A DNA stretch of 64,000 nt from assembly GCF_900177245.1 (NCBI RefSeq), contig NZ_FXBM01000001.1, positions 682,001 through 746,000 of the forward strand. The letters are read 5' to 3'. The DNA is from Rathayibacter oskolensis (lineage in GTDB: Bacteria; Actinomycetota; Actinomycetes; Actinomycetales; Microbacteriaceae). This document shows positions 1 through 64,000 of the stretch, in pieces (position 1 is the first letter of the stretch; each line of letters opens with the position of its first letter). The translations under genes were made by a program, and so were the position numbers. The notes under the pieces were generated by a model, which saw only the letters and a program-made list of their open reading frames with translations, ran no database searches and was not told the origin of the DNA.

Positions 1-326
1 AACGGGGCTGCGCGCTCTCGTGCCGCCCCGGTCGCCCGCAGTGTCACGATGCGGCGGTCGCCGCTCTCGCGACTGCGGGCGACGAGGCCCTGCCGCTCGA
101 GCCGGTTCACGAGCGCGTTGGTCGCACCGGAGGTGAGGCCGATGCGCGAGGACAGCCGGCCGGGCGAGAGCGGGCTGTCCTCGTCCTCGGCCCAGAGGAT
201 CTCGCCGAGCGCCGTCCCGTCAGTCGTCGGCAGGTCCAGCCAGCGCGCCAGCTGATGAGCGGAGTCCTGGTAGCTCACCGCGTACCACCGCAGAGCCTCG
301 AGCATCTGCTTCCTCGGCGTCGTCAT
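1..326 (-). CDS. MarR-family transcriptional regulator, 3' end beyond window
   Basis: Winged-helix DNA-binding regulator. The reading frame from the ATG at 324-326 runs to the window edge without a stop, so about 108 residues are visible and the C-terminus is missing. The visible part has the MarR layout: an N-terminal dimerisation helix (KQMLEALRWYA), a recognition region (LSSRIGLTSGATNALVNRLE) and a wing beginning GLVARSRESGDRR. It is divergent from the esterase gene that starts at 487, a common regulator-target arrangement, so it may control that gene; the ligand is unknown. The family call is firm and the target is inferred from position only. Confidence 0.85.
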   Translation of the reverse strand, partial: MTTPRKQMLEALRWYAVSYQDSAHQLARWLDLPTTDGTALGEILWAEDEDSPLSPGRLSSRIGLTSGATNALVNRLERQGLVARSRESGDRRIVTLRATGAARERAAP

Positions 327-486
327 TCGGTCTCCTCGCACTCGGAGCGGATCCGGTCGAGTGCAGCGCTGCTCTGACGGATCTCGGATATCTTCATGGT
401 GATAACACTTCACTGTGATTGTATGGCGCAGTGCGGTCGCGATCGACGTGTCCGCGCGTCCCTGCATTCAGCTCGAGAGGCGCACA

Positions 487-1413
487 GTGACCCGTCGTCC
501 GTTCCGACCGCTCTTCTGGTCGCTGTCCCAGCTCGGTTCCCGCGTCCGGTTCACGCCCTCGGTCGCCGGTGGCCTCGCGACCATCGCGCTTCCCGCCGAG
601 ACAGGATTGGTCATCCCGACGAGGCACGGGCCCGTGAGAGCCGTCGTCGTCCGGCCGGCGTCGGGGCCCGCAGACTCCGACCCTCCTGTGGTCCTGCAGC
701 TGCACGGCGGCGGGTTCCTCAACCGGTACCCGGAGCAGGACCGCCATATCGCTCGTTATCTCGCGTCGCGACTCGGAGCGGTGGTCGTGCTGCCGGACTA
801 CTCCACCGCACCAGGAGCGCAGTACCCCGACGCGGAGGAGGAGATGGACGACGTCGCACGCTGGGTAGGAGCCTCCGGGCGGACGCACGGATGGGACGGG
901 TCGCGTCTGCTGCTCTCCGGGATCAGTGCGGGCTCGAAGCTCGCGATCAACATCTGCCAGCAGATCCACACGAGCGGAGGCGTTCGACCGCTCGCCGTCT
1001 TGCTGATCGTCCCCGTCACGGACATGAGCCGGACGGACCGCACCTCCCCGGCACGACGACCCGTGATCAGTCCCTTCGTCCAGCGGCTGGTGGCCTGGGC
1101 GTACGTCCCGGACGTGACGAGGCGTCGGGAGGCACTGGCATCACCGCGCTACGACCCCTCGGTGCCTCTCGCCATGCCGCCGACCCTCATCCAGACCGCT
1201 GAGTACGACACGCTCGCCACCGAGGGGCGCGAGCTGGCGCTCTCCCTGCGAGCCGCGGGAGTCCCCGTCGTCCACAAGACCTACGCCGAAGCGGACCACG
1301 GCTTCTACTCTCAGAAGCCAGTAGCCCGGGTCGACGAGATGCTGGGTGAGATCGTGGACTTCTTCGCGGAGCGTCTCACACACTCCCGGGTAGCAGGACC
1401 GCCTCCGGCGTAG
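487..1413 (+). CDS. Alpha/beta hydrolase, hormone-sensitive-lipase type esterase
   Basis: Predicted cytoplasmic carboxylesterase of 308 residues. The HSL-family oxyanion motif HGGGF starts at His73, the nucleophile elbow is GISAGS with Ser147, and the likely catalytic His271 lies in EADHGFYS. Asp supplied by the RTAEYDTL region completes the triad. The GTG at 487 is chosen because a GAGAGG ribosome site precedes it; an upstream ATG at 415 would add an unconserved-looking leader. The gene diverges from a MarR regulator ending at 326, which probably regulates it. Substrate cannot be told from sequence. Confidence 0.85.
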   Translation: MTRRPFRPLFWSLSQLGSRVRFTPSVAGGLATIALPAETGLVIPTRHGPVRAVVVRPASGPADSDPPVVLQLHGGGFLNRYPEQDRHIARYLASRLGAVVVLPDYSTAPGAQYPDAEEEMDDVARWVGASGRTHGWDGSRLLLSGISAGSKLAINICQQIHTSGGVRPLAVLLIVPVTDMSRTDRTSPARRPVISPFVQRLVAWAYVPDVTRRREALASPRYDPSVPLAMPPTLIQTAEYDTLATEGRELALSLRAAGVPVVHKTYAEADHGFYSQKPVARVDEMLGEIVDFFAERLTHSRVAGPPPA

Positions 1414-1499
1414 CACTGGATCATGTAGTCGAGGAGTTGTCGCTGCCGAAGAAGTGACTTCGCATCAGAACGGAGTGCCAGGGCCCCGGCCGGCTGACC

Positions 1500-1516
1500 C
1501 GTATGGGGATGGTCAA
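1500..1516. repeat. Intergenic repeat copy 1 (CGTATGGGGAT core)
   Basis: Diverged first copy of an element that recurs at 3092 and 4888. The core CGTATGGGGAT is exact; here it sits in the loop of a short hairpin, TGACC/GGTCA. It lies between the esterase stop at 1413 and the convergent small membrane gene ending at 1529. Confidence 0.45.
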
Positions 1517-1528
1517 CTGCGACAGCTG

Positions 1529-1756
1529 TCAGGGCTGCGTCTCTGGAGGCTGATCGACGCGGCGGCCCGCAGCGCGCTTCTCGCGTCGGAGCTGCCAGCC
1601 GCCGCCTGCGATCAGAGCGAGAGCGAGGGCGAGGCTGCCGAGGCGCGCCAGCCAATGCATGTCCGGGAACATGATCATCGGCAGGGCGGCGACGAACGTC
1701 GCTCCCACGAAGTACCAGACCGCGACCGGCGCGGCGAGATTCTCATTCGAGGCCAT
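1529..1756 (-). CDS. Small two-helix membrane protein, unknown function
   Basis: 75-residue protein from ATG at 1756 (MASNENLAAPVAVWYF). Two hydrophobic segments, about residues 8-28 and 38-55, are followed by a basic tail (RREKRAAGRR), suggesting a two-pass protein of the cytoplasmic membrane with its C-terminus inside. A longer frame from 1834 exists, but its extra N-terminus looks non-coding. I do not recognise the family. It lies downstream of the LD-carboxypeptidase on the same strand, about 110 bases away. Confidence 0.55.
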   Translation of the reverse strand: MASNENLAAPVAVWYFVGATFVAALPMIMFPDMHWLARLGSLALALALIAGGGWQLRREKRAAGRRVDQPPETQP

Positions 1757-1866
1757 ACATTCACGGTAGCTGCGACGTATGGCTCGAGCCTCCCCCTCAA
1801 GACGCAGATCCACCGAGCGGAGGTGTCCCTGCACCCGTGCCGTAAGAAGATCCCCGAGCGGGCAGC

Positions 1867-2892
1867 TCAGGGGATGAGCTGCTGGGTGATCGAGGCGTTT
1901 TCTCCGTCCAGCACGACGTCGGCGAGTGCTCCGTTGACGAGAGGCATCTGCGGAGGCTGGTGTCCGGTGTCGAAGTCGAGGATCACGGGGACGTCGAGAC
2001 TGCCGAGAGCGCGTCGTACCGCGTCGTCCTGGCTCAACCCGGGAATGGCGCTGCCGCCGGTCCGTCCGATCAGGACGCCGTTCGCGCGGTCGAACCAGCC
2101 GGCAAGGCGGAGTGAGGTGAGCATCCGAAGCGCGCTGGCCGCATTCGCTTCGGCTGTCTCGAGGTAGACGATCGTGCCTTCCGGTGCGTGGCGCCGGGCG
2201 AAGCCCGGGACGTCACCGTACGGCGTGCCGGCTAGAGCGGAGACGGTTTCGAGGCAGCCACCGATGAGCCGTCCCCGGATCGCGATGTCGGCGGTCCCGT
2301 CGAGGGGTCGCCAGCGGGTTGGTGCCTCGTAGGCCTGGTCGCGGTCGAGCGGCTCGTCCTCCCACGCTTTCCAGGGGCGGCTGCGGCGTCGCGGCGCGGC
2401 CTGCTGCGTGAAGGCGCTTCCGGTGGGGAGGGCGGCGACGTCTGTCCAGCGCTCGAACTCGACAGGCAGCTCCCACGGCTCGTCCATCAGGTTCGCGCCG
2501 TGCATCGTCGCGAGTCCGGTGAGGGTCGTCAGCGGTAGGAGCAGGGTTGAGATGTCGGACCAGCCGACGAACCAGGAGCGGGCGTCCGCCAGGGCGCGCC
2601 AGTCGATCATGTCGAGCAGCTCGATGGCCAGCTCCCCGCCCCAGGGCGGGAGGACCGTGTCACCGGTCCGGAAGGCGTCGTGGAGATCGGCGGTGCGCTC
2701 TGCGGCGGACGCCGGGACGAGGCCGCCGATCATCGCGTGCGCTCTGATGCGGACGTCGAAGCTGAGCGAAGCGAGCTGGCGGACGGCGCAGTGCAGTCGC
2801 TCGTGCAGGTGCTCAGGGACTCCCATCGACGGTGCGGGCACTTCGACGCGACCGCCAGCAGGAAGCGGGGTCGGGTAGGTGATGCTCGCCAT
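1867..2892 (-). CDS. S66-family LD-carboxypeptidase / MccF-like peptidase
   Basis: 341-residue serine peptidase of clan S66, whose members trim LD-linked muropeptides or, in the MccF branch, hydrolyse microcin-C-type aminoacyl-nucleotides. The expected catalytic residues are visible: Ser112 in GWSDIS, Glu245 in IVYLETAE and His311 in DTGHQPPQ. The N-terminal domain and the C-terminal GLGGxxIPGL-type region are both present and the length is normal. No signal peptide is seen, so it acts in the cytoplasm. The long insert around residues 140-195 resembles MccF-type members, but a choice between muropeptide recycling and antibiotic immunity needs structural comparison. Confidence 0.85.
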   Translation of the reverse strand: MASITYPTPLPAGGRVEVPAPSMGVPEHLHERLHCAVRQLASLSFDVRIRAHAMIGGLVPASAAERTADLHDAFRTGDTVLPPWGGELAIELLDMIDWRALADARSWFVGWSDISTLLLPLTTLTGLATMHGANLMDEPWELPVEFERWTDVAALPTGSAFTQQAAPRRRSRPWKAWEDEPLDRDQAYEAPTRWRPLDGTADIAIRGRLIGGCLETVSALAGTPYGDVPGFARRHAPEGTIVYLETAEANAASALRMLTSLRLAGWFDRANGVLIGRTGGSAIPGLSQDDAVRRALGSLDVPVILDFDTGHQPPQMPLVNGALADVVLDGENASITQQLIP

Positions 2893-3084
2893 CCCTTGAC
2901 GCTAGCAACGTCATGAGCGGTGTCCCTCATGGGGCTCGTCCACCGCTCCACTTCGTCCAGCAGGACCTGTGTCGATCCTCGCGCTCGTCTGCACGGTTCT
3001 TCGCGTCAACGCGGCGCTCGTGCGGACGACCGTGGGTATTCAGATGTTCAAGGTCCCCTGCACACACGACCGGGGCGCCGCTTC

Positions 3085-3115
3085 GCCGTTCCGTATGGGG
3101 ATCGGTGAGCGGAAC
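3085..3115. repeat. Intergenic repeat copy 2, inside an inverted repeat
   Basis: CGTATGGGGATCGGTGA at 3092-3108 is identical over 17 bases to the copy at 4888. Here it is bracketed by the 7-base arms CGTTCCG and CGGAACG, so the RNA or DNA could form a stem with a 16-base loop that carries the conserved core. Confidence 0.5.
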
Positions 3116-3123
3116 GTTTCGAG

Positions 3124-3261
3124 CTACGCAGGCTCGCGGAGGCCGATCGTGACGAGTGTGGCCGCCGCGTCGCTCACCAGCTCGGCGGCGTCCGCGGCCT
3201 GTCCGTGCTGTGCGGTGACCGCGTGGGTCAGCGCTGTGGATCTCGGCGCTTCATGGCGGTG
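3124..3261 (-). pseudogene. C-terminal remnant of an unidentified gene
   Basis: A 46-codon open stretch ends in the stop at 3124-3126 and reads ALTHAVTAQHGQAADAAELV followed by SDAAATLVTIGLREPA. It has high GC at third positions and looks like a helical protein tail. An in-frame stop at 3262-3264 and the absence of a start codon with a ribosome site indicate a truncated leftover. The parent family is not recognised. Confidence 0.25.
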
Positions 3262-3409
3262 TTACCACGGGGCCTCGTGTCGCTTGCCGACCGGCTGACC
3301 GAGCAACCTGGGCATCCACCCTCGGCCCGTCGGCGTGGAGAGTTTCAGCGTCGAAGCGCCGGCGGCCTCCCAGCGGGCAGAGGTTCAGGTGATGGACATC
3401 AAGCAGAGC

Positions 3410-4069
3410 TCAGCGCTCGTCGGGCCGCGGCGGGGGCCAATCGAGTGCTGGGAAAGCAACTTGGAGCGCTGTTGGTGTCGCGGTCCAGTTCGCGACGTCG
3501 GGGAAGGGATCGTAGGTTGAGAAACCTGCGTCCACGATGTCGTGCTGAGACAGGCGTACCGCGTTGCCATCGAACGGGCCGGCGTAAAACACCAAGTCCT
3601 CGTTGCCCACGCGACGAAAAAGGGCGATGACTCGTTCGAACGTCACTGAGTACAACCGCTTGTGCCGGTCGCGGTCAGACACGACCCAGATCATCGACGG
3701 CCCGTCTGTGGACGTGGGATGGAAGTCGAGGATGAACGAGTGGATGAAGAGCGATACGAACTCTTTCACTGTGAGCTGGGTTTGCTGCCTCGACGTCATG
3801 TCGTAGTGCTCCCAGAAGGACCACCGATCGTAGATCCGCGGTATGCGCCCGCTGAGTGGATGTACGCCGAAGGAAACTCGCTCCTGAGGCAAGTTCGATG
3901 ACGTCTTCGCGGACTCCATCAGACGCCTAATCGCGAACATGCCGTTGATCAAATCCCGCTCGACCAGGAAAGATGTCCGCTGGTTCCACCGGGTCGATCT
4001 CGATCTCTTCTCGAGCGCTGTCGCGGAGCGGCAAAGATGCTCGCGCCATGGGACGGAGTCCGAGATCAT
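3410..4069 (-). CDS. Hypothetical protein, 219 aa
   Basis: I do not recognise this protein. It is soluble-looking, rich in aromatic residues, and has a distinctive middle part (GRIPRIYDRWSFWEHYDM, then LTVKEFVSLFIHSFILDF) and a C-terminal part with SDRDRHKRLYSVTFERVIAL. No signal peptide or membrane segment is seen. The ATG at 4069 is the furthest start; an internal ATG at the MFAIRRLMESAK region would shorten it by about 43 residues and is equally possible because no clear ribosome site decides. Base composition is less GC-rich than neighbouring housekeeping genes, which fits recent acquisition. Confidence 0.6.
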   Translation of the reverse strand: MISDSVPWREHLCRSATALEKRSRSTRWNQRTSFLVERDLINGMFAIRRLMESAKTSSNLPQERVSFGVHPLSGRIPRIYDRWSFWEHYDMTSRQQTQLTVKEFVSLFIHSFILDFHPTSTDGPSMIWVVSDRDRHKRLYSVTFERVIALFRRVGNEDLVFYAGPFDGNAVRLSQHDIVDAGFSTYDPFPDVANWTATPTALQVAFPALDWPPPRPDER

Positions 4070-4167
4070 CCGACCAGTGTCCCAGGAACCGCCGGATCCA
4101 CGCGTAAGACCGACGCGGTGTGCTTCAACGCTCCGAGTCCGCAGCTTGGAGGATGCGACGGATGGAT

Positions 4168-4195
4168 GATCGACCGTCCCTTAAGGGAATCGATC
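4168..4195 (-). terminator. Inverted repeat, likely terminator of the small membrane genes
   Basis: Nested palindrome: outer arms GATCGA and TCGATC surround TCCCTTAAGGGA. It lies 15 bases downstream of the minus-strand stop at 4210. There is no long T-run, as is usual for actinobacterial terminators. Confidence 0.5.
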
Positions 4196-4209
4196 AGCGG
4201 TGTCGAACC

Positions 4210-4422
4210 TCAGGCCCGCGGTCGTCGGTGACGCCTGTAATTGAGAACAAAGATCGCTACCAGTGATGCAACCGTGCCGGCCAGCCCGACGATCCACATC
4301 GTGTTGAGGAGGAGCAGCACCAGTTCGGAGCCGGAGAAGCTGTAGACGTTCGCGATCACGAGCGCCGCTGTCGCGCTGATCACCGCGAATACTAGTACGT
4401 AGGTCCAGATTCGAAACGTCAT
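4210..4422 (-). CDS. Small membrane protein, unknown function
   Basis: 70-residue protein from ATG at 4422 (MTFRIWTYVLVFAVIS). Two strongly hydrophobic helices, about residues 5-25 and 35-60, end in the basic tail NYRRHRRPRA, giving a two-pass topology with the C-terminus in the cytoplasm. It follows a second small membrane gene (4523-4810) on the same strand by 100 bases. The longer frame to 4782 overlaps that gene and is a shadow. No family recognised. Confidence 0.55.
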   Translation of the reverse strand: MTFRIWTYVLVFAVISATAALVIANVYSFSGSELVLLLLNTMWIVGLAGTVASLVAIFVLNYRRHRRPRA

Positions 4423-4522
4423 CAGGCTCACGATATTCGTGGTCAACGGTGGATCTCGTGCTCCGCGCTTGGTCGAAGCCCGGTGCTCGGGAACGTCACC
4501 CGGGCCGTCTCGCGATCGGACC

Positions 4523-4810
4523 TCAGCCAACGCGACGACGCGAGCTGAGGACCAGGGCGATGGCGGCCGTCGCGCTGACAACGCAGACTCCGAGACCGAG
4601 CAGCATGGTGTTCCACGCGGCGCCGAGCTCAGGCGTCCGGACCGTGTTCTCCGTGGGCAGCGAATCCACCAGGACGGCGGATTGGATGGCGCCCTGCGCC
4701 AGCACGACGAGGCCAGAGAGAATCGCGGCGCCCAAGATGACCAATGCGGTGATGAAGATTGTCTTCGAGCTCGAAAATGCACCGGTTCGCGGGCGACGAC
4801 GAGAGGACAT
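4523..4810 (-). CDS. Small membrane protein, unknown function
   Basis: 95-residue protein starting at 4810. A basic N-terminus (MSSRRRPRTGAFSSSK) leads into a hydrophobic helix at about 17-38. An extracytoplasmic loop of some 25 residues (SAVLVDSLPTENTVRTPELG) follows, then a second helix at about 68-88 and the tail SSRRRVG. The layout mirrors the smaller protein encoded downstream at 4210-4422, and the two may be functionally paired. No family recognised. Confidence 0.6.
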   Translation of the reverse strand: MSSRRRPRTGAFSSSKTIFITALVILGAAILSGLVVLAQGAIQSAVLVDSLPTENTVRTPELGAAWNTMLLGLGVCVVSATAAIALVLSSRRRVG

Positions 4811-4887
4811 GCCTCGAGTGTGCTGCGCTCGTCACGGCAGGCGCATCAATCAGCTGGGGGAGTCGTCAGCGAGCAGCCTGTCCGTCT

Positions 4888-4910
4888 CGTATGGGGATCG
4901 GTGACCGTTC
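4888..4910. repeat. Intergenic repeat copy 3
   Basis: CGTATGGGGATCGGTGA at 4888-4904 is identical over 17 bases to the copy at 3092. The final GGTGA pairs with TCACC just after it (GGTGA CCGT TCACC), forming a tight hairpin. It is located 78 bases upstream of the start of the minus-strand gene at 4810. Confidence 0.5.
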
Positions 4911-4947
4911 ACCCCGAGTTGATCGTTTCCACGGCCTGTCTACGACG

Positions 4948-4980
4948 AAGCGGCCGCCGGCGTGGTGCCGGCGGCCGCTT
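4948..4980 (-). terminator. Strong intrinsic terminator
   Basis: Perfect 14-bp stem AAGCGGCCGCCGGC / GCCGGCGGCCGCTT with a 5-base loop GTGGT, placed 17 bases beyond the stop of the secreted-protein gene at 4997. The stem ends in A/T pairs on both sides and could act on both strands. Confidence 0.8.
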
Positions 4981-4996
4981 CTCGGGTGAGTCGTGT

Positions 4997-5866
4997 TCAG
5001 GCGCAGCGGATGAGGTACTGCTTCACGTCGGCGCGGGTGAGGGTCTTCAGGGCGTCGAGGTCGTGGTGGCTGCGGAGGTAGGCGCGGGCGGCGGCGGTGG
5101 CCTTAGCGAGGGTGAGCTTCGAGCGGTCCAGGCAGGGGGCGGAGTCGAGCGGGTTGGTGCTCGGGGTGCGCAGGTCCGCGTCGATGCCGGTGATGGTCTG
5201 GCCGAGTCGCGTGATGGTGAGGGTCTGCGCGCCGTTCATGTCGGGGGAGTCGGGCCACCACTTCTTGTAGGTGGCGTCGGGGCCTCGATCGTCGAAGCCG
5301 ACGATGTAGTCGGCGGTCTCGAGGCCGCCGATGGTGTAGTCGCCGTTCGCGTCGGTCGTCGTGGAGAAGTAGCCGCGGAAGGGGCCCTGGTAGGCGGACA
5401 CGACGATCGGCGCCCCGTCGTCGGTGTCGACGTGGCCGCTGATGGAGCCGCCGATCGGGAGCACGTAGTCGGGAAGCGTCAGCGTCCCGCCTGCTGTGAG
5501 AGGGAAGGAGTCACCGGTGCCGTCGCGGATCGTGTCCGACCCCAGGTCGATCGGGACGTGGACGCCGTCTTCGTACTCCGTTCTGACGGAGTACGTGCCG
5601 GCGGCCAGTCCGTCGAAGGTGAAGGTGCCGTCGTCGGCGGTCGTCGCGTAGTAGCCGATCGGATCGAACGTGTTGTAGGTGACGACCTCGGTGCCGGCGG
5701 GGGGCGGGGTGCTCGGTGTGCCTTCCAGGAGCAGGTGGCCGGTGATGGTGCCGGTCCCTCTGTCCGGGTCGGCGACGGAGGGCGTGGCGAGTGCGGTGGC
5801 GGCGACCAGGACGGCGGCGGCGAGAGCGAGCGAGCGCCGAACGGCGCCGCGCGAGAGCGAAGACAT
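4997..5866 (-). CDS. Secreted protein with carboxypeptidase-regulatory-like (Cna-B/SdrD-type) repeats
   Basis: 289-residue exported protein. A Sec signal peptide is clear (basic start, AVLVAATALATPSVA, cleavage near residue 32). Two prealbumin-like beta-sandwich repeats follow: GTITGHLLLEG through DGTFTFDGLAAGTYSVR (about 37-97) and GSISGHVDTDDG through ANGDYTIGGLETADYIVGF (about 138-195). This is the pattern of carboxypeptidase-regulatory or SpaA-type domains, which act as structural or adhesion modules. The C-terminal about 50 residues (LDRSKLTLAKATAAARAYLR) are helical and contain two cysteines. There is no LPXTG anchor, so it is probably released. A strong terminator lies just downstream. 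Confidence 0.75.
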   Translation of the reverse strand: MSSLSRGAVRRSLALAAAVLVAATALATPSVADPDRGTGTITGHLLLEGTPSTPPPAGTEVVTYNTFDPIGYYATTADDGTFTFDGLAAGTYSVRTEYEDGVHVPIDLGSDTIRDGTGDSFPLTAGGTLTLPDYVLPIGGSISGHVDTDDGAPIVVSAYQGPFRGYFSTTTDANGDYTIGGLETADYIVGFDDRGPDATYKKWWPDSPDMNGAQTLTITRLGQTITGIDADLRTPSTNPLDSAPCLDRSKLTLAKATAAARAYLRSHHDLDALKTLTRADVKQYLIRCA

Positions 5867-6006
5867 GTGATCCCCTCAGCGGGGGCACTGCGCCCCCATC
5901 TCTGCCGACACTAGAGGTCGATCAAGAGGCGAAGCGAGCACCCGCGCATCAAGAGCGCCGAAGATCACCGACGTCCTTCCCGCTCGGCGTCCCGCTCAAG
6001 GACGGT

Positions 6007-6192
6007 TCAGTGGTCCGTGTAGTTCTGACGCCGATGGACGTCGATGAAGGAGACCAGGAAGACGAGGGCGCCCGCGACTGCAAGAGCGGTGGAGACCGGC
6101 GCGCACCATTCGGGCAGGCGGTCACCGAGCATGAGGACGCCGAGAAGAACAGTGATCGAGATCGCGAACAGAGAGCGGCTCAGCAGGACCAT
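6007..6192 (-). CDS. Small two-pass membrane protein, unknown function
   Basis: 61-residue protein (MVLLSRSLFAISITVLLGVL). Two hydrophobic helices, about residues 4-24 and 33-53, are separated by the short loop DRLPEWCAPV. The start at 6192 is the only one that keeps both helices. Unrelated genes flank it. No family recognised. Confidence 0.5.
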   Translation of the reverse strand: MVLLSRSLFAISITVLLGVLMLGDRLPEWCAPVSTALAVAGALVFLVSFIDVHRRQNYTDH

Positions 6193-6199
6193 CGCCCCA

Positions 6200-6243
6200 G
6201 GCTATCGACGGGTCGGGAGCACCAGCCAGGGCGTCCGATAGCC
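6200..6243. repeat. Inverted repeat GGCTATCG / CGATAGCC
   Basis: Exact 8-base arms separated by 28 bases, just upstream of the small membrane gene on the minus strand and 130 bases upstream of the nucleotidyltransferase gene on the plus strand. It could be an operator or a weak terminator; nothing decides between them. Confidence 0.3.
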
Positions 6244-6371
6244 GGTCCCTCATCGGGCGCCGCCACGCAGCAGCGCCTCGAAAGGCGCGTGGAACTCGTG
6301 CTGGTTGCGCAACGAGATGAGAGCATGGTCACTTCTCTGGCAAAAAGTTGCCGACATGTCGAAGGAGACCG

Positions 6372-7037
6372 ATGCGGGTTCTGAAGTCCGACATCATCGG
6401 TGGCGTGCCAGCGTCGGTCGCGCGCGACATCGTGCGTCGCTATCGCTTCGTCGAGCGCACCGCCGCGTCCGCTGAGCCGCACCTCGAAGGCCTCAACATC
6501 GATGCTGAAACAGCCGTCCGCGGCCTCGCCGCTGCCGGATTTCTCGAGCAAATCACCATTCACAACGACGACCGCGTGTGCTGGACGACGACGCTCAAGG
6601 GAAACGCTCTGTGTATGGCGAGCTTCGGGAAACCCATCAAGCGCGCAACGGCCGAGCGACTGCTCAACGGAGTGATTGAACGCGCGAAAACGTACAACGC
6701 CGATCCGCAGCGGATTCGCTTCATCGAGCGGCTCCGCGTATTCGGCAGCTACCTAGACCCCGACGTTCAAGAACTCGGCGACGTCGACCTCGAGGTAGTA
6801 ATTGGACGTCGGCCCGGTGACGTCACGGAGTCTTCCCTTGCCTACGCCCGCGCCAGCGGACGCAGCTTCAGCACCCATCTCGACAGACTGACATGGGCAG
6901 ACCACGAACTCATCCAGTTCTTGCGGAACCGTTCTGCCGCAGTGAATATCACACAGGAGGACATCGACGTGATCACCGATCTGCACGGGATCGTCTATGC
7001 CATCACAGACGACCCTGCGGCGATCCAACCAGAATGA
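6372..7037 (+). CDS. Winged-helix plus nucleotidyltransferase (MNT-fold) protein
   Basis: 221-residue two-domain protein. The N-terminal about 80 residues look like a winged helix (DIIGGVPASVARDIVRRY, then AETAVRGLAAAGFLEQ). The C-terminal part has the polymerase-beta nucleotidyltransferase signature: Gly125-Ser126 in FGSYLDPDVQ, and Asp137 and Asp139 in LGDVDLEVVI. This is the metal- and NTP-binding site used by MNT antitoxins and MenT/AbiEii-type toxins to transfer nucleotides. The ATG at 6372 is preceded by GAAGGAG at ideal spacing; the ATG at 6348 is not. No HEPN partner lies next to it, so it may work alone. The target (tRNA, protein or antibiotic) is unknown. Confidence 0.7.
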   Translation: MRVLKSDIIGGVPASVARDIVRRYRFVERTAASAEPHLEGLNIDAETAVRGLAAAGFLEQITIHNDDRVCWTTTLKGNALCMASFGKPIKRATAERLLNGVIERAKTYNADPQRIRFIERLRVFGSYLDPDVQELGDVDLEVVIGRRPGDVTESSLAYARASGRSFSTHLDRLTWADHELIQFLRNRSAAVNITQEDIDVITDLHGIVYAITDDPAAIQPE

Positions 7038-7144
7038 GCGCGCCGTACCTGGTGGCCTCAAGTGGCTCGCGCACCGCGACGCTGCGCGGCCGCGCAGGGT
7101 GGTCCAGCGGCACATCCACGGCCTCTCGGAAGTCATTAGCTTTC

Positions 7145-7240
7145 TGAGACAGTCTTTCGGGCGCCGTTTCGAGTTCGGCCTCGGTCGGAACGGTGGAGGC
7201 CTGGGTGTCTCAGTAATTTGTCTCGCCGCAGTTCGTCTCA
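7145..7240. repeat. Putative transposon end with repeated TGTCTCA boxes
   Basis: TGTCTCA at 7206-7212, TGTCTCG at 7219-7225 and CGTCTCA at 7234-7240 are direct copies spaced 13 and 15 bases. An inverted copy TGAGACA lies at 7145-7151, and another lies downstream at 8083-8089. TniA/TnsB-type transposons start with TG and carry several transposase-binding repeats at their ends, so 7206 is a candidate left end. Confidence 0.45.
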
Positions 7241-7274
7241 GAAGCGGGCTCGGAGGGACTTTCCGAGTCAGAAT

Positions 7275-7877
7275 GTGCTCGTGAGGCTTCTCGGATATAC
7301 GCGTGTGAGTACGTCGGCTCAGGACGCGCAGTTGCAGGTCGACGCACTCGTTGCCGCCGGCGTGCAGAAGCGCGACGTGTTCGCGGATGTGACGTCCGGG
7401 AGCAAGACCGCCATCGAGCGACGTGGGATGAAGAGGCTCCTCGAGTACGCCGAGGATGGGGACACCGTCGTCGTGTGGCGAGTAGATCGGCTCGGGAGGT
7501 CGCTGATCGATGTCCTCAATACCGTGAACCTACTGCGTGAGCGCGGGGTGCACGTCCGGTCGATCTCCGACGGCATCGATCCCTCGACGTCGTCGGGCCG
7601 GCTGATGCTGAACATGCTTGCCACGCTCGCGGAGTACGAGCGGGAGCTCATCGTCGAACGAGTGAACGCCGGCATTGCCGCCGCTCGTGCGAGCGGAACT
7701 CGCTTCGGCCGGCCCATGTCTGACCCGGTGGTAGTGGCGGAAAAGCTCACGATCGCCGCGGACCCGCGAGCACGCGGCCGCACGGCGGAGGATGCGGCCC
7801 GTCTCGTCGGGTGGAGCCGCGCGACGCTCTACCGTCACCAGCAGGCCCACGCGGCACGCGAGAGCGCAGGGATGTAG
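7275..7877 (+). CDS. Serine resolvase/invertase family recombinase
   Basis: About 200-residue small serine recombinase. The catalytic N-terminal domain begins VRLLGYTRVSTSAQD, with the nucleophile serine in RVS (residue 12 from the GTG at 7275). It includes the conserved VWRVDRLGRSLIDV and ATLAEYERELIVERVNAG elements. The C-terminal helix-turn-helix is TAEDAARLVGWSRATLYRH. The start is uncertain: GTG at 7275 or 7281 fits the family, while a frame from 7218 adds a non-conserved leader. It precedes a truncated TniA-like transposase and most likely resolved cointegrates of that transposon. Confidence 0.85.
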   Translation: MLVRLLGYTRVSTSAQDAQLQVDALVAAGVQKRDVFADVTSGSKTAIERRGMKRLLEYAEDGDTVVVWRVDRLGRSLIDVLNTVNLLRERGVHVRSISDGIDPSTSSGRLMLNMLATLAEYERELIVERVNAGIAAARASGTRFGRPMSDPVVVAEKLTIAADPRARGRTAEDAARLVGWSRATLYRHQQAHAARESAGM

Positions 7878-8150
7878 CGAGACATCGACGGCCTCGTGCG
7901 GTGGCGGACGCATCGCTGCGGCGCTCGTGAGCTTCATCGACGGGCCCGCGCCGGGCCACGGCCGTCGATCGAGACGTTGCATCACCTGACGGTCTCGGAG
8001 GCTGAGTGTCTCAAGAAGCATCGATCGCCGTCGATCGCGCGGTCGCTCACACCGCGCCTGGGACGGGTGGAGCTCGTACGGATGAGACAAAGCATCTAGC
8101 TGTCCGAGAGCCGCTGGACTACCGTCGCGAGCACGACGAAGAGGTTGGCA

Positions 8151-8640
8151 GTGGGTGACGTTCGTGAGCCGGTTCCGGATCGTGGTGTCCGAACCGCGAG
8201 TGATGACGATTGGGCGCGAGCGACTAAGGCGGCAGCGGTCATCGGACCGCTCGCTGGTCTTCCGAGAGTGGGTCGCTCTCGAATCAATGAAGCGGCCAAG
8301 GAGTTGGGCATCTCGCGGCGGCAGATGTACGCCCTTCTTGAACGGTGGCGCCGCGGAGGCGGGCTGGTGTCCGATCTGCTTCCCACCCGATCGAGTGGAG
8401 GCAGGGGACAGACCCATCTCCAGGAGGCGGTGGAAGCGATCGTCAGCGACGCGATCAGGAAGGGTTTTCTCACGCGTCAGCGGCGTACTGTCGCGGCCGT
8501 TTATCGCGACGTCGTGAGGGCGTGTCGGCGGCAGGGTTTGCCGGTGCCGTCGCGAACGACGCTCGAGCGGCGGATCGCACGCCTGGATGCTGTGGAGACG
8601 GCCACTCGCCGCGAGGGCGCCAACGCAAGCCGCCCGGCGC
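8151..8640 (+). pseudogene. Truncated TniA/TnsB-like (Mu-type) transposase
   Basis: The N-terminal about 163 residues match the DNA-binding region of TniA/TnsB-like DDE transposases: a helix-turn-helix (INEAAKELGISRRQMYALLE), WRRGGGLVSDLLP, then EAVEAIVSDAIRKGFLTRQ and VPSRTTLERRIA. Similarity stops after REGANASRP near 8640, before the catalytic DDE core; full-length relatives are more than 600 residues. The frame stays open to 8894 but reads into unrelated sequence and the neighbouring gene. The GTG at 8151 follows GAAGAGG at good spacing. The element can no longer transpose by itself. Confidence 0.7.
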
Positions 8641-8823
8641 ATTGCGTGCTCGACGTCCGCGACGTCCTGGGTGAGGCGTGCTTCATTGCGCTCCGCGATC
8701 GTGCGCTCCGAGCGGATGCTGTTCTGCTCTTTCTCGAGGGGGTCGAGGCGGGGCGCGTCCGTCTAGTGCGCGTGAAGAAGGTGAAACCGCTCGCGTTCGA
8801 GCCGCTCCGTGGCGGTGGTGTCA
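8641..8823 (-). pseudogene. Remnant of a large serine recombinase (coiled-coil segment)
   Basis: One minus-strand frame reads ERLERERFHLLHAH, stop, TDAPRLDPLEKEQNSIRSER and then TIAERNEARLTQDVADVEHA. This follows the typical ER..LL.AHY..A.PLDLL..EQ.RI linker of large serine recombinases, with the Tyr codon replaced by TAG. Both ends are missing. It sits exactly where the transposase homology ends, so one mobile element probably broke into another before both decayed. Confidence 0.5.
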
Positions 8824-9699
8824 CTTCTGACCGAGGAGAACTCGGCGCCGCGATCGAGCCCACTCGGCCAGCGAGCGGGCAGGGCTCCCGGTGATGCGCT
8901 CGACGTCGGTGGTGAAGGCACTCACTCCATCCAGGCCGTGGCGCGCGACCCTCCCGAACTGCTGCCGCAGACCTTCCGCTTGCCATGCCGGGAGGCCGCT
9001 GAGTCGGAGGAGCGCCCGGAAGGCGTGACTCGGCAGGTGCACGTATCGGATTCGGCGCCCGAGCCCGATCGTGAGGGCCGCCGCAGCACCGTGGCCATCG
9101 AGAAGGTCGGGACCGGTGAGGACGGGTTCGGCGCCCTCATGCACTCCGTCGGTGAGAACCTTCGTCGCGACCCGGGCGATGTCCTCGGTGTCGATCCACG
9201 CGATGCGACCTCGACCCATGGTCTGCGGGAAGACCCCACGCCGGAAGGCACCGGACGACGACTCCAGGTTCGTCATGAACCCCGAGGGGTGGAGGATCGT
9301 CCGATCGAGGCCACTCGCTCGGATGAGCACATCGATCTGCGCGATCGCACGTGCCCACGGCAGCGGTGAGTCCTCCACGGCGTCCCCGCCTGACAGATGC
9401 ACGATGGCTCGCACTCCGGCGTCGTGAGCTGCACGGACACCGTTGGCGCCGTGCTGGGCCTGCTGTTGCGTTGCGGCAGTGATCAAGAACAGCTGGTCGA
9501 CGCCCTCGAGGGCCCTCGCGAGCGTCGCTCTGTCTCCGAGATCCGCGACCCGGGCATCGATACCGCGGGCCGTCAGGGCGTCGGCCTGCTCCTGCCGGCG
9601 AACGATCCCGCGGACGGGAACACCTGCTGCGTGCAACTTCTCGAGCGTCTTACCGCCCACATCCCCGGTCACACCGGTGACCGCCACTACGTCGACCAT
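8821..9699 (-). CDS. NmrA-like / SDR-type NAD(P)-binding oxidoreductase
   Basis: 292-residue atypical short-chain reductase of the NmrA/azoreductase-like group, which use NAD(P)H to reduce quinones or act as redox sensors. The Rossmann motif is TGVTGDVGGKTLEKL near the N-terminus. It is followed by the NmrA-type GVPVRGIVRRQEQADAL and a C-terminal TTDVERITGSPARSLAEWA. The ATG at 9699 has a strong GGAGG ribosome site. It is divergent from a MarR regulator across 50-60 bases that contain a perfect palindrome, so the MarR very probably represses this gene. Confidence 0.85.
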   Translation of the reverse strand: MVDVVAVTGVTGDVGGKTLEKLHAAGVPVRGIVRRQEQADALTARGIDARVADLGDRATLARALEGVDQLFLITAATQQQAQHGANGVRAAHDAGVRAIVHLSGGDAVEDSPLPWARAIAQIDVLIRASGLDRTILHPSGFMTNLESSSGAFRRGVFPQTMGRGRIAWIDTEDIARVATKVLTDGVHEGAEPVLTGPDLLDGHGAAAALTIGLGRRIRYVHLPSHAFRALLRLSGLPAWQAEGLRQQFGRVARHGLDGVSAFTTDVERITGSPARSLAEWARSRRRVLLGQK

Positions 9700-9709
9700 G
9701 GATCCTCCA

Positions 9710-9729
9710 AGTATCAGGTACCTGATACT
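9710..9729. promoter_or_regulatory. Perfect 20-bp palindrome, probable MarR operator
   Basis: AGTATCAGGTACCTGATACT is a perfect palindrome centred in the divergent promoter region between the reductase start (9699) and the MarR start (9750 or 9756). Length and position fit a MarR dimer site that would control both genes. Confidence 0.8.
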
Positions 9730-9755
9730 CAACCATACCTGGCTACCATGTGGTC

Positions 9756-10217
9756 ATGCCCCCGCAGCTGTCCGTCTCGCGAGACGACATCGACTCCATC
9801 GCTGCGTGGACGGTCATCCGCGCCGCGCGGGAGCTCGCTCGAATGCTGGCCGGTGAGCTCGAGGCGATGGACCTGACCCCCGTCGAATTCGGCGTTCTCG
9901 CGCAGTTGGAGGCAGCAGACGGTCTCAGTCAGGCCGACCTGGCTCGCGCCGTCGGGGTCCGCCCGCAGAGCATGACATCCCTCACCTCGGGCCTCGAGAA
10001 GCGCCGCCTCATCAGCCGGGGCTCAGAAGGAGGTCGCGGACGGCACTCCCGGATCCGGTTGACGGCCGGCGGCCGGACGCTCCTCGCCGCTGCGTATCCG
10101 GTCGTTCTCGCGAGCAATCGCTGGTTCGGAGAGGACCCCCACCGGACCGACGAGGTCGTCGCCATGCTCCGACCTCTGCTCGGCGGCCCGGGGGCTCGTA
10201 CTGACGGCGTGCCGTGA
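9756..10217 (+). CDS. MarR-family transcriptional regulator
   Basis: 153-residue winged-helix regulator. A long N-terminal helix (VIRARELARMLAGEL region) leads to the DNA-binding part, GLSQADLARAVGVRPQSMTS, and the wing RLISRGSEGGRGRHSRIRLT. The ATG at 9756 is preferred; a GTG at 9750 in the same frame is possible. The perfect palindrome just upstream suggests autoregulation and repression of the divergent NmrA-like reductase gene, typical of MarR proteins that respond to quinones or other electrophiles. Confidence 0.88.
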   Translation: MPPQLSVSRDDIDSIAAWTVIRAARELARMLAGELEAMDLTPVEFGVLAQLEAADGLSQADLARAVGVRPQSMTSLTSGLEKRRLISRGSEGGRGRHSRIRLTAGGRTLLAAAYPVVLASNRWFGEDPHRTDEVVAMLRPLLGGPGARTDGVP

Positions 10218-10342
10218 GCAGCTGCTGCCGGAGCTGCCTCGCGGCTCGGACCCCAGCGGGCCACGCGCCAGAACTGGGGTGGTCCCGTGAACCAGGCGGC
10301 CCCTACTCTCGTCCTCGTCAGAGCATCGAGGAGGAGGTCGGC

Positions 10343-10531
10343 ATGGTCGACGAGAAGGTCCCGGTAGTCAGGACCGGGGAGGTCGTTCGGTCCCTCGTCG
10401 TCGCGGCCGGTCTCGCAGTGGACGTGGCGCAGGCGGAGCGTGCAGCGAGCGGTCTGGGAGAGCAGTCCGCGAGGGCTTCAGCGCAGAAGACAGAGGCCGG
10501 GATCGCACGCCGTCTCCGCGAGCTGGGCTGA
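10343..10531 (+). CDS. Small helical protein, unknown function
   Basis: 62-residue protein from ATG at 10343, preceded by a GAGGAGGAGG ribosome site. The sequence (KVPVVRTGEVVRSLVVAAGL, then AERAASGLGEQSARASAQKT) predicts two amphipathic helices and no membrane segment. It is followed after only 5 bases by the next gene, so the two are almost certainly co-transcribed. I do not recognise it; a small-antitoxin or regulatory role is possible but unsupported. Confidence 0.55.
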   Translation: MVDEKVPVVRTGEVVRSLVVAAGLAVDVAQAERAASGLGEQSARASAQKTEAGIARRLRELG

Positions 10532-10536
10532 GACCG

Positions 10537-10956
10537 GTGGTCCGCTTCACGCATCCGGGCACCCCGGAGGGCTCGTTCCCTGATCTCCTGTTCCGGATGA
10601 TCGAGGAGTGCCCGCTCACGATCATGGTCTCCGGGCCGTACGAGCCGACCTACATGGTCCAGCAGTTGCGCGCGGCCGTCCCGTTCTTCGCGAACTCTGC
10701 GGCGCTGGAGAACGGCTTCGCCGCGCACCCGGGTTCGGAGTCGGTGTGGGGGATGCTCGACGGGGAGTTGGCGGCGGCCGTCCTGCTCTTCGTCAGTCCG
10801 AGCGACATCGAGATGATGGCCGGTGTGATCCAGCAGATCGCCACAGTCACGGCTTTCAACCGCAGCATCGTGAGGAGCGGGGAGTTCGATCCGATCATCG
10901 CTCACGATCTTCGGGGTGCGCACGCCTTTCCCGCGCACCTCGCGCTGACGACCTGA
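10537..10956 (+). CDS. Hypothetical protein, 139 aa
   Basis: Starts with GTG at 10537, 5 bases after the stop of the small upstream gene. The sequence has an N-terminal GTPEGSFPDLLFRMIEECPL, a central FFANSAALENGFAAHPGSES and a C-terminal block LFVSPSDIEMMAGVIQQIAT. It looks like a compact soluble alpha/beta protein of about 15 kDa. No signal peptide, metal motif or known catalytic motif is seen. Operon position next to the 62-residue protein is the only functional clue. Confidence 0.6.
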   Translation: MVRFTHPGTPEGSFPDLLFRMIEECPLTIMVSGPYEPTYMVQQLRAAVPFFANSAALENGFAAHPGSESVWGMLDGELAAAVLLFVSPSDIEMMAGVIQQIATVTAFNRSIVRSGEFDPIIAHDLRGAHAFPAHLALTT

Positions 10957-11149
10957 CGGGTTTCCGCACTCGTGCGGTGAGCGCCGTGTCGGCGCGAGCG
11001 GACTCCGACGGTGCGGCCCCCTTCTTCGCAGGAGATGCGGAGGTCGTTCGGTCGAGCGGCTCGCGGGCTCGTTCCTCTTCCTGCCCGTGGGCATGACCTC
11101 GTCGAGTCCGGCACTCCTCCGGGAGTGAGGTCAGTGGTGGCGGGAGGGG

Positions 11150-12202
11150 TCAGGGTGTCGGAGAAGGGGCGGGCACGTCGGTGGGGAGCCCGGGCGCCGG
11201 GGCGAGGGGAGAAGCCGGCCCTCCCTGCGGTCCGAAGGCGAAGAGCAGCGGCTCGGCGGTCTCCTGCCTCCGGGTGCAGGAGACGTGGCGGGCGCCGGCC
11301 GTGGTGCTCGAGTTGTACGGCCCGAAGCAGGCCGAGGCCGCCCCGTCCAGGTACTGGTCGATCCCGTCGGGAAGGGGGAACGGGAGCGGGTTCCCCACGA
11401 ACGCCGCGTTCACGAGGTATTCGTCCACCAGCACGCCGGAGTCGTAGAAGGCGAACGAGTAGTGGAGCCTCGAGAGATCGACGGCGCAGGACACGCTGCC
11501 GATCTTCTCCCAGCGGAGGGTGCCCGTGATCTGCCCGAACTCGTCGGCGACCCACTTCCGGCGGTCCTCCTTGTCCCGGGTCTCCACGACGCAGTTGTTG
11601 TAGTCGTCCCAGATCCGGCGGGTGACGAGCAGCGCTGTGTCCGGTGCGTCGGCGACGGAGAACCTGAATGCGGCGTTGAAGAAGTCCCCCACCAGCGGTG
11701 CCGTCGGGCCGGCGGTCGGCACGGTCGTCGGCACGGTCGTCGGAGGCGTGCTCGGAACGGCGGTGGGCGGCGTGCTCGGCACGGCGGGAGGAGTCGTGGC
11801 GACGGGCGGCTGCGGGGACGTGGGGGTGGTCGGCTGGACCGTCGGCTCCGTGGTGGGTGCGTCGGTCGACGGAGCCGTCGGCGCCCCGGTGGGTGCGGGA
11901 GACGCGGCAGGGACGGGCTCGGTCGGCAGTGTCGTGGTCGGGGTCGAGGTGGGGAGCACGACGCTCGGTGCGCGGTCGGGCGAGCAGCCGCCCGCGGCGT
12001 GGGCCGGAGCAGCTGCGCCGCCCAGGCCGCTGACGAGGCCCGCGGCGATCACGAGCGCGATCAGGGCTGCTGCCGTCGCGCTCCGCCGCCCGCGACGGCG
12101 CGCGAGGAGGAGGAGGGTGATGCCGAGCGCGAGGAGCACCGCACCGCCGAGGATCGGTGCGAGCGCGTCGCTTCCGGTGGACGCGAGACAGTCGATCAGC
12201 AC
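11150..12202 (-). CDS. Thr/Pro-rich surface protein with a sorting-signal-like N-terminus
   Basis: 350-residue exported protein. The N-terminus is odd: CLASTGSDALAPILGGAVLL followed by a hydrophobic helix and RRRGRR is the layout of a C-terminal LPXTG-like sorting signal, here placed at residues 5-40. A second hydrophobic helix (about 42-68, ending in PAHAAGG) then resembles a signal peptide. Next comes a Thr/Pro/Ser stalk (about 82-170, TPTTTLPTEPVP and similar), which is probably glycosylated wall-spanning linker. A C-terminal domain with paired cysteines (DYNNCVVETRD, GSVSCAVDL, ASACFGPYN, HVSCTRRQ) follows. Function unknown; attachment at the cell envelope is inferred. Confidence 0.65.
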   Translation of the reverse strand: MLIDCLASTGSDALAPILGGAVLLALGITLLLLARRRGRRSATAAALIALVIAAGLVSGLGGAAAPAHAAGGCSPDRAPSVVLPTSTPTTTLPTEPVPAASPAPTGAPTAPSTDAPTTEPTVQPTTPTSPQPPVATTPPAVPSTPPTAVPSTPPTTVPTTVPTAGPTAPLVGDFFNAAFRFSVADAPDTALLVTRRIWDDYNNCVVETRDKEDRRKWVADEFGQITGTLRWEKIGSVSCAVDLSRLHYSFAFYDSGVLVDEYLVNAAFVGNPLPFPLPDGIDQYLDGAASACFGPYNSSTTAGARHVSCTRRQETAEPLLFAFGPQGGPASPLAPAPGLPTDVPAPSPTP

Positions 12203-12591
12203 GGGAGAGCCTCCAGGGGCGAGACGGGACGAGAGCAGGCGCCGGAGAGCGCGGGAGGACGGGGAACGGAGTGGGGAACGGCTTCTCGACGCAGCGAGAA
12301 GCCTTCTGCGACCCGCCCCTCACCTGCGGGACGACCGCACGCGAACCAGGAGTGCAGAGGACAGGGCCCGCGGTGACAGGGGAGGCCGATGGTGGTGCAC
12401 GCTCCTCGCGGAGAGCGGCCGCTGGGGCTTGTCGCTGCCGTGCGCTCAGTCTGTCGGCTGCGAGTCGTCCAGGACGCGCGAGTGGGCTCGCCCGGCCTCA
12501 TCGGGGGGTATCCGGAGGGAGTGGCGGGCAGGGTGCGTCGGCGGAGTCGCGCCTCCGGAATGGCGGGGGAGCGGTGCGCGTTGCTCCGAGA
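12203..12591. other. 389-base divergent intergenic region
   Basis: Lies between the Thr/Pro-rich protein (minus) and the AraC regulator (plus). It contains the hairpin GGCTTCTCG / CGAGAAGCC (12280-12303, 6-base loop), which could be a regulatory stem or transcription stop. No coding frame with a credible ribosome site was found. Confidence 0.45.
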
Positions 12592-13467
12592 ATGACGATC
12601 GAACCCGACGTGCTCGACACTGTGCTGGCCTCGCTGGACGTGACGCTCGGGTCGACCCGGCGCGCGACCCTCGCCTCCGGAGAGCGGACCGTGCTCGCGG
12701 CCGGGGCGGTCGTGCTCGTGTACGTCGTCGAGGGCGAGGTCACGGTGCTCGCTCCTGAGGGGTCCGCCTGCGCGCTGGAGGTGTGCGCGGGCGATGCGGT
12801 CGCCGCCTCCGTGCCCCGGACCCTGCTGGCGGGGGATGCGCTGCTGACCTTCGGGCGGCGGGCGGCGACGCTCGCATCGGTCTCCGGTGCGCGGCTCACG
12901 GTGGTCGACGTGCAGCTCGACGCCGCAGCGTGCCCCCGGCCGCTGCCCGGGCTCGTGTTCGCGAGCGGGTTCTCGCGGCTCGAGCCGGCGGCGGCGGCGC
13001 TCGCGGCGCAGCTCGGACCGGCCCACGGAGGGTCGGAGCGGTCGGGAGACCCGGTGATCTGCCGATTGATGGTGCGGACCGTGCTGCTCTCGGTGGTGCG
13101 GGCGTGGGCGTTCGGTGACGCGAGCACGGCGCCTCCGGTGACGGGTGACGTCTATCTCGACCGCGTGGCTGCGGCGGTGGCCGGCGAGCCGGGCCGCGAG
13201 TGGACGGTCGATCAGCTCGCGAGTGTCGGCGCGATGTCGCGCACGGTGCTGGCGGAGCGGTTCAGGGCGGCGTTCGGGCGGTCGCCCGCGGGCTACGTGA
13301 CCGAGGTGCGCATGCGGCGGGCGAAGGAGCTGCTGGAGGCGGGACGGAGCGTGTCGGAGGCGTCGCGGTCGCTCGGCTACTCCTCGGACGACGGGCTCAG
13401 CCGGGCCTTCCGACGGCACGTCGGCGTCGTGCCCTCGCAGTGGCGGGCCGCACGACGCGCGGCGTGA
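12592..13467 (+). CDS. AraC-family transcriptional regulator
   Basis: 291-residue activator or repressor. The N-terminal half is a cupin-like sensor domain (ERTVLAAGAVVLVYVVEGEV, then CAGDAVAASVPRTLLAGDA). The C-terminal about 100 residues hold the two AraC helix-turn-helices: WTVDQLASVGAMSRTVLAER and SVSEASRSLGYSSDDGLSRA, ending FRRHVGVVPSQWR. It ends 4 bases from the stop of a convergent MFS exporter gene. AraC/exporter pairs of this cupin_6 type often control drug or metabolite efflux, so the exporter is the likely target. Confidence 0.88.
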   Translation: MTIEPDVLDTVLASLDVTLGSTRRATLASGERTVLAAGAVVLVYVVEGEVTVLAPEGSACALEVCAGDAVAASVPRTLLAGDALLTFGRRAATLASVSGARLTVVDVQLDAAACPRPLPGLVFASGFSRLEPAAAALAAQLGPAHGGSERSGDPVICRLMVRTVLLSVVRAWAFGDASTAPPVTGDVYLDRVAAAVAGEPGREWTVDQLASVGAMSRTVLAERFRAAFGRSPAGYVTEVRMRRAKELLEAGRSVSEASRSLGYSSDDGLSRAFRRHVGVVPSQWRAARRAA

Positions 13468-13471
13468 GCGC

Positions 13472-14668
13472 TCAGACCGAGCGCCTGCGGTTCGACGAGC
13501 CGAAGAGGGCCGCCCCGACGAGGAGCAGGACCGCTCCGATCACGTAGTCGGCCTCGACTCCGACCGCGTCGACGAGGACGCCCCCGAGACCGGCCGCGAT
13601 GACGATGGCGGCCTGGAAGCCGACGACCACCAGGCTCCCACCGGCCTCGAGGCGATCGGTCATGCGGTGGCCGACCCACGCGTTGACGATGATCAGCCAG
13701 GAGGCGAAGAAGAAGCCCCATACGAACACGGCCACCGCGATGGCGGCGACGGAACCCGGGAGCAGCAGGACGCCTCCGACGGCGATCGCGATCGCGACGG
13801 GTGCCACGACGCCGAAGAAGGCGAAGGAGCGGTCGATCACGGAGCCGATCACGATGTTGCCGACGAGGCCGCCCGCGCCGAAGAGCGCCAGCAGGGCGAC
13901 GATGGTCGCGGCGTCGGTGCCCTCGGTGCGCTCGAGAGCGAGCCGGATGTAGGTGTAGGCGAGGAAGTGGCCGAGGACCACGAGGATGTGGCCCGCGAAG
14001 CCCTGGCGCACACCGCGCCGGCGGACGGTGTCGAGGAGGACGCCGAGACCGGCGGCCGGTGCGGCGGGGACGCTCGGCAGCAGGAGGCGCAGGGGGACGG
14101 CGAGCAGAGCGGTGAGGACGCCGATCAGGACGAAGGCGGCGCGCCAGTCGACGAGTTCACTGAGGATCACGCCGAGGGGGACCCCCGCGACGGTCGCGAG
14201 CGACAGACCGGCGCTCGTGAACATGGTGGCGCGGCCGACCCGATCGGGGCCGGCGACTCGAGCGGCGACGGTGATCGACATCGACCAAAAGGCGCTGATA
14301 GCGGCGCCGAGAAGGAGGCGCGAGAGCAGCACCAGAGGGAGGGTCGGCGCGAGGCCGGCCAGCACGCTCGAGGCACCGGCGGCGACGGCCGTCCCGATGA
14401 GGAGGGTGCGGCGGTCGAGCCGGGGGAACATCAGGCCGACCGTGGGGGCGACGACGAGGCCGACGAGCGCGGTCACGGTGACGGTCTGCCCCGCTTGACC
14501 GGGAGTGACGTCGAGGCCCGCCGCCATCTCGGTGAGGACTCCGTTCGGCAGGAACTCGGCGGTCACGAGCAGGAAGCTCAGGAGCATCAGGGCGACGAGC
14601 GGGACGTAGGGGAAGCGCCTCGTCGCCTGGTCGGGGCGGACGACGGGGACGGACGCGGTCGAGGGCAT
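13472..14668 (-). CDS. MFS transporter, DHA1 drug/arabinose-efflux type
   Basis: 398-residue twelve-helix permease of the major facilitator superfamily. The DHA1 entry is recognisable: VALMLLSFLLVTAEFLPNGVL in helix 1, followed by loop 2-3 PRLDRRTLLIG, LLLGAAISAFWSMS in helix 4 and AGVPLGVILSELVDWRAAF (antiporter motif C) in helix 5. It probably exports small hydrophobic molecules in exchange for protons at the cytoplasmic membrane. It is convergent with and almost touching the AraC regulator gene, its probable controller. Confidence 0.88.
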   Translation of the reverse strand: MPSTASVPVVRPDQATRRFPYVPLVALMLLSFLLVTAEFLPNGVLTEMAAGLDVTPGQAGQTVTVTALVGLVVAPTVGLMFPRLDRRTLLIGTAVAAGASSVLAGLAPTLPLVLLSRLLLGAAISAFWSMSITVAARVAGPDRVGRATMFTSAGLSLATVAGVPLGVILSELVDWRAAFVLIGVLTALLAVPLRLLLPSVPAAPAAGLGVLLDTVRRRGVRQGFAGHILVVLGHFLAYTYIRLALERTEGTDAATIVALLALFGAGGLVGNIVIGSVIDRSFAFFGVVAPVAIAIAVGGVLLLPGSVAAIAVAVFVWGFFFASWLIIVNAWVGHRMTDRLEAGGSLVVVGFQAAIVIAAGLGGVLVDAVGVEADYVIGAVLLLVGAALFGSSNRRRSV

Positions 14669-14773
14669 GGAGCAAGCCTGGCGGAGCGGCGCGGGTGACG
14701 CCCGACCGGACGGCCGCGGGATCCGACCGATCGGCCGGGGCGTGTCGGGCGGCGGTCCACGTGGTCGGGCACG

Positions 14774-16021
14774 CTACCGGTCGAGCCGCGAGATCCGGCG
14801 ATCGAGGTGCCGCTGCTCGGCGGGGTTCACCGCCAGGGCGCGAGCTCGCGCGAAGGCGGATGCGGCAGCGTCCACCGCGCCTGACCGCAGCAGCAGCTCG
14901 GCCCGCGCTGCCCAGTACAGGTGGTACTCGTCGAGCCCCGACACGCGCTCGAGCGCGGCCAGCCCCGCCGGAGCGCCGTCGGCCATCGCGATCGCGACCG
15001 CACGGTTGAGCGCGACGATCGGCGAGGGAGTCATCGTCTCGAGCCGAGCGTAGGCCGACGCGATCGCCGGCCAGTCGGTGTCGCCGGCCGTGCGGGCGTT
15101 CGCGTGGTAGCGGGCGATGACGGCCTGCACCTGGAACGGTCCAGGGCGGCTCCGGCGCATCGCGCGGTCGAGGACGCCGTTGGCCTGCTCGATGAGTTCG
15201 AGGTCCCAGCGCGAGCGGTCCTGATCCTCGAGCAGGACGAGGTCGTCACCGTCGAAGCGCGCGTCGATACGGGCACGGGCGTAGAGCTCGAGCGCGAGGA
15301 GGCCCTCGACCTCGGGGTCGGCGGGCAGCAGGGCGACCGCCTGGATCGTGAGTCGGATCGCCTGCTCCACGAGATCGACGCGCGCACCTCCCGTCGTGCC
15401 CCGGGAGAGGTAGCCCTCGTTGAACACGAGATAGAGCACGCGCAGCAGGGCGTCGACGCGGCCGTCGAGGTCGGCGGGGATCGACAGCGGGATGCCCGCT
15501 TCGCGGATCTTCCGCTTGGCCCGGACGATGCGCTGGGCGAGCGTCGGCTCGGGGAGGAGGAACGCGGCGGCGATCTCGGCGGTCGTGAGGCCGCCGACGA
15601 GCTTGAGCGTGAGGGCGACCTGGGCGTCGAGCCCGAGCGCAGGGTGGCAGCAGAGGAGCACGAGGCGGAGGTGCTCGTCGCCGACATCGGCCTCGTCGAC
15701 GATCATCTCGGGCTCCTCCTCTCCGGTCTCGCCGAGGGAGCGGGCGTGCTCGAGCACCGCCCGGTCGGTCGCCGCCCGGCGCTCCCGCCGCTCGGCAGCG
15801 GCTGCACGGCGGATTCGGTCGATCGCGCGGTTGCGCGCGACGGTGTACAGCCACGCCGCGGGATTCTCGGGTACCTCCGTCCAGCGGAGGGCCTCGATGA
15901 GCGCCTCCTGAACGGACTCGTCGGCGAGGTCGAGGTCGTGGAAGCGCGACGCGAGGAGAGCGAGCACGTGCCCGCTCTCCTCGCGTGCCAACCTTGTGAC
16001 GGCGTCGGTGACCGCGGTCAC
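14774..16021 (-). CDS. ECF-type RNA polymerase sigma factor with C-terminal TPR-like domain (ECF42-like)
   Basis: 415-residue sigma factor. Region 2 includes ESVQEALIEALR and PAAWLYTVARNRAIDRIRRA; region 4 is QVALTLKLVGGLTTAEIAAA with LPEPTLAQRIVRAKRKIR. After it comes the long C-terminal extension (RVDALLRVLYLVFNEGYLS to the end) with helical repeats, typical of the ECF42/SigJ-like group. That group lacks a classical anti-sigma and is partnered by a YCII (DGPF) protein. The GTG start at 16021 overlaps the YCII stop by 4 bases (GTGA), so the pair is translationally coupled. Confidence 0.88.
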   Translation of the reverse strand: MTAVTDAVTRLAREESGHVLALLASRFHDLDLADESVQEALIEALRWTEVPENPAAWLYTVARNRAIDRIRRAAAAERRERRAATDRAVLEHARSLGETGEEEPEMIVDEADVGDEHLRLVLLCCHPALGLDAQVALTLKLVGGLTTAEIAAAFLLPEPTLAQRIVRAKRKIREAGIPLSIPADLDGRVDALLRVLYLVFNEGYLSRGTTGGARVDLVEQAIRLTIQAVALLPADPEVEGLLALELYARARIDARFDGDDLVLLEDQDRSRWDLELIEQANGVLDRAMRRSRPGPFQVQAVIARYHANARTAGDTDWPAIASAYARLETMTPSPIVALNRAVAIAMADGAPAGLAALERVSGLDEYHLYWAARAELLLRSGAVDAAASAFARARALAVNPAEQRHLDRRISRLDR

Positions 16022-16371
16022 CCGCCCGTCCGGAGGAGTGGGCGCACCTCGAACGAACCCGCGGGCAGCGGCAGCGCCGCAGCGTACGCGAGGGCCGCGT
16101 CGAGGTCGGCGACGTCGACGATGTAGAAGCCGCCGAACTGCTCCTTCGTCTCGGCGAACGGTCCGTCGACCACGGTGTCGCCACCTCCGTAGGCACGCCG
16201 GATCGTCGTGGCGGAGTCTGCGTCGACCAGTTGGCCCGACGTCACCAGCACGCCGTCGTCGACGAGCGTCTGGTAGTAGCCGAGCCACGGGGCCATGTAC
16301 TCGTCGAAACCGGGGCCGCCGGGGGCGGGCGCCTCGAAGGGCTCGGTGTGGATCAGGATCATGTACTGCAT
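16018..16371 (-). CDS. YCII-related (DGPF) protein
   Basis: 117-residue ferredoxin-like-fold protein of the YCII family. The diagnostic DGPFAETKEQFGGFYIVDV segment is present and the N-terminus MQYMILIHTEPFE is canonical. The ATG at 16371 is preceded by AGGGAG. It is coupled by a GTGA overlap to the ECF42-like sigma gene; in this family the DGPF protein is the conserved genomic partner and may sense the signal that controls the sigma factor. The open frame continues upstream of the ATG, but that part is not conserved in the family as I know it. Confidence 0.85.
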   Translation of the reverse strand: MQYMILIHTEPFEAPAPGGPGFDEYMAPWLGYYQTLVDDGVLVTSGQLVDADSATTIRRAYGGGDTVVDGPFAETKEQFGGFYIVDVADLDAALAYAAALPLPAGSFEVRPLLRTGG

Positions 16372-16850
16372 CTGCGTCTCCCTAGGAATCGTTCGGCCGC
16401 GCTCGCACCGACCGAGGAGGCCGAGGACGAGCGCGATGACCACGACGACAGCGAGCTGGTGCCCCCTGTCGATCGCGAAGAGCGACAGGGGCCTGCTCTC
16501 GAGAAGGTACTCGACGGCGTTCCGCGCGACCGTGAAACCGGGCCGTCCTGCCACGGCGAGATACCGTCCGACGATCGTGTCGTGGACGATCCCGGCGCCG
16601 ATGGTGGGCACGGTCGAGGTCACCGCCGTCGCGACGAGCGCGAGGAGGTCCTTCCCGAGAGCCGGACCTTCCGCTGCTCTCACCGGCATGACGCAGCACC
16701 GTGAACGGATCGACAGCCGAGGCCGGAAGTCGTCGGAGGAACTTCCGCCGCTTCCTCCTCCGAGCCGGTTCACGCGCGCATCAGCGCCAGTGAGAGGAGG
16801 CGCCACGACGTCTCCGGCGCCGTCCCCGCGAGATGTGGTCTGCTGGGCAG
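16372..16850. other. 479-base stretch with an open frame but no confident gene
   Basis: On the minus strand the YCII frame stays open up to 16806. It would encode a leader with a hydrophobic stretch (HQLAVVVVIALVLGLLGRCE), possibly a fused or decayed membrane segment. There is no strong ribosome site and no recognisable family. The region also carries the promoter of the MerR gene on the plus strand. Confidence 0.35.
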
Positions 16851-17327
16851 ATGGCCTCCTTCACCATCCAGCAGACGTCGCAGCGGACCGGGCTCAGCGA
16901 GCCCACCCTGCGCTACTACGAGCAGGCCGGGCTCGTCGGGCCCATCGGCCGCGACAGAGCGAGCGGGCACCGCCGGTACAGCGAGGTCGACCTCGACTCG
17001 CTGCAGGCACTGGCGTGCCTCAGGGCGATGGGCGTGGGCATCCAGGACATGCGCACCTACCAGGCGAACCGCAGGCTCGGCCGTCTCGCGGCGGGCGATC
17101 AGCGCGACCTGCTGCTGCGGCACGCGGAGCGCGTCCGGAGCGAGATCGAGACGCTTCGCCTGCACCTCGACTACCTGGAGGCGAAGGCGTCGCTGTGGGA
17201 CGCCCGCGCCGTCGGCGACGAGAACGTCGAGGACGAGGCGTTCCGGCGGCTCGAGGAGATGCTGCCGGAGCTCCGCACGATGTTCGGCCACGAGATCCGG
17301 GAGGGATCCGCGACCGACTCCGCTTGA
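16851..17327 (+). CDS. MerR-family transcriptional regulator
   Basis: 158-residue regulator. The N-terminal winged helix is classic MerR (TIQQTSQRTGLSEPTLRYYE, then GLVGPIGRDRASGHRRYSEV). It is followed by a long dimerisation coiled coil (LLLRHAERVRSEIETLRLHL) and an acidic C-terminal tail. No metal-binding cysteine is present, so it probably senses an organic ligand or the state of metabolism. Its stop codon lies inside the promoter of the next gene, whose 16-bp palindrome is its likely binding site. Confidence 0.88.
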   Translation: MASFTIQQTSQRTGLSEPTLRYYEQAGLVGPIGRDRASGHRRYSEVDLDSLQALACLRAMGVGIQDMRTYQANRRLGRLAAGDQRDLLLRHAERVRSEIETLRLHLDYLEAKASLWDARAVGDENVEDEAFRRLEEMLPELRTMFGHEIREGSATDSA

Positions 17328-17354
17328 CCTCAAGCGCTTGAGGGCTGGTGTGCT
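17324..17354 (+). promoter_or_regulatory. MerR-type promoter/operator with 19-bp spacer
   Basis: TTGACC (17324-17329) and TGTGCT (17349-17354) are separated by 19 bases, the long spacer typical of MerR-activated promoters. The palindrome CCTCAAGCGCTTGAGG (17328-17343) lies between them. Transcription would start close to the ATG at 17361, suggesting a leaderless message. The -35 box overlaps the stop codon of the MerR gene. Confidence 0.7.
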
Positions 17355-17360
17355 CGCACC

Positions 17361-18359
17361 ATGACCACATCGCACACCACCGCCGCCGCCACCACCACAG
17401 GCACCGTCCTCGTCACGGGCGCCTCCGGATACCTCGCCACCCGCCTCATCGCCGATCTCCTCCGCTCAGGCGTGCAGGTGCGCGCCACCGTGAGGTCGCT
17501 CGACAGCGGGCCCGCCGTCCGCGCGGCCGTCCGTCGCGGGGGAGGCGACGACGACGGGCTCACGCTGATCGCGGCGTCCCTCACCTCCGATACGGGCTGG
17601 GCCGATGCCGTCGCCGGCGTCGACGGGGTCTACCACCTGGCCTCGCCGATGATCTCGTCACCGGATCCGGAGGAGGTGGTCGTGCCGGCTCGCGACGGTG
17701 CTCTCCGCGTCCTGCGCGCCGCGCGCGACGCCTCCGTGCCGCGCGTCGTGCTGACGTCGTCGTTCGCCGCGGTCGGCTACTCGCCGAAGCCGGTCCGCGA
17801 CTACGACGAGAACGACTGGACCTCGCCCGAGACCCCCGGGCTCGCCGTCTACCCGCTGTCGAAGGCAGTCGCCGAGCGTGCGGCCTGGGACTTCATCGAG
17901 GCCGAGGGCGGAGGGACCGAGCTGGTCGCCCTCAACCCGACCTGGATCGCGGGGCCGACCCTGACTCCCGACGCCCGCTCCTCGCTCCAGGTCTTCACGG
18001 CGATGCTGAGCGGAGCCATGCCGGTCACTCCGAGGCAGCGGTTCGGGATCGCCGACGTGCGCGACGTCGCCACCGCCCACATCGCCGCGATGACGACGCC
18101 GGGTGCCGCCGGCAAGCGCTACCTGCTGCTCGCCGACGGCCCGACGACCACGTTCCTCGAGGTGGCTCGGGTGCTGCGCGAGCAGCTGGGCGAGGTCGCC
18201 GCGAAGGCTCCGACCGAGGAGGCGCCGGGCGAGGAGGTGCCGCCGCTGGTCATCCGGAACGACCGGGCGAAGCGCGAGCTGGGCTTCGCGCCGCGACCGG
18301 TCGTCGAGACCATCCTCGACACGGTGGACAGCCTGCGGGAGCTCGGCGTCGTGGGCTGA
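17361..18359 (+). CDS. NAD(P)-dependent epimerase/dehydratase, dihydroflavonol-reductase-like
   Basis: 332-residue extended SDR enzyme. The NAD(P)-binding glycine motif is VTGASGYLATRLIADLLRSG, followed by the family's VRATVRSL loop. The catalytic Tyr and Lys are in VYPLSKAVAERAAWDF (YxxxK), with the Ser contributed by VVLTSSFAAVGYS. Members reduce aldehydes or ketones such as methylglyoxal-type carbonyls or secondary metabolites. The gene sits directly behind a MerR regulator and a MerR-type promoter, so it is probably induced by the regulator's ligand. Substrate unknown. Confidence 0.88.
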   Translation: MTTSHTTAAATTTGTVLVTGASGYLATRLIADLLRSGVQVRATVRSLDSGPAVRAAVRRGGGDDDGLTLIAASLTSDTGWADAVAGVDGVYHLASPMISSPDPEEVVVPARDGALRVLRAARDASVPRVVLTSSFAAVGYSPKPVRDYDENDWTSPETPGLAVYPLSKAVAERAAWDFIEAEGGGTELVALNPTWIAGPTLTPDARSSLQVFTAMLSGAMPVTPRQRFGIADVRDVATAHIAAMTTPGAAGKRYLLLADGPTTTFLEVARVLREQLGEVAAKAPTEEAPGEEVPPLVIRNDRAKRELGFAPRPVVETILDTVDSLRELGVVG

Positions 18360-18466
18360 CGACGCGGTCCGTCCGACGGTGTTCTCGGCGTCCGGAGGGG
18401 GATCGGTCGGCTTCTGCTCAGGTGCTGCCGAGAGGATCGGACCTGATATTCGACGGAAGGTTCTCT

Positions 18467-19282
18467 GTGAGCATGTTCAAGCGCGTCCTCGGTATGGCGT
18501 CGAAGGCCCTCGATTCGACGACCGGCTCGACCTCGTCGTCGGGCACCGGCACGACGGACTGGCGCGGTCTCGTCCGCACCGCTGCCGACAAGGTGACGGG
18601 CGACTCTCGACCGGCGCAAGCGACGGCGCCCCAGCCGCGCGCCTCCGCTCGGCCCCAGGACGCCCGGCCGGGGCACTCGGCCGTCTCGCCCGAGGACCGG
18701 GCCGCCATCGCGCGGTACGACTACCTCCTCCGCACGGCCGACCCCGAGCAGCTCGAGCAGGTGCATCGCGACGCCTTCGCCCGGCTGACACCGGCGCAGC
18801 GCACCCAGGTCGAGGCGCGGCTCCGAGACGAGCTGCCGGCGCACGAGCAGCCGAGGTCGTCGGCGCCCGACGACCTCGCCCGTGCCGCGACGCGCGGAGA
18901 GGCGAACGAGCCCGGGTTCCTCAAGAAGATGTTCTCGAAGCCCGGCACGCGCGGGGCGCTCGCGGGCGCCGGGGTCGGAGCGGTGGCCGGAGTCGGGCTG
19001 GGCGCGGCAGGCGGGCTGCTCGCGGCGGTCGCCGGCGGCGCCGTGATCAGCAGCGTCGCGGGCCCCCTGCTCGAGGGTGCGGCGGGCCTCGGTGTCGACT
19101 TCGAGAACCTGACCGGCGGCTTCGGCGACCTCGGGGATTTCGGCGACATCACCGGCGGAGCGGGCGACCTCGTGTCGGGTGCGGGTGAGCACGTGTCGGG
19201 GCTCGGCGAGCAGGTCTCGGACTTCGGCTCGGACTTCCAGCTGCCGGGGCTCGGCGACATCGGGAACCTCTTCGACCGCTGA
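18467..19282 (+). CDS. Conserved Microbacteriaceae-type protein with glycine-rich hydrophobic domain
   Basis: 271-residue protein of unknown function. The N-terminal part is polar (MASKALDSTTGSTSSS), then a charged helical domain occurs (SPEDRAAIARYDYLLRTADP to AQRTQVEARLRDELPAHEQP, about 95-145). A strongly hydrophobic Gly/Ala segment follows (about 175-225, GVGAVAGVGLGAAGGLLAAV), and the tail is a glycine/aspartate repeat (GGFGDLGDFGDITGGAG). GTG at 18467 is favoured by GGAAGG six bases before it; ATG at 18473 is possible. Similar proteins are sometimes labelled cation-transporting ATPase in actinobacterial genomes, but no ATPase motif is present here. Membrane association is likely. Confidence 0.6.
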   Translation: MSMFKRVLGMASKALDSTTGSTSSSGTGTTDWRGLVRTAADKVTGDSRPAQATAPQPRASARPQDARPGHSAVSPEDRAAIARYDYLLRTADPEQLEQVHRDAFARLTPAQRTQVEARLRDELPAHEQPRSSAPDDLARAATRGEANEPGFLKKMFSKPGTRGALAGAGVGAVAGVGLGAAGGLLAAVAGGAVISSVAGPLLEGAAGLGVDFENLTGGFGDLGDFGDITGGAGDLVSGAGEHVSGLGEQVSDFGSDFQLPGLGDIGNLFDR

Positions 19283-19304
19283 TCGCCGGCGCGCTCAGCG
19301 GCTG

Positions 19305-19703
19305 TCAGCGGGTGCGGCGGCGGAGGAGCAACGCGAGGACCACCGCGACGAGCCCGGCGAGCAGCAGGGCGACTCCGGTGATCGCCACCGCCGTCGTCGA
19401 CCAGTCGGGTCGATCGACGAGGATGCTGCCGTCGAGCGACGTCCACTCGCAGGCGGCGCCGAGAGGCCACCACGACCAGTAGCCCGAGACCAGCTCGCCC
19501 TCGCCCGGCGGCACTGCGCCGACGCTCGCCGAACAGGCGTAGTCGAAGCCGAGTCGAGTGAGATTCCAGTACTGCAGAGGGATGAGCGCGACGACCGCCG
19601 CGCCGGCGAGCGCGACGACGGTGCCCGCGATCAGCGCGAGGCGGCGCGCGGTCAGCGGGCGACGCCTCCCGGAGCGGACGCCGGGTGCGGGGGTGTCGGT
19701 CAT
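19305..19703 (-). CDS. Membrane protein, unknown function
   Basis: 132-residue two-pass protein from ATG at 19703, preceded by GAGGG. Helix 1 lies at about 22-45 (LALIAGTVVALAGAAVVALI). A tryptophan-rich extracytoplasmic loop with two cysteines follows (GFDYACSASVG, SGYWSWWPLGAACEW). Helix 2 lies at about 105-127, ending LLLRRRTR. The paired cysteines suggest a disulfide outside the membrane. Convergent with the upstream plus-strand gene. Family not recognised. Confidence 0.6.
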   Translation of the reverse strand: MTDTPAPGVRSGRRRPLTARRLALIAGTVVALAGAAVVALIPLQYWNLTRLGFDYACSASVGAVPPGEGELVSGYWSWWPLGAACEWTSLDGSILVDRPDWSTTAVAITGVALLLAGLVAVVLALLLRRRTR

Positions 19704-19803
19704 CCCTCGATGGTGACACGGGGCGCTGGGAGGCGGCGGCCCGCCGGTCGCGCCCACGACCCGCGACTGCGGCGCAGGCGCCGAGCGCCGTACCCTCGAA
19801 CGC

Positions 19804-20190
19804 ATGGGGTTTCTGTTCTCGCTGCTGACCATCGTGCTGATGGTGCTGGCGCTCGTGGATGTCGTGCGTCAGCCGGACAACGTCGTCCGCAATCTGCCCA
19901 AGATCGTCTGGATCCTGCTGATCGTGTTCATCCCGCTGATCGGGGTCACGATCTGGTTCCTCCTCGGCCACGACTGGAAGAAGGGCGACGGCGCCTCCTT
20001 CGTCCCGGGTGCGCGGACCACGCCCCGGCTCCGACGCCCGAAGACGCCGCCGCCCACCATCGTCGTGCGGCCCGCGCCGAAGACGACGGAGGAGCAGCTC
20101 GCCGACCTGGAGCGCGAGGAGGCGCACTACGCGCGGCTCGCCGAGGAGCAGCGGCGCCGACGCGAAGGGGAGCGTCCTCAGGACGCGTGA
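19804..20190 (+). CDS. PLDc_N-domain membrane protein
   Basis: 128-residue protein beginning with the phospholipase-D-nuclease N-terminal transmembrane domain: MGFLFSLLTIVLMVLALVDV, then LPKIVWILLIVFIPLIGVTIW. Two helices anchor it; residues about 60-128 form a charged cytoplasmic tail with a coiled coil (EEQLADLEREEAHYARLAEE). Small stand-alone PLDc_N proteins are common in Actinobacteria, but their function is unknown. No catalytic HKD motif is present. Confidence 0.75.
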   Translation: MGFLFSLLTIVLMVLALVDVVRQPDNVVRNLPKIVWILLIVFIPLIGVTIWFLLGHDWKKGDGASFVPGARTTPRLRRPKTPPPTIVVRPAPKTTEEQLADLEREEAHYARLAEEQRRRREGERPQDA

Positions 20191-20200
20191 CCGCGCTCCC

Positions 20201-21118
20201 TCAGCCGGTCGCCACGAAGTTCGACGCGGCCCACTCGACGGAGGCGATCTTGGCCTGCCCCGCGATGCTCGGGTGGAAGTAGTCGACGGTGCCGATGAGC
20301 GACTTGGAGGCGGGGGTCGCGGTGAGCGCGCCTCCGTCGTAGTCGCAGAGCGGACCGGCCGAGGCGCAGGCGCTCTGCAGCGCGGTGTTGTACTGCGCGG
20401 TGCGCGTCTTCGCTGCGGCGGCGGAGGCTGCTGCCGCCGTCGTGCTCAGACGTCCGCCGGTCGCGCTCACTCCCCGGGTCGTGCGGCACAGGTTGCCCGT
20501 GGCCCAGACGACCGAGCCGATGCCGCCCTTGACCACGGCCCACTCCGATGCGACGTTCGGCATCGAGGAGAGCACGATCTTGGCGTTCGGCCAGGTCGTG
20601 CGGATCTTGGTGATCGCCGTCTTCGCTCCGGTGGTGAAAGTCGCGGCGGGCGTCATCGTGTAGCCGTCGGCGGCGACGGGGATCTTCGCGGAGCAGAGAT
20701 CGTTGCCGCCGATCAGCAGGGTCACGACGTCGGGGCGCACGCCGGCGGCGACGGCGGCGTCGATCCGCGCCGGGACGCCGGCGACCGTGCTGCCCGTCTG
20801 CCCGAAGTTGGCGGTCGTCACGGTGGTGCCGGGGTTCGCCCTGCGCAGGCGCGAGGCGAAGGAGTCGACCGCCGCGTTCGTCCCCGTCGACCAGTTGTTG
20901 CGCGGGCAGTCGTCGAAGCGGCCGCAGGTGCCGTAGCCCTGGGTGATCGAGTCGCCGAGGCTGAGCAGCGACAGCGTCGGGGCGGCGGAGGCGGCGCCGG
21001 TGGGCACGAGCGCCGCGGCGAGGGCGAGGACGGCGCCGGTCGCGAGGGCGCGCACGCGGCGGCTCCCGGAGCGGCGCGGGCGGGAGGACAGCAGGCGGGA
21101 GGACAGGGGGAGTCGCAT
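20201..21118 (-). CDS. Secreted SGNH/GDSL-type hydrolase
   Basis: 305-residue exported esterase. The signal peptide has a twin-arginine-like basic region (RPRRSGSRRVRALATGAVLA) and probable cleavage after ASA near residue 46. The four SGNH blocks are visible: GDSITQGYG with Ser57, the Gly block near TGSTVAGV, IGGNDL with the Asn, and DYFHPS with the Asp/His pair near the C-terminus. Conserved cysteines in CGRFDDC and elsewhere suggest disulfides. It probably deacylates lipids or polysaccharides outside the cell. ATG at 21118 is the start that gives a correct signal peptide. Confidence 0.87.
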   Translation of the reverse strand: MRLPLSSRLLSSRPRRSGSRRVRALATGAVLALAAALVPTGAASAAPTLSLLSLGDSITQGYGTCGRFDDCPRNNWSTGTNAAVDSFASRLRRANPGTTVTTANFGQTGSTVAGVPARIDAAVAAGVRPDVVTLLIGGNDLCSAKIPVAADGYTMTPAATFTTGAKTAITKIRTTWPNAKIVLSSMPNVASEWAVVKGGIGSVVWATGNLCRTTRGVSATGGRLSTTAAAASAAAAKTRTAQYNTALQSACASAGPLCDYDGGALTATPASKSLIGTVDYFHPSIAGQAKIASVEWAASNFVATG

Positions 21119-21235
21119 GGGGTACCGCTCTCGAGAAGGGGTGAGGCGGTGGGGGCCGCTGCTGCCGACGCTAGAGGAGAGCGCCCCGGAGGGAACCTGC
21201 CCGGTCACCCCCAGAACAGGCCCTGTCTCGCGGAG

Positions 21236-21883
21236 TCAGCCGACCTCGCCCGGACGGAGCACGCGAACGCGGCTCAGCGCCCAGACGAGGGCCCCCGAGA
21301 GGAGGAAGGCGATCGCGATGATCACGACGTAGACCGCGACGGTCCCGTATCCGGTCGCCGGATCGAGGAACGGGTAGGGCACCCATCCGTCGGTCGCGCC
21401 GCGGATCAGGACCACGACCAGCCAGAGGACGGGGTAGACGAGGACGATCCAGAGCCGGCGCCACGGCAGCGGCGGCCTGTCGGCGACGAGGAGCCAGTCG
21501 AGCAGGCCGTAGACCGGGAAGAGCAGGTGCATCACCGTGTTCGCCCAGGGGAGCGCGACTCCACCGGCGAGGCCGACCAGGAGGGTGTTGTAGACGAGGC
21601 CGACGACCACGATGTAGCTCGTCGTCGCGCCGCGCACGAGAGCCAGGACCGGGCCGGCTCGTCGGCCCGCGAGTGCCGTGATCAGCAGGGTCACGGCGAG
21701 CAGGATGTTGCCCTGGATGGTGAAGAAGCCGAAGAAGTTGACCGGCACGAGCGGCGTGCGCGACGCGGTGTCGACGGCGGTCGCGACGACGGCGGCGAGC
21801 ACGGTCAGCGCGACGACGATCCGGACGGCGGTGATGCCCATCCGCATCGCGTGCGCCCCTGCGGCGGGGGAGGGCGACGTCAT
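21236..21883 (-). CDS. Pr6Pr-family membrane protein
   Basis: 215-residue multi-pass protein with about six helices. It has features of the Pr6Pr/FAR-17a-AIG1-like family: NFFGFFTIQGNILLAV in helix 2, VYNTLLVGLAGG, the loop WANTVMHLLFPVYGLLDWLL and YPVLWLVVVLIRG with DGWVPYPFLDP near the C-terminus. The His in VMHLLFP and the Asn in QGN match positions conserved in this group. Relatives are putative lipid or steroid-modifying enzymes, but the reaction in bacteria is not established. Confidence 0.8.
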   Translation of the reverse strand: MTSPSPAAGAHAMRMGITAVRIVVALTVLAAVVATAVDTASRTPLVPVNFFGFFTIQGNILLAVTLLITALAGRRAGPVLALVRGATTSYIVVVGLVYNTLLVGLAGGVALPWANTVMHLLFPVYGLLDWLLVADRPPLPWRRLWIVLVYPVLWLVVVLIRGATDGWVPYPFLDPATGYGTVAVYVVIIAIAFLLSGALVWALSRVRVLRPGEVG

Positions 21884-21917
21884 CGCTCGAGCGTACCGGC
21901 CGGGCTAGCCTTGCCGG

Positions 21918-22661
21918 ATGCTCACCATCGGGGTCGACCTCGCAGCGGAGCCGGTGCGCACCGCGCTCGCGGCGGTCGAGTGGCGCGAGGGTCGAGCCGT
22001 GGTCGCCTCCCTCTCGCTCGGCGCGACCGACGAGGGCATCGTCGCGCTCTCGCGGGCGGCGACGGCGATCGGCATCGACTGCGCGTTCGGCTGGCCGCTC
22101 GAGTTCGTCGAGTTCGTCTCGGCGCACACCCGCCGCGAGATCGCGCCGAGAACGCTGGCCGGTCTCGAGTGGAGGCGTCGGCTCGCGTACCGCGAGACCG
22201 ACCGCGCGGCCCATGACGTGACGGGGCGGTGGCCGCTCAGCGTGTCCACCGATCGCCTCGGCATGACGGCCATGCGCTGCGCCGAGCTGCTCGAGGCCTT
22301 CGCGGCGGCCGGCGAGGACGTCGACCGCTCGGGCGGCGGCCGGCTCGTCGAGGTCTACCCCGCTGCTGCGCTGCGGTGGTGGCACATCGAGACGACGGGC
22401 TACAAGACGAGACCGGAGGCGATGGCGCCCGCCGTCACCGCGCTCCGCACCGCAGCGCCGTGGCTCGACGCCCCGGCCGAGGTGCTCGCCCTGATGGCGC
22501 GCTCGAACGACGCGTTCGACGCGGTGATCGCAGCCCTGAACGCTCGTGCTCACGCGCTCGGGAGCACGCTCGCCGTCCCCGACGAGCTGCGGGCGGCGGC
22601 CCGGGCGGAGGGGTGGATCGCGATCCCCACCGGGCCGATCGACGGGCTCGCCAGACGCTGA
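21918..22661 (+). CDS. DUF429-family protein
   Basis: 247-residue protein of the DUF429 family, which has an RNase H-like fold. The N-terminal IGVDLAAEPVRTALAAVEW and the acidic residues in AIGIDCAFGWPLEF are the typical beta-strand blocks. RRLAYRETDRAAHDVTGRWPL and LVEVYPAAALRWW are further family features. The C-terminal SNDAFDAVIAALNARA holds a last conserved Asp pair. Members are predicted nucleases, but none of this kind has a firm substrate. It is monocistronic as far as the sequence shows. Confidence 0.8.
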   Translation: MLTIGVDLAAEPVRTALAAVEWREGRAVVASLSLGATDEGIVALSRAATAIGIDCAFGWPLEFVEFVSAHTRREIAPRTLAGLEWRRRLAYRETDRAAHDVTGRWPLSVSTDRLGMTAMRCAELLEAFAAAGEDVDRSGGGRLVEVYPAAALRWWHIETTGYKTRPEAMAPAVTALRTAAPWLDAPAEVLALMARSNDAFDAVIAALNARAHALGSTLAVPDELRAAARAEGWIAIPTGPIDGLARR

Positions 22662-22664
22662 CGC

Positions 22665-22886
22665 TCAGGCCGAGATCCGACGCGTCAGGGTGGCGGCGGC
22701 GGCTTCAGCGGCGCGCTCGGCCTCTTCGACGGTGGCGAACAGGTCGCCGGGGACGAGGCGCGGGTCGGTGGCGAGGCAGGGGTCGATCTCGAGTCGGAAC
22801 CGGGGCAGGTCTGCTCCGGGGACGACGACGATCCTGACTCCGTTCCGGCTCCATCGCGCGGGCTGGATGATGGGGATCTGTGACAT
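22665..22886 (-). CDS. Hypothetical protein, 73 aa
   Basis: Small protein beginning MSQIPIIQPARWSRNGVRIV, with a beta-rich first half and a helical C-terminus (VEEAERAAEAAAATLTRRIS). It contains no membrane segment. The composition and codon use look coding, and the start at 22886 follows AAGAG. It converges on the DUF429 gene with a 3-base gap. Family and role not recognised. Confidence 0.5.
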   Translation of the reverse strand: MSQIPIIQPARWSRNGVRIVVVPGADLPRFRLEIDPCLATDPRLVPGDLFATVEEAERAAEAAAATLTRRISA

Positions 22887-23026
22887 GGTGCTCTTTCGCG
22901 TGCATCGTGCACGGGTGGCTGGCGCCTCGACCGTGCGGACTCACGCTACGACGGGCTCCTGTCCGGCCGAACGGGGTTGACCTCCCAGGTGCGCGGGAGT
23001 ACTCCGCGGCGCGACGCGGTCGCGCG

Positions 23027-23524
23027 TCAGTCCAGATGGTCGAGGGTGTCGCTGATGGTGCGCAGGCACTCGATCAGGACCGACATCTGGCGGGTGTCGA
23101 GCCGGGCCAGCACCTCGCCCTCGGCCGCGACGAGATGACGCATCGCCTCGTCGACGCGCTTGGTGCCGCGCGGGGTCAGCGAGACGATCTTGCTCCGCGA
23201 GTCGGCGGCGTTCTGCTCGCGCACGACGAGACCGCGCGCGCCGAGGCGGTCGACCCGGCTGGCGAGGTTGCCGCTCGAGATGCCGAGGCGCAGGGAGAGC
23301 ACGGAGGGGGTCATCCCGCCCGCGCCGGTCTGCCGCAGGATCGAGAGCAGCTCGAACTCCCACGGGGCGAGCTCGCTCGCGGCGAACGACTGGCGACGGA
23401 TCTCCTGCACCCGCGGGCTGAGACGACGCAACCGCGAGACGACGTCGAGGGGGGCGAAGTCCAGGTCGGGCAGGGCCTCGGCCCACGCGTCGATCACCAG
23501 ATCGACATCGTCGTCTTCTCGCAT
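23027..23524 (-). CDS. MarR-family transcriptional regulator
   Basis: 165-residue regulator. The DNA-binding domain has SELAPWEFELLSILRQTGAG, MTPSVLSLRLGISSGNLASR, VDRLGARGLVVREQNAADSR and the wing KIVSLTPRGTKRVDEAM. ATG at 23524 gives the usual MarR length with a slightly long N-terminal dimerisation helix. It lies upstream, on the same strand, of nothing closely coupled; the target is not evident. Confidence 0.85.
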   Translation of the reverse strand: MREDDDVDLVIDAWAEALPDLDFAPLDVVSRLRRLSPRVQEIRRQSFAASELAPWEFELLSILRQTGAGGMTPSVLSLRLGISSGNLASRVDRLGARGLVVREQNAADSRSKIVSLTPRGTKRVDEAMRHLVAAEGEVLARLDTRQMSVLIECLRTISDTLDHLD

Positions 23525-23643
23525 GCCTCCGATTATCCCCGCGCCGTCGACAGGCGGCGACGTCTTGCGGCGGGGGCGCACCGGACCCCGGGGACGGTGT
23601 ATCGAGATCGGACACCGGGCCCAACGGCGCCGGGCCGAGGTGC

Positions 23644-26538
23644 TCACCACCCCGTCGTGAGCACCTCGTCGAGCTGGTCGGCGAAGAAGTCGGCGCTCTC
23701 GCGGGTGAAGCACAGCGGCGGCTTGATCTTGAGCACGCACTGGCGATCCGAGGTGGGCTGCACGATGACGCCGCGCTCCCGGAGGCGCTCGCAGATCGCG
23801 CGGGTCTCCTCCGTCGCCGGCTCGAGGGTCTCGCGGTCGCGGACCAGCTCGAGCCCCAGGTAGAGCCCGTTCCCGTGGACCGCGCCGATCAGGGGGTGCC
23901 GCGCGGCGAGCTCCTCGAGGCGCGCCCGCAGGTGCGCTCCGACGACCCGGGCGTTCTCCTGGAGGCCCTCGCTCTCGATCACGTCGAGGACCGTCGAGCC
24001 GACGACGGAGCTGACCGGGCTCCCTCCCGCGGAGGAGAAGAAGTAGCCCTCGGAGCGGTAGTGCTCGGCGACCGCGCGGGTGGTGACGACGGCGCCGAGC
24101 GGATGCCCGTTGCCCATCGCCTTGGCGACGGCCACCACATCCGGGACCACGCCCTGCTGCTCGAAGCCCCAGAACCAGTCGCCGAGCCGCCCGTAGCCCA
24201 CCTGGACCTCATCGGCGATGCAGAGTCCTCCGTGGGCGCGGACGGCCGCGTAGACCGCCTCGAGATACCCGTCGGGGAGCGGGATGCCGCCCGCGTTGCC
24301 GTAGTAGGTCTCGGCGATGAAGCCGCCGGGGGGCGTGCCGGTGCGGGCCAATTGCTCGATGCGGGCGACCGCCTCCTCCGCGTACTTGTGCGACTCGGTG
24401 CCGCGGTGCACGCCGCGGTAGCTGTTCGGTGCGTCGAGGACGTGCACCCACGGCGGCCGGGTGCCGACCGCGTCGGGATTGTCGGCGACGGAGGTCGACA
24501 CGGCGTCCGAGAGACCGGACCAGCCGTGGTACGCCTCCCGGACGGCGACGACGTCGTCGCGGCCGGACCACGCGCGGGCGATGCGCAGGGCGAGATCGGT
24601 CGCCTCCGTGCCGCTGTTCACGAGCAGCACGGAGTCGAGGCCGTCGGGCAGCAGCGCCGCCAGCCGCTCGCAGAACTCGCCGATCGCGGGGTACGAGAAG
24701 CGCGAGTTGGTGTTGAGCAGCCGCCACTGCCGCGCCACGCGGTCGGCCAGGAGGGGGTGGCCGTGCCCGATCGAGGAGACGTTGTTCAGCACGTCGAGGT
24801 GCACGCGGCCGGAGTCGTCGACGAGGTGCTCGCGCCAGCCGCGGAGCATCGTGGGCGGCTCGTCGAAGTAGTGCTCCTGGACGTCGGCGAGGTGGGCGCG
24901 GCGACGATCGAGCACGGTGGCGTCGGGCCGGGGTGCCGGGAGGGTCGTCCCGAGGAGCAGCGGGGTCGGATCGATCAGGACGTCGAGCCAGGCATCGGCC
25001 CAGGACGGGCGCGCGAACCAGGGCGGGTCGACCTCGAGGGCGCGCGGCGCGGCCTGAGCGCGGAGGACGGCCGGAGCGACTCCGATCACCGCCCCGGCGG
25101 CGACCGCGGTGCCGGGGTCCGGGGCGTCCTCGACGCCGTCCAGGCGCAGCCGCACGTCGGCGGTCGCGAGGGTGACGCCTCCGGGGGCGCCGGCGACGAC
25201 CTCGGCGTCGAACGGGGCGAGGAGGGTCGTCGGGGCGGCGAGGTGGACCTCGACTCCGAGCGCCGTCGTCTCGGGCTCGTGAGCGGAGCGGGGTCGGGCG
25301 CGGGTCAGGCGGCGCTCGCCGTAGCGCAGGACCGCGGCCGGGGACCGGTCGGCGGACGCCTCGGCGGCCATCGCGTCGGCGACCAGACGGGACTCGTCGT
25401 CGAGCCAGCGCCCACCGTCGAGCACGGCGCTCTCGGGCGAGAGGTCGACGACGCAGTGGTCGAGACCGGCGAGGATCCGGGCGGTGCCGAGTGCCGCCGT
25501 CGGCGGTGTCGGCGCGCGCCCGAGGGTGCGGCGCACGAGGGCCTGCATCACCGGGAGCGGGGCGGCGGTCGCGCGCTCGAAGATCACGCGCTCGTGCTCG
25601 AGGTTCTCGCGGGCGTAGTCGTTGCCCGGGTCGTGCGCGAGCACGTCGTGGGCGCTGACCACGAGCACCGCTGCCCGCAGGACGACCAGCGGCCAGAGCG
25701 CCTCGACCTCGTCGCCCGAGAGCGGTCGCACGGAGTCGTAGGCCGCGGCGGCGCGGAGGACCGTCGGCGCCGAGGCGTCGGCGTGATGCAGGAGGGAGGA
25801 GATCGTGACCGCGAGCTCGCCGACCGCCCAGCCGGCGCCGAGATCGCCGAAGTCGATCACTCCGTCGGGGAGCGGCCCGTCGCCGACGACCACGTTGTCG
25901 TCGGTGAGATCGCCGTGGACGAGCTGAACGGGCAGCGCCTCCGCGAGTGCGTCGACGACCGCCCGCGCCTGGGCCGCCGCGGCGCGGATCGGCCGGGCGG
26001 CCCGGCGCGGGACCTGCTGGATCAGGGCGTCGACGACCTCGCCGGCGTTGCGCAGATCCCACTGGCCCGTGTCCTCGAGGCCCGTCAGCGGCTGCTCCGC
26101 GAGCGCCAGGTCGATCCGCGCCGCGAGCGAGCCCATCGCCCGGACGAGCGAGGGGGAGAGGTAGCCGCCGCCCGAGAGCGTCCTGCCGGGGACGAAGTCG
26201 AGCACCCGGGCGATCGCCGGGGTCCCGTCGAGATCGATGTCGCGCAGCAGCCGACCCTTCCGGTCGGGTCGGACGCGCGGGAGCCGCACGCCGTGGAGGT
26301 GCTCGGCGAGGCGGGCGACCGCCTCCGTCTGCGCCGCGAGGACGCCGGCAGGGATCGCAGGGTTCGCGACCTTGAGCAGGAACCGCTCGTCGCCCGACTC
26401 GAGCAGCAGGTTGCGATCCTGGTTGCTGCCGAGGTCGTGGAGCGTCCCCTTCAGTCCGTAGCGCTTGCGCAGGAAGGCGGCCGCGAGAGCGTGGTCGAGG
26501 GCGGGCGGAGGCGGCGGTGCGGCGAAGTCGGACGGCAT
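23644..26538 (-). CDS. Fusion: APH-type kinase, M23-like fold and class III aminotransferase
   Basis: 964-residue multidomain protein. Residues about 20-330 are an aminoglycoside-phosphotransferase-like kinase with HGDLTDDN (His208, Asp210) and VIDFGDLG. The middle part (about 440-560) has a beta-rich region (LLAPFDAEVVAGAPGGV) like a lysostaphin/M23 barrel without obvious zinc ligands. Residues about 580-964 form a PLP-dependent class III aminotransferase: VNSGTEATDLALRIAR, IADEVQVGYGRLGDWFWGF and the Schiff-base Lys806 in VVAVAKAMGNGHPLG. Such triple fusions occur in many bacteria and relate to ethanolamine-phosphate phospholyase-like enzymes. The kinase half may phosphorylate an amino alcohol that the second half then acts on; this is inference. 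Confidence 0.85.
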   Translation of the reverse strand: MPSDFAAPPPPPALDHALAAAFLRKRYGLKGTLHDLGSNQDRNLLLESGDERFLLKVANPAIPAGVLAAQTEAVARLAEHLHGVRLPRVRPDRKGRLLRDIDLDGTPAIARVLDFVPGRTLSGGGYLSPSLVRAMGSLAARIDLALAEQPLTGLEDTGQWDLRNAGEVVDALIQQVPRRAARPIRAAAAQARAVVDALAEALPVQLVHGDLTDDNVVVGDGPLPDGVIDFGDLGAGWAVGELAVTISSLLHHADASAPTVLRAAAAYDSVRPLSGDEVEALWPLVVLRAAVLVVSAHDVLAHDPGNDYARENLEHERVIFERATAAPLPVMQALVRRTLGRAPTPPTAALGTARILAGLDHCVVDLSPESAVLDGGRWLDDESRLVADAMAAEASADRSPAAVLRYGERRLTRARPRSAHEPETTALGVEVHLAAPTTLLAPFDAEVVAGAPGGVTLATADVRLRLDGVEDAPDPGTAVAAGAVIGVAPAVLRAQAAPRALEVDPPWFARPSWADAWLDVLIDPTPLLLGTTLPAPRPDATVLDRRRAHLADVQEHYFDEPPTMLRGWREHLVDDSGRVHLDVLNNVSSIGHGHPLLADRVARQWRLLNTNSRFSYPAIGEFCERLAALLPDGLDSVLLVNSGTEATDLALRIARAWSGRDDVVAVREAYHGWSGLSDAVSTSVADNPDAVGTRPPWVHVLDAPNSYRGVHRGTESHKYAEEAVARIEQLARTGTPPGGFIAETYYGNAGGIPLPDGYLEAVYAAVRAHGGLCIADEVQVGYGRLGDWFWGFEQQGVVPDVVAVAKAMGNGHPLGAVVTTRAVAEHYRSEGYFFSSAGGSPVSSVVGSTVLDVIESEGLQENARVVGAHLRARLEELAARHPLIGAVHGNGLYLGLELVRDRETLEPATEETRAICERLRERGVIVQPTSDRQCVLKIKPPLCFTRESADFFADQLDEVLTTGW

Positions 26539-26611
26539 GCGGGGTCCTGTCGTGCGGGGGCGGGGTGCCTCCATGATCGCGCGTGCCGCGGCACTCGGGA
26601 CCCGGTCGCTC

Positions 26612-27046
26612 TCAGCGGTGGCTCGGCGAGGCGAGGGCTCGCAGCGCGACGACGACCGACTCCGCGAGCTCGTCGCCCACGACCCGACGCCACCTCTGGT
26701 ACGCGGCTTCGAATCCGGCGGCTCCGACCGCGATCGCTTCGCGGCCCCGCTCCGAGACGACGAGGTGCTTCCGGCGCGCGTCGCCGACATCGGCGGTCCG
26801 CTCGACGTAGCCGGAGCGCTCCAGCGAGGCGATCGTCTTCGCGGCCGCCTGCCTGCTGACATCGAGCGCCCGGCCGAGGTCGGCGGCGCTGTCCGCTCCC
26901 GCGTCGATCGCCTGCAGAGCGAACTCGGCGGCGACGGTGAGATCTGGGTGGCCCGCTCTTGCGAGTTCCGATCGGGCGCTCTCGACCATCGCGTCGAACG
27001 ACCTCGTCAGCAGCTGTGCGAGCTGTACTCCGGAGTCGCCCTGCAT
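26612..27046 (-). CDS. MarR-family transcriptional regulator
   Basis: 144-residue winged-helix regulator from ATG at 27046, preceded by GTGAGGG. The DNA-binding elements are DSAADLGRALDVSRQAAAKT, IASLERSGYVERTADVGDAR and the wing RKHLVVSERGREAIAVG. It is divergent from an epoxide-hydrolase-like gene. Two related palindromic motifs (27077-27087 and 27102-27118) fill the space between them, so it probably represses both itself and that hydrolase. Confidence 0.87.
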   Translation of the reverse strand: MQGDSGVQLAQLLTRSFDAMVESARSELARAGHPDLTVAAEFALQAIDAGADSAADLGRALDVSRQAAAKTIASLERSGYVERTADVGDARRKHLVVSERGREAIAVGAAGFEAAYQRWRRVVGDELAESVVVALRALASPSHR

Positions 27047-27071
27047 GCCCTCACCGTAGCGCCACTCCCTC

Positions 27072-27118
27072 GTTGACAACCAGGTTGCGCAGGGGCATAA
27101 TTGACAACCTAGTTGTCA
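27072..27118. promoter_or_regulatory. Paired operators between MarR and hydrolase genes
   Basis: Two copies of TTGACAACCWRGTTG stand 28 bases apart. The right one extends to the inverted repeat TGACAAC CTA GTTGTCA (27102-27118); the left one contains CAACC A GGTTG (27077-27087). Each fits a MarR dimer. The right site covers the likely promoter of the hydrolase gene that starts at 27134. Confidence 0.72.
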
Positions 27119-27133
27119 TACAGAGGAGCTCGC

Positions 27134-28021
27134 ATGTCCGTCACACCCCGCCCCGCCTCCCTCCCCGAGGTCGAGCACCACCGCGTCGAGGTCAACGGCA
27201 CCGCGCTGCACTACGTCACTGCCGGGGACGAGTCGGCACCGCCCCTCCTGCTCGTGCACGGGTTCCCGGAGTCGTGGTGGGCCTTCCACCGCCTCATCCC
27301 GCTCCTCACCGCGGAACTCCGGGTCATCGCGGTCGATCTCCGCGGTTTCGGCGACTCCGCCACCGCCGAGGAGGACTTCACCAGCGCCGACGCCGCCGAG
27401 GATCTGCACGCCCTGATCACGACCCTGGCGGTCGGGCCCGTCCACCTCGCCGGACAGGACATCGCCGGCGGCGCGCTCTACCGGCTCGCCACCGACCATC
27501 CCCACGACGTGCGGAGCATCATCGCCACCGAGATGGGGCTCGCCGGGTTCGGCCTCGAGGGCTTCGCCGACATCACCCACGGGGGCTCGTGGCACATCGG
27601 CGCTCTCACCGCGCCGGGGATCGCACGACTGCTCTTCACCGGGCGCGAACGAGAGCTGCTCGGCGCCTGGGCGTTCCCCTCGATGACGGCCGTGCCCGGC
27701 GCGATCACCGACGCCGACATCGACGAGTTCGCCCGGGGGTTCTCCCGCGAGAACGGCTGGAACGGCGCCGTCGGGCTCTACCGGTCGATGCTCGGCGAAG
27801 GGGCGGACTTCCGGCTGCGCGCCGGGACTCCCCTCTCCGTCCCCGCCCTCGCCGTCGGAGGCTTCGGTGGAGCGTTCACGGCGCGGACCCTCGAGCAGGT
27901 CACCGAGGGGCCGATCACCGCCGTCGAGCTCGACGGCGTCGGTCACTACGTCGCGCTGGAGGACCCCGAACGGCTGGCCGCCGCGATCCTCGCCTTCGTC
28001 GCCGCCGCGGAGGGCAGCTGA
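27134..28021 (+). CDS. Alpha/beta hydrolase, epoxide-hydrolase-like
   Basis: 295-residue alpha/beta hydrolase. The oxyanion motif is HGFPESWW, the nucleophile Asp109 lies in GQDIAGG, and the catalytic His271 in GVGHYVALEDPE. An Asp nucleophile rather than Ser points to epoxide hydrolase or dehalogenase-type chemistry. GAGGAG before the ATG at 27134 supports the start. A divergent MarR regulator and two operators suggest induction by a toxic organic compound. Confidence 0.87.
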   Translation: MSVTPRPASLPEVEHHRVEVNGTALHYVTAGDESAPPLLLVHGFPESWWAFHRLIPLLTAELRVIAVDLRGFGDSATAEEDFTSADAAEDLHALITTLAVGPVHLAGQDIAGGALYRLATDHPHDVRSIIATEMGLAGFGLEGFADITHGGSWHIGALTAPGIARLLFTGRERELLGAWAFPSMTAVPGAITDADIDEFARGFSRENGWNGAVGLYRSMLGEGADFRLRAGTPLSVPALAVGGFGGAFTARTLEQVTEGPITAVELDGVGHYVALEDPERLAAAILAFVAAAEGS

Positions 28022-28076
28022 CCTCGATCCCGTCCCGGGATGCCGCACGGTCGTCCGGTAGGAGGCCCGGCGAGCG

Positions 28077-29543
28077 TCAAGGCGCGTACGCGGCCGGGTC
28101 GAAGCGCCCGAGCTCCTCGCGGAACGCGAACGCGAAGTCGGGCCACAGGAGCGTCAGGCGGTGGGTCGCTGCGTCGACGTACCAGCTCTCGCAGCCGCCG
28201 TTCGTCCAGACGGTGTCGGCACTCAGCGCATCCACTCGGGCGACGGAGGCGGCCTCGGCCTCCGCAGTCACCTCGAGCACCTCGATCCCGGAGCTGTCGC
28301 GGTGGTCGAGTGCCGCGAGGACGTAGTCGACCTGCGTCTCGATCATGTGGATCGCGGAGTTGTGGCCGAGGCTCGCGTTGGGACCGTTGATGACGAAGAG
28401 GTTCGGGAAGCCGTGGATCGCTGTCGAGTCGTAGGCAGCCATGCCGTCGGCCCAGCGGTCGGCCAGCAGCACCCCGCCGCGGCCGCGGATCCGCCTCGCG
28501 AACGGGGGACGGGTCGAGTGGAAGCCGGTCGCGAAGACGAGCACGTCGACCTCGTGCGCGGCGCCGTCGTCGCCGATCGCCGCGGAGCCCTCCACCCGGC
28601 GCAGCGGGCTCGGGACCACCCGCACGTGCTTTTGCGCGAGCGCCGGGTAGTAGTCGTCCGAGAGCAGGACGCGCTTGCAGCCGATCTCGTAGTCCGGGGT
28701 GAGAGCGGCGCGCAGTGCGGGGTCGGCGATCTGCGCGGCGAGGTGGCCGAGCGCCTCCTGCCGCAGCCGGTCGATCGCGGCCGGGAGGCCGACGCGACCG
28801 GCGAAGCCGAGCTCGGCGCGCCAGAACAGCTCCTCGCGGAGCCGCTCGAGCGCACCAGGCACTCGGGCGAGGGCTCGCCGCTCCTCGAGCGGGTACTCGC
28901 GGTTCCGGCGCGGGACGACGTAGGGAGCCGAGCGCTGGAAGAGCACCACCTCGGCGGCCCGCTCGGCGAGGTGCGGCACGATCTGCACGGCGGAGGCGCC
29001 GGAGCCGACGATGCCGACGCGGGCGCCGTCGAGGCGCACGTCGTCCTGCCAGCGCGCCGAGTGGAAGGCGGGGCCGGGGAACGCGTCGAGGCCGGGGATC
29101 GCGGGCAGGCGCGGCTCCGAGAGCCGCCCGGCGCAGACCACGAGCACCGCGGCGGAGTAGTCGCCGCGCGAGGTGCGCACGCTCCAGCGCCGCGCCTCGT
29201 CGTCGAACGCCATCTCGAGCACGTCGGTGCCGAGCCGGAGGTGAGGCGCGAGCCGCTCCCGCTCGACGACGCGCTCGAGGTAGGCCTGGATCTCGGCGCC
29301 GGGCGCGTAGAAGGCCGACCAGTCGGGCTCGGGCGCGAAGGAGTAGGAGTAGAGGTGCGAGGGGATGTCGCACGAGACGTTGGGGTAGTGGTTGTCGCGC
29401 CAGGTGCCGCCCACTCGCTCGGCCCGCTCGAGCACCGCGAAGGAGGCGCCGCCCCGGCGCGCGAGTCGCGCCGCCGCCCCGATCCCCGCGAATCCGGCGC
29501 CGACGATCAGGACATCGACGTCCGACGCTCCCTCGACGCCCAT
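28077..29543 (-). CDS. FAD-dependent monooxygenase, Baeyer-Villiger type
   Basis: 488-residue flavoprotein. The FAD-binding Rossmann motif is VDVLIVGAGFAGIGAAARLA, the second NADPH-binding motif is VGIVGSGASAVQI, and the Baeyer-Villiger fingerprint appears as FPGPAFHSARWQ between them. HYPNVSCDIPSHLYS is also typical. It oxidises ketones or other organics with O2 and NADPH in the cytoplasm. Its ATG overlaps the stop of the alpha/beta hydrolase gene (TGATG), so the two are coupled. A Baeyer-Villiger enzyme followed by a hydrolase would convert a ketone to an ester and cleave it, a plausible catabolic pair. Confidence 0.87.
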   Translation of the reverse strand: MGVEGASDVDVLIVGAGFAGIGAAARLARRGGASFAVLERAERVGGTWRDNHYPNVSCDIPSHLYSYSFAPEPDWSAFYAPGAEIQAYLERVVERERLAPHLRLGTDVLEMAFDDEARRWSVRTSRGDYSAAVLVVCAGRLSEPRLPAIPGLDAFPGPAFHSARWQDDVRLDGARVGIVGSGASAVQIVPHLAERAAEVVLFQRSAPYVVPRRNREYPLEERRALARVPGALERLREELFWRAELGFAGRVGLPAAIDRLRQEALGHLAAQIADPALRAALTPDYEIGCKRVLLSDDYYPALAQKHVRVVPSPLRRVEGSAAIGDDGAAHEVDVLVFATGFHSTRPPFARRIRGRGGVLLADRWADGMAAYDSTAIHGFPNLFVINGPNASLGHNSAIHMIETQVDYVLAALDHRDSSGIEVLEVTAEAEAASVARVDALSADTVWTNGGCESWYVDAATHRLTLLWPDFAFAFREELGRFDPAAYAP

Positions 29544-30358
29544 CAGACCCTCATCCGGGGCAGGACCGACCCCGCGGGGTCGCGGTGCGGGTCGGCGAGG
29601 AAGTGCTCGAGGAGCGCCAGCAGCTCGGCCGGGCGCTCGGCGAGCACCGCGTGCCCCGAGTCGACAACGGCGTAGCGGGCGTCCTCGATCGCGCCGACGA
29701 GAGCCTCCGCACCCTCGATCCCGACGACGGCGTCGGCGGCGCAGCCGACCACGAGGGTCGGCACGCGCACGCGGGCGGCTCCCGCGAGGGAGTCGGCACC
29801 CGCGGCCGCTGCGACGAGCGCCGAGTCGACGGCGAACGGCGACGGGCGGCCGGGCCCGAGCTCGGCGAGCGAGCGGACGGCGATCAGCCGCGCGAGGTCG
29901 GCGCGCGCCTCCGGACGGGCGGCGAGCGACTCCCAGAGCCGTGCGAAGGTCTCGAGGCGCTCGGTGGGGCGCAGCCAGCCGGCGACGAGTGCGAGCGCCC
30001 GGAGGCGCGGGTCGCCGGCGGCCGAGATCGCGACCGCGGCGCCGAGGGAGTGACCCACCACGACTGCGTCCTCGGCGCCCAGGGCGTCGAGCGCGGCGCC
30101 GACCGCACGGGCACCGTCGCGGCCGGGGTCCGCGAGGTCGGCGAGCTCGAGCGCGGCGACTCTCCGCCGCCGCGCGAGCATCGGCAGCAGCAGCGCGGAG
30201 TCGGCGCGCACGCCCCGGCCGGGGCCCGTCACGAGGAGGACGAGCGACGTGCTCGGCGCTCCGGCCGAGAGGAGGCGGACGGGAGCGCCGCCGACGTCGA
30301 CCGTCGACTCCCGGACGAGGGCGGCCTGACGCTCGAGGAACTCGGCGCGCCGCGTCAT
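29543..30358 (-). CDS. Alpha/beta hydrolase
   Basis: 271-residue hydrolase. The nucleophile elbow is VVVGHSLGAAVAIS (Ser in GHSLG), and the C-terminal His lies in VVDSGHAVLAERP. The oxyanion strand VLLVTGPGRG replaces the usual HG motif. The start at 30358 overlaps the FO synthase stop (ATGA) and its stop overlaps the monooxygenase start, placing it in the middle of a tightly coupled operon. It may hydrolyse the ester made by the monooxygenase. Substrate is not known. Confidence 0.85.
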   Translation of the reverse strand: MTRRAEFLERQAALVRESTVDVGGAPVRLLSAGAPSTSLVLLVTGPGRGVRADSALLLPMLARRRRVAALELADLADPGRDGARAVGAALDALGAEDAVVVGHSLGAAVAISAAGDPRLRALALVAGWLRPTERLETFARLWESLAARPEARADLARLIAVRSLAELGPGRPSPFAVDSALVAAAAGADSLAGAARVRVPTLVVGCAADAVVGIEGAEALVGAIEDARYAVVDSGHAVLAERPAELLALLEHFLADPHRDPAGSVLPRMRV

Positions 30359-32754
30359 GACACGCGGCGGACGCGCGACTCCCGCAGCGGCAGTCGCAGC
30401 CGCGACACCCCGGGTGCCGTCGGCGCGTCCGGCCGGAGGGCGCGGTCGGGCGCGACGATCCCGTAGTCGGTGGTGCGCTGGCGCCAGCCGCGCCCGATCT
30501 CGCCGGCGAGCCGTGCCACCGTGGCCATGTCGAGCGAGCGGTGCGCCTCCGGGCCGACCTCCGGCCGGGTCCCGTCGAGCAGCAGCCCGCCGAGGTCGTC
30601 GGCGCCGCCGCGCAGCAGCACCTGGGAGGCGTGCAGCCCGAGCTTCGTCCACGCCGTCTGCACGTGCGGGATCCGCCCGTGCAGGAGGAGGCGCGCCACC
30701 GCGTGGACCGCGCGCGTCTCGCGGAGGGTCGGTCCACCACGGGTGAGCCGGACGACGTCGGGCGCGGCCTCGGCCGGGACGAAGGGCATCGCGATGAACT
30801 CGGTGAACCCGCCGGTCTCGTCCTGGATCGCGGCGAGCGTTCGGAGGTGCGCGAGCTGCTGCTCCGGGGTCTCGAGATGCCCGTAGACCATGGTCGCGGT
30901 CGAGCGGAGGCCGACGCGGTGCGCCGCCGTCACCGACTGCCGCCACTCGGCGACGCTCGGGTCGGTGCCTGCGCTCAGCACGCGGCGGACGTCGTCGTCG
31001 AGGATTCGCGCGGCCGTCCCGGGCACGGAGTCGACACCGGCGTCGCGGAGCGCCTCGAGCATCTCGGTCGGCGTGCGACCCGTGCGCAGCGCGGCGTCGA
31101 GGATCTCGCCCAGACGGAAGGCGTGCAGGTGCAGCCCGGGCTGCCGCGCCTTCAGAGTGCGCGCGATGCGGAGGAGGTCGTCGCCCGAGTGCTCCGGCGG
31201 CAGCGCGCCCTGGAGGCAGAGCTCGGTCGCGCCGAGGGCGAAGGCCTCGTCGGCGAGCTCCTCCAGGAGCTCGACGGTGAGCCCGCCGGCGCCCCAGAGG
31301 GAGGTGTCGATGTTGCGGTTCGCGACCACGCTGACGGCATCGCCGACCGCCTCGCGACGCACGTCGTCCGCGAGCGCGGCGAGCGCCTCCAGATCGTCGC
31401 CGTCGGCCTCGAGCAGCGCGAGGTAGTCGGAGTCGCCGAGACCGGCGGGGTCGGCCGCCGCGCGCTCGAGCACCGGCGCGAGGCCGGGGGCCGGCGGCCG
31501 GGCGGGCGCGGCGAGGGTCTCGACGTAGGCGCGGGGCAGCACCGCGGCCGACTCGTCGGCGAGCCACGACTCCCGATCGGCGAGCGCGAGCACGTAGGGC
31601 TCGACCCGCGGATCGATCCAGGTCGGGGAGTCGCGGAGGTACTGCGGGTGGGCGGTGAGGCGCTCGCGCAGCACGTATCCGGCGTTCGCCGTCAGCCGGG
31701 CGAGGTCGTCGATGTTCGGCCACGGCCGCTCGGGGTTCACGTGGTCGGCGGTGAGCGGGCTCACCCCGCCCCAGTCGTCGATCCCCGCGCGGATGAGCAG
31801 GCCGAGCTCCTGCTCGTCGGTGAGGTTGGGCGGCGCCTGGATCGTCACGTCGGCTCCGAGCACGAGGCGCGCGACGGCCACGTTCGCGACGTACTCCTGC
31901 AGCTCGAGGTCGACCTCGTTCTGCATCGCCGTGCGGGGCTTCGCGCGGAAGTTCTGCACGATGCACTCCTGCACGTGACCCCAGCGCTCGTGCGACTCGC
32001 GGATCGCGAAGAGCGCGTCGGCGCGCTCCGCCTGATTCTCGCCGATCCCGAGCAGGACGCCGGTGGTGAACGGGATGCGGCTGCGTCCCGCATCCTCGAG
32101 GACCCGGAGGCGGAGGGCCGGGTCCTTGTCGGGGGAGCCGTAGTGCACTCCGCCCTTCTCGGACCAGAGCCGGTCGGCCGTGGTCTCGAGCATCATGCCC
32201 ATCGAGGGCGCGACGGGCCGGAGGCGCTGCAGCTCGGCCCACGACATCACGCCGGGGTTGAGGTGGGTGACCATCCCGGTCTCGGTCATCACCAGCACCG
32301 CCATCGCGCGGACGTACTCGAGCGTCGAGGCGTAGCCGTGCTCGGCCAACCAGGCGCGGGCCACCGGCCAGCGGTCCTCCGGGCGGTCGCCGAGGGTGAA
32401 CAGCGCCTCCTTGCAGCCGAGCGCCGCGCCGGCCCTCGCGACCTCGAGGATCTCCTCCGGCTCCATGAAGGTCGACTCGCGCTTGGCCGCGAGACCGCCG
32501 GGGGTCTCGACGAAGACGCAGTAGTGGCACCGGTCGCGGCAGAGCTTCGTCAGCGGGACGAACACCTTGCGGGAGTAGGTGATCACGGCCGGGCGGCCGC
32601 GCAGCGCGAGACCCTCGTCGCGGAGCCGGCCCGCCGCCTCCAGGAGCAGCTCGAGGTCGGCGCCGCGCGCCGAGAGGAGGGTCTCGGCGCTCGTGCGCGT
32701 GATCGGCTCGCCGTCGGCGAGGCGGGCGAGGAGGTCGGCCGTGGCAGCGGTCAT
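30355..32754 (-). CDS. fbiC: Bifunctional FO synthase (CofG/CofH fusion) with a degenerate CofH half
   Basis: 799-residue protein for making 7,8-didemethyl-8-hydroxy-5-deazariboflavin (FO), the F420 chromophore, from tyrosine and a pyrimidine. The CofG half is intact: the radical-SAM cluster motif is Cys72, Cys76 and Cys79 in LCRDRCHYC, followed by LFTLGDRPEDRW and NFRAKPRTAM. The CofH half keeps NRNI (from residue 479), GATELCLQG, SVPGTAARILDDDVR, GFTEFIAMPFVP and VQTAWTKLG. However, the segment that should carry its own CxxxCxxC is replaced by a short DTSLWGAGGLTVELLE without cysteines. The CofH reaction may therefore be lost or supplied elsewhere. It is coupled to the downstream hydrolase by ATGA. 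Confidence 0.85.
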   Translation of the reverse strand: MTAATADLLARLADGEPITRTSAETLLSARGADLELLLEAAGRLRDEGLALRGRPAVITYSRKVFVPLTKLCRDRCHYCVFVETPGGLAAKRESTFMEPEEILEVARAGAALGCKEALFTLGDRPEDRWPVARAWLAEHGYASTLEYVRAMAVLVMTETGMVTHLNPGVMSWAELQRLRPVAPSMGMMLETTADRLWSEKGGVHYGSPDKDPALRLRVLEDAGRSRIPFTTGVLLGIGENQAERADALFAIRESHERWGHVQECIVQNFRAKPRTAMQNEVDLELQEYVANVAVARLVLGADVTIQAPPNLTDEQELGLLIRAGIDDWGGVSPLTADHVNPERPWPNIDDLARLTANAGYVLRERLTAHPQYLRDSPTWIDPRVEPYVLALADRESWLADESAAVLPRAYVETLAAPARPPAPGLAPVLERAAADPAGLGDSDYLALLEADGDDLEALAALADDVRREAVGDAVSVVANRNIDTSLWGAGGLTVELLEELADEAFALGATELCLQGALPPEHSGDDLLRIARTLKARQPGLHLHAFRLGEILDAALRTGRTPTEMLEALRDAGVDSVPGTAARILDDDVRRVLSAGTDPSVAEWRQSVTAAHRVGLRSTATMVYGHLETPEQQLAHLRTLAAIQDETGGFTEFIAMPFVPAEAAPDVVRLTRGGPTLRETRAVHAVARLLLHGRIPHVQTAWTKLGLHASQVLLRGGADDLGGLLLDGTRPEVGPEAHRSLDMATVARLAGEIGRGWRQRTTDYGIVAPDRALRPDAPTAPGVSRLRLPLRESRVRRVS

Positions 32755-32803
32755 GCGGGTGCGGCTCTTCCGGAGGGGTCGGCCGACGCGGAGTCGGCGG
32801 GCG

Positions 32804-32835
32804 GGTCTGCGGCGTGCGGGGTCTGCGGCGTGCGG
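32804..32835. repeat. Tandem 16-base duplication
   Basis: GGTCTGCGGCGTGCGG is present twice in exact tandem, in the 128-base gap between the G6PDH gene and the FO synthase gene. It may be a slippage product. Confidence 0.6.
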
Positions 32836-32882
32836 GTCGGGGTCGTCCGTCGCGACGGCCGTGATCGGCGTCGCGGCTCGGG

Positions 32883-33899
32883 TCAGAGCGCGCGCAGTCG
32901 CGGCGCGAGGTCGCGCTCGAAGGCGTCGAAGAAGCGCTGCTGGTCGTCCCCGGGGGCGTGGAAGACGAGGTGCGTGAATCCGGCGTCGACGTAGGGCTTG
33001 ATCTGCGCGACGGTCTCGTCGGGGTCGGAGCCGACGATCCAGCGCTTCGCGACCTGCTCGATGGGCAGCTCGTCGGCCGCGCGCTCCATGTCGACCGGGT
33101 CGGTCAGCGAGTGCTTCTGCTCGGGGGTCAGCGACAGCGGCGCCCAGAATCGCGTGTTCTCGAGGGCGAGCGCGGGGTCGGTGTCGTAGGAGAGCTTGAT
33201 CTCGATCATGCGGTCGATGCTCGCGGAGTCGCGTTCGCCGGCCGCGGCACCCTCCTCCACCGCGGGGAGCAGCTTCTCGGTGTAGAGCTCCATGCCCTTG
33301 CCCGAGGTGCAGATGAAGCCGTCGCCCGCGCGTCCGGCGTACTTGGCGACCACCGGGCCGCCCGCAGCGATGTAGATCGGGACGCCGTTCTCGGGCTTGT
33401 CGTAGATGGACGCCTCGTGGGTCGAGTAGTACTCGCCGTCGAAGCTGACGCGGTCGCCGGCCCAGAGGGCGCGCATCAGGCGGACGGCTTCGCGCAGGCG
33501 CGCGAAGCGCTCCTTGAAGTCGGGCCAGCTCTGCTCGCCCGCGCCCTGATAGCCGGTCGCGACCTCGTTGAGGGCCTCGCCCGTGCCGACGCCGAGCATG
33601 ATCCGGTCGGGGTAGAGGACGCCGAGCGTGCCGAACGCCTGGGCGATGACGGCCGGGTTGTAGCGGTAGTGCGGAGTCATGACCGAGGTGCCGAGGCGGA
33701 TGGTCGACGTCCGCTCGCCGGCCGCGGCCAGCCACGCGAGCGAGAAGGGGGCGTGGCCGCCGGTGTGGCGCCAGGGCTGGAAGTGGTCGGAGACGACGGC
33801 GCTCTCGAAGCCGTGGCGTTCGGCCGCGACCGCGAGCTCGACGAGCTCACGCGCCCCGAACTGCTCCGCTGATGCCTTGTACCCGAGCGTGATCGTCAT
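32883..33899 (-). CDS. fgd: F420-dependent glucose-6-phosphate dehydrogenase
   Basis: 338-residue luciferase-like TIM-barrel enzyme. It oxidises glucose-6-phosphate to 6-phosphogluconolactone with reduction of F420. Family-specific blocks are nearly unchanged: [77 protein letters not shown] and [19 protein letters not shown] at 33899 is the family start. It lies upstream of the FO synthase gene on the same strand, linking cofactor production to its main reductant supply. Highly similar to mycobacterial Fgd1 as I recall that sequence. Confidence 0.92.
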
Positions 33900-33997
33900 C
33901 TGCAGCCTTCGTTCGCGGGAGGAACCGCTCCGGTCGATCGCGACCGGGAGGAGCGGTCCCTCCATTCTGCGCCCGCGCAGAGGCCGATCGGGACGCG

Positions 33998-34414
33998 TCA
34001 GGCCGTGCCGGCGGAGACGTTCACCATCCAGCCGACGCCGTAGCGGTCGACCAGCATGCCGAAGCGATCGCCCCAGGGGGAGTCGGAGAGCGGCATCGTG
34101 ACCGTGCCGCCGTCCGACAGCGCGGCGAAGTACTCGTTCGCCTCGTCGACGTCGTCGCCGAAGAGCGCGATGGTCACCCGGGCGCCGTCGTCGTAGTCCA
34201 TGGTCGACGGGGTGTCCGATCCCATCAGGATCATGCCCTTCGGAGTGGTGAGCTGCGAGTGCATGATCAGGTCGTCGTCGGCCGAGTCGCCTCCCATCGG
34301 GAAGTCGGCGAAGGTGCTCGCTTGGAGCTCGCCTCCGAAGACCGATCGGTAGTACTCCATCGCTTCGCGGGCGTTGTTCCGGAAGCTGATGTACGGGCTG
34401 AGGCTCGTCGACAT
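33998..34414 (-). CDS. VOC-family (PhnB-like) protein
   Basis: 138-residue glyoxalase-fold protein of the PhnB/3-demethylubiquinone-methyltransferase-like group. Features are [20 protein letters not shown] at the start, [34 protein letters not shown] and the final [20 protein letters not shown]. The fold forms a dimer with a metal or ligand site; the reaction in these stand-alone proteins is unknown. Its ATG at 34414 defines a normal-length protein; longer frames upstream are not credible. Confidence 0.87.
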
Positions 34415-34500
34415 GAGAGTGCCTTTCCAGTGCTGGGACGTCGCTGACGGCCCCAGTATCGACCTGCCGCGCGCTCTGGGCAACGGCCCCGCAGCGCGCG

Positions 34501-35412
34501 TCAGAGCTCGGCGCGCATCGGCGGGTTCGCGCCCGAGCGGGAGGTCGTGACTCCCGCGACCTTCGCCGCCCAGTGGCCGATCGCGCGGAGCGCCGGCTCG
34601 TCGAGCAGCATCCCGTTCGGCGCCCCGAGGCCCTGCCGGAACGCCTCGTCGAGGATCGCGCCCATCGCCGAGTCGCCCGCGCCGATCGTATCGGCGACGA
34701 CGATCCGCGCGGCCGGGACGTTCGCCCGCGCGACGGAGGAGGCGAGCAGCAGCCCGTCGCCCCCGCGGGTCACGACGGCCAGTTGCGCCCCGAGCGAGAG
34801 CAGGCGGGTGAGCACCTCGTCCAGCTGCATCGTCGGGTAGAGCCACTCGGCGTCCTCGTCGCTCAGCTTCACGATCTCGCACGCCGCGGCGACGCGCTCG
34901 AAGCGGGCGAGCGCCTCCCGATGCCCGCCGACGAGGGCGGGGCGGATGTTCGCGTCGACGCTCGCGGTGACACCGGCCGGTAGCGCCTCCAGCAGCTCGA
35001 GCACGGCGGCGCCGCCGGGCTCGAGGTAGATCGCGATCGACCCCGTGTGCACGTGGTCTGCCGAGGCCGGGTCGGCGGCCGGCGGGTTCCACGACAGGTC
35101 GAAGTCGTACTCGGCGGAGCCGTCCTCCTGCAGCACGGCCCGTGCGGTGGAGGTGCGCTCGGCGTCGCCGTGCAGCACTACGACTCCGGACGCGCCGAGG
35201 TGCTCGACGATCTGCCGCCCCCTGCCGTCGTCGGCGAGGTCGGTGACGAGCGTCGCCGTGCGGCCGAGCCGGGCGAGGGTGAGCGCGACGTTGGCGGGGG
35301 AGCCCCCCACGTGCTCCGTGCTCGCGCCGTCGCGCTCGACGATGTCGATCAGCGCTTCGCCGATGACGAGGACCCGGGGAGCCGCGCTGTCGCGGTCGTT
35401 CGCGGAGGACAT
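34501..35412 (-). CDS. PfkB-family carbohydrate kinase, fructokinase-like
   Basis: 303-residue sugar kinase. The N-terminal [16 protein letters not shown] and [15 protein letters not shown] are PfkB signature 1. [18 protein letters not shown] is signature 2 with the catalytic Asp in GAGD. The sugar-binding lid region ([10 protein letters not shown]) and the ATP-site [13 protein letters not shown] are present. It probably phosphorylates fructose or a related sugar; specificity cannot be settled from sequence. No transporter is adjacent. Confidence 0.88.
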
Positions 35413-35464
35413 GCCGCCATCATGCCGCGTCGCGGCGCTCCGACGCTCGGTTCTGCACCGGAGG

Positions 35465-36004
35465 TCAGCCGTGCATCGACGCGAGCACCTCGTCGACCGT
35501 CGTGAGCGCGATCAGCGGCGCGTACAGCGCCATCGCGTCGAGCGCCCGCCGGTGATCGGCCTCGGAGGCGCCCGCGCACGCGTCCTCGACGACCCGCACG
35601 TGCACTCCCGCGTCCGCTGCCGCCAGGGCGGTCGACAAGACGCAGCAGTCGGTCGAGACTCCGGTGAGCACCATCTCGCGAGACTCGTCGAGCTCGGCCT
35701 CGAGGTCGGCACCCCACTTGCCGAAGGTCGTCGCCGTCACCGTCCGGTGCCCCTCGAAGCCCTCGACCAGCTCGTACAGCCGGTCCTCCGCCGGCACCAG
35801 CGCGAACGGCCAATCGCGGTAGTAGGGGATCCACGCGCCGCTCGGCTGCGACGGCGCCACGAAGCGGGTGGTCACCACCCGCTCGCCGAACGCGGGGAGC
35901 AGCCGGCGCGTCCCGGAGGCGGCCCGGGCGAACTCCGAGGAGCCCCACGGCGACTCCGGGTCGGCGAACACGTGCTGCAGGTCGATCGCGACGAGCAGCG
36001 TCAC
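35465..36004 (-). CDS. Isochorismatase-family cysteine hydrolase
   Basis: 179-residue cysteine hydrolase. The catalytic triad positions are Asp in LLVAIDLQHVFAD, Lys in TTFGKWGADLEAEL and Cys in LTGVSTDCCVLSTAL. Family members hydrolyse nicotinamide, carbamates, biurets or isochorismate. The GTG start at 36004 overlaps the stop of the NCS1 permease gene by 4 bases. Coupling to a nucleobase/allantoin-type permease suggests that it processes an imported N-heterocycle or amide, for example in purine or pyrimidine catabolism. Confidence 0.85.
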   Translation of the reverse strand: MTLLVAIDLQHVFADPESPWGSSEFARAASGTRRLLPAFGERVVTTRFVAPSQPSGAWIPYYRDWPFALVPAEDRLYELVEGFEGHRTVTATTFGKWGADLEAELDESREMVLTGVSTDCCVLSTALAAADAGVHVRVVEDACAGASEADHRRALDAMALYAPLIALTTVDEVLASMHG

Positions 36005-37449
36005 GCGCGCGACTCCTGTCGGCGCACCGCCGAGCGCGAGGCGGCCAGCGTCCCGGCGAAGCCGATGACGAGCGCCACCAGCACGCCCAGGTTCGCGTAG
36101 GCCCACTCGCCCTCGCGGCCGCCGATCGGCCCCAGCAGGTACCCCTCCCACTCGAAGCCGGGCGAGGAGTTCACCACGAGCCCCCAGCCGACGATCGCTC
36201 CGATCACCACGAGCGCGACCGGCGCGACCGAGACGCGGCCGTAGCGACCGCGCGGATCGTAGAGCGCCTCCTGGTCGTAGTCGCGTCGGCGGAGGAGCAG
36301 ATCGGCGAGGAACACGCCGAGCCATGCCGCGATGGGCACGCCGAGCGTGATCAGGAACCCCTGGAACGGCCCGAGGAAGTCGCCCGCGATGAAGACGACG
36401 TAGATCGCCCCGAGCACCATCAGCACCCCGTCGATGCCGGCGGCGACGGGCCGCGAGACCTTCAGCCCGGTGCTGAGCAGGGCGAGGCCGGAGGAGTAGA
36501 TGTCCATCACGGCGCCTCCGATCAGCCCGAGCAGCGCCACCACGATGAAGGGGAGGAGGAACCAGACCGGCAGGATGCTCGCGAGCGCCCCGATCGGATC
36601 CGTCGCGATCGCGCCGGAGAGGTCGGCCGACGACGCGGCGAGCAGGAGGCCCACGATCACCAGGACGACGGGTGCCACGGCGCCCCCGATCGTGGTCCAG
36701 GCGATGACTCCGGCGGTTCCCGCCGTGCGGGGGAGGTAGCGGGAGTAGTCGGCCGCGGCGTTCACCCAGCCGAGTCCGAAGCCGGTCATCATGAACACCA
36801 GTCCGCCGATCACGGCGGCGGCGGAGCCCGGGGGCAGGCTCGCGACCGCCGCGAGGTCGATGCGGTCGAGCACCAGGACGACGTAGATCACGGTGAGGAC
36901 CGCGGTCGCGATCGTGATCGCGAGCTGGAGCCGCATGATCAGGCGGAACCCGGCGACACCGGCGACGACGATGAGCGCAGCGACGACGATCAGCGCCACG
37001 ACCTTGGTGAGCACGCCGCCGTCCCAGCCGAACTCCTCGAACACGGTCGCCGTCGCGAGGACCGCGAGCGAGGCGAGCACCGTCTCCCAGCCGACCGTGA
37101 GCAGCCACGAGATCACCGCGATGAGCCGGTTGCCGTCGACTCCGAACGCCGCCCGGCTCAGCACCATCGTCGGAGCGGAGCCGCGCTTGCCGGCCACGGC
37201 CACGAACCCGCAGAAGAGGAACGACACGACGATGCCGATGACTCCGACGGCCGTCGCCTGCCAGAACGAGAGCCCGAAGCCCAGCAGGAACGAGCCGTAG
37301 CTCAGGCCGAGGACCGACACGTTGGAGGCGAACCACGGCCAGAACAGGTCGCGCGGGCGGCCGTGCCGCTCCGACTCCTGGATCGTGTCGAGGCCGTTGA
37401 GCTCGATGCCCCCTCTGGTGCGGGCTGTCGTCGAATCGGGAGAGGTCAT
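36001..37449 (-). CDS. NCS1-family cytosine/purine permease
   Basis: 482-residue membrane protein with about twelve helices. The NCS1 consensus is clear: RDLFWPWFASNVSVLGLSYG in helix 1, GKRGSAPTMVLSRAAFGVDG, GLGWVNAAADYSRYLPRTAG, VVALLGLIGGAVMDIYSSGL and the late LRRRDYDQEALYDPRGRYG motif. It probably imports cytosine, purines or allantoin with protons or sodium. It is translationally coupled to the downstream isochorismatase-like hydrolase, indicating uptake and hydrolysis of the same compound. Confidence 0.9.
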   Translation of the reverse strand: MTSPDSTTARTRGGIELNGLDTIQESERHGRPRDLFWPWFASNVSVLGLSYGSFLLGFGLSFWQATAVGVIGIVVSFLFCGFVAVAGKRGSAPTMVLSRAAFGVDGNRLIAVISWLLTVGWETVLASLAVLATATVFEEFGWDGGVLTKVVALIVVAALIVVAGVAGFRLIMRLQLAITIATAVLTVIYVVLVLDRIDLAAVASLPPGSAAAVIGGLVFMMTGFGLGWVNAAADYSRYLPRTAGTAGVIAWTTIGGAVAPVVLVIVGLLLAASSADLSGAIATDPIGALASILPVWFLLPFIVVALLGLIGGAVMDIYSSGLALLSTGLKVSRPVAAGIDGVLMVLGAIYVVFIAGDFLGPFQGFLITLGVPIAAWLGVFLADLLLRRRDYDQEALYDPRGRYGRVSVAPVALVVIGAIVGWGLVVNSSPGFEWEGYLLGPIGGREGEWAYANLGVLVALVIGFAGTLAASRSAVRRQESRA

Positions 37450-37504
37450 CGAATCCCTCGTTCTCGCGCTGGCGCGCCGGCCCTGTGCCGGAGCTCTGTC
37501 GAAT

Positions 37505-37927
37505 CTAGCCCTGCGCGGGAGCCCTGCCGCCCTCGAGCAGCAGGCGGAGGGTCTCGAGGTCGGCCGCCACGCGGGCGCAGTCGTCGTCCCAGTCGTCCAG
37601 GCTCATGCCGGGGCGGCGGCGCACGGTGAACGCGACCTCGGCTCCGTCGCCGTTGACGAGGATCCGCAGCGGATTGTCGACGGAGCTCCCGTCGGGAAGG
37701 GTCACCACGTGATCGGCCACGCCGAACGGATTGCGGGGCGCGAACCGCACCTCGACCCGCCCCATCGGCGAGTCGGCGAACCAGCGTCCGTCCACCTCCT
37801 CGACGGAGGCAGAGGCGAGGCCCTCGGCCCAGAGCGGCAGGTTCGCGGGATCGATCACGAAGTCGTAGACCTCGGAGGCGGGCACGTCGATCACCACGCC
37901 GACCGGGCGGGACTCGAACAGGGTCAT
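37505..37927 (-). CDS. SRPBCC (START/Bet v1-like) family protein
   Basis: 140-residue protein of the polyketide-cyclase/SRPBCC fold. PVGVVIDVPASEVYDFVIDP and ANLPLWAEGLASASVEEVDG are the typical first strand-helix elements (ligand-pocket lid). The long C-terminal helix DDCARVAADLETLRLLLEGG closes the cavity. Such proteins bind small hydrophobic ligands; some are toxins' partners or cyclases. It is followed by the M20 peptidase gene on the other side of a 30-base gap, upstream on the same strand. Ligand unknown. Confidence 0.85.
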   Translation of the reverse strand: MTLFESRPVGVVIDVPASEVYDFVIDPANLPLWAEGLASASVEEVDGRWFADSPMGRVEVRFAPRNPFGVADHVVTLPDGSSVDNPLRILVNGDGAEVAFTVRRRPGMSLDDWDDDCARVAADLETLRLLLEGGRAPAQG

Positions 37928-37957
37928 CCGGGGCTCCTCGTCGTCTCGTCGCTCACG

Positions 37958-39154
37958 TCAGTCTCCCTCCGCAGCGAAGCTCGCCACCAGAAGGGAGGCG
38001 AGCGTGATCCGCTCGAGGATCCCCTCGATGCTCACGGACTCGCCGCGCGCGTGGGCGCCCTGGCCGGGGGCGCCGAGCCCGTCGAGCACCGGGATCCCGA
38101 GCGCCGCGATCAGGTTGCCGTCGCTCGCGCCGCCGACCGAGGTCTCGGTGAGGGGCAGGTCGATGGTCCTCGCCACGCGTTCGGCGCGGCGGAAGAGCGC
38201 GGCGACCGCCGCAGTGCGCTCGAAGACGGGACGCTGCCACGACCCGCGCACCTCGATGCGGATGCGCGGATCGGAGGCCTCGAGCGCGTTCATCTCGGCC
38301 TCGACCCGAGCCGCCTCCGCCGAGCCGCGGATGCGAGCCTCGAGCTCGAGCCGGACGCGCCCCGTGGTCACGTTCACGCGGTGGCCCCCGCCGATCAGGC
38401 CGATGTTGACGGTCGTGCCCGCCTCGGGGCGCGCGATGCCGAGCACGCGCGGGATCAGGACGCCGAGCTCGTGGATGGCACTCGCGCCCTTCTCCGGCTC
38501 GACTCCCGCGTGCGCCTCGACGCCGACGACGTCGACGACGAAGTTGCCGATGCCCTTGCGGGCCGTCTTCACCGCGTCGCCGATCGCCCCCTCGAAGACG
38601 AGCGCCGCCTCCGCGCCCCTGCTCTGGTGCTCGAGGAAGCCGCGGGAGGTGAGGCTGCCCACCTCCTCGTCGCCGTTCACGACGAGCCGGACCGCCGGGT
38701 GGGCGAGCCGCGCGTGCCGCAGGGCGGCCACGAGCCACACCATCTGCACGAGACCGACCTTCATGTCGTAGGTGCCGGGGCCGCTCAGGCGGTCGCCGTC
38801 GACGGCGAAGGGCCAGGAGCGGGTCGTGCCGAGCGGCCAGACGGTGTCGTAGTGACCGAGGAGCGCGATGAAGGGGCGGGAGCCGCGCGCCCCGCGGCCG
38901 GGCGCCGAACCGGGGTAGGTCCAGCTGGTGGCGCGGGGTGCGTCCTGCTCGCGCAGGTGCTCGATCTCGGCGGCGTGCCCGAGGCGCTCGCCGACCCAGT
39001 GCACGAGGTAGGCGTGCAGCTCCTCGAGCGCGTCGAGGGAGTCGCTGGGGCTCTCGATCATGACGAGGTGGCGGATGTCGTCGAGGATGCGCGCGCGGTT
39101 GTCTCGGAGGAAGGTGCGCACGCGGGCGGCGTCGGCGGCATCGGGGAAGGTCAC
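37958..39154 (-). CDS. M20-family zinc metallopeptidase, glutamate-carboxypeptidase-like
   Basis: 398-residue dizinc exopeptidase. Zinc and catalytic motifs are visible: GHYDTVWPLG with the first His and Asp, SGPGTYDMKVGL with the bridging Asp, and NGDEEVGSLTSR with the general-base Glu-Glu. Later come the dimerisation-domain His in VEAHAGVEPEKGAS and the last ligand in APGQGAHARGESVS. This order and the glutamate carboxypeptidase CPG2-like architecture suggest removal of C-terminal Glu or another amino acid from small peptides or folate-like compounds. Cytoplasmic; no signal peptide. Confidence 0.88.
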   Translation of the reverse strand: MTFPDAADAARVRTFLRDNRARILDDIRHLVMIESPSDSLDALEELHAYLVHWVGERLGHAAEIEHLREQDAPRATSWTYPGSAPGRGARGSRPFIALLGHYDTVWPLGTTRSWPFAVDGDRLSGPGTYDMKVGLVQMVWLVAALRHARLAHPAVRLVVNGDEEVGSLTSRGFLEHQSRGAEAALVFEGAIGDAVKTARKGIGNFVVDVVGVEAHAGVEPEKGASAIHELGVLIPRVLGIARPEAGTTVNIGLIGGGHRVNVTTGRVRLELEARIRGSAEAARVEAEMNALEASDPRIRIEVRGSWQRPVFERTAAVAALFRRAERVARTIDLPLTETSVGGASDGNLIAALGIPVLDGLGAPGQGAHARGESVSIEGILERITLASLLVASFAAEGD

Positions 39155-39375
39155 CGTACCCGGAGTACCAGAGTGCGGGCGCTGACGCGAACCGGCGGGG
39201 CTGCGGGGCCGGGTGTGCGGGTGGCCCGCGCGGCCGGGTGTGCGATTCGCAAGCGATCCGGGCGCGATGCCGTGTTCTGCCGCGGCAACGGCCGGGGGAG
39301 GGGCGATCGCCTGCGCATCGCACCGGGTCCTGCAGATCGCACCGGCCCCTCCCGCGGGGCGCAGACGCGGCGCGG

Positions 39376-39403
39376 TGAACCGAACGGTGCGCGGCTACGT
39401 TGA
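39376..39403 (+). promoter_or_regulatory. ECF (SigL-type) autoregulatory promoter
   Basis: TGAACC (39376-39381) and CGTTGA (39398-39403) are separated by 16 bases. This matches the SigL-type consensus TGAACC-N16/17-CGT known from mycobacteria. It lies 17 bases before the sigma gene's ATG, suggesting the sigma factor transcribes its own operon with a very short leader. Confidence 0.7.
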
Positions 39404-39419
39404 AGGAGGGGAGGTGGAG

Positions 39420-39929
39420 ATGTCCGACGAACAGGCCGAGATGCTGCGTGCGCTGCACGACGAGCACTCCCCGGCGCTCTGGCGCTTCGTCCTCCGGCTG
39501 ACGGGCGACCGGCAGATGGCCGAGGACGTGGTGCAGGAGGCGCTCCTGCGCGCCTGGAAGCATCCCGAGATCCTCGCGCAGGGCGAGGCCGCGGCCCGCT
39601 CCTGGCTCTACACCGTCGCCCGCAACCTCGTCATCGACGACCGCCGGAGCGCCAGGCACGCCCGCGAGTTCGGCACGGACCAGGTGCCGGAGCGCGCGCA
39701 CAGCGACCGCACCGACCAGGTGCTCGACGCCTGGCTCCTCTCGGACGCCCTGAGCGGCATGAGCTACGACCATCGCGCCGTGATCGTGCACGCCTACTAC
39801 GGCGGCCGGAGCGTCAGCGAGATCGCCGAGCTGCTCGGGATCGCTCCCGGGACGGTGAAGTCCCGGATGCACTACGGGATGCGCGCGCTCAAGCTCGCGC
39901 TGCAGGAGAGGGGGGTGACCGAGCTGTGA
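39420..39929 (+). CDS. ECF RNA polymerase sigma factor, SigL/SigK-like
   Basis: 169-residue ECF sigma factor. Region 2 is LHDEHSPALWRFVLRLTGDR through VVQEALLRAWKHPEI and ARSWLYTVARNLVIDDRRSA. Region 4 is SYDHRAVIVHAYYGGRSVSE with IAELLGIAPGTVKSRMHYGM. The ATG at 39420 is preceded by GGAGGGGAGG. It overlaps the downstream anti-sigma gene by 4 bases (GTGA), and a SigL-type promoter precedes it. The pair corresponds to the mycobacterial SigL-RslA arrangement, which responds to envelope or oxidative stress. Confidence 0.88.
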   Translation: MSDEQAEMLRALHDEHSPALWRFVLRLTGDRQMAEDVVQEALLRAWKHPEILAQGEAAARSWLYTVARNLVIDDRRSARHAREFGTDQVPERAHSDRTDQVLDAWLLSDALSGMSYDHRAVIVHAYYGGRSVSEIAELLGIAPGTVKSRMHYGMRALKLALQERGVTEL

Positions 39930-40681
39930 GCACCGACCCGCGAACCGACGAGCTCCCCGACGACGACGCGTTCCGCGACTGGGACGCCGCGTACCTCCTC
40001 GGTGCCCTGTCGACCGCCGACCGCCGCGCCTACGAGCTGCACCTGCGCTCCTGCCCCGCCTGCCGCGAGGGGCTCTCGGAGTTCGTCCCGCTGCCCGGTC
40101 TGCTCGCGCACCTGCCCCACGACGAGGCCCTGGCGCTGCTCGAGCTCCCCGAGGGCCGCCCGGCCGAGGCGGCTCCGCCCGCGCTCCTGCCGCGCTTGGC
40201 CGCAGCCGCCGCCTCCGTCCGCCGACGGACGCGCGTCAGGATCGCGGCGCTCGTGCTGGTCGCGGCCGGAGTGTCGGCCGCCGCCGCGATCGCCCTCCCG
40301 CTCGTGGTCGGCTCGGCCCTGCCCCTCGAGACCGCCGGCGCCACCGTGTCGCTCGCGAGCGCCCCGGGCGTGCCCGTCGAGGCGACCGTGCGATTCGTCT
40401 CGGAGGAGTGGGGCACGCGGATCGACATGGACTGCAGCTGGGCCGATCAGGGCGGAGGCGAGCAGGACGGCGCCGAGCCCTACCGCGAGACCGGCGGGGT
40501 GGGCTACGTCATGTACGTGACCGACACCTCCGGGTCGACGGAGCCGGTCGGATCGTGGACGAGCACGCCCGGGACGAGGATGCACCCGACCCTCGCGACC
40601 GGGCTCCCGCTCGCCGAGATCGCCGCGGTCGAGGTGCGGGTGCAGGGCTCCGACGCGGTGATCCTCACCGGCGCTCCGTGA
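39926..40681 (+). CDS. Membrane-bound zinc-finger anti-sigma factor (RslA-like)
   Basis: 251-residue regulator that binds and inhibits the SigL-like factor encoded just upstream. The cytoplasmic domain has the ZAS motif His-x3-Cys-x2-Cys in YELHLRSCPACREGL (about residues 37-50). A single helix (about 108-130, IAALVLVAAGVSAAAAIALP) crosses the membrane, and an anti-sigma-K type extracytoplasmic domain follows (GVPVEATVRFVSEEWGTR to the end). Zinc release by oxidation or ligand binding outside would free the sigma factor. GTG start with GTGA coupling. Confidence 0.88.
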   Translation: MSTDPRTDELPDDDAFRDWDAAYLLGALSTADRRAYELHLRSCPACREGLSEFVPLPGLLAHLPHDEALALLELPEGRPAEAAPPALLPRLAAAAASVRRRTRVRIAALVLVAAGVSAAAAIALPLVVGSALPLETAGATVSLASAPGVPVEATVRFVSEEWGTRIDMDCSWADQGGGEQDGAEPYRETGGVGYVMYVTDTSGSTEPVGSWTSTPGTRMHPTLATGLPLAEIAAVEVRVQGSDAVILTGAP

Positions 40682-40735
40682 CCGCGCGGCCGGATTCCCA
40701 GGTGGGAGGCCGACTCGCTGAGTAGCTTCTCAGTC

Positions 40736-41437
40736 ATGACGATCGCGACTCTCGCCCTCGCCCCGGCGTCCCTGGCCACCTCCTCTTCCTCCTCCGACAG
40801 CATCGACGAGCTCTCCGGACTCGTCGGCGTCGCCGCACGGGTGATCGCCGTGCTCGGCGAGGTGGGCGTCGGCCTGATGACGCTGATCGAGACGGTGTTC
40901 CCGCCGATCCCGAGCGAGCTGGTGCTGCCGCTCGCCGGGTTCCTCGCTCAGCAGGGGCGGATGAACCTGGTCCTCGTCGTCATCACGGCGACCCTCGGCG
41001 CCTACCTCGGTGGTCTGGTCCTGTACTGGCTCGGCCACCGGATCGGCACCGAGCGCTCGATCCGCCTGCTGTCCAAGCTGCCGCTGGTCGACCGCGAGGA
41101 CTTCGAGAAGGCGGTCGGCTGGTTCCGTCGTCACGGCACGTGGGCGGTGCTGTTCGGGCGGCTGATCCCCGGCGTCCGCAGTCTGATCTCGCTGCCGGCG
41201 GGTGCCGAGCGGATGAACCTCCTCCTGTTCTCGGGACTCACCCTCCTCGGCTCCGGGGTATGGAACGGCCTGCTGATCGGGTTCGGCGCCGCGCTCGGGA
41301 CGCAGTACGAGCTCGTCGACCAGTACGCCGGAGTGCTCGACGCGATCATCTACAGCGCGATCGGAGTGGTGATCCTCCTGCTGGTGGTCCGGAGCGTGAG
41401 GCGCCGTCGCGCGGCGAGCACCGGTCGACGGCACTGA
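40736..41437 (+). CDS. DedA-family membrane protein
   Basis: 233-residue member of the DedA/VTT superfamily, likely a lipid scramblase or undecaprenyl-phosphate flippase in the cytoplasmic membrane. Signature elements are LIETVFPPIPSELVLPLAGF in the first reentrant region, GAYLGGLVLYWLGHRIGTER, the arginine-containing FGRLIPGVRSLISLPAGAER and NGLLIGFGAALGTQY. The C-terminal helix ends in RRRRAASTGRRH. Expressed alone between the anti-sigma operon and the copper ATPase gene. Confidence 0.9.
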   Translation: MTIATLALAPASLATSSSSSDSIDELSGLVGVAARVIAVLGEVGVGLMTLIETVFPPIPSELVLPLAGFLAQQGRMNLVLVVITATLGAYLGGLVLYWLGHRIGTERSIRLLSKLPLVDREDFEKAVGWFRRHGTWAVLFGRLIPGVRSLISLPAGAERMNLLLFSGLTLLGSGVWNGLLIGFGAALGTQYELVDQYAGVLDAIIYSAIGVVILLLVVRSVRRRRAASTGRRH

Positions 41438-41499
41438 CGAGTCGGCTCACGGACGCCCCGGCGCCCGCGGTCCGGGAATAGTCGCGGACCCTCCTCGTT

Positions 41500-41518
41500 G
41501 ATACCCCCAGGGGGTATC
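41500..41518 (+). promoter_or_regulatory. CsoR-type copper operator
   Basis: GATACCCCCAGGGGGTATC is a 19-base inverted repeat with the TACCCCC/GGGGGTA arms typical of CsoR binding sites. It overlaps the likely promoter 16 bases upstream of the copper ATPase start, so copper loading of CsoR should derepress the gene. No csoR gene is in the window. Confidence 0.82.
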
Positions 41519-41533
41519 GAGAGGAGAGAGTCG

Positions 41534-43582
41534 ATGGAACACGAGACGACGACGCACGGAGCGATCGCGCACGGGAGCACGACGCACCATCACGCCGCGG
41601 ACGGCCACGATCCTGCCGGCCGCTCGCACGAGCACGGCGGAGGCGACCACGCCGGCCATCACGCCTCGCACGTCGCGATGTTCCGCCGGCTCTTCTGGGC
41701 GATGCTCGTCCTCGCGATCCCGACCGTTCTCGCGAGCCCGATGTTCGCGGCGCTCCTGGGCTACCCGCTCCCCGATCACGGCTGGCTCGTCTGGGTGTCC
41801 CCGGTGCTCGGCACCGTGATCTTCGCCGTGGGCGGTCGGCCGTTCCTGACCGGTGCGGTGAGCGAGATCCGGTCGCGAGCACCCGGGATGATGCTGCTCA
41901 TCGCCCTGGCGATCACCGTCGCGTTCCTCTCGTCGCTCGGTGCCAGTGCGGGTCTGCTCCCGCACGACCTCGACTTCTGGTGGGAGCTGGCGCTCCTGGT
42001 CGTGATCATGCTCCTCGGCCACTGGATCGAGATGCGCTCGCTCGCCCAGGCGTCGAGCGCACTCGACTCGCTGGCCGAGCTGATCCCCGACGAGGCCGAG
42101 CGCCTCGTCGACGACGGGACCGAGCGGGTGTCACCCGACGAGCTCCGCGTCGGCGACGTGGTGCTCGTCCGGCCGGGAGGGCGAGTCCCGGCCGACGGCG
42201 AGATCGTCGAGGGGGCGGCCGAGATCGACGAGTCCATCCTCACGGGGGAGTCGCGGGCCCTCCCGCGGACCGTGGGCGACCGTCTCGTCGCGGGCAGCGT
42301 CGCGACCGATGCGCGCCTCCGCCTCCGGGTGACCGCGACCGGTGACGACACGGCGCTCGCGGGCATCCGCCGACTCGTCGCACAGGCGCAGGCGTCGACC
42401 TCGCGGGCGCAGATCCTCGCCGATCGCTTCGCGGCGCTGCTCTTCTGGTTCGCTCTCGCTGCGGCGATCATCACGGCCGCGGTCTGGCTCGCGCTCGGGA
42501 TGCCCGACACCGCCCTCGTGCGCACGGTCAGCGTCCTCGTCATCGCCTGCCCGCACGCGCTCGGTCTCGCGATCCCGCTGGTCGTGTCGATCGCGACCGA
42601 GAAGGCCGCTCGCGCCGGCATCCTGGTCACCGATCGCGCGGCGCTGGAGGCGATGCGCACCGTCGACACCGTCCTCTTCGACAAGACCGGCACCCTCACC
42701 CTCGGCCGGCCGGAGGTCGTCGAGGTCTTCGGCGATCCGCAGGCGCTCGCTCTGGCAGCGGCGGTCGAGGCCGAGAGCGAGCACCCGCTCGCCGCGGCGA
42801 TCGTGCGCGCGGGCGGCGAGGGCGCGCCGCGGTCCGACGCGTTCACCTCACCAGGGGGAGTCGGGGTCGAGGGCGTCGTCGGAGGCGACCGGATCGCGGT
42901 CGGCGGCCCCGCGCTGCTCGCCGAGCGGGGTCTCGAGCCCCTCCCCGCGACGGCGGAGGCGTCGGAGCGCGGCGCGACCGTTCTGCACGTGCTCCGAGGC
43001 GACGATGTCATCGGCGCCCTCGCCCTCGAGGACGCGGTGCGTCCGGAGTCGGCGGCCGCCGTCGCGGGGCTGCGCGACGCCGGCGTCCGGGTGGCGCTCG
43101 TCACCGGTGACGCCGAGCCGGTCGCCCGCCGGGTCGCCCGCGAGCTCGGCATCGACGACGTCGTCGCGGGTGTCCTGCCCGGCGGCAAGAGCGAAGTCGT
43201 CGCGCGGCTGAGGGCCGAGGGGCGGCGCGTGGCGATGGTGGGCGACGGAGTCAACGACGCTCCGGCGCTCGCCGGGGCCGATGTCGGTATCGCCATCGGA
43301 GCGGGGACAGACGTGGCGATCGCCTCGGCCGGGCTCGTCCTCGCCTCCGACGACCCGCGCGGAGTCCTGCGCATCCTGACCCTCTCGCGGGCGACCGCGG
43401 CCAAGATGCGGCAGAACCTCGCCTGGGGCGCCGGCTACAACCTGGCCGCGGTGCCTCTCGCCGCGGGAGTGCTCGCTCCGATCGGTGTCGTCCTCCCGAT
43501 GGAGGTCGGGGCGCTGCTGATGAGCGCCAGCACCGTCGTCGTGGCGCTGAACGCCCAGCTCCTGCGGCGGGTGCGCCTCTGA
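41534..43582 (+). CDS. Copper-transporting P1B-type ATPase (CopB-like)
   Basis: 682-residue heavy-metal pump. A histidine-rich N-terminus (HGSTTHHHAADGHDPAGRSH, then EHGGGDHAGHHASH) replaces the usual Cys-x-x-Cys metal-binding domain. The transmembrane metal-site motif is Cys339-Pro-His in IACPHALGLAIP, typical of P1B-3 (CopB) pumps that export Cu(II) or Cu(I). The phosphorylated Asp383 is in FDKTGTLT, the actuator motif is LTGES, the nucleotide domain is AESEHPLAAAI, and the hinge GDGVNDAPAL. About eight helices. ATG at 41534 follows GAGGAGAG. A CsoR-type operator precedes it. Confidence 0.92.
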   Translation: MEHETTTHGAIAHGSTTHHHAADGHDPAGRSHEHGGGDHAGHHASHVAMFRRLFWAMLVLAIPTVLASPMFAALLGYPLPDHGWLVWVSPVLGTVIFAVGGRPFLTGAVSEIRSRAPGMMLLIALAITVAFLSSLGASAGLLPHDLDFWWELALLVVIMLLGHWIEMRSLAQASSALDSLAELIPDEAERLVDDGTERVSPDELRVGDVVLVRPGGRVPADGEIVEGAAEIDESILTGESRALPRTVGDRLVAGSVATDARLRLRVTATGDDTALAGIRRLVAQAQASTSRAQILADRFAALLFWFALAAAIITAAVWLALGMPDTALVRTVSVLVIACPHALGLAIPLVVSIATEKAARAGILVTDRAALEAMRTVDTVLFDKTGTLTLGRPEVVEVFGDPQALALAAAVEAESEHPLAAAIVRAGGEGAPRSDAFTSPGGVGVEGVVGGDRIAVGGPALLAERGLEPLPATAEASERGATVLHVLRGDDVIGALALEDAVRPESAAAVAGLRDAGVRVALVTGDAEPVARRVARELGIDDVVAGVLPGGKSEVVARLRAEGRRVAMVGDGVNDAPALAGADVGIAIGAGTDVAIASAGLVLASDDPRGVLRILTLSRATAAKMRQNLAWGAGYNLAAVPLAAGVLAPIGVVLPMEVGALLMSASTVVVALNAQLLRRVRL

Positions 43583-43671
43583 CGGCCGCGCCGCGCAAGG
43601 CGGTGCCCGCGGGCGTCACCGTGCCCTAACGTTCCCAGTGTCCGACACGACCCACGACGCGAAGGATCCGC

Positions 43672-44223
43672 ATGTCCGAGACCACTCCCGCGCCCACCAT
43701 GTCCCGCACCGCCGTCGAGCGCGGCTGGATCATCGGCGTCTCGCTGATCGCCATCGTCCTGGGCGTGATCGCGGTTCTGATCCCGGGCCCGACCCTGCTC
43801 ACGGTCGCGATCGTCTTCGGCATCCACCTGATCGCGGCGGGAGTGTTCCGCCTCCTGCTCGCCTTCACCGCGTCGCGGCTGGAGGCCCGGGTGCGCTGGG
43901 TCGCCGGGCTGCTCGGCGCGCTCATCCTCGTCGCCGGGATCCTCTGCCTCTCGAACCCGTTCGAGTCGCTCAGCGTGCTCGGCCTCGTGATCGGCGCGGG
44001 CTGGATCCTCGACGGCGTCTCGAGCATCACCAGCGGTCGCTCCGTCGCCGGACCCGCCTGGCTTCCCATCGCGGCGGGGATCGCCTCCGTGATCGCGGGC
44101 GTGCTGACGATCATCATGCCGGTGCTGGCACTCGCCTCCTTCGTGACCGTCGTCGCGATCCTGCTGATCGTCGTCGGAGTCTCGGGTCTGCTGCTCCTGC
44201 CGGGCCGCACCAAGAAGGACTGA
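43672..44223 (+). CDS. HdeD-family (DUF308) membrane protein
   Basis: 183-residue integral membrane protein with six helices in three hairpins, the DUF308/HdeD layout. Representative blocks are GVSLIAIVLGVIAVLIPGPT, GIHLIAAGVFRLLLAFTASR, WILDGVSSITSGRSV and a repeat of the first pattern at PIAAGIASVIAGVLTIIMPV. Family members are linked to acid or envelope stress, but the mechanism is not known. The start at 43672 gives the usual short polar N-terminus. Confidence 0.88.
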   Translation: MSETTPAPTMSRTAVERGWIIGVSLIAIVLGVIAVLIPGPTLLTVAIVFGIHLIAAGVFRLLLAFTASRLEARVRWVAGLLGALILVAGILCLSNPFESLSVLGLVIGAGWILDGVSSITSGRSVAGPAWLPIAAGIASVIAGVLTIIMPVLALASFVTVVAILLIVVGVSGLLLLPGRTKKD

Positions 44224-44227
44224 CCGC

Positions 44228-44827
44228 TCAGAGGACCCAGGATCCCGCGAGCACCCAGCCCGGGATCGCGAACGCGAACCACGACACGGGGGCGAGGATC
44301 CAGTTCGCGAGGATCCACCCGCGCCCGGGCGCGTGCGTGCGCACGGCGCCGACCTCGGCCAGCGCCACCCGCGGCGAGTAGAGGAGCCGTGCGTTCGCCG
44401 CGATCGAGAGGACGGCCCCCGCTGCGAGCGGCCCGCCGACGACGACGACCGACGACCCGAGATCACCCGCCCACACGGCCGCGACGGCGATCCAGAGCAC
44501 GATCAGCCAGGACGCCGTGGCGAAGGTGATGCGCTGCGCCGAGCTCCGCCCCGTCGAGCAGACGTCCTCGACCTGCTCGTCGATCGGGCGACGCCAGGCC
44601 CGGAGGCGCAGCGTCGTGGCGACGACGAGAGCGACGATCGCGTAAGGCAGTCCTCCGATGAGGAGCACCCTGACGGGGACGAACTGCAGCTGAACGATCA
44701 CGAGCACGCCGATGCCGCCGGCGACGGCCATCACGATCGGGACGACGAGCAGCGCCGACAGCGGGAACGCGCCGGGCCCCTGCCGCGCGGGCAGGTCGTC
44801 GGAACGCGATTCGTCGGAGGCGTCCAC
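44228..44827 (-). CDS. Multi-pass membrane protein, unknown function
   Basis: 199-residue protein with about five hydrophobic helices: FPLSALLVVPIVMAVAGGIG, VLLIGGLPYAIVALVVATTL, FATASWLIVLWIAVAAVWAG, SVVVVGGPLAAGAVLSIAA and ILANWILAPVSWFAFAIPGW. A charged loop lies between helices 2 and 3 (RLRAWRRPIDEQVEDVCSTG). The GTG at 44827 gives a short acidic N-terminus; the longer frame to 45064 overlaps the next gene. The two strands converge at a 4-base gap from the HdeD gene. Family not recognised. Confidence 0.6.
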   Translation of the reverse strand: MDASDESRSDDLPARQGPGAFPLSALLVVPIVMAVAGGIGVLVIVQLQFVPVRVLLIGGLPYAIVALVVATTLRLRAWRRPIDEQVEDVCSTGRSSAQRITFATASWLIVLWIAVAAVWAGDLGSSVVVVGGPLAAGAVLSIAANARLLYSPRVALAEVGAVRTHAPGRGWILANWILAPVSWFAFAIPGWVLAGSWVL

Positions 44828-44914
44828 CCGAGCGACCCTAGCGGGACCCTCGCGGAGACGGCGCCCGCCTCCGGAGCCGGCGCGGCGAGGACGGCCCCGT
44901 GCGACGATGGCGCG

Positions 44915-45343
44915 ATGAGCACCGACGAGCCCGATCTGGTCCCCGAGCTCCTCGTCGGCGACATCGGCCGGAGCCTCGAGTTCTGGTGCGGACCGTGCGG
45001 GTTCCGCGTCCGCTACGCCCGGCCCGAGGAGGGCTTCGCCTCCGTCGTCTCGGGGACCGCGCACGTGATGCTCGATCAGCGCGGAGTCGGCCGCGACTGG
45101 CTCACCGGACCGCTCGAGGCTCCCTTCGGGCGCGGGCTCAACCTCCAGATCCGCGTCGACGACGCTGACGCGATCGCCGACGCGCTGGCGGCCGCGGGCA
45201 TCGCGCTCTTCGCGCCGCCCGAGACCCGCTGGTACCGCGTCGACGAGGAGGAGACGGGGGTCCGCCAGGTCCTCGTCACCGACCCCGACGGCTACCTCCT
45301 GCGCTTCCAGAGCTCGCTGGGCCGGCGACCGTCGGGCCGGTGA
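44915..45343 (+). CDS. VOC-family (bleomycin-resistance/glyoxalase-like) protein
   Basis: 142-residue glyoxalase-fold protein. LVPELLVGDIGRSLEFWCGP is the first beta-alpha-beta unit; FASVVSGTAHVMLDQRGVGR, LNLQIRVDDADAIADALAAA and VLVTDPDGYLLRFQSSLG complete the fold. The final Asp-Pro-Asp-Gly-Tyr and Arg are the usual VOC metal/ligand edge. Bleomycin-type binding proteins and dioxygenase relatives share this pattern; no resistance function can be claimed. The start at 44915 is the ATG following GACGATGGCGCG, without a strong ribosome site. Confidence 0.83.
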   Translation: MSTDEPDLVPELLVGDIGRSLEFWCGPCGFRVRYARPEEGFASVVSGTAHVMLDQRGVGRDWLTGPLEAPFGRGLNLQIRVDDADAIADALAAAGIALFAPPETRWYRVDEEETGVRQVLVTDPDGYLLRFQSSLGRRPSGR

Positions 45344-45432
45344 GTCGCCGTTCCCGGCCCGTCCGGCGCATCGGATCCGCGCCCCTCCGCGTCGCTACGG
45401 CCTTTCGGATGTACCCGGTTTAGGGTTGCCGT

Positions 45433-48400
45433 GTGCAACGCGTCGACGATTTCCCAGGAGCCGGACCGGCGGCGACCTCAGCCGAATCCGGTGATCCGCG
45501 GGAGGCGTCCGCCCTCCGGCTGCCCCCGAACGCCACGTCGCCCGTCCAGGTGACGAGCGGTGAAGCGGGCTACCAGAGCGGCAACGTCGCCGATCCCGTG
45601 TGGCAGTCGTGGCGCGAGGAGCTCGCCAGGGTCGGCGGTCCGTCGCCGCTCCTGCACTTCGTCGACTCGCCGCGTACGCGGATCGAGCTCTCGACCACGC
45701 ACCCCGGTGGCCTGCCGCCCTTCATCTCGGGCAAGACGACCCTCCTCTCGTCGCTGATCCGCGACGAGCTGGCGCTGCGGACCGCGAAGAACGCCGCGGC
45801 GGCCATCACCGACAAGGGGATCGAGCTGCGCTCGGTGCGCGGCATCGAGGGCGTCCACCTGGCGATCGGCCTCGCGCAGTGGCGCGCCGGAGAGACCGAG
45901 TTCACCGCTCCCGTCCTGCTGCGGCCTCTCGCGATCCGCCGCTACGGCCGCGACTTCGAGCTCAAGCTCAAGGGCCAGCCCTACTTCAACCCGCAGCTCG
46001 CCCGCGCCCTCAAGCAGCAGTTCGGGATCACGATCGATCCGGAGCAGTTCGTCGAGCTCGCGGTCCAGAACGGCGTCTTCAAGCCCCAGCCGGTCATCGA
46101 CCAGCTCCGCGGGCTGACCTCGCACCTGCCCTGGTTCGCGGTGCACCCGCGCCTCGTGGTGTCGAGCTTCGCCGATGTCGCCGGCGACATGCTCCGCGAC
46201 GCGAAGATGCTCGAGCACCCCGTGCTCGACGCCGTCGCCGGCAACCCCGCCGCCAAGCGCGCCCTGCAGCAGTCGCAGAAGGTGGCGTCGATCATCCCGC
46301 AGGACGAGCGTCCGCCCGCGACCGACAACCTCCTCCTCGACGCCGATGCCGAGCAGGAGCAGGTCATCGCGAACATCGCGGCCGGCAACTCGCTCGTCGT
46401 GAAGACGCTCCCGGGCACCGGAGGCACGCAGACGATCGTCAACGCGATCGGCGCCCTGGCCGCCCAGCACAAGCGCGTCCTCGTCGTCAGCGCCCGCCGC
46501 TCGAGCCTCGACAGCATCCACCAGCGCCTGCTCTCGGCCGGCCTCGGCGGCATCGCCGTCGGTCCGCGCACCCTCCGTCGCGATCTGATCCAGTCGATCG
46601 GGCGCAACGAGAAGGCCTCGCGCCCCTCGGTGAGCGAGATCGACGACGCGCTGCTGCGTCTGCGGAAGGTCCTGCTCGACTACCGCGGGGCCCTCTCCCG
46701 CCGCGACGGCAGCTTCTCGGTGTCGGCGCTGCAGGCTCTCGAGGAGCTGGCGCGCCTCTCGCAGCTGCGCACGCCTCCGTCGACCACGGCCCGCCTCGAC
46801 CGCCGCGCGGTCACCGCGCTCGCTCACAGCCGTCCGGAGGCGACGCGCATGCTGATCGAGTCGGCGCGGCTCGGCGAGTTCCGCTACGGACCGGGCGATT
46901 CGCCCTGGTACGGCGCCCAGTTCGAGTCCACCACCGACGCCGAGGCGGCGCACGACCTCGCCAAGCGCCTGCACCTGCGCGACCTCCCGCGCCTGCTCGA
47001 CCGCGCGCAGGACGTGATCGGCCAGACCCGGATGCGGCCCTTCGAGTCGGTCGCCGAGCTCGGCATCTACCTGCGCCTGCTGCAGGACGTGCGCGACACC
47101 CTCGACAAGTTCCAGCCGGCCGTCTTCGACCGCTCGATCCAGGACCTCATCGTGGCGACCTCGCCCCGGCGCGACGCGGCGGAGATGTCGTCGACGAACC
47201 GCCGCCGCCTGAAGAAGCTCGCCCGCGAGTACATGCGGCCGGGCGCCCACGTCACCGACCTCAACGCCGCACTCCGCCGGGTCGCGCAGCAGCGGACGCT
47301 GTGGCAGCGCTACGCGGTCGCCGGCACGGTTCCGGAGGTGCCCGTGGGCGTCGCCGACGTGCAGGTCGCCTACCAGCAGGTCTCGGATCAGCTCGGACGG
47401 CTCGACGAGCCGCTCGGTCGCCGCGGCGGGAACGACCAGCTCGCCTCCCTCCCGCTCGCCGAGCTGCTCTCGATGGTCTCGGGGCTCGCCGAGGACAGCG
47501 AGGTGCTCGCGAACCTGCAGGAGCGGACCACGCTGCTCTCGACGCTGCGCGAGTGGGGCCTCGACCCCCTCCTGACCGACCTCTCACGGCGCCACGTGCC
47601 CGCCGAGCTCGTCGCCATCGAGCTCGACCTCGCCTGGTGGCGCTCGGCTCTCGAGATCATGCTCACCGACGAGCGCGCGCTGCTCGGCGGGAACACCGGC
47701 GTGCTCGACCGCCTCGAGGCCGACTTCAAGCTCGTCGACGAGGCGCACGCCGCCTCGAGCTCCGAGCTGCTCGCCTGGAAGCTGTCCGAGACCTGGAAGA
47801 TCGGCCTGGTCGACTGGCCCCAGGAGCGCGACGCGTTGCGTGCGCTCCTGCGCACCGAGTCGGCGACGACTCCGCAGGAGCTGCAGAAGGCCGCACCGCA
47901 CCTCTCCCGCGTCCTCGCCCCGGCCTGGCTCGCGTCGCCCTACGAGGTGCACCGGATCGGCACCGAGACGACCTTCGACGCCGTGTTCCTCGTCGACGCC
48001 GGGGCCACGACGCTCGCCGAGAACGTCGGAGCGATCCGCCGGGCCAAGCAGGTCGTCGCGTTCGGCGACCCGGTGACCCAGACGCCGACCCCGTTCGGCC
48101 TCCGGGTCGACGAGGCGGTCGAGTTCGGCACCGCAGCCTCGCGCACTGACGTCGAGGCGCTGCACGCGCAGTCGGCGCTCGCGCGCCTGGGCGAGCTGCT
48201 GAACACCGTCACCCTCACCCGCAGCTACCGCGCGGGCGGCGAGGACCTCGCCGAGCTCGTGAACCGCCGCTTCTACGGCGGGCGCATCGACTCCCTGCCG
48301 TGGGCGGGGTCGTTCCTCGGTCACGACTCCCTCCGCTTCCACTACATCGCAAGCGGGCACGGCATGCCCGAGAACGACTCCGGAGCGGTCGAGTCGGTCG

Positions 48401-49269
48401 ACGCCGAGGTCGCGAAGGTGGTCGAGCTGGTGCTCGAGCACGCGGTCATCCGGCCTCGGGAGTCGCTGATGGTCATCACCGCGAGCCCCCGGCACGCCGT
48501 GCGGGTGCAGCAGGCGGTCCTCACCGCCTTCGCCAAGCGCGCCGACCTCAACGACTTCATCCTCGGCGACCGGCCCGAGCCGTTCGCCGTCGTGACGCTG
48601 GAGCAGTCGGTCGCGCAGAGCCGCGACCGGGTCATCTTCTCGATCGGCTACGGTCGCACGCCGCACGGGCGCCTGCTCTCGAACTTCGGCGCCCTCGCCG
48701 AGCCGGGCGGCGAGCGTCTGCTCGCGGTCGGCATGACCAGGGCGCGTCGCTCGATGGACATCGTGTCGTGCTTCCGCCCCGGAGACATCGACGAGTCGCG
48801 CATGCGCTACGGCATGGTCGCGCTCGCGCAGGTGCTGCAGGAGGCGGAGGACCGCGTCCAGCCGAGCGATCGCGACGACTACTCCGAGCCGATGCTCGTC
48901 GACCTCGCCGCGCGCCTGGAACGCAGGGGCCTCCGCGTCAACATCGGGCACAAGGGCAAGCTCGCCCTCGTCGCCGCGCACGGGACCCGTGCGGTGGTCG
49001 TCGAGACCGACCGCGACGTCAGCACGCAGAGCCTCCGGGTCTCGCTGCGGCTGCGGCCCGAGCTCCTGCGACGACTCGGCTGGCACTACCTCCGGGTGCA
49101 CAACTTCGAGCTGTTCGCCGACCCCGAGGCCGTCGCCGCGCGGGTCGCCGGGCTCATCGGGGCGCCGACCGACCAGGCGGTGACCGGTCCGATCGAGGTT
49201 CCGGCCGGAGCGGGAGCCTCCCCGGCGCAGAACGAGACGCAGCCGATCGCACCGCTGCCGCGCGACTGA
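45433..49269 (+). CDS. Large SF1 helicase-like protein with degenerate Walker motifs and nuclease-like tail
   Basis: 1278-residue protein of an UPF1-like SF1 helicase type found across Microbacteriaceae, where it is usually labelled DNA helicase or AAA ATPase. The nucleotide-binding loop is LPGTGGTQT (about 326-334), with Gly in place of the invariant Lys. The Walker B strand is VFLVDAG (about 849) instead of DEA. Motif VI survives as VGMTRARRSMDIVS. The C-terminal about 100 residues (LVDLAARLERRGLRVNIGHK, then AHGTRAVVVETD) resemble a restriction-endonuclease-like fold. It may bind DNA without ATP-driven unwinding. GTG start. Confidence 0.75.
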   Translation: MQRVDDFPGAGPAATSAESGDPREASALRLPPNATSPVQVTSGEAGYQSGNVADPVWQSWREELARVGGPSPLLHFVDSPRTRIELSTTHPGGLPPFISGKTTLLSSLIRDELALRTAKNAAAAITDKGIELRSVRGIEGVHLAIGLAQWRAGETEFTAPVLLRPLAIRRYGRDFELKLKGQPYFNPQLARALKQQFGITIDPEQFVELAVQNGVFKPQPVIDQLRGLTSHLPWFAVHPRLVVSSFADVAGDMLRDAKMLEHPVLDAVAGNPAAKRALQQSQKVASIIPQDERPPATDNLLLDADAEQEQVIANIAAGNSLVVKTLPGTGGTQTIVNAIGALAAQHKRVLVVSARRSSLDSIHQRLLSAGLGGIAVGPRTLRRDLIQSIGRNEKASRPSVSEIDDALLRLRKVLLDYRGALSRRDGSFSVSALQALEELARLSQLRTPPSTTARLDRRAVTALAHSRPEATRMLIESARLGEFRYGPGDSPWYGAQFESTTDAEAAHDLAKRLHLRDLPRLLDRAQDVIGQTRMRPFESVAELGIYLRLLQDVRDTLDKFQPAVFDRSIQDLIVATSPRRDAAEMSSTNRRRLKKLAREYMRPGAHVTDLNAALRRVAQQRTLWQRYAVAGTVPEVPVGVADVQVAYQQVSDQLGRLDEPLGRRGGNDQLASLPLAELLSMVSGLAEDSEVLANLQERTTLLSTLREWGLDPLLTDLSRRHVPAELVAIELDLAWWRSALEIMLTDERALLGGNTGVLDRLEADFKLVDEAHAASSSELLAWKLSETWKIGLVDWPQERDALRALLRTESATTPQELQKAAPHLSRVLAPAWLASPYEVHRIGTETTFDAVFLVDAGATTLAENVGAIRRAKQVVAFGDPVTQTPTPFGLRVDEAVEFGTAASRTDVEALHAQSALARLGELLNTVTLTRSYRAGGEDLAELVNRRFYGGRIDSLPWAGSFLGHDSLRFHYIASGHGMPENDSGAVESVDAEVAKVVELVLEHAVIRPRESLMVITASPRHAVRVQQAVLTAFAKRADLNDFILGDRPEPFAVVTLEQSVAQSRDRVIFSIGYGRTPHGRLLSNFGALAEPGGERLLAVGMTRARRSMDIVSCFRPGDIDESRMRYGMVALAQVLQEAEDRVQPSDRDDYSEPMLVDLAARLERRGLRVNIGHKGKLALVAAHGTRAVVVETDRDVSTQSLRVSLRLRPELLRRLGWHYLRVHNFELFADPEAVAARVAGLIGAPTDQAVTGPIEVPAGAGASPAQNETQPIAPLPRD

Positions 49270-49270
49270 C

Positions 49271-49474
49271 GTGAGCGACGGCTCCGCGCCCGCCGGCGCC
49301 GACCGCCCGCTCCGGCGGTCGCGCGGCGGCCGGAGGGCGACCCTGCCCCCGAAGCCGGGGACGGACCCGTCGCCCCACGACGCTCCCGTCGCCGACCCGG
49401 AGGCGCCGACCGTCCGCGCGGACAGCGGCCCGAACGACGCGCGCCTGCGTCAGGACGTGCCGCCGCACTACTGA
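49271..49474 (+). CDS. Small conserved actinobacterial protein ending NDARLRQDVPPHY
   Basis: 67-residue protein, GTG start 1 base after the helicase stop. The middle is low-complexity and basic, while the C-terminus NDARLRQDVPPHY matches a short tail that I know from many small actinobacterial proteins (of the pattern NDERLKxDKPPHW). The position suggests co-expression with the helicase-like protein. Function unknown; no membrane segment. Confidence 0.6.
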   Translation: MSDGSAPAGADRPLRRSRGGRRATLPPKPGTDPSPHDAPVADPEAPTVRADSGPNDARLRQDVPPHY

Positions 49475-49542
49475 CGGTCCGCCGAGGCTGCAGGCGGCCG
49501 ACCGGCGCCGGCCGCCTCGCTCGTCTTCGTCGTGCAGGCGAC

Positions 49543-50028
49543 TCAGCCCCGGAGCATCCGAATCGACCGGACGCCGTCCTCGACCCGGGTGCTGCCGTCC
49601 GCGACGAACCCGTGCCGGCGGTAGAAGGCCTGCGCGCGAGGGACGGGATCGCCGACCCAGAGCGCTGCCGGATCCGCGGCTTCGAGCACAGCGTCGAGCA
49701 GCGCGGCGCCGGCGCCGGTCCCGTGGTGCTCCGCGAGCAGGTAGAGCACGTGCAGGTGCGTCCGTTCGTCGCCGTCCACCGGTCCGGACATGGCGATCCC
49801 GACCAGGGCGCCATCGTGCTCCGCGACCGCGATCCTGTTCGCCGCCCAGCGGGAGTCGGTCAGAGCGGCCCTCCAGAACGCGACCCGTCGGGGGAGGAGC
49901 TCGGGATCGTCGAGGACGTCGTCCGTCACGAGCGAGCCGCGATAGGTCTCCCGCCACGAGCCGACGTGGACGCGCGCGATCTCCTCCGCGTCGTCGTGTC
50001 GTGCCTCCCGCACCCGCCACCCCGCCAT
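49543..50028 (-). CDS. GNAT-family N-acetyltransferase
   Basis: 161-residue acetyltransferase. The start WRVREARHDDAEEIARVHVG is the typical GNAT first helix. The acetyl-CoA-binding motif A is HVLYLLAEHHGTGAGAALLD (Q/RxxGxG/A variant). The C-terminal VGDPVPRAQAFYRRHGFVAD is motif B. Substrate unknown; it could be an amine, a peptide N-terminus or an antibiotic. Encoded alone, facing the helicase unit. Confidence 0.87.
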   Translation of the reverse strand: MAGWRVREARHDDAEEIARVHVGSWRETYRGSLVTDDVLDDPELLPRRVAFWRAALTDSRWAANRIAVAEHDGALVGIAMSGPVDGDERTHLHVLYLLAEHHGTGAGAALLDAVLEAADPAALWVGDPVPRAQAFYRRHGFVADGSTRVEDGVRSIRMLRG

Positions 50029-50149
50029 GCGCCGACCCTAGCGGCCGCCCGCCACGAGGGACGTCACCGGCAGGTGGGTCTCGAGACCCGTCTCCCTTCG
50101 AGAGGCGACCGGAAGCGTCGGAGGGCGACCTCCCGAAGGAGCAGGCGCC

Positions 50150-50177
50150 GTCCGAAACGCGTGCCAGCGTTTCGGAC
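50150..50177. terminator. Hairpin with perfect 11-bp stem
   Basis: GTCCGAAACGC and GCGTTTCGGAC pair perfectly around a 6-base loop, in the gap between the GNAT and mscL genes (both minus strand). It could be an upstream regulatory stem or part of a double terminator. Confidence 0.5.
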
Positions 50178-50231
50178 GCACCGTCCGCACCCCGCTCTGC
50201 AGAACCCGACCATCCCCGAGAGCCGACCGCG

Positions 50232-50260
50232 GTTCTTCCTCGCCGCAGGCGAGGAAGAAC
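50232..50260 (-). terminator. Strong intrinsic terminator after mscL
   Basis: Perfect 13-bp stem GTTCTTCCTCGCC / GGCGAGGAAGAAC with a 3-base loop, 9 bases beyond the mscL stop at 50269. Confidence 0.8.
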
Positions 50261-50268
50261 AGAACGAT

Positions 50269-50721
50269 TCAGTCCACGTGCTTGCCGGAGTTGGCGGTGG
50301 TGGCCGTGCCGCCGTTCGCGAGGAGGTCGCGGATGTCGGCGAGGAGCTCGAGCTCGGTCGGGGCCTTGTCCTCGGCGGCCGGCGCGTCGTCCATCTTCTT
50401 CTTGAAAGCCGCGTTCTTGAGGTGGTTGATCGGCACGACGAAGGCGAAGTAGAGCACGAAGGCGACGATCACGAACTGGATGAGAGCCGAGATCACGGCG
50501 CCGTACGCGATGACGGTCGCGTCCTCTGCGCCCGTGCCCTCGCGGACGACCCAGCTCAGAGCCGAGAGGGACGACGCGTCGAACAGCAGCCCGATGATCG
50601 GGTTGAAGATCCCGGTGACGATGGCGTTGACGATCGTGGTGAAGGCGGCGCCGATGACCACGGCGACGGCCAGGTCGATGACGTTGCCGCGAAGGATGAA
50701 CTCTTTGAAGCCGTTGATCAT
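50269..50721 (-). CDS. mscL: Large-conductance mechanosensitive channel
   Basis: 150-residue pentameric channel that opens under membrane tension to release solutes during hypo-osmotic shock. The N-terminal amphipathic helix and TM1 are MINGFKEFILRGNVIDLAVA, VVIGAAFTTIVNAIVTGIFN and PIIGLLFD. TM2 is YGAVISALIQFVIVAFVLYF. The charged cytoplasmic bundle ends the protein (ELELLADIRDLLANGGTA). The ATG at 50721 is the universal MscL start. It lies in the actinobacterial mscL - fmdB - cyclo-ligase run on the minus strand. Confidence 0.95.
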   Translation of the reverse strand: MINGFKEFILRGNVIDLAVAVVIGAAFTTIVNAIVTGIFNPIIGLLFDASSLSALSWVVREGTGAEDATVIAYGAVISALIQFVIVAFVLYFAFVVPINHLKNAAFKKKMDDAPAAEDKAPTELELLADIRDLLANGGTATTANSGKHVD

Positions 50722-50768
50722 GATCGGTTCCGTTTCTGCCGGCGGGCGGAGGTGGTGCGCGGAGTCGG

Positions 50769-51164
50769 TCAGCTCCCGGAGGAGGAGGACCCGGAGGAGG
50801 AGGACCCGGAGGACGACGACCCGGACGACGACGACCCGGAGGCGGACGACGACCCGGAGGATCCCGAGGACGATCCGGACCCGCCGCTCCCCGCGCCGGT
50901 CGCGGCCGGCTTCGCCGCGCCTCCCGCGGAGTCGCCCGACTTCGCTCCGTCGCCCGAACCCGCTCCGGCACCCGACGACTCCTTCGAGGAGCGCGAGTCG
51001 GTGCGGTAGAAGCCCGAGCCGTTGAACGTGACACCCACGGCGCTGAAGACCTTGCGGAGCGCCCCCTGGCAGCTCGGGCACTCGGTCAGGGTGTCGTCGG
51101 TGAACTTCTGCTGGATGTCGAAGGCGTTCCCGCACTGGGTGCAGCGGTAGGAGTAGGTGGGCAC
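50769..51164 (-). CDS. FmdB-type zinc-ribbon protein with Ser/Gly-rich tail
   Basis: 131-residue protein. The N-terminal zinc ribbon (about 1-42) has the two Cys pairs RCTQCGNAF and ECPSCQGAL; the conserved VTFNGSGFYRTDSRSSK follows. Residues about 67-131 are almost only Gly, Ser and Ala (SSSSGSSSSGSSSSGS repeats at the end), encoded by a GGA/GGAC-type DNA repeat at about 50770-50880. Similar serine-rich proteins occur beside mscL and the cyclo-ligase gene in other Actinobacteria, where they may act as regulators. Confidence 0.85.
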   Translation of the reverse strand: MPTYSYRCTQCGNAFDIQQKFTDDTLTECPSCQGALRKVFSAVGVTFNGSGFYRTDSRSSKESSGAGAGSGDGAKSGDSAGGAAKPAATGAGSGGSGSSSGSSGSSSASGSSSSGSSSSGSSSSGSSSSGS

Positions 51165-51209
51165 AGGGGGCTCCTCGGGAGGACGGTCGTGGTGAGGTGA
51201 GAGGGTGGG

Positions 51210-51794
51210 TCAGCGGCGGAGGTCGACGACGCCGGAGGGAGTCACGACTCCGTCGACGGCCTGGTCGTGCACTTCGCTCGGCACCCGGTCGACGAACTCG
51301 CTGTCGAAGACGACGGCGTACACCGGCGGGCACTTCTCCATCGAGCCCAGCGTCTTGTCGAAGTAGCCGCGGCCCCAGCCCATCCGCATGCCGCGGCGGT
51401 CGACGGTTGCGGCGGGGACGATGATGAGGTCGACGTCGTTGATCGCGATCGGACCGAGCAGCTTGCCCACCGGCTCGGGCATGCCGAAGAGGCCCTGCGT
51501 CTCGGTGTGCCCGTCGCCGACGGCCCAGTCGAGCAGGCCGTCCTGGCGCGAGATGGGGAAGAGCACGCGGATCCCGTGGCTCTCGGCCCAGCCCAGGAAC
51601 GGCCGGGTGTTCGGCTCGTCGGGCGCCGAGAGGTAGCACGCGATCGAGCGGGCACCGGAGGCGGTGGCCAGGTCGATGAGGTGGTCGGTGATGCGGGCGG
51701 CGGCCTGCTCGCGCGCCGTCGTGGTCTGGTTGCGTCGGCGTTCGCGCAGCTCCGCGCGGAGCGCGCGCTTCTCGTGCGGGATGTCGGCGGGCAT
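51210..51794 (-). CDS. 5-formyltetrahydrofolate cyclo-ligase
   Basis: 194-residue enzyme that converts 5-formyl-THF to 5,10-methenyl-THF using ATP, returning the folate to one-carbon metabolism. The N-terminal KRALRAELRERRRNQ, the substrate-site region ARSIACYLSAPDEPNTRPFL and the ATP/Mg-binding MGWGRGYFDKTLGSMEKCPP are diagnostic. The length is normal. Its position beside the FmdB-like gene and divergent from galU matches the order in other Actinobacteria. Confidence 0.92.
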   Translation of the reverse strand: MPADIPHEKRALRAELRERRRNQTTTAREQAAARITDHLIDLATASGARSIACYLSAPDEPNTRPFLGWAESHGIRVLFPISRQDGLLDWAVGDGHTETQGLFGMPEPVGKLLGPIAINDVDLIIVPAATVDRRGMRMGWGRGYFDKTLGSMEKCPPVYAVVFDSEFVDRVPSEVHDQAVDGVVTPSGVVDLRR

Positions 51795-51955
51795 GCGCTC
51801 AGTCTAGATCGGGGCCGGGCGGCGCCTCCGCGGGCCTTGCGGGACGCCGCGGTGACCCGCGACGCGACCCGCAGAGAGACGGGGTGCCCTCCAGCGCGCT
51901 CCCGAGGGGACGGGGGAAACATCCGCGACCACCGGCTCCGCTACGATGACGCCCC

Positions 51956-52846
51956 ATGGGCACTCGAATCCGCAAAGCCGTCATCCCCGCCGCCGGTCTC
52001 GGCACCCGGTTCCTGCCGGCGACCAAGGCCATCCCGAAGGAGATGCTCCCCGTCGTCGACAAGCCCGCGATCCAGTACGTGGTCGAGGAGGCGGCGGACG
52101 CCGGTCTCCAGGACGTCCTCGTCATCATCGGGCGCAACAAGAACGCTCTCGCCAACCACTTCGACTCGGTCCCCGAGCTCGAGCACAATCTGGCCAAGAA
52201 GCTGGACGACGCCAAGCTCGCCCACGTCAAGTACGCGAGCGACCTCGCCGACGTGCACTTCGTGCGTCAGGGCGAGCCGAAGGGCCTCGGCCACGCCGTC
52301 TCGCGCGCTCAGCGCCACGTCGGCGACGAGCCGTTCGCCGTCCTCCTCGGTGACGACCTCATCGATGCGCGCGACCCGCTGCTGACCCGCATGATCGACG
52401 TCGCCGAGCAGCGCGACACCACGGTCGTCGCCCTGCTCGAGGTCGACCCCGACCAGATCCACCTCTACGGCTGCGCCGCGGTCGAGGCGACCGACGAGGA
52501 CGACGTGGTGCGCATCACCGGTCTCGTCGAGAAGCCCTCGAAGGAGGACGCCCCGTCGAATCTCGCCATCATCGGCCGCTACGTCCTGAAGCCCGACGTC
52601 TTCGGCGTCCTCGAGGAGACCGCTCCCGGCAAGGGCGGGGAGATCCAGCTGACGGACGCGCTCGAGCGCATGGCGCAGGATCCGGCCGAGTTCGGCGGCG
52701 TCTACGGCGTCGTCTTCCGCGGACGTCGCTACGACACGGGCGACAAGCTCGACTACATCAAGGCGATCGTGCAGCTCGCCTCCGACCGCGACGACCTCGG
52801 GGTCGACCTCAAGCCCTGGCTCAAGGACTTCGCCGCGACCCTCTGA
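51956..52846 (+). CDS. galU: UTP-glucose-1-phosphate uridylyltransferase
   Basis: 296-residue enzyme making UDP-glucose from UTP and glucose-1-phosphate for cell-envelope glycans and trehalose. The nucleotidyltransferase signature is VIPAAGLGTRFLPATKAIPK (positions about 8-28). VVDKPAIQYVVEEA, FVRQGEPKGLGHAV, VLLGDDLIDARDPLL, IVEKPS-type FGVLEETAPGKGGEIQL and YDTGDKLDYIKAIV are further family blocks. Divergent from the cyclo-ligase gene and followed by a strong terminator. Confidence 0.95.
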   Translation: MGTRIRKAVIPAAGLGTRFLPATKAIPKEMLPVVDKPAIQYVVEEAADAGLQDVLVIIGRNKNALANHFDSVPELEHNLAKKLDDAKLAHVKYASDLADVHFVRQGEPKGLGHAVSRAQRHVGDEPFAVLLGDDLIDARDPLLTRMIDVAEQRDTTVVALLEVDPDQIHLYGCAAVEATDEDDVVRITGLVEKPSKEDAPSNLAIIGRYVLKPDVFGVLEETAPGKGGEIQLTDALERMAQDPAEFGGVYGVVFRGRRYDTGDKLDYIKAIVQLASDRDDLGVDLKPWLKDFAATL

Positions 52847-52859
52847 GCTCCGCGCCTCA

Positions 52860-52907
52860 CGAGAACGGACGGGATCCCTGCCAGGGCGGGGATCCCGTCC
52901 GTTCTCG
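52860..52907 (+). terminator. Strong intrinsic terminator after galU
   Basis: Perfect 19-bp stem CGAGAACGGACGGGATCCC / GGGATCCCGTCCGTTCTCG with a 10-base loop, 13 bases after the galU stop. Confidence 0.85.
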
Positions 52908-52982
52908 CGTGCTCCGACGAACCGCTTCCGGCGCCGGAGTCCAGTCCTCTTGACAGGATCGCTCGCGCAGTAGGGTCGGGGC

Positions 52983-53708
52983 ATGCCGTTGCCGATACCG
53001 ACGCTCTCCGAGGGTCGTGTCACCATCCGCCCGATCCGGGTGAGGGACGCCCGTCCGCTCGAGCGCGAACTCATCGCCAACCGCGCGTGGCTGCGGCAGT
53101 GGGAGGCGTCCGACCCCCGCGGTGGAGCGGCGTTCGACGTGCGGGCGAGCATCCGCGCCCTGCAGCAGAACGCGCGGGCCGGCGGCGGCGCGCCCTTCCT
53201 CGTGGAGTGGGACGGCGAGCTCGCCGGGCAGCTGAACGTGTCGAACATCGGGTACGGCTCGCTCTCCTCCGGTTCGATCGGCTACTGGGTCTCCGAGCGC
53301 TATGCCGGCCGTGGCATCACTCCGATCGCGGTGGCCCTCGCGACCGACCACGCCTTCTTCGACCTGGGGCTGCACCGGATCGAGATCTGCATCCGACCCG
53401 AGAACCGTCCGAGCCTGCGCGTCGTCGAGAAGCTGGGCTTCCGCTACGAGGGGCTGCGGCGCCGGTTCATCCACATCAACGGCGACTGGCGCGACCACTT
53501 CTGCTTCGCCCTCGTGGCGGAGGAGGTGCCCCGCGGCGTCCTCCGCCGCTACCTCGACGGCCAGGTGCCGAGCGAGGTCGGCGTGCCCACCGACGCCGAC
53601 CTGCGCGCCTCCCGGCGCTCTGGCCTGTCCGGGCCGCCCGACGGCGCGGGTATCCCCTCGACGGGGGCCCGGCTGATCCGCGATCCGTACGGACACACCT
53701 ACCCGTAA
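52983..53708 (+). CDS. RimJ/RimL-type GNAT acetyltransferase
   Basis: 241-residue N-acetyltransferase, related to those acetylating the N-terminal Ala of ribosomal protein S5 or other proteins. Motif A is YWVSERYAGRGITPIAVALA, motif B is IEICIRPENRPSLRVVEKLG, and FRYEGLRRRFIHINGDWRDH is the RimJ/L-type end of the fold. A C-terminal extension of about 45 residues is longer than in RimL itself. Synteny with galU and the sepX-like gene matches the mycobacterial rimJ position. Confidence 0.85.
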   Translation: MPLPIPTLSEGRVTIRPIRVRDARPLERELIANRAWLRQWEASDPRGGAAFDVRASIRALQQNARAGGGAPFLVEWDGELAGQLNVSNIGYGSLSSGSIGYWVSERYAGRGITPIAVALATDHAFFDLGLHRIEICIRPENRPSLRVVEKLGFRYEGLRRRFIHINGDWRDHFCFALVAEEVPRGVLRRYLDGQVPSEVGVPTDADLRASRRSGLSGPPDGAGIPSTGARLIRDPYGHTYP

Positions 53709-53747
53709 TGACGGACGGGGGAGCCGCCTGCTCCTAGCGTTGGTCGC

Positions 53748-54707
53748 ATGAGCAGCGACTGGTTGGGCGGGGGCGTCGTCTGGGCGCTCGCGGCCGTTCT
53801 CTGGGTCGCCTACCTCATCCCCACGTGGGTGCGCCGCCGGTCGTACAACGCGACCGAGCGCAACGCGGTGAGGCTGCAGCAGACGCTGCGCATCCTCGCC
53901 GAGACCGCTGAGGTGCCCGAGCACGTGCGTGCGGAGGCGACGGCCCGGGAGGTCGCGCTGCAGCAGCGTCGACTCCGGGTGACCGAGACACGACAACGAG
54001 CCGAAGAGAAGGCACAGGCGATGGAGCTGGCACAGGCGGAGAAGGCGGCGCGCGAAGCGCTGCGGCAGGCGACAGCGAGCACGCGGCGGAGCATGCAGAC
54101 CGGCCGGAGCGCCCTGCGCTGGCGGCAGGGAGCGGCCCTCACGGTGCTGATCGGACTCGTCGCCGCGGTCGTCGGGCTCGTGATGCTGCCCTTCGGCGGC
54201 ACCGGCGCGGTCCCGCTGGTGGGGGCGCTCGTCCTCGCGGCCGGCCTCGGGACGCTCATCGTCCTCGCACCCGGTCGTCGGCGTCAGGCCGCTCCGGCTG
54301 CGGTCGCGACCGACACGGCCGAGGTGGCGCGTCGCCGCGCCGAGGTCTTCGAGGCCGAGCTGGCCGAGGAGGCCGTCGCCGACGACGAGGTGCCCGCCGC
54401 CGAGTCGCCCAGCTGGACCCCGCAGCCGCTGCCGAAGCCCCTCTACCTGTCGCGCGGCACCGTCGCCGCCAGCGCCATGGCCTCGATCGACGCGGTCGAG
54501 CGCCTGCGCGCGGCGGCAGCGGAGGCGGAGCTCGCCCAGCGCGCGGCCGCGGCCGCTCCCGAGGTCGCCCCGATCCGCACCCCCAAGGCCACCGCCCCGG
54601 CGCCCGAGGCGCCCCGTCCGTCGTCGCGCTTCGCGTCGATGGGCGTCGTCGAGGGCGTCGACGCGATCGACCTCGACCAGGCGCTGCAGCGCCGCCGCGG
54701 GGCCTGA
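53748..54707 (+). CDS. SepX/GlpR-like membrane protein
   Basis: 319-residue membrane protein. An N-terminal helix (about 7-27, GGVVWALAAVLWVAYLIPTW) is followed by a charged coiled-coil segment (about 60-115, RLRVTETRQRAEEKAQAMEL). Two helices follow (about 125-180, GAALTVLIGLVAAVVGLVML and ALVLAAGLGTLIVLA), then a disordered Ala/Pro-rich cytoplasmic tail. In other Actinobacteria the gene next to galU and rimJ encodes SepX/GlpR, a division-site membrane protein that cooperates with FtsZ anchoring. The assignment is by architecture and synteny, not by residue-level motif. Confidence 0.7.
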   Translation: MSSDWLGGGVVWALAAVLWVAYLIPTWVRRRSYNATERNAVRLQQTLRILAETAEVPEHVRAEATAREVALQQRRLRVTETRQRAEEKAQAMELAQAEKAAREALRQATASTRRSMQTGRSALRWRQGAALTVLIGLVAAVVGLVMLPFGGTGAVPLVGALVLAAGLGTLIVLAPGRRRQAAPAAVATDTAEVARRRAEVFEAELAEEAVADDEVPAAESPSWTPQPLPKPLYLSRGTVAASAMASIDAVERLRAAAAEAELAQRAAAAAPEVAPIRTPKATAPAPEAPRPSSRFASMGVVEGVDAIDLDQALQRRRGA

Positions 54708-54782
54708 CCGCCAGTCGGGTGCGCGTCTCGTCGCGTGCTAGTGTTGACGAGTTGTTCGGGCCGGTGACGGCTCGGAAGGCAC

Positions 54783-54858
54783 GGGTCCGTGGCGCAGTTG
54801 GTAGCGCGCTTCGTTCGCAATGAAGAGGTCAGGGGTTCGAATCCCCTCGGATCCACCA
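54783..54858 (+). tRNA. tRNA-Ala (CGC)
   Basis: Complete 76-base tRNA with encoded CCA. The acceptor stem GGGTCCG/CGGATCC has one G-U pair. The D arm has GCGCAGTTGGTAGCGC, the anticodon stem CTTCG/TGAAG holds the loop TTCGCAA with anticodon CGC, and the T arm is AGGGGTTCGAATCCCCT. It reads GCG codons. A terminator and a tandem repeat follow directly. Confidence 0.93.
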
Positions 54859-54867
54859 CGTTCTCAC

Positions 54868-54907
54868 AACACAGAAGGCCCGCTCGAGAGAGCGGGCCTT
54901 CTGTGTT
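54868..54907 (+). terminator. Strong terminator after tRNA-Ala
   Basis: Perfect 18-bp stem AACACAGAAGGCCCGCTC / GAGCGGGCCTTCTGTGTT with the 4-base loop GAGA, 9 bases after the tRNA. The right arm merges into a 17-base tandem repeat. Confidence 0.88.
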
Positions 54908-54984
54908 GTTCGGGTGTCTGTGTTCTTCGGGTGTCTGTGTTCTTCGGGTGTCTGTGTTCCTCGAGTGCTTGTGTTCCTCGGTTC
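54900..54984. repeat. 17-base tandem repeat, about five units
   Basis: Units of the form TCTGTGTTCTTCGGGTG are repeated head to tail: two are identical, one differs by one base, and the last two drift (CTCGAGTG, then TTGTGTTCCTCGGTTC). The first unit contains the 3' arm of the terminator, so the array seems to have grown from it. No spacers are present. Confidence 0.8.
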
Positions 54985-55049
54985 CCGAGTGCGTGCCGCA
55001 CCGGCCTCCGCCCCGCCCCCCGCTCAGCGTGACCGGCCGTCGATGCCGA

Positions 55050-55080
55050 GTGCCCGCCCTCCGGAGTGGAGGACGGGCAC
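55050..55080 (-). terminator. Terminator of the xylanase gene
   Basis: GTGCCCGCCCTCC and GGAGGACGGGCAC pair with one mismatch around a 5-base loop, 43 bases beyond the xylanase stop at 55123. Confidence 0.65.
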
Positions 55081-55122
55081 CCGGCCACTCGGGGCGCCGA
55101 CGTCACCGCCGACGCGCCGCGG

Positions 55123-57078
55123 TCACCTCCTCGAGACGATCACGTCGAACGTCGACGTGCGCGTGTTGCCCGCCGCATCGGTCGCCGTGCACTCGACCGT
55201 GGTCGTGCCGATCGGGAACAGGCGCCTGTTCGCCGGGTCGCACTGCACGGGGACCGGCCCGTCGAGGGTGTCGATCGCCGAGGGCGTCGGATAGCTCACC
55301 GTCGTCCCGTTCTTCTTGTTCGAGGAGACCCTGACGTCGGACTGGTCCGCGATCCGCGGTGCCAGCACATCGGCGGGCCGGGTCGGCAGCTGCGCCGGGT
55401 CGACGATGCCCCAGTACGCCGGGGCGGCCTGGAGGTCGTCGTCGAAGGGCAGCGGCTGCTCCCAGGGGCGCGCGATGGGCCACGTCCGCAGCCAGGTGCG
55501 CGCATTGCTGATGCCCCAGAAGGTGACGGAGTCGATCGAGTCGCTCCGCTCGGTCAGCATGTCGAAGAGGTCGCGGTAGTAGTAGCCGACCTCGGCCGCC
55601 GCGTCCTCGTCGTTCGCGAAGGCCGGCGAGTAGGGAACGACCGGCGCACCGCTGACGTCCGCGCCCGCGTTCTCGGTCGAGGCGTTGACGTCGAGCTCGG
55701 TGATCGCCTGGAGGAGGTCGGGGTCGATCGCGTCGACCGCTCGGATCGACTCCTCGAGCCACTCGACCGGGCGTGCGACATCGACGTGCGCCTGGTGGCC
55801 CACTCCGTCGATCGGCACGTTCCGCTTCTTCAGTGCCGAGACGAGCTCGACGTAGTCGGCGCGCTTCTCGGGCATCTCGGTGTTGTAGTCGTTGATGAAG
55901 AGCTCTGCCTCCGGGAAGTAGTAGTCGGCCAGGCGGAAGGCCGCGTCGACGTACTTCTCGCCCAGCACCTGGAACCAGCGGCTGTCGCGCATGTCGTGCG
56001 GGTTCGCGGTGTCGCCGTCGGCGATCGTCTCGTTCACGACGTCCCAGGCCCACACGGGGCTGTCCCCGTCGGGGTAGCGCTCGTCGAGGTGATCGGCGAT
56101 GCCCTTGATGTGCGCGTTCATGCGCTTGAGGAGGAGCACCTGGTCGGCACGGCTGTTCGTGAGCGGTCGCGTCCCGTCCATGAAGAACCACTCCGGGGTC
56201 TGCGAGTGCCACGCGAGGACGTGCCCGTAGACCTCGAGGTCGTTGGCGTCGGCGAAGTCGAGCAGCTGGTCGAACTGGGTGAACGTGAACTGTCCCTCCA
56301 CGGGCTGGACGCTCTCGGGCTTGCCCGCGTTCTCGGGGGTGACGGCGTTGTAGTGCTTGGTGAGCAGCTCCGCGGCGGTGCCGACGGTCTCGCGGGCATC
56401 GATGGCGACGCCCACGTGCTCGATGCCGTCGGCGCCCAGGACGTCCTTCAGTGCCGGCAGCTCGCTCTGGATCGGCACCTCGGCGACGGGAGCCAGGGCG
56501 AAGTCGTCGAGCGCGAAGTCGACGCCCGCCGGGCCCTCGACATAGACCTGCACGCGGTCGGCGGCGGCGCCGAGCGTGTAGGTGCCGGTGAGCTCGGTCC
56601 AGCCGTCCGCCGTGACCTCCGCGGCGGCGCCGGCTACGCCCTCGTAGGCGCTGCCTCCGCCGTTGTCGCGCTGCACCGAGACCTTCAGTGAGGAGGGGGA
56701 GGGGCCGGTCGTCAGCTTCGCCCAGACCGAGACCTGCACGGCGACGCCGACCGCCAGCTGCGGGGTGACGTCGAGCGCCGCGCCGTGCCAGGGCTGGGTG
56801 CGGCCGGTGACGGAGAGGCTCCCTCCGCCGGTGCGGGCGTCGGCGCTCGGGGCGATCGCGACACCGTCGCCGCGAGGGGTCCAGCCCTCGGTGCCGGTCT
56901 CGAAGCCGATCGAGACGGTCGGTGCGGAGGCGGTGGTCGAGCCGCCCTCCTCGAGGGCGGACGAGGCGGCGGGCCGTGACGGCTCCGCTTCTGCGCCCTG
57001 CGCGATCGGGGCGAGCAGTGTGCCCGCGAGGGTCATCACTCCGATCGCCGTGACGGTCGTGCGGATCAGTCTGTTCAT
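55123..57078 (-). CDS. Secreted endo-1,4-beta-xylanase, GH10, with CBM and HYR domains
   Basis: 651-residue exported hydrolase that cuts xylan. The signal peptide is about residues 1-29 (TVTAIGVMTLAGTLLAPIAQ). A CBM4/9-type binding domain follows (about 55-205, SIGFETGTEGWTPRGDGVAI). Then comes a GH10 TIM barrel (about 215-565) with the acid/base Glu350 in WDVVNETIADG and the nucleophile Glu461 in ITELDVN. A HYR/beta-sandwich ends the protein (about 590-651, GTTTVECTATDAAGNTRTST). ATG at 57078 gives a correct signal peptide. Likely regulated through GTTTCGA boxes upstream. Confidence 0.92.
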   Translation of the reverse strand: MNRLIRTTVTAIGVMTLAGTLLAPIAQGAEAEPSRPAASSALEEGGSTTASAPTVSIGFETGTEGWTPRGDGVAIAPSADARTGGGSLSVTGRTQPWHGAALDVTPQLAVGVAVQVSVWAKLTTGPSPSSLKVSVQRDNGGGSAYEGVAGAAAEVTADGWTELTGTYTLGAAADRVQVYVEGPAGVDFALDDFALAPVAEVPIQSELPALKDVLGADGIEHVGVAIDARETVGTAAELLTKHYNAVTPENAGKPESVQPVEGQFTFTQFDQLLDFADANDLEVYGHVLAWHSQTPEWFFMDGTRPLTNSRADQVLLLKRMNAHIKGIADHLDERYPDGDSPVWAWDVVNETIADGDTANPHDMRDSRWFQVLGEKYVDAAFRLADYYFPEAELFINDYNTEMPEKRADYVELVSALKKRNVPIDGVGHQAHVDVARPVEWLEESIRAVDAIDPDLLQAITELDVNASTENAGADVSGAPVVPYSPAFANDEDAAAEVGYYYRDLFDMLTERSDSIDSVTFWGISNARTWLRTWPIARPWEQPLPFDDDLQAAPAYWGIVDPAQLPTRPADVLAPRIADQSDVRVSSNKKNGTTVSYPTPSAIDTLDGPVPVQCDPANRRLFPIGTTTVECTATDAAGNTRTSTFDVIVSRR

Positions 57079-57188
57079 GGTGCTCCCTGTACATCGTCGT
57101 ACCGGCGTCGGCGGGAGCCCGAAAGGGATCGAGCTCTCCGCTGAGCTGTCGTGTCCTGTTCCGCAACCCTGCGAGCGCGCCAGCAGGC

Positions 57189-57217
57189 TGTCAAAAGGTT
57201 TCGATGAGGAGTTTCGA
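57189..57217 (-). promoter_or_regulatory. Xylanase promoter with duplicated GTTTCGA boxes
   Basis: On the minus strand TTGACA (57189-57194) is a -35 candidate about 110 bases upstream of the xylanase start. Just upstream of it are two direct TCGAAAC boxes (57198-57204 and 57211-57217 on the plus strand as GTTTCGA), spaced 13 bases. LacI-type xylan regulators in other Actinobacteria use CGAAA-containing sites, so these may be operator half-sites. Confidence 0.45.
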
Positions 57218-57236
57218 AGGTTCCGTGCCTCTCCGC

Positions 57237-57278
57237 GCGACGGAGGCCCTGGATCGTGGGATCCGGGGCCTCCGTCGC
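57237..57278 (-). terminator. Terminator of the JAMM-E1 operon
   Basis: About 19-bp stem GCGACGGAGGCCCTGGATC / GATCCGGGGCCTCCGTCGC with one G-T pair and a 4-base loop, 24 bases beyond the stop of the JAMM-E1 gene at 57302. Confidence 0.85.
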
Positions 57279-57301
57279 GGTGCACCTCGTCGAGCGCCGG
57301 G

Positions 57302-59014
57302 TCAGCCGGGACTGTCGGACCGACCGCTCGGCTCGAGCTCGGCGCGAGCGTGCGCGACCATCTCCGCGAGGGCCGGGCCCGAGGCGCCCAGCGGACCCAC
57401 CCGCCCCTCGACCGGACCGCAGACCGCGCAGTCGGCGGACCGCTCGACGGCGATCCACACGCTCTGCGGGGCGAGCTGGTGGCCGGCGTCGCCGAAGAGC
57501 TCGGGGAAGAAATCCCATCGAGGCGTGGTCGCGATCATCGCGAGAGTCTGACGGCGGACGACCGCGTCCGCGACGAGGTCGCCCACCTTCGTCCCAGGGC
57601 CGGTCAGGACCCCGAGTGCGACGAGACCCGCCATGGAGGCGACGACCTGGATCGACGCGCCCAGCCCCGGCTCCGCGGTGAGCCGACCGCCGAGCCCGTA
57701 GTCGGCCGGGGGTCTGAGGGTGGCGAGGGAGGCGCCGTCGCCGAGCGAGCAGGCGAGGCAGGCGGTCCCCGCCGCAGGCACAGCGACGACGATCTCTCCC
57801 GCCTCCGCCCCTCGGTAGAGAGCACACGACACCATCGGAACGCCCGCGCGGTACGCGAAGTGCGCGAGCCGGAGCTGCTCCTTCATGTCGTCGGTCGCAC
57901 CGACGACGAGGTCGGCGTCGACGATCGACCCGGCGATGTCGAGGGCGCCGAGAGTCTCGCTCCACGTCTCGATGTGCACTGCCGGGTCGATGAGCCGCAG
58001 CCGGTCGGCGAGCGCCTCCGTCTTGAGCCGCCCGAGATCGTCGCTGGAGTAGACCGTTCGTGCCAGATTGGGCGCCTCGATCGTCTCGGGATCGATGAGT
58101 CGCAACCGCCCGACGCCCGCTCGCACGAGGTCCTCGGCCATCCGGCTGCCGACCGAGCCCAGGCCGGCGACGACCGCCGTGCGGTCGGAGAGGTCGCCGA
58201 CCAGGGGTCCGACCCGCTCCCTGCTCCCGGAGGCGGACTGCCCCAGGGCGGAGCGCAGCTGAGCGGTCAGTTGCTGCTCCGGCCGCCGGGACGGATCCCA
58301 GCGGGACGGATGCACGATCTCCGAGTCCGCCGCCCACTCGACGATCACCGGACCGGCGGTCGGATAGCCGCTCGGAATCAGGACGGCGATCGCATCGACG
58401 ACGGGGATCGCGAGGCAGGTCTGTCCGCGCCACTCGACGCTGACCGGCAGAGCGCCGAGAACAGCCTCCTGGTCGCGCAACCACTCGCGGGTGGACACAG
58501 CGCTGACGACGGCCAGGCCCACCTCCGCGAAGGCGGTCTCGAGAGGGACCACCTCGCCGGCGAGGGGACGCACGACGGTCTCGCCGTCGACGACACCGAC
58601 CACGTGCAGCGACATGCGGTGCGTGTCCCCGATCGGGAGGTGCTCGACCTGGGTCGGCGACCCCTCGGTGACGATCGCGACGATCATCGAGGAGATGTGC
58701 GGATTCAGATCCAGCATGGTCCTCGTCGAGCGGATGTCGGTCGCCGAAGGGTTGACGACCCCGCGGGGGTGGCTGTGCACCGTCCCCATCCAGGTCGCTG
58801 CGCCCGCGCTCTCGAGGCCCGGTACGACCTGGCCCAGTTCACTGCTGATGTCCCAGTGCGATCCCGAGTAGGAACCGGCGTCATCGAGCAGAGCCAGCGA
58901 CACGATTCCTCCGAAACCGAGCAGCGCGGCTCCCTGCTCCGGCGGCACCTGGGCGAGATGCGTGTGGATGGCGGTGAGCACCCCATCCGTCATCCGGATG
59001 CGGGGCGCGCTCAC
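57302..59014 (-). CDS. JAMM/MPN+ protease fused to a ThiF/E1-type adenylyltransferase
   Basis: 570-residue fusion. Residues about 8-150 are a JAMM isopeptidase with every zinc-site residue: Glu26, and His80, His82, Ser90 and Asp93 in HSHPRGVVNPSATD. Residues about 180-255 contain IPSGYPTAGP, like the YP-x-P block of E2/RWD folds, but no catalytic Cys follows. Residues about 275-510 are an E1/ThiF Rossmann domain: GLGSVG (284-289), Asn316 and Arg319, Lys331 and GATDD. Zinc pairs Cys419/Cys422 and Cys529/Cys532 are also present. It would adenylate and process an ubiquitin-like modifier. GTG start overlaps the upstream stop (GTGA); ATG at 58993 is an alternative. Confidence 0.85.
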   Translation of the reverse strand: MSAPRIRMTDGVLTAIHTHLAQVPPEQGAALLGFGGIVSLALLDDAGSYSGSHWDISSELGQVVPGLESAGAATWMGTVHSHPRGVVNPSATDIRSTRTMLDLNPHISSMIVAIVTEGSPTQVEHLPIGDTHRMSLHVVGVVDGETVVRPLAGEVVPLETAFAEVGLAVVSAVSTREWLRDQEAVLGALPVSVEWRGQTCLAIPVVDAIAVLIPSGYPTAGPVIVEWAADSEIVHPSRWDPSRRPEQQLTAQLRSALGQSASGSRERVGPLVGDLSDRTAVVAGLGSVGSRMAEDLVRAGVGRLRLIDPETIEAPNLARTVYSSDDLGRLKTEALADRLRLIDPAVHIETWSETLGALDIAGSIVDADLVVGATDDMKEQLRLAHFAYRAGVPMVSCALYRGAEAGEIVVAVPAAGTACLACSLGDGASLATLRPPADYGLGGRLTAEPGLGASIQVVASMAGLVALGVLTGPGTKVGDLVADAVVRRQTLAMIATTPRWDFFPELFGDAGHQLAPQSVWIAVERSADCAVCGPVEGRVGPLGASGPALAEMVAHARAELEPSGRSDSPG

Positions 59015-59934
59015 AGGGAGAACCCCGGATCGCGCCCGGCGAGCCGCGCCGACGTGTACGCGGTCCACTTCGCCGCGACTCCCCGGACCGCGGTCAACGA
59101 CTCGGCGGGTTCGCCTCCCGGTCCGCAGATGATCGTCACGGTCTCGGAACCGAACTTCTGCGGGATGAGATGGACCGAGTGCCCGAACGAGTCGTCCAGA
59201 TTCGGGAAGATCGGAATCAGATCCCACTTGTTCCGGCGGGAGGGGTTCTTGAACGTGAGGAATGTGAAGTGGCCGGTCTGCCAGGGCGCCTTGAGCGCGA
59301 ACTTCCAGGCGATGCTCCCGCTGGGACCCGGCACATCGGCCCACTCCTCGACGTTGTCCGGATCGAGGCGGCTGACCTCGTACGCCTCGTCGAGCAGCGA
59401 ACCCGCCATCCGCACCTCCGGAACCCTGCTGAGGTTCCGCGCCTCCGCCTCGCCCTTCCCGATCAGTGCGAGTCCGCCGCCGGGGGCGACGACGACCGTG
59501 TCGGAACCGACGCCTCCGCCCTCCTCGTTCTCGCGGATCCGGTGGATGATGCTTCCCCAATCCGAGCCGGCCGCCATCCGCTCCTCCGGGACGACGGACA
59601 CCGGCCGATCGACGCCGGATGCGGCGACGATCCGCAGGCTCCCGCCCGGGTCGACGACGACGAGCTCTCCTCGCGGCGAGTCTCCCGCGGACCCGGCGGC
59701 TGCCCCTGTCGCTGACCGCGGTGCGACGCGGGCTCTCGACACGTCGTCGTCCGACGCGGACGAGGGGTGCGTGCTCGTCCTCGTCGGCTTCTCGAGGGGC
59801 GGGGAAGCCGATGTCCCTGCCACCGCGTCACTGCCCGGCCGCTCGGTCGGGTCACTCGTCGTCGTCTCGTCCTCGACGGCGCGGTAGACGCCGTCGACTT
59901 CCTCGAACACGATCTCGGGTTGATTGTTCGTCAT
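59011..59934 (-). CDS. Protein of unknown family, possible E2-like C-terminal domain
   Basis: 307-residue protein coupled to the JAMM-E1 gene. Residues about 20-88 are disordered and polar, and about 88-165 form a beta-rich region with two copies of LVVVDPGGSLRIV / TVVVAPGGGLALI. The C-terminal about 110 residues contain SGSIAWKFALKAPW, HFTFLTFKNP, WDLIPIFPNLDDSFGHSVHL and VTIICGPGGEPAESL. Cys270 is the only cysteine in the whole protein and follows an H-rich segment, as the active Cys does in E2 enzymes. E2-like function is therefore a hypothesis; I cannot match the family directly. ATG at 59934 has a GAGGA site. Confidence 0.6.
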   Translation of the reverse strand: MTNNQPEIVFEEVDGVYRAVEDETTTSDPTERPGSDAVAGTSASPPLEKPTRTSTHPSSASDDDVSRARVAPRSATGAAAGSAGDSPRGELVVVDPGGSLRIVAASGVDRPVSVVPEERMAAGSDWGSIIHRIRENEEGGGVGSDTVVVAPGGGLALIGKGEAEARNLSRVPEVRMAGSLLDEAYEVSRLDPDNVEEWADVPGPSGSIAWKFALKAPWQTGHFTFLTFKNPSRRNKWDLIPIFPNLDDSFGHSVHLIPQKFGSETVTIICGPGGEPAESLTAVRGVAAKWTAYTSARLAGRDPGFSL

Positions 59935-60013
59935 GTCCTGCTCCTCAGGGGAAGGGTCGTCCGGCGGCAGCGTCGACTGCGTCGGTGGAGGGGATGGCGG
60001 TCTCGGGTGCCCA

Positions 60014-60955
60014 TCAGAGATCCCATCGGGCGATCTCGAAGACCGCCTCCTGGTCGCCGTGGGGTCCCGGCACGAGGATCGCGCCGATCAGGATCGGGTC
60101 GGACGCCAGTGCCTCGATGAGGGAGCCTCCGACGGCGGCGGCGCCCTCCGCCGTTCTCCGGAGACCGGCGACGACCTTCGCCGCGACACGGTCGATCCCG
60201 GTGACCGCTCTCTCGGGCCGTGCCCTGACGGTCCTGCTGATGAGCTCCTTCTCCCAGCCGGGGTTCTTCGTGAACCCCACGGGCAGCTGGTCGAACTTCG
60301 GGACTTCGTGGGCGATCAGCAAGCGGTCGAACTCGATCCCCGCGTCGCTCACCGCAGCGATCCGACGGCGCGCGTGGGCCGGGATGGCGAGGGTCCTCGC
60401 GCGGAAGGCGGGGTCGTCCTCGAGAGGGACGACCACCCAGTCCCAGATCTCGCGAGCCGGACGCCGCACGAGCACCGGCTCCACGGTGTAGGGGACGAGG
60501 CCGAGCGGCTGAACGAGCCCGGCAGCTCTGTGCTCGATCGACAGGACGCGATCGACGACCCGCGTCGTCGACGGTGGGCCGGACTCCGCCGTGCCGAGGT
60601 CCCCTCGCGTCGACATCCGCTTACCCGCCGCTGGACCAGCGGTGTCGGGGAGCCGACGCGCCGCGGGGCTCGCAGGGCGCGCAGGCGTCGTCGCGCGCTC
60701 GCGCGGCTCAGGCAGTGCCCGGGGGCGGATGAGCGCGTCCGGTGTCCGAGGAGTCCGTTCGTCTCGCATTCTCAGTCCTCTCGTCGCCCGCGCCCGCGCA
60801 TCGCGGTCTCGGTTCGTGGTGCGGTCTCGGTGTGCGGCCAGGTGTCGATGTCCGGCCGGGTCCGGGTGTGCGGTGCGGGTCTCGGAGGCGACCGAGGGTG
60901 CGCGGTCGCCGATGCGCAGACGGTGCGGGCCGGCCGCCGGGGAGGTGCTCCTCAT
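60014..60955 (-). CDS. Hypothetical protein in the JAMM-E1 operon, 313 aa
   Basis: I do not recognise this protein. The first about 130 residues are low-complexity and basic (Arg/Pro/Ala-rich). The folded part begins VLSIEHRAAGLVQPLGLVPY and includes AREIWDWVVVPLEDDPAFRA, AHEVPKFDQLPVGFTKNPGW, a helical stretch AVTGIDRVAAKVVAGLRRTA and a final SDPILIGAILVPGPHGDQEA. No membrane helix is seen. The ATG at 60955 overlaps the membrane-protein stop (ATGA); ATG at 60769, with a good AGAGGA site, would give a 251-residue protein lacking most of the disordered part. Confidence 0.6.
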   Translation of the reverse strand: MRSTSPAAGPHRLRIGDRAPSVASETRTAHPDPAGHRHLAAHRDRTTNRDRDARARATRGLRMRDERTPRTPDALIRPRALPEPRERATTPARPASPAARRLPDTAGPAAGKRMSTRGDLGTAESGPPSTTRVVDRVLSIEHRAAGLVQPLGLVPYTVEPVLVRRPAREIWDWVVVPLEDDPAFRARTLAIPAHARRRIAAVSDAGIEFDRLLIAHEVPKFDQLPVGFTKNPGWEKELISRTVRARPERAVTGIDRVAAKVVAGLRRTAEGAAAVGGSLIEALASDPILIGAILVPGPHGDQEAVFEIARWDL

Positions 60956-61524
60956 CCGGTGAGTGCGCCGAGGAGGACGGCGAAGACGAGAACGACGAAC
61001 AGCGCTCCCAGCAGAACGAGGACCGCGCAGCAGGCGAGGACGATGACCAGAGGGATCGTCAGCACCCCAGCCCCGACCATGACGACGTACGAGGCCGTGA
61101 CTTCGCGCTCCGTGAGGCGGTGCATCCAGCCGCTGCGCAGCGCCACTGCGAGTGCCAGGAGGGCGAGCACTGCGGCGAGCACCATCTGCAGGAAGGGCAC
61201 CGGGAAGTCCATCAGAGCGAGGGCGAAGGCCGCCGGGTCGGAGCCCGCGGTGGCGTCGAGCAGGAACGCGTGGGCCAGGGGATACCCGACCGCGTCCAGC
61301 AGCGTCACCGCGCTGGCCGTGCGCAGGACCGTCCTCGTGGTGCGCGACACCTCGACACGCACCCGACCGCCGGCATCGAGCACCTGGCGCAGCGTGGGTC
61401 CGCTGGGAGGAGCATGCCCCGCCCGAGGCCCAGTGGTCGCCTTCGCCGCGGCGGGCGCGGCTGCTGGACCGACGTTCCCTCCGACGGTGCTTCCGCCCTT
61501 GCGGAGGGGGCCGAGGAAGCTCAT
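60952..61524 (-). CDS. Multi-pass membrane protein of the VirD4-like operon
   Basis: 190-residue protein. After a polar Gly/Ala-rich N-terminus (about 1-60) there are hydrophobic helices at about 65-90 (ASAVTLLDAVGYPLAHAFLL), 100-122 (FLQMVLAAVLALLALAVALR) and 138-190, the last containing two helices (SYVVMVGAGVLTIPLVIVLA, then LVLLGALFVVLVFAVLLGAL). Its start overlaps the VirD4-like stop by ATGA and its stop overlaps the next start by ATGA. It probably anchors or shapes the membrane complex of the neighbouring ATPase. No family recognised. Confidence 0.7.
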   Translation of the reverse strand: MSFLGPLRKGGSTVGGNVGPAAAPAAAKATTGPRAGHAPPSGPTLRQVLDAGGRVRVEVSRTTRTVLRTASAVTLLDAVGYPLAHAFLLDATAGSDPAAFALALMDFPVPFLQMVLAAVLALLALAVALRSGWMHRLTEREVTASYVVMVGAGVLTIPLVIVLACCAVLVLLGALFVVLVFAVLLGALTG

Positions 61525-63008
61525 GCGCGTTCCGCCTCGACGAAGAAGGGGCGGCTGGACAGCTCGCGCGAGTGGACCATCGCCGGCCTCACGCCGAACG
61601 GCGGGTGCATGATCTCGCGCATTCCCAGAACAGGAGCGGTCGTCGTCGAGCGCGTGAAAGTCGTGCCGCCTCGGCTGCCCGGCGCTCGCGTCGACGAGGT
61701 GGCGAGGACGGGGTGCTCGCCCAGTCGCGCGGACACGACCCGCGCGGACGCATCGGACACGGAGCCGACGGTCACGAGCGTTCCGCAATTGCTGAGGATC
61801 GCCGTCCGCTCGTTCTCGTCCGCGAACTGGCCGACGTCCTGCATGGCCAGGATCACGGTGACGCCGGCAGCTCGCGCGAGGCTCAGCACGGTCGCGATGT
61901 CGATGCGCTCCGCGAGTTGCGGAGCCTCGTCCAGCACGAGCAGCAGCGGCACACCCGGTGCGGTCGAACCGAACCGCTCGTACGCGTGGTAGAGCAGGCG
62001 GCTGAAGAACAACGCGGAGAGCATCTGAGCCATCTGCCCGTCCCTGACGGGCGCGACGACCGTGAACAGCTGCGGTTCGGAAAGGACCTCGTCGACGAAG
62101 AACTCCGGTCGAGTGCTCACCCGCGCCAGAGTCGGCCGGGCCAGGACGTCCAGCCGGCCGATGACACCCGAGACCCGGCGGTCGAGATCGTCCGGACTAA
62201 GGCTGAGCATCGGACGCAGCCGCTCCGCCCCCGCCGAGCCGGGATAGCGCTGGATCGTCGAGGCGAAGACCTCCCTGTCTCGGAGCATCGCCAGGAGCGA
62301 CTGGGTCGTGATCCGGCCCCGACGGGGGGAGTCGCGCGCGAGCTCGAGGACTCCACGAAGCAACATCATGTCTTGATTGAAGAAGTAGGGGTCGGTGTTC
62401 GGAGGCGCCGAACGGCCCAGGATGCTGCCGACGGCGTTGTCGACATCGCCGTCATCGCTCAGCTCGGCGACCCAGTTCCAGCTCACCGATCGACTCGGAT
62501 CCCCGTAGTCGAGGGAGCGTGCTCTCACCCCGACCGCACGGCCTTCGCGGTCGACCTGCTCCCTGATCTCGCGGTGCAGGTCTCCGCGCACATCCACGGT
62601 AGCGACCGAGTACCCGGCGCGCAGTCCCGCGACGATCCACGGCACGAGGAAGCTCTGGGTCTTGCCACTCCCGGGCGGGCCGATGACGGCCGCATTGCGC
62701 TCCATAGCAGCCGCAGGCAGTGCTGTCCGGCCGAGGTACCCCCTGGTCGGGTGCAGGAAACGTCCGAGGGGGAACTCACCGTCCCGCAGGCCGGGCGGGA
62801 CGGATCCGATGCCGAGCACGCCGCGGTAGTCGTAGTAGCCGTCCGTGCCGCCGTCCATGGGCGGGGCGTCGCCCGGCCCGAGGACGCCGCGACGAGCGGC
62901 TCGTGACGAGAGCCCGGCGGCGATGCTCGTCGCGGCGTTCTCGGAGGCTCGGACCATCCCGGTCGCGACAGCGTGCGACGCGCGCCACACGGGTCCGATC
63001 CACGGCAT
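61521..63008 (-). CDS. VirD4/TraG-like coupling ATPase
   Basis: 495-residue ATPase of the VirD4/TraG/HerA-FtsK group, related to the hexameric pumps that deliver DNA or proteins to secretion channels. Walker A is GPPGSGKT (110-117), Walker B LVLDEA (357-362), and the VirD4-type Gln motif AMQDVGQFADENERT (about 388-401) follows. A PFGVRPAMVHSREL block ends the protein. The usual two N-terminal helices are absent; membrane docking may come from the 190-residue membrane protein it is coupled to. ATG at 63008 has a GAGAGGGGG site. First gene of the minus-strand operon. Confidence 0.85.
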   Translation of the reverse strand: MPWIGPVWRASHAVATGMVRASENAATSIAAGLSSRAARRGVLGPGDAPPMDGGTDGYYDYRGVLGIGSVPPGLRDGEFPLGRFLHPTRGYLGRTALPAAAMERNAAVIGPPGSGKTQSFLVPWIVAGLRAGYSVATVDVRGDLHREIREQVDREGRAVGVRARSLDYGDPSRSVSWNWVAELSDDGDVDNAVGSILGRSAPPNTDPYFFNQDMMLLRGVLELARDSPRRGRITTQSLLAMLRDREVFASTIQRYPGSAGAERLRPMLSLSPDDLDRRVSGVIGRLDVLARPTLARVSTRPEFFVDEVLSEPQLFTVVAPVRDGQMAQMLSALFFSRLLYHAYERFGSTAPGVPLLLVLDEAPQLAERIDIATVLSLARAAGVTVILAMQDVGQFADENERTAILSNCGTLVTVGSVSDASARVVSARLGEHPVLATSSTRAPGSRGGTTFTRSTTTAPVLGMREIMHPPFGVRPAMVHSRELSSRPFFVEAERA

Positions 63009-63060
63009 CAGCCGCCCCCTCTCGCCCTGGAGCCTGTCGCTGCACCCTCCAGTGGGATGT

Positions 63061-63091
63061 TTGACAGCGCCTCGTGCCGGCGTGCTATAAA
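63061..63091 (+). promoter_or_regulatory. Candidate sigma-70 promoter for the vWA gene
   Basis: TTGACA (63061-63066) and TATAAA (63086-63091, 19-base spacer) or GCTATA (17-base spacer) form a strong promoter-like pair in an AT-rich island. The divergent operon starts at 63008 on the other strand, so its promoter must overlap this region. Confidence 0.55.
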
Positions 63092-63173
63092 TGCAGCCTC
63101 TGATAAAGACGCAATGTCTCGATAGAGTCTCGCCGAGCAGTATGGCACACCGGCCGAGCGGGCACCACGAACT

Positions 63174-63233
63174 CTTCCAGCACCGACTCGCGGACACTCC
63201 GACCGGGTCGGAGAACCTTCCAGCATCGACTCG
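63174..63233. promoter_or_regulatory. Direct repeat - palindrome - direct repeat in the vWA leader
   Basis: CTTCCAGCACCGACTCG (63174-63190) and CTTCCAGCATCGACTCG (63217-63233) differ by one base. They flank the palindrome CCGACCGGGTCGG (63199-63211). The block ends 15 bases before the vWA start, in the untranslated leader, and may be a regulator-binding or RNA element. Confidence 0.45.
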
Positions 63234-63248
63234 AACGGGGACCAGCCC

Positions 63249-64000
63249 ATGGGCGAACTCAGCGACAAGTACTTCGTGATGCCCTTCTACATCGTCGTGG
63301 ACGTGTCGTACTCGATGGAGGAGAACGGCGGGATACGCGCGATGCCCCAGCTGGTGCCCGCGATCAGGACGGCGCTCGCGGAGAAGCCGCTCGTGCACGA
63401 CATCCTGAGGATCTCGATCCTCGAGTTCGCCGGCACGGCGAACGTGCTCGTGCCGATGAGCCGGCCCAACGAGCTCGGCTCCCCGGACTTCGCGGTCCGG
63501 GGCGACGGCACGAACTACGCCGCAGCGCTGGCGCTCCTGAAGGAGCGCATCATCGCCGACGTCGCGACCCTGAAGAGCCAGAATCTCGACGTCTACCGCC
63601 CCGCGGTCTTCTTCCTGACCGACGGCGAGCCCAACGTCGGTCCAGCCTGGGAGAAGGCCTTCGCCGAGCTCACCTACTTCGACCCCGCGACCGGCGCGGG
63701 ATTCAAGGCCTATCCGCTCTTCGTCCCGCTCGGAGTGGGTGCCGCGTCTCGGACCGTCCTCGGGCAGATGGCGTTCCCTCCTGACGTCTCCCGGCTCTAC
63801 ATGGCCGTCGATCCCGCCGCGGTTCAGGCGGCGATCATCGAAATGGCGAACGTGATGGCGCACACCACCGTCTCGAGCGGGAACACGGCCGTCGGCGCCC
63901 TGGGCTCCGGGGGGAGCGAGGAGCCTCAGCACGTCCTCCCGGACGAGCGCGACCTCGGTCCCGGCGTCACGGTCTCCGCCTCGCAGTACCAGGGTGGAAG
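63249..64000 (+). CDS. TerY-like von Willebrand A domain protein, cut by window end
   Basis: At least 250 residues are visible and the frame runs off the window. The metal-ion-dependent adhesion site (MIDAS) is intact: DVSYS with Asp18, Ser20 and Ser22 in FYIVVDVSYSM, a Thr in GDGTNYAAALALL, and the Asp in FFLTDGEPNVG. The order and the LPVYxxxDxSxSM-like start resemble TerY and other single-domain vWA proteins that pair with PP2C phosphatases and Ser/Thr kinases (TerY-P triads). It diverges from the VirD4-like/JAMM-E1 operon. Downstream genes are outside the window. Confidence 0.85.
   Translation, partial: MGELSDKYFVMPFYIVVDVSYSMEENGGIRAMPQLVPAIRTALAEKPLVHDILRISILEFAGTANVLVPMSRPNELGSPDFAVRGDGTNYAAALALLKERIIADVATLKSQNLDVYRPAVFFLTDGEPNVGPAWEKAFAELTYFDPATGAGFKAYPLFVPLGVGAASRTVLGQMAFPPDVSRLYMAVDPAAVQAAIIEMANVMAHTTVSSGNTAVGALGSGGSEEPQHVLPDERDLGPGVTVSASQYQGG

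Follow-up and report, generated by a model that had tools for sequence, protein, structure and literature searches.

A JAMM–E1 fusion and a probable E2-like protein encoded beside a VirD4-type ATPase in Rathayibacter oskolensis

The window analysed here, a stretch of 64,000 nucleotides from the chromosome of Rathayibacter oskolensis, a member of a plant-associated genus, contains five minus-strand genes tightly packed within 5.7 kb and a divergent gene for a vWA protein, the open reading frame of which (63249–63998, plus strand) continues beyond the window. The features are as follows:

54783..54858, plus strand: tRNA-Ala(cgc), left limit of the variable region
57302..59014, minus strand: P0001, JAMM–E1 protein, 570 aa (open reading frame, Pfam, motifs)
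59011..59934, minus strand: P0002, probable divergent E2-like protein, 307 aa (comparison via P0008)
60014..60955, minus strand: P0003, unmatched family, up to 313 aa (open reading frame)
60952..61524, minus strand: P0004, membrane protein, 190 aa (hydrophobic blocks)
61521..63008, minus strand: P0005, VirD4/TraG-type P-loop ATPase, 495 aa (Pfam, motifs)
63009..63248, no strand: divergent intergenic region between the ATPase and vWA genes, 240 bases
63249..64000, plus strand: P0006, TerY-like vWA protein (Pfam, MIDAS motifs; runs past the window end)

As an earlier note on this DNA had claimed, the minus-strand genes are joined by 4-base overlaps (61521–61524, 60952–60955 and 59011–59014, all exact) and a short gap, which measures 79 bases, lies between P0003 and P0002, and carries a GAGGAG ahead of the P0002 start. 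Likeness to other genomes of the Rathayibacter group stops just 3′ of tRNA-Ala, and by sequence comparison the cluster sits in a strain-variable region beginning just after this gene; seven genes, i.e., the six cluster genes and a xylanase, occupy 55.1–64.0 kb. The 3′ end of tRNA-Ala was considered as an attachment site and dropped, because its last 16–45 bases have no exact repeat within the window and a G+C-rich hairpin 3′ of the gene has a similar counterpart in five of eight relatives.

P0001 is composed, in this order, of a JAMM/JAB isopeptidase domain, a middle region and an E1/ThiF adenylating domain with CxxC...CxxC pairs. The fusion recognized in the earlier note is confirmed by Pfam matches to ThiF (E = 1.7e-29) and Prok-JAB (E = 2.3e-5; 24.7 bits against a cut-off of 25) and by intact motifs: the JAMM residues E26, H80, H82, S90 and D93 are present, as is the E1 motif GLGSVG, and the adenylation site is intact by sequence. 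The roles assigned to the JAMM and E1 nucleotide-site residues, and to the Walker and vWA motif residues below, are presumed. All five JAMM residues and the E1 nucleotide-site residues are kept in P0009, a fusion protein of 34% identity from another actinobacterium (G724). P0009 has just four cysteines, every one of them in CxxC pairs, and the alignment places no cysteine of either protein at the cysteine position of the MoeB-like L041. When a profile of P0001 and P0009 was compared with solved structures, UBA5 was the best PDB match, and MccB and PaaA were among the matches. Two PADLOC models, PDLC00829 and PDLC00828, both of them full-length fits to the split-operon E1 of a Streptomyces plasmid (L001), rank first and third for P0001 and second and fifth for P0009; the best model for P0009, however, is PDLC00836, a fused E1–E2 model, and this was counted against the CBASS-like reading given below. 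The JAMM fusion and the probable E2-like partner led us to reject a MoeB/ThiF-type sulfur-carrier role for P0001.

Searches with P0001 gave one match at E ≤ 1e-20 among 394 genomes of the class (G724) and one among 398 genomes of the family (L054), with at most three candidates per genome scored among the matches listed, and 0/15 genomes of the genus matched at E ≤ 1e-12; the sets overlap, G001 being common to them and others too in the case of the genus set. L054 is a different JAMM–E1 locus and was not counted as a member of the P0001 family. In G724 the E2-like P0008 is encoded directly ahead of P0009, and a Ser/Thr kinase lies beside the pair. The earlier note's proposal that the six genes form one conserved module is not supported, as no relative of P0003–P0006 was found on the 34-kb contig (L056) of this genome, but this absence is weak evidence because just one relative was found.

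Among 429 plasmid records matching P0001, the best 40 match the E1 part, one of them beginning in the middle region, and none of the 429 covers 80% of the protein; the best 5 of 20 phage records likewise match the E1 part. Genome contigs gave 27 pattern stretches and no relative, and none was found among viral contigs with P0001, with the P0001–P0009 alignment, or with P0005, P0006, P0007 (P0003 minus residues 1–85), P0008 or P0009. Plasmid searches gave no match for P0002, P0004 and P0008 (E limit 0.01) or P0007 (E limit 0.1). A search of genome contigs with the conserved neighbour at 45433–49269 yielded 32 loci; in the genomes of 15 of these, P0001 matched at E ≤ 1e-3 in 11, and none of the 13 places concerned reaches its JAMM domain.

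Searches of Pfam, NCBIfam, PADLOC and PHROGs gave no accepted match for P0002, P0003 or P0004. P0002 contains a duplicated N-terminal hairpin motif and a single cysteine, C270, in an H..H...C...W arrangement, and is probably a divergent E2-like protein that may be catalytically active as an E2. This probable assignment depends on P0008, the sole family relative found, which can be aligned with P0002 along its length; the full-length local score is reached by 2/1000 shuffles and the global score by 0/1000. Much of this signal comes from the N-terminal hairpin: for the C-terminal E2-like parts, the local score is reached by 68/1000 shuffles, which is not significant, and the global score by 1/1000, and tblastn of P0002 against L056 did not recover P0008 at E ≤ 0.9. 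P0008 is similar to the stand-alone E2 encoded in type II CBASS operons of Streptomyces plasmids: against two CBASS E2s, its scores are reached by 9 and 3 of 1000 shuffles. When profiles are compared, its C155 falls on the E2 cysteine (E = 0.021, valid for this one comparison). With whole P0002, the scores against the same two proteins are reached by 316 and 701 of 1000 shuffles, i.e., no kinship is detectable, and with its C-terminal part by 976 and 769; the P0002 cysteine is shifted in the alignment with CBASS E2. The H..H...C...W pattern, drawn after seeing the sequences, occurs in 2/5000 shuffles of P0002 and 14/5000 of P0008, and is absent from one of the two CBASS E2s (L002). The predicted fold of the C-terminal region (pLDDT 37) is uninformative.

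Enzymes of conjugation and deconjugation are present as the earlier note had seen, and the set is probably fuller than described there, since P0002 is probably E2-like. Of the two proteins it called unfamiliar, P0003 stays without a family match. Residues 1–112 of P0003 are rich in Arg, Pro and Ala, and its true start may be internal, at Met113. P0004 is a membrane protein, as claimed, with two long hydrophobic blocks (98–134 and 142–190); these have space for 2–4 helices, the four of the earlier note being the most that would fit. The identification of P0005 as a VirD4/TraG-like ATPase is borne out by Pfam matches to T4SS-DNA_transf (9.2e-18) and TraG-D_C (4.5e-16) and by intact Walker A and B motifs; it also matches the CD1115 conjugation family and, weakly, VirB4. 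Its start is likely the ATG at 63008, behind GAGAGGGGG. Unlike a membrane-anchored coupling protein, P0005 has no hydrophobic segment at its N-terminus; such segments are found instead in the next gene product, P0004. P0006 matches VWA_2 (3.5e-7) and retains the MIDAS motifs DxSxS and TDG. A search of plasmid records matched 953, three of which were looked at (L005, L006 and L007, the last without annotation). In L005 the vWA gene adjoins a PP2C gene, and in L006 it is followed by one unmatched gene and then a kinase gene, which backs the suggested kinship with TerY, the name given to the vWA–PP2C–kinase triad. Partner genes of this kind for P0006 would be located past the end of the window.

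Among the closest known systems is the split variant of type II CBASS Cap2/Cap3 on Streptomyces plasmids (L001 and L003; the L002 operon has no annotated JAMM gene), which combines E2, E1 and JAMM proteins as the present cluster probably does. Its E1 and the E1 described here both have a YG.G stretch close to where MoeB-type proteins carry their cysteine, and PADLOC E1 models of this variant are among the best for P0001. In contrast to CBASS, no CD-NTase (among the six proteins compared with family databases) or SAVED effector is seen here, JAMM is fused to E1, the probable E2-like protein is far diverged, and genes for a VirD4-like ATPase, a membrane protein and a vWA protein lie alongside. 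The type 6e systems of Iyer, Burroughs and Aravind combine a JAB–E1 fusion with tandem Ubl and an inactive E2-like protein; JAB is N-terminal to E1 and the E2-like gene adjacent, as here, whereas a candidate catalytic cysteine is present in P0002 and the available sequence contains no convincing (tandem) Ubl. In the 6A and 6A-MBL systems (E2–E1–JAB triple fusion and metallo-beta-lactamase), E1 and JAB also share one polypeptide, and P0001 matches the E1 part of the NCBIfam 6A-MBL cap2_3 model far below cut-off, but the domain order is opposite, the E2-like gene here is separate and no metallo-beta-lactamase is seen. A vWA protein together with E1/E2/JAB enzymes also occurs in actinobacterial vWA-MoxR FtsH ternary systems with Ubl conjugation; these have, according to Kaur 2020 (PMC7159879), MoxR and FtsH-type AAA+ ATPases, RING and a Ubl–E2 fusion, none of which is seen here. 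The cluster seems to represent a novel version of the protein-tagging systems that are familiar from defence against phages.

The earlier note had its conjugation idea depend on a ubiquitin-like protein encoded near the genes. A screen for small ORFs (50–160 aa ending in Gly, a range that longer, fused or non-Gly-ending modifiers would escape) returned six in the window at 54.9–64.0 kb and three in L056 at 9.0–14.2 kb; in 8/9 the codon composition is that of non-coding sequence (GC2 at least GC1), and the remaining one (54914–55294, plus strand) is 2 kb off and overlaps the xylanase 3′ end on the other strand. Because no convincing candidate is found in the sequence visible at either locus, the idea in that form does not stand there. 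As described in PMC10097602, CBASS enzymes can conjugate the C-terminus of a partner without a ubiquitin-like protein, and conjugated CBASS cyclases follow a C-terminal Gly/Ala rule. The cyclases encoded by the three operons on Streptomyces plasmids fit this rule, their last residues being PQG; among the present proteins, P0001 ends in Gly, P0004 in LTG and P0005 in AERA. A C-terminal Gly or Ala is probably common in high-GC proteomes, which tells against the reading given next.

We tentatively favour, with a probability of little more than one in three, the reading that P0002 and P0001 work together as a CBASS-like pair for conjugation, tagging via the C-terminus of a partner, plausibly the ATPase, with phosphorylation as input; it draws on two sequence instances, the R. 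oskolensis locus and G724. The E1 domain of P0001 would adenylate the C-terminus of a partner protein, and the acyl group would pass to the single cysteine of P0002, as the E1 lacks the usual E1 cysteine; P0002 would join the partner to a target, and the JAMM domain, which shares its polypeptide with E1, would take it off again. No ubiquitin-like protein would be required, the activated C-terminus probably being that of a neighbour, just as it is the CD-NTase that is activated in type II CBASS. We infer the identity of the conjugated protein, the regulation and a role in conflict or defence: the most plausible neighbour would be P0005, the soluble tail of which has Ala as its last residue, a complex of P0005 and P0004 would be locked or released by conjugation, and phosphorylation might enter via the vWA module here and the kinase in G724. 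The fully specified version, in which the ATPase C-terminus is activated and passed via the E2-like cysteine onto a membrane partner, thereby gating a phosphorylation-controlled membrane motor, is a long shot.

A serious, if doubtful, contender is that the P0002–P0001 pair and an ATPase–membrane–P0003 operon with a TerY-type vWA module are two unrelated units: the 79-base gap with its own GAGGAG falls exactly between P0003 and P0002, and the G724 pair lies beside a kinase on a contig where relatives of P0003–P0006 were not found. However, the five genes share one strand within 5.7 kb, and absence from one relative weighs little. It is unlikely that a classical system operates, in which E1, E2 and JAMM handle a beta-grasp modifier encoded after 64000 or elsewhere; tandem-Ubl operons with JAB–E1 fusions exist (type 6e, Iyer 2006) and L054, in the same bacterial family, has the look of one, but the small-ORF screen and the good fit of CBASS E1 models argue against it.

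Improbable, too, is that the genes belong to an integrative conjugative element, whether as a remnant or as a section of it, with P0005 as T4SS coupling protein and the remainder as cargo. The family matches of P0005 and the strain-variable region after a tRNA gene speak for such an element; against it stand the missing N-terminal hydrophobic segment of P0005, the tRNA end without exact repeat and the lack of matches to relaxase, VirB4 or integrase families among the seven genes at 55.1–64.0 kb, bar the weak VirB4 match of P0005. MccB and PaaA are not known to have an E1 cysteine. Their presence among the matched structures would suit an E1 of the MccB/PaaA-like, peptide-modifying kind that makes a small natural product, matured by JAMM as the protease, but this is very improbable, given that UBA5 is the best PDB match, that no precursor gene was recognized in the small-ORF screen, and that JAMM and the probable E2-like partner favour isopeptide chemistry.

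If the CBASS-like reading is right, bacterial ubiquitin-type enzymes act on partners beyond CD-NTases and small ubiquitin-like proteins, and tagging of the ATPase, if true, would add further ubiquitin-type chemistry without ubiquitin to that of the CBASS cyclase. The kinase at one locus and the vWA protein at the other suggest that coupling of phosphorylation and conjugation may exist in actinobacteria, and P0009, all of whose cysteines belong to CxxC pairs, offers a clean test case for direct adenylate-to-E2 transfer.

The gene cluster appears to be a new variant of CBASS-like conjugation, a reading that rests on two instances, the window and a single relative, G724. No account of E1/JAMM enzymes together with a VirD4-like ATPase was found among the titles and abstract openings listed from the literature searched, the coverage of which was partial. 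The earlier note had regarded six genes as one unit, and this grouping lacks comparative support because the sole relative has just the E2-like/JAMM-E1 pair, the only part common to both. When P0003–P0006 were compared with the G724 contig, the best E-value was about 0.2, and a second search gave none at E<=0.01. The genome sample is small (822 genome searches, repeats included), and P0001, the JAMM-E1 protein, was the sole query of the whole-genome searches.

The proposed JAMM-E1 fusion is borne out, with P0001 matching ThiF at 1.7e-29 and Prok-JAB at 2.3e-5, the latter slightly under the cut-off. A strong P0001 match (7e-42) was obtained in one of 394 genomes of the class, G724, where the gene order is Ser/Thr kinase (P0010), P0008 and P0009. 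P0009 is a JAMM-middle-E1 protein with 34% identity to P0001 in the alignment, and it retains the JAMM residues present in P0001 (Glu26, His80, His82, Ser90 and Asp93) as well as the E1 glycine loop of that protein. Among the 60 of 75 matches listed for a P0001+P0009 profile against solved structures, UBA5 (3guc_A, 2e-19) is the best, and Cap2 (7tsq_A) is matched in its E1 part at 4.7e-12.

P0002 is probably an E2-like protein, an assignment made in two steps, through its counterpart P0008 in G724. The local score of P0002 against P0008 is 59 (shuffles 33.8 ± 5.2, 2/1000 as good), and their global alignment is matched by 0/1000 shuffles; these and the following P0002/P0008 counts are raw figures from several tests, uncorrected. 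P0002 carries two copies of a hairpin motif found at the N-terminus of P0008, and each of three hairpin comparisons, with limits set by eye, was equalled by 0/1000 shuffles. The C-terminal parts alone were equalled by 68/1000 shuffles locally and 1/1000 globally, and tblastn with P0002 did not recover P0008. The second step leads from P0008 to the E2s of Streptomyces plasmid CBASS operons, of which that of L001 is called E2 by PADLOC (PDLC00860, 6.9e-79). Local scores of P0008 against the L001 and L002 E2s were reached by 9 and 3 of 1000 shuffles, respectively, and those of its C-terminal part by 3 and 1 of 1000; in a profile comparison Cys155 of P0008 falls at the E2 cysteine. P0008 has no match in PADLOC or Pfam, and no direct similarity of P0002 to the L001 and L002 E2s was detected. 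P0002 holds an H..H...C...W arrangement that includes Cys270, its sole cysteine; this pattern, drawn after the fact and missing in the L002 E2, arose in 2/5000 shuffles. Loci used for comparison include:

L001 8173-11478, L003 5954-9259 and L002 5915-8786: Streptomyces plasmid CBASS operons, with E2 and E1 as separate genes
L054 (G256 contig 7) 1117-3349: another, distinct JAMM-E1 locus, from the bacterial family to which the window belongs

L001 and L003, in which the JAMM gene was seen, have the order cyclase-E2-E1-JAMM. The cyclases of L001–L003 end in PQG (3/3), and they and the E2s are annotated as "hypothetical". Judged by eye, L054 appears to encode an E2-like protein and, at 2873-3349, a tandem ubiquitin-like protein.

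The reference for the E1 active site was a cysteine in the MoeB-like protein L041, which we take to be the catalytic cysteine of MoeB/ThiF. No cysteine aligns with it in P0001, P0009, the L003 E1 or, likewise, the L054 E1; P0001, P0009 and the CBASS E1s have a YG.G stretch at this position. The cysteines of P0009 are confined to two CxxC pairs, and the extra cysteines of P0001, Cys200 and Cys397, are both absent from P0009. Because the usual E1 cysteine is missing, the enzyme, if active, would have to hand its acyl-adenylate straight to some other nucleophile, the simplest candidate being the cysteine of the E2-like protein.

A ubiquitin-like gene had been expected nearby, and none convincing emerged from a screen for ORFs of 50-160 residues with C-terminal Gly in 54.9-64.0 kb of the window and 9.0-14.2 kb of the G724 contig (L056), a screen blind to longer, fused or differently ending modifiers. 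Six such ORFs were found in the former and three in the latter; in eight of these nine the codon composition differs from that of local coding sequence, and the ninth (54914-55294, plus strand) overlaps the end of a xylanase gene on the opposite strand, 2 kb from the cluster. As to substrates, according to Jenson et al. (PMC10097602) conjugated cyclases carry a C-terminal Gly or Ala. P0005 (the ATPase) ends in Ala, P0004 (the membrane protein), P0001 and the G724 kinase in Gly. Such ends are likely commonplace in high-GC proteins and are therefore a lead only. P0005 would be a likelier substrate than P0004, since the Gly of P0004 comes straight after a hydrophobic stretch.

P0005, the VirD4/TraG-type ATPase, has intact Walker motifs; it also matches the PADLOC model mad8 (1.1e-10) and, by sequence, no solved structure at E<=0.001. 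Its N-terminus has no hydrophobic segment; such segments are supplied by the adjoining P0004. Plasmid relatives of the vWA protein P0006 lie near a PP2C (L005) and a kinase (L006), two neighbourhoods from 953 matched records, mostly Klebsiella. P0003 has no relative in the protein-family libraries and sequence collections tried.

The layout given in the earlier note holds for the five genes on the minus strand and for the vWA ORF divergent from them; three junctions are exact overlaps of 4 bases, and 79 bases separate P0003 from P0002. The ATPase gene most likely starts at ATG 63008, and the vWA ORF is truncated by the end of the window. One start is less clear:

60620-60955: N-terminal part of P0003, first ~112 residues Arg/Pro/Ala-rich, codon-position signal weak

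These residues may be non-coding, with the true start internal. G+C per kb is 0.67-0.72 in the cluster vs 0.69-0.75 at 45-55 kb, thus any donor would be a high-GC bacterium.

The cluster is strain-variable. P0001 has no match at E<=1e-12 in the 15 genomes of the genus, and blastn of 44001-64000 against ten Rathayibacter-group loci gave nothing >150 bases past about 54.91 kb, directly beyond tRNA-Ala(cgc). Two of these loci (L009 and L030) stop ahead of the tRNA and are uninformative; the remaining eight all continue with other sequence past it, with different likely ORFs in seven. The best segment of a neighbouring gene of 1278 residues shares 97% identity with Rathayibacter sp. Leaf185, and identity to seven further Rathayibacter loci is 93-96%, which places the window on a Rathayibacter chromosome. 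Features of this region are:

54859-54910: variable spot after tRNA-Ala(cgc), with the matching place in L010-L015, L021 and L026
45433-49269: the 1278-residue protein, present in many Microbacteriaceae, which matches AAA_11 and REase_MTES_1575 weakly and under their cut-offs
55123-57285: GH10 xylanase that also carries CBM4_9 and HYR domains, within the strain-variable stretch of the cluster
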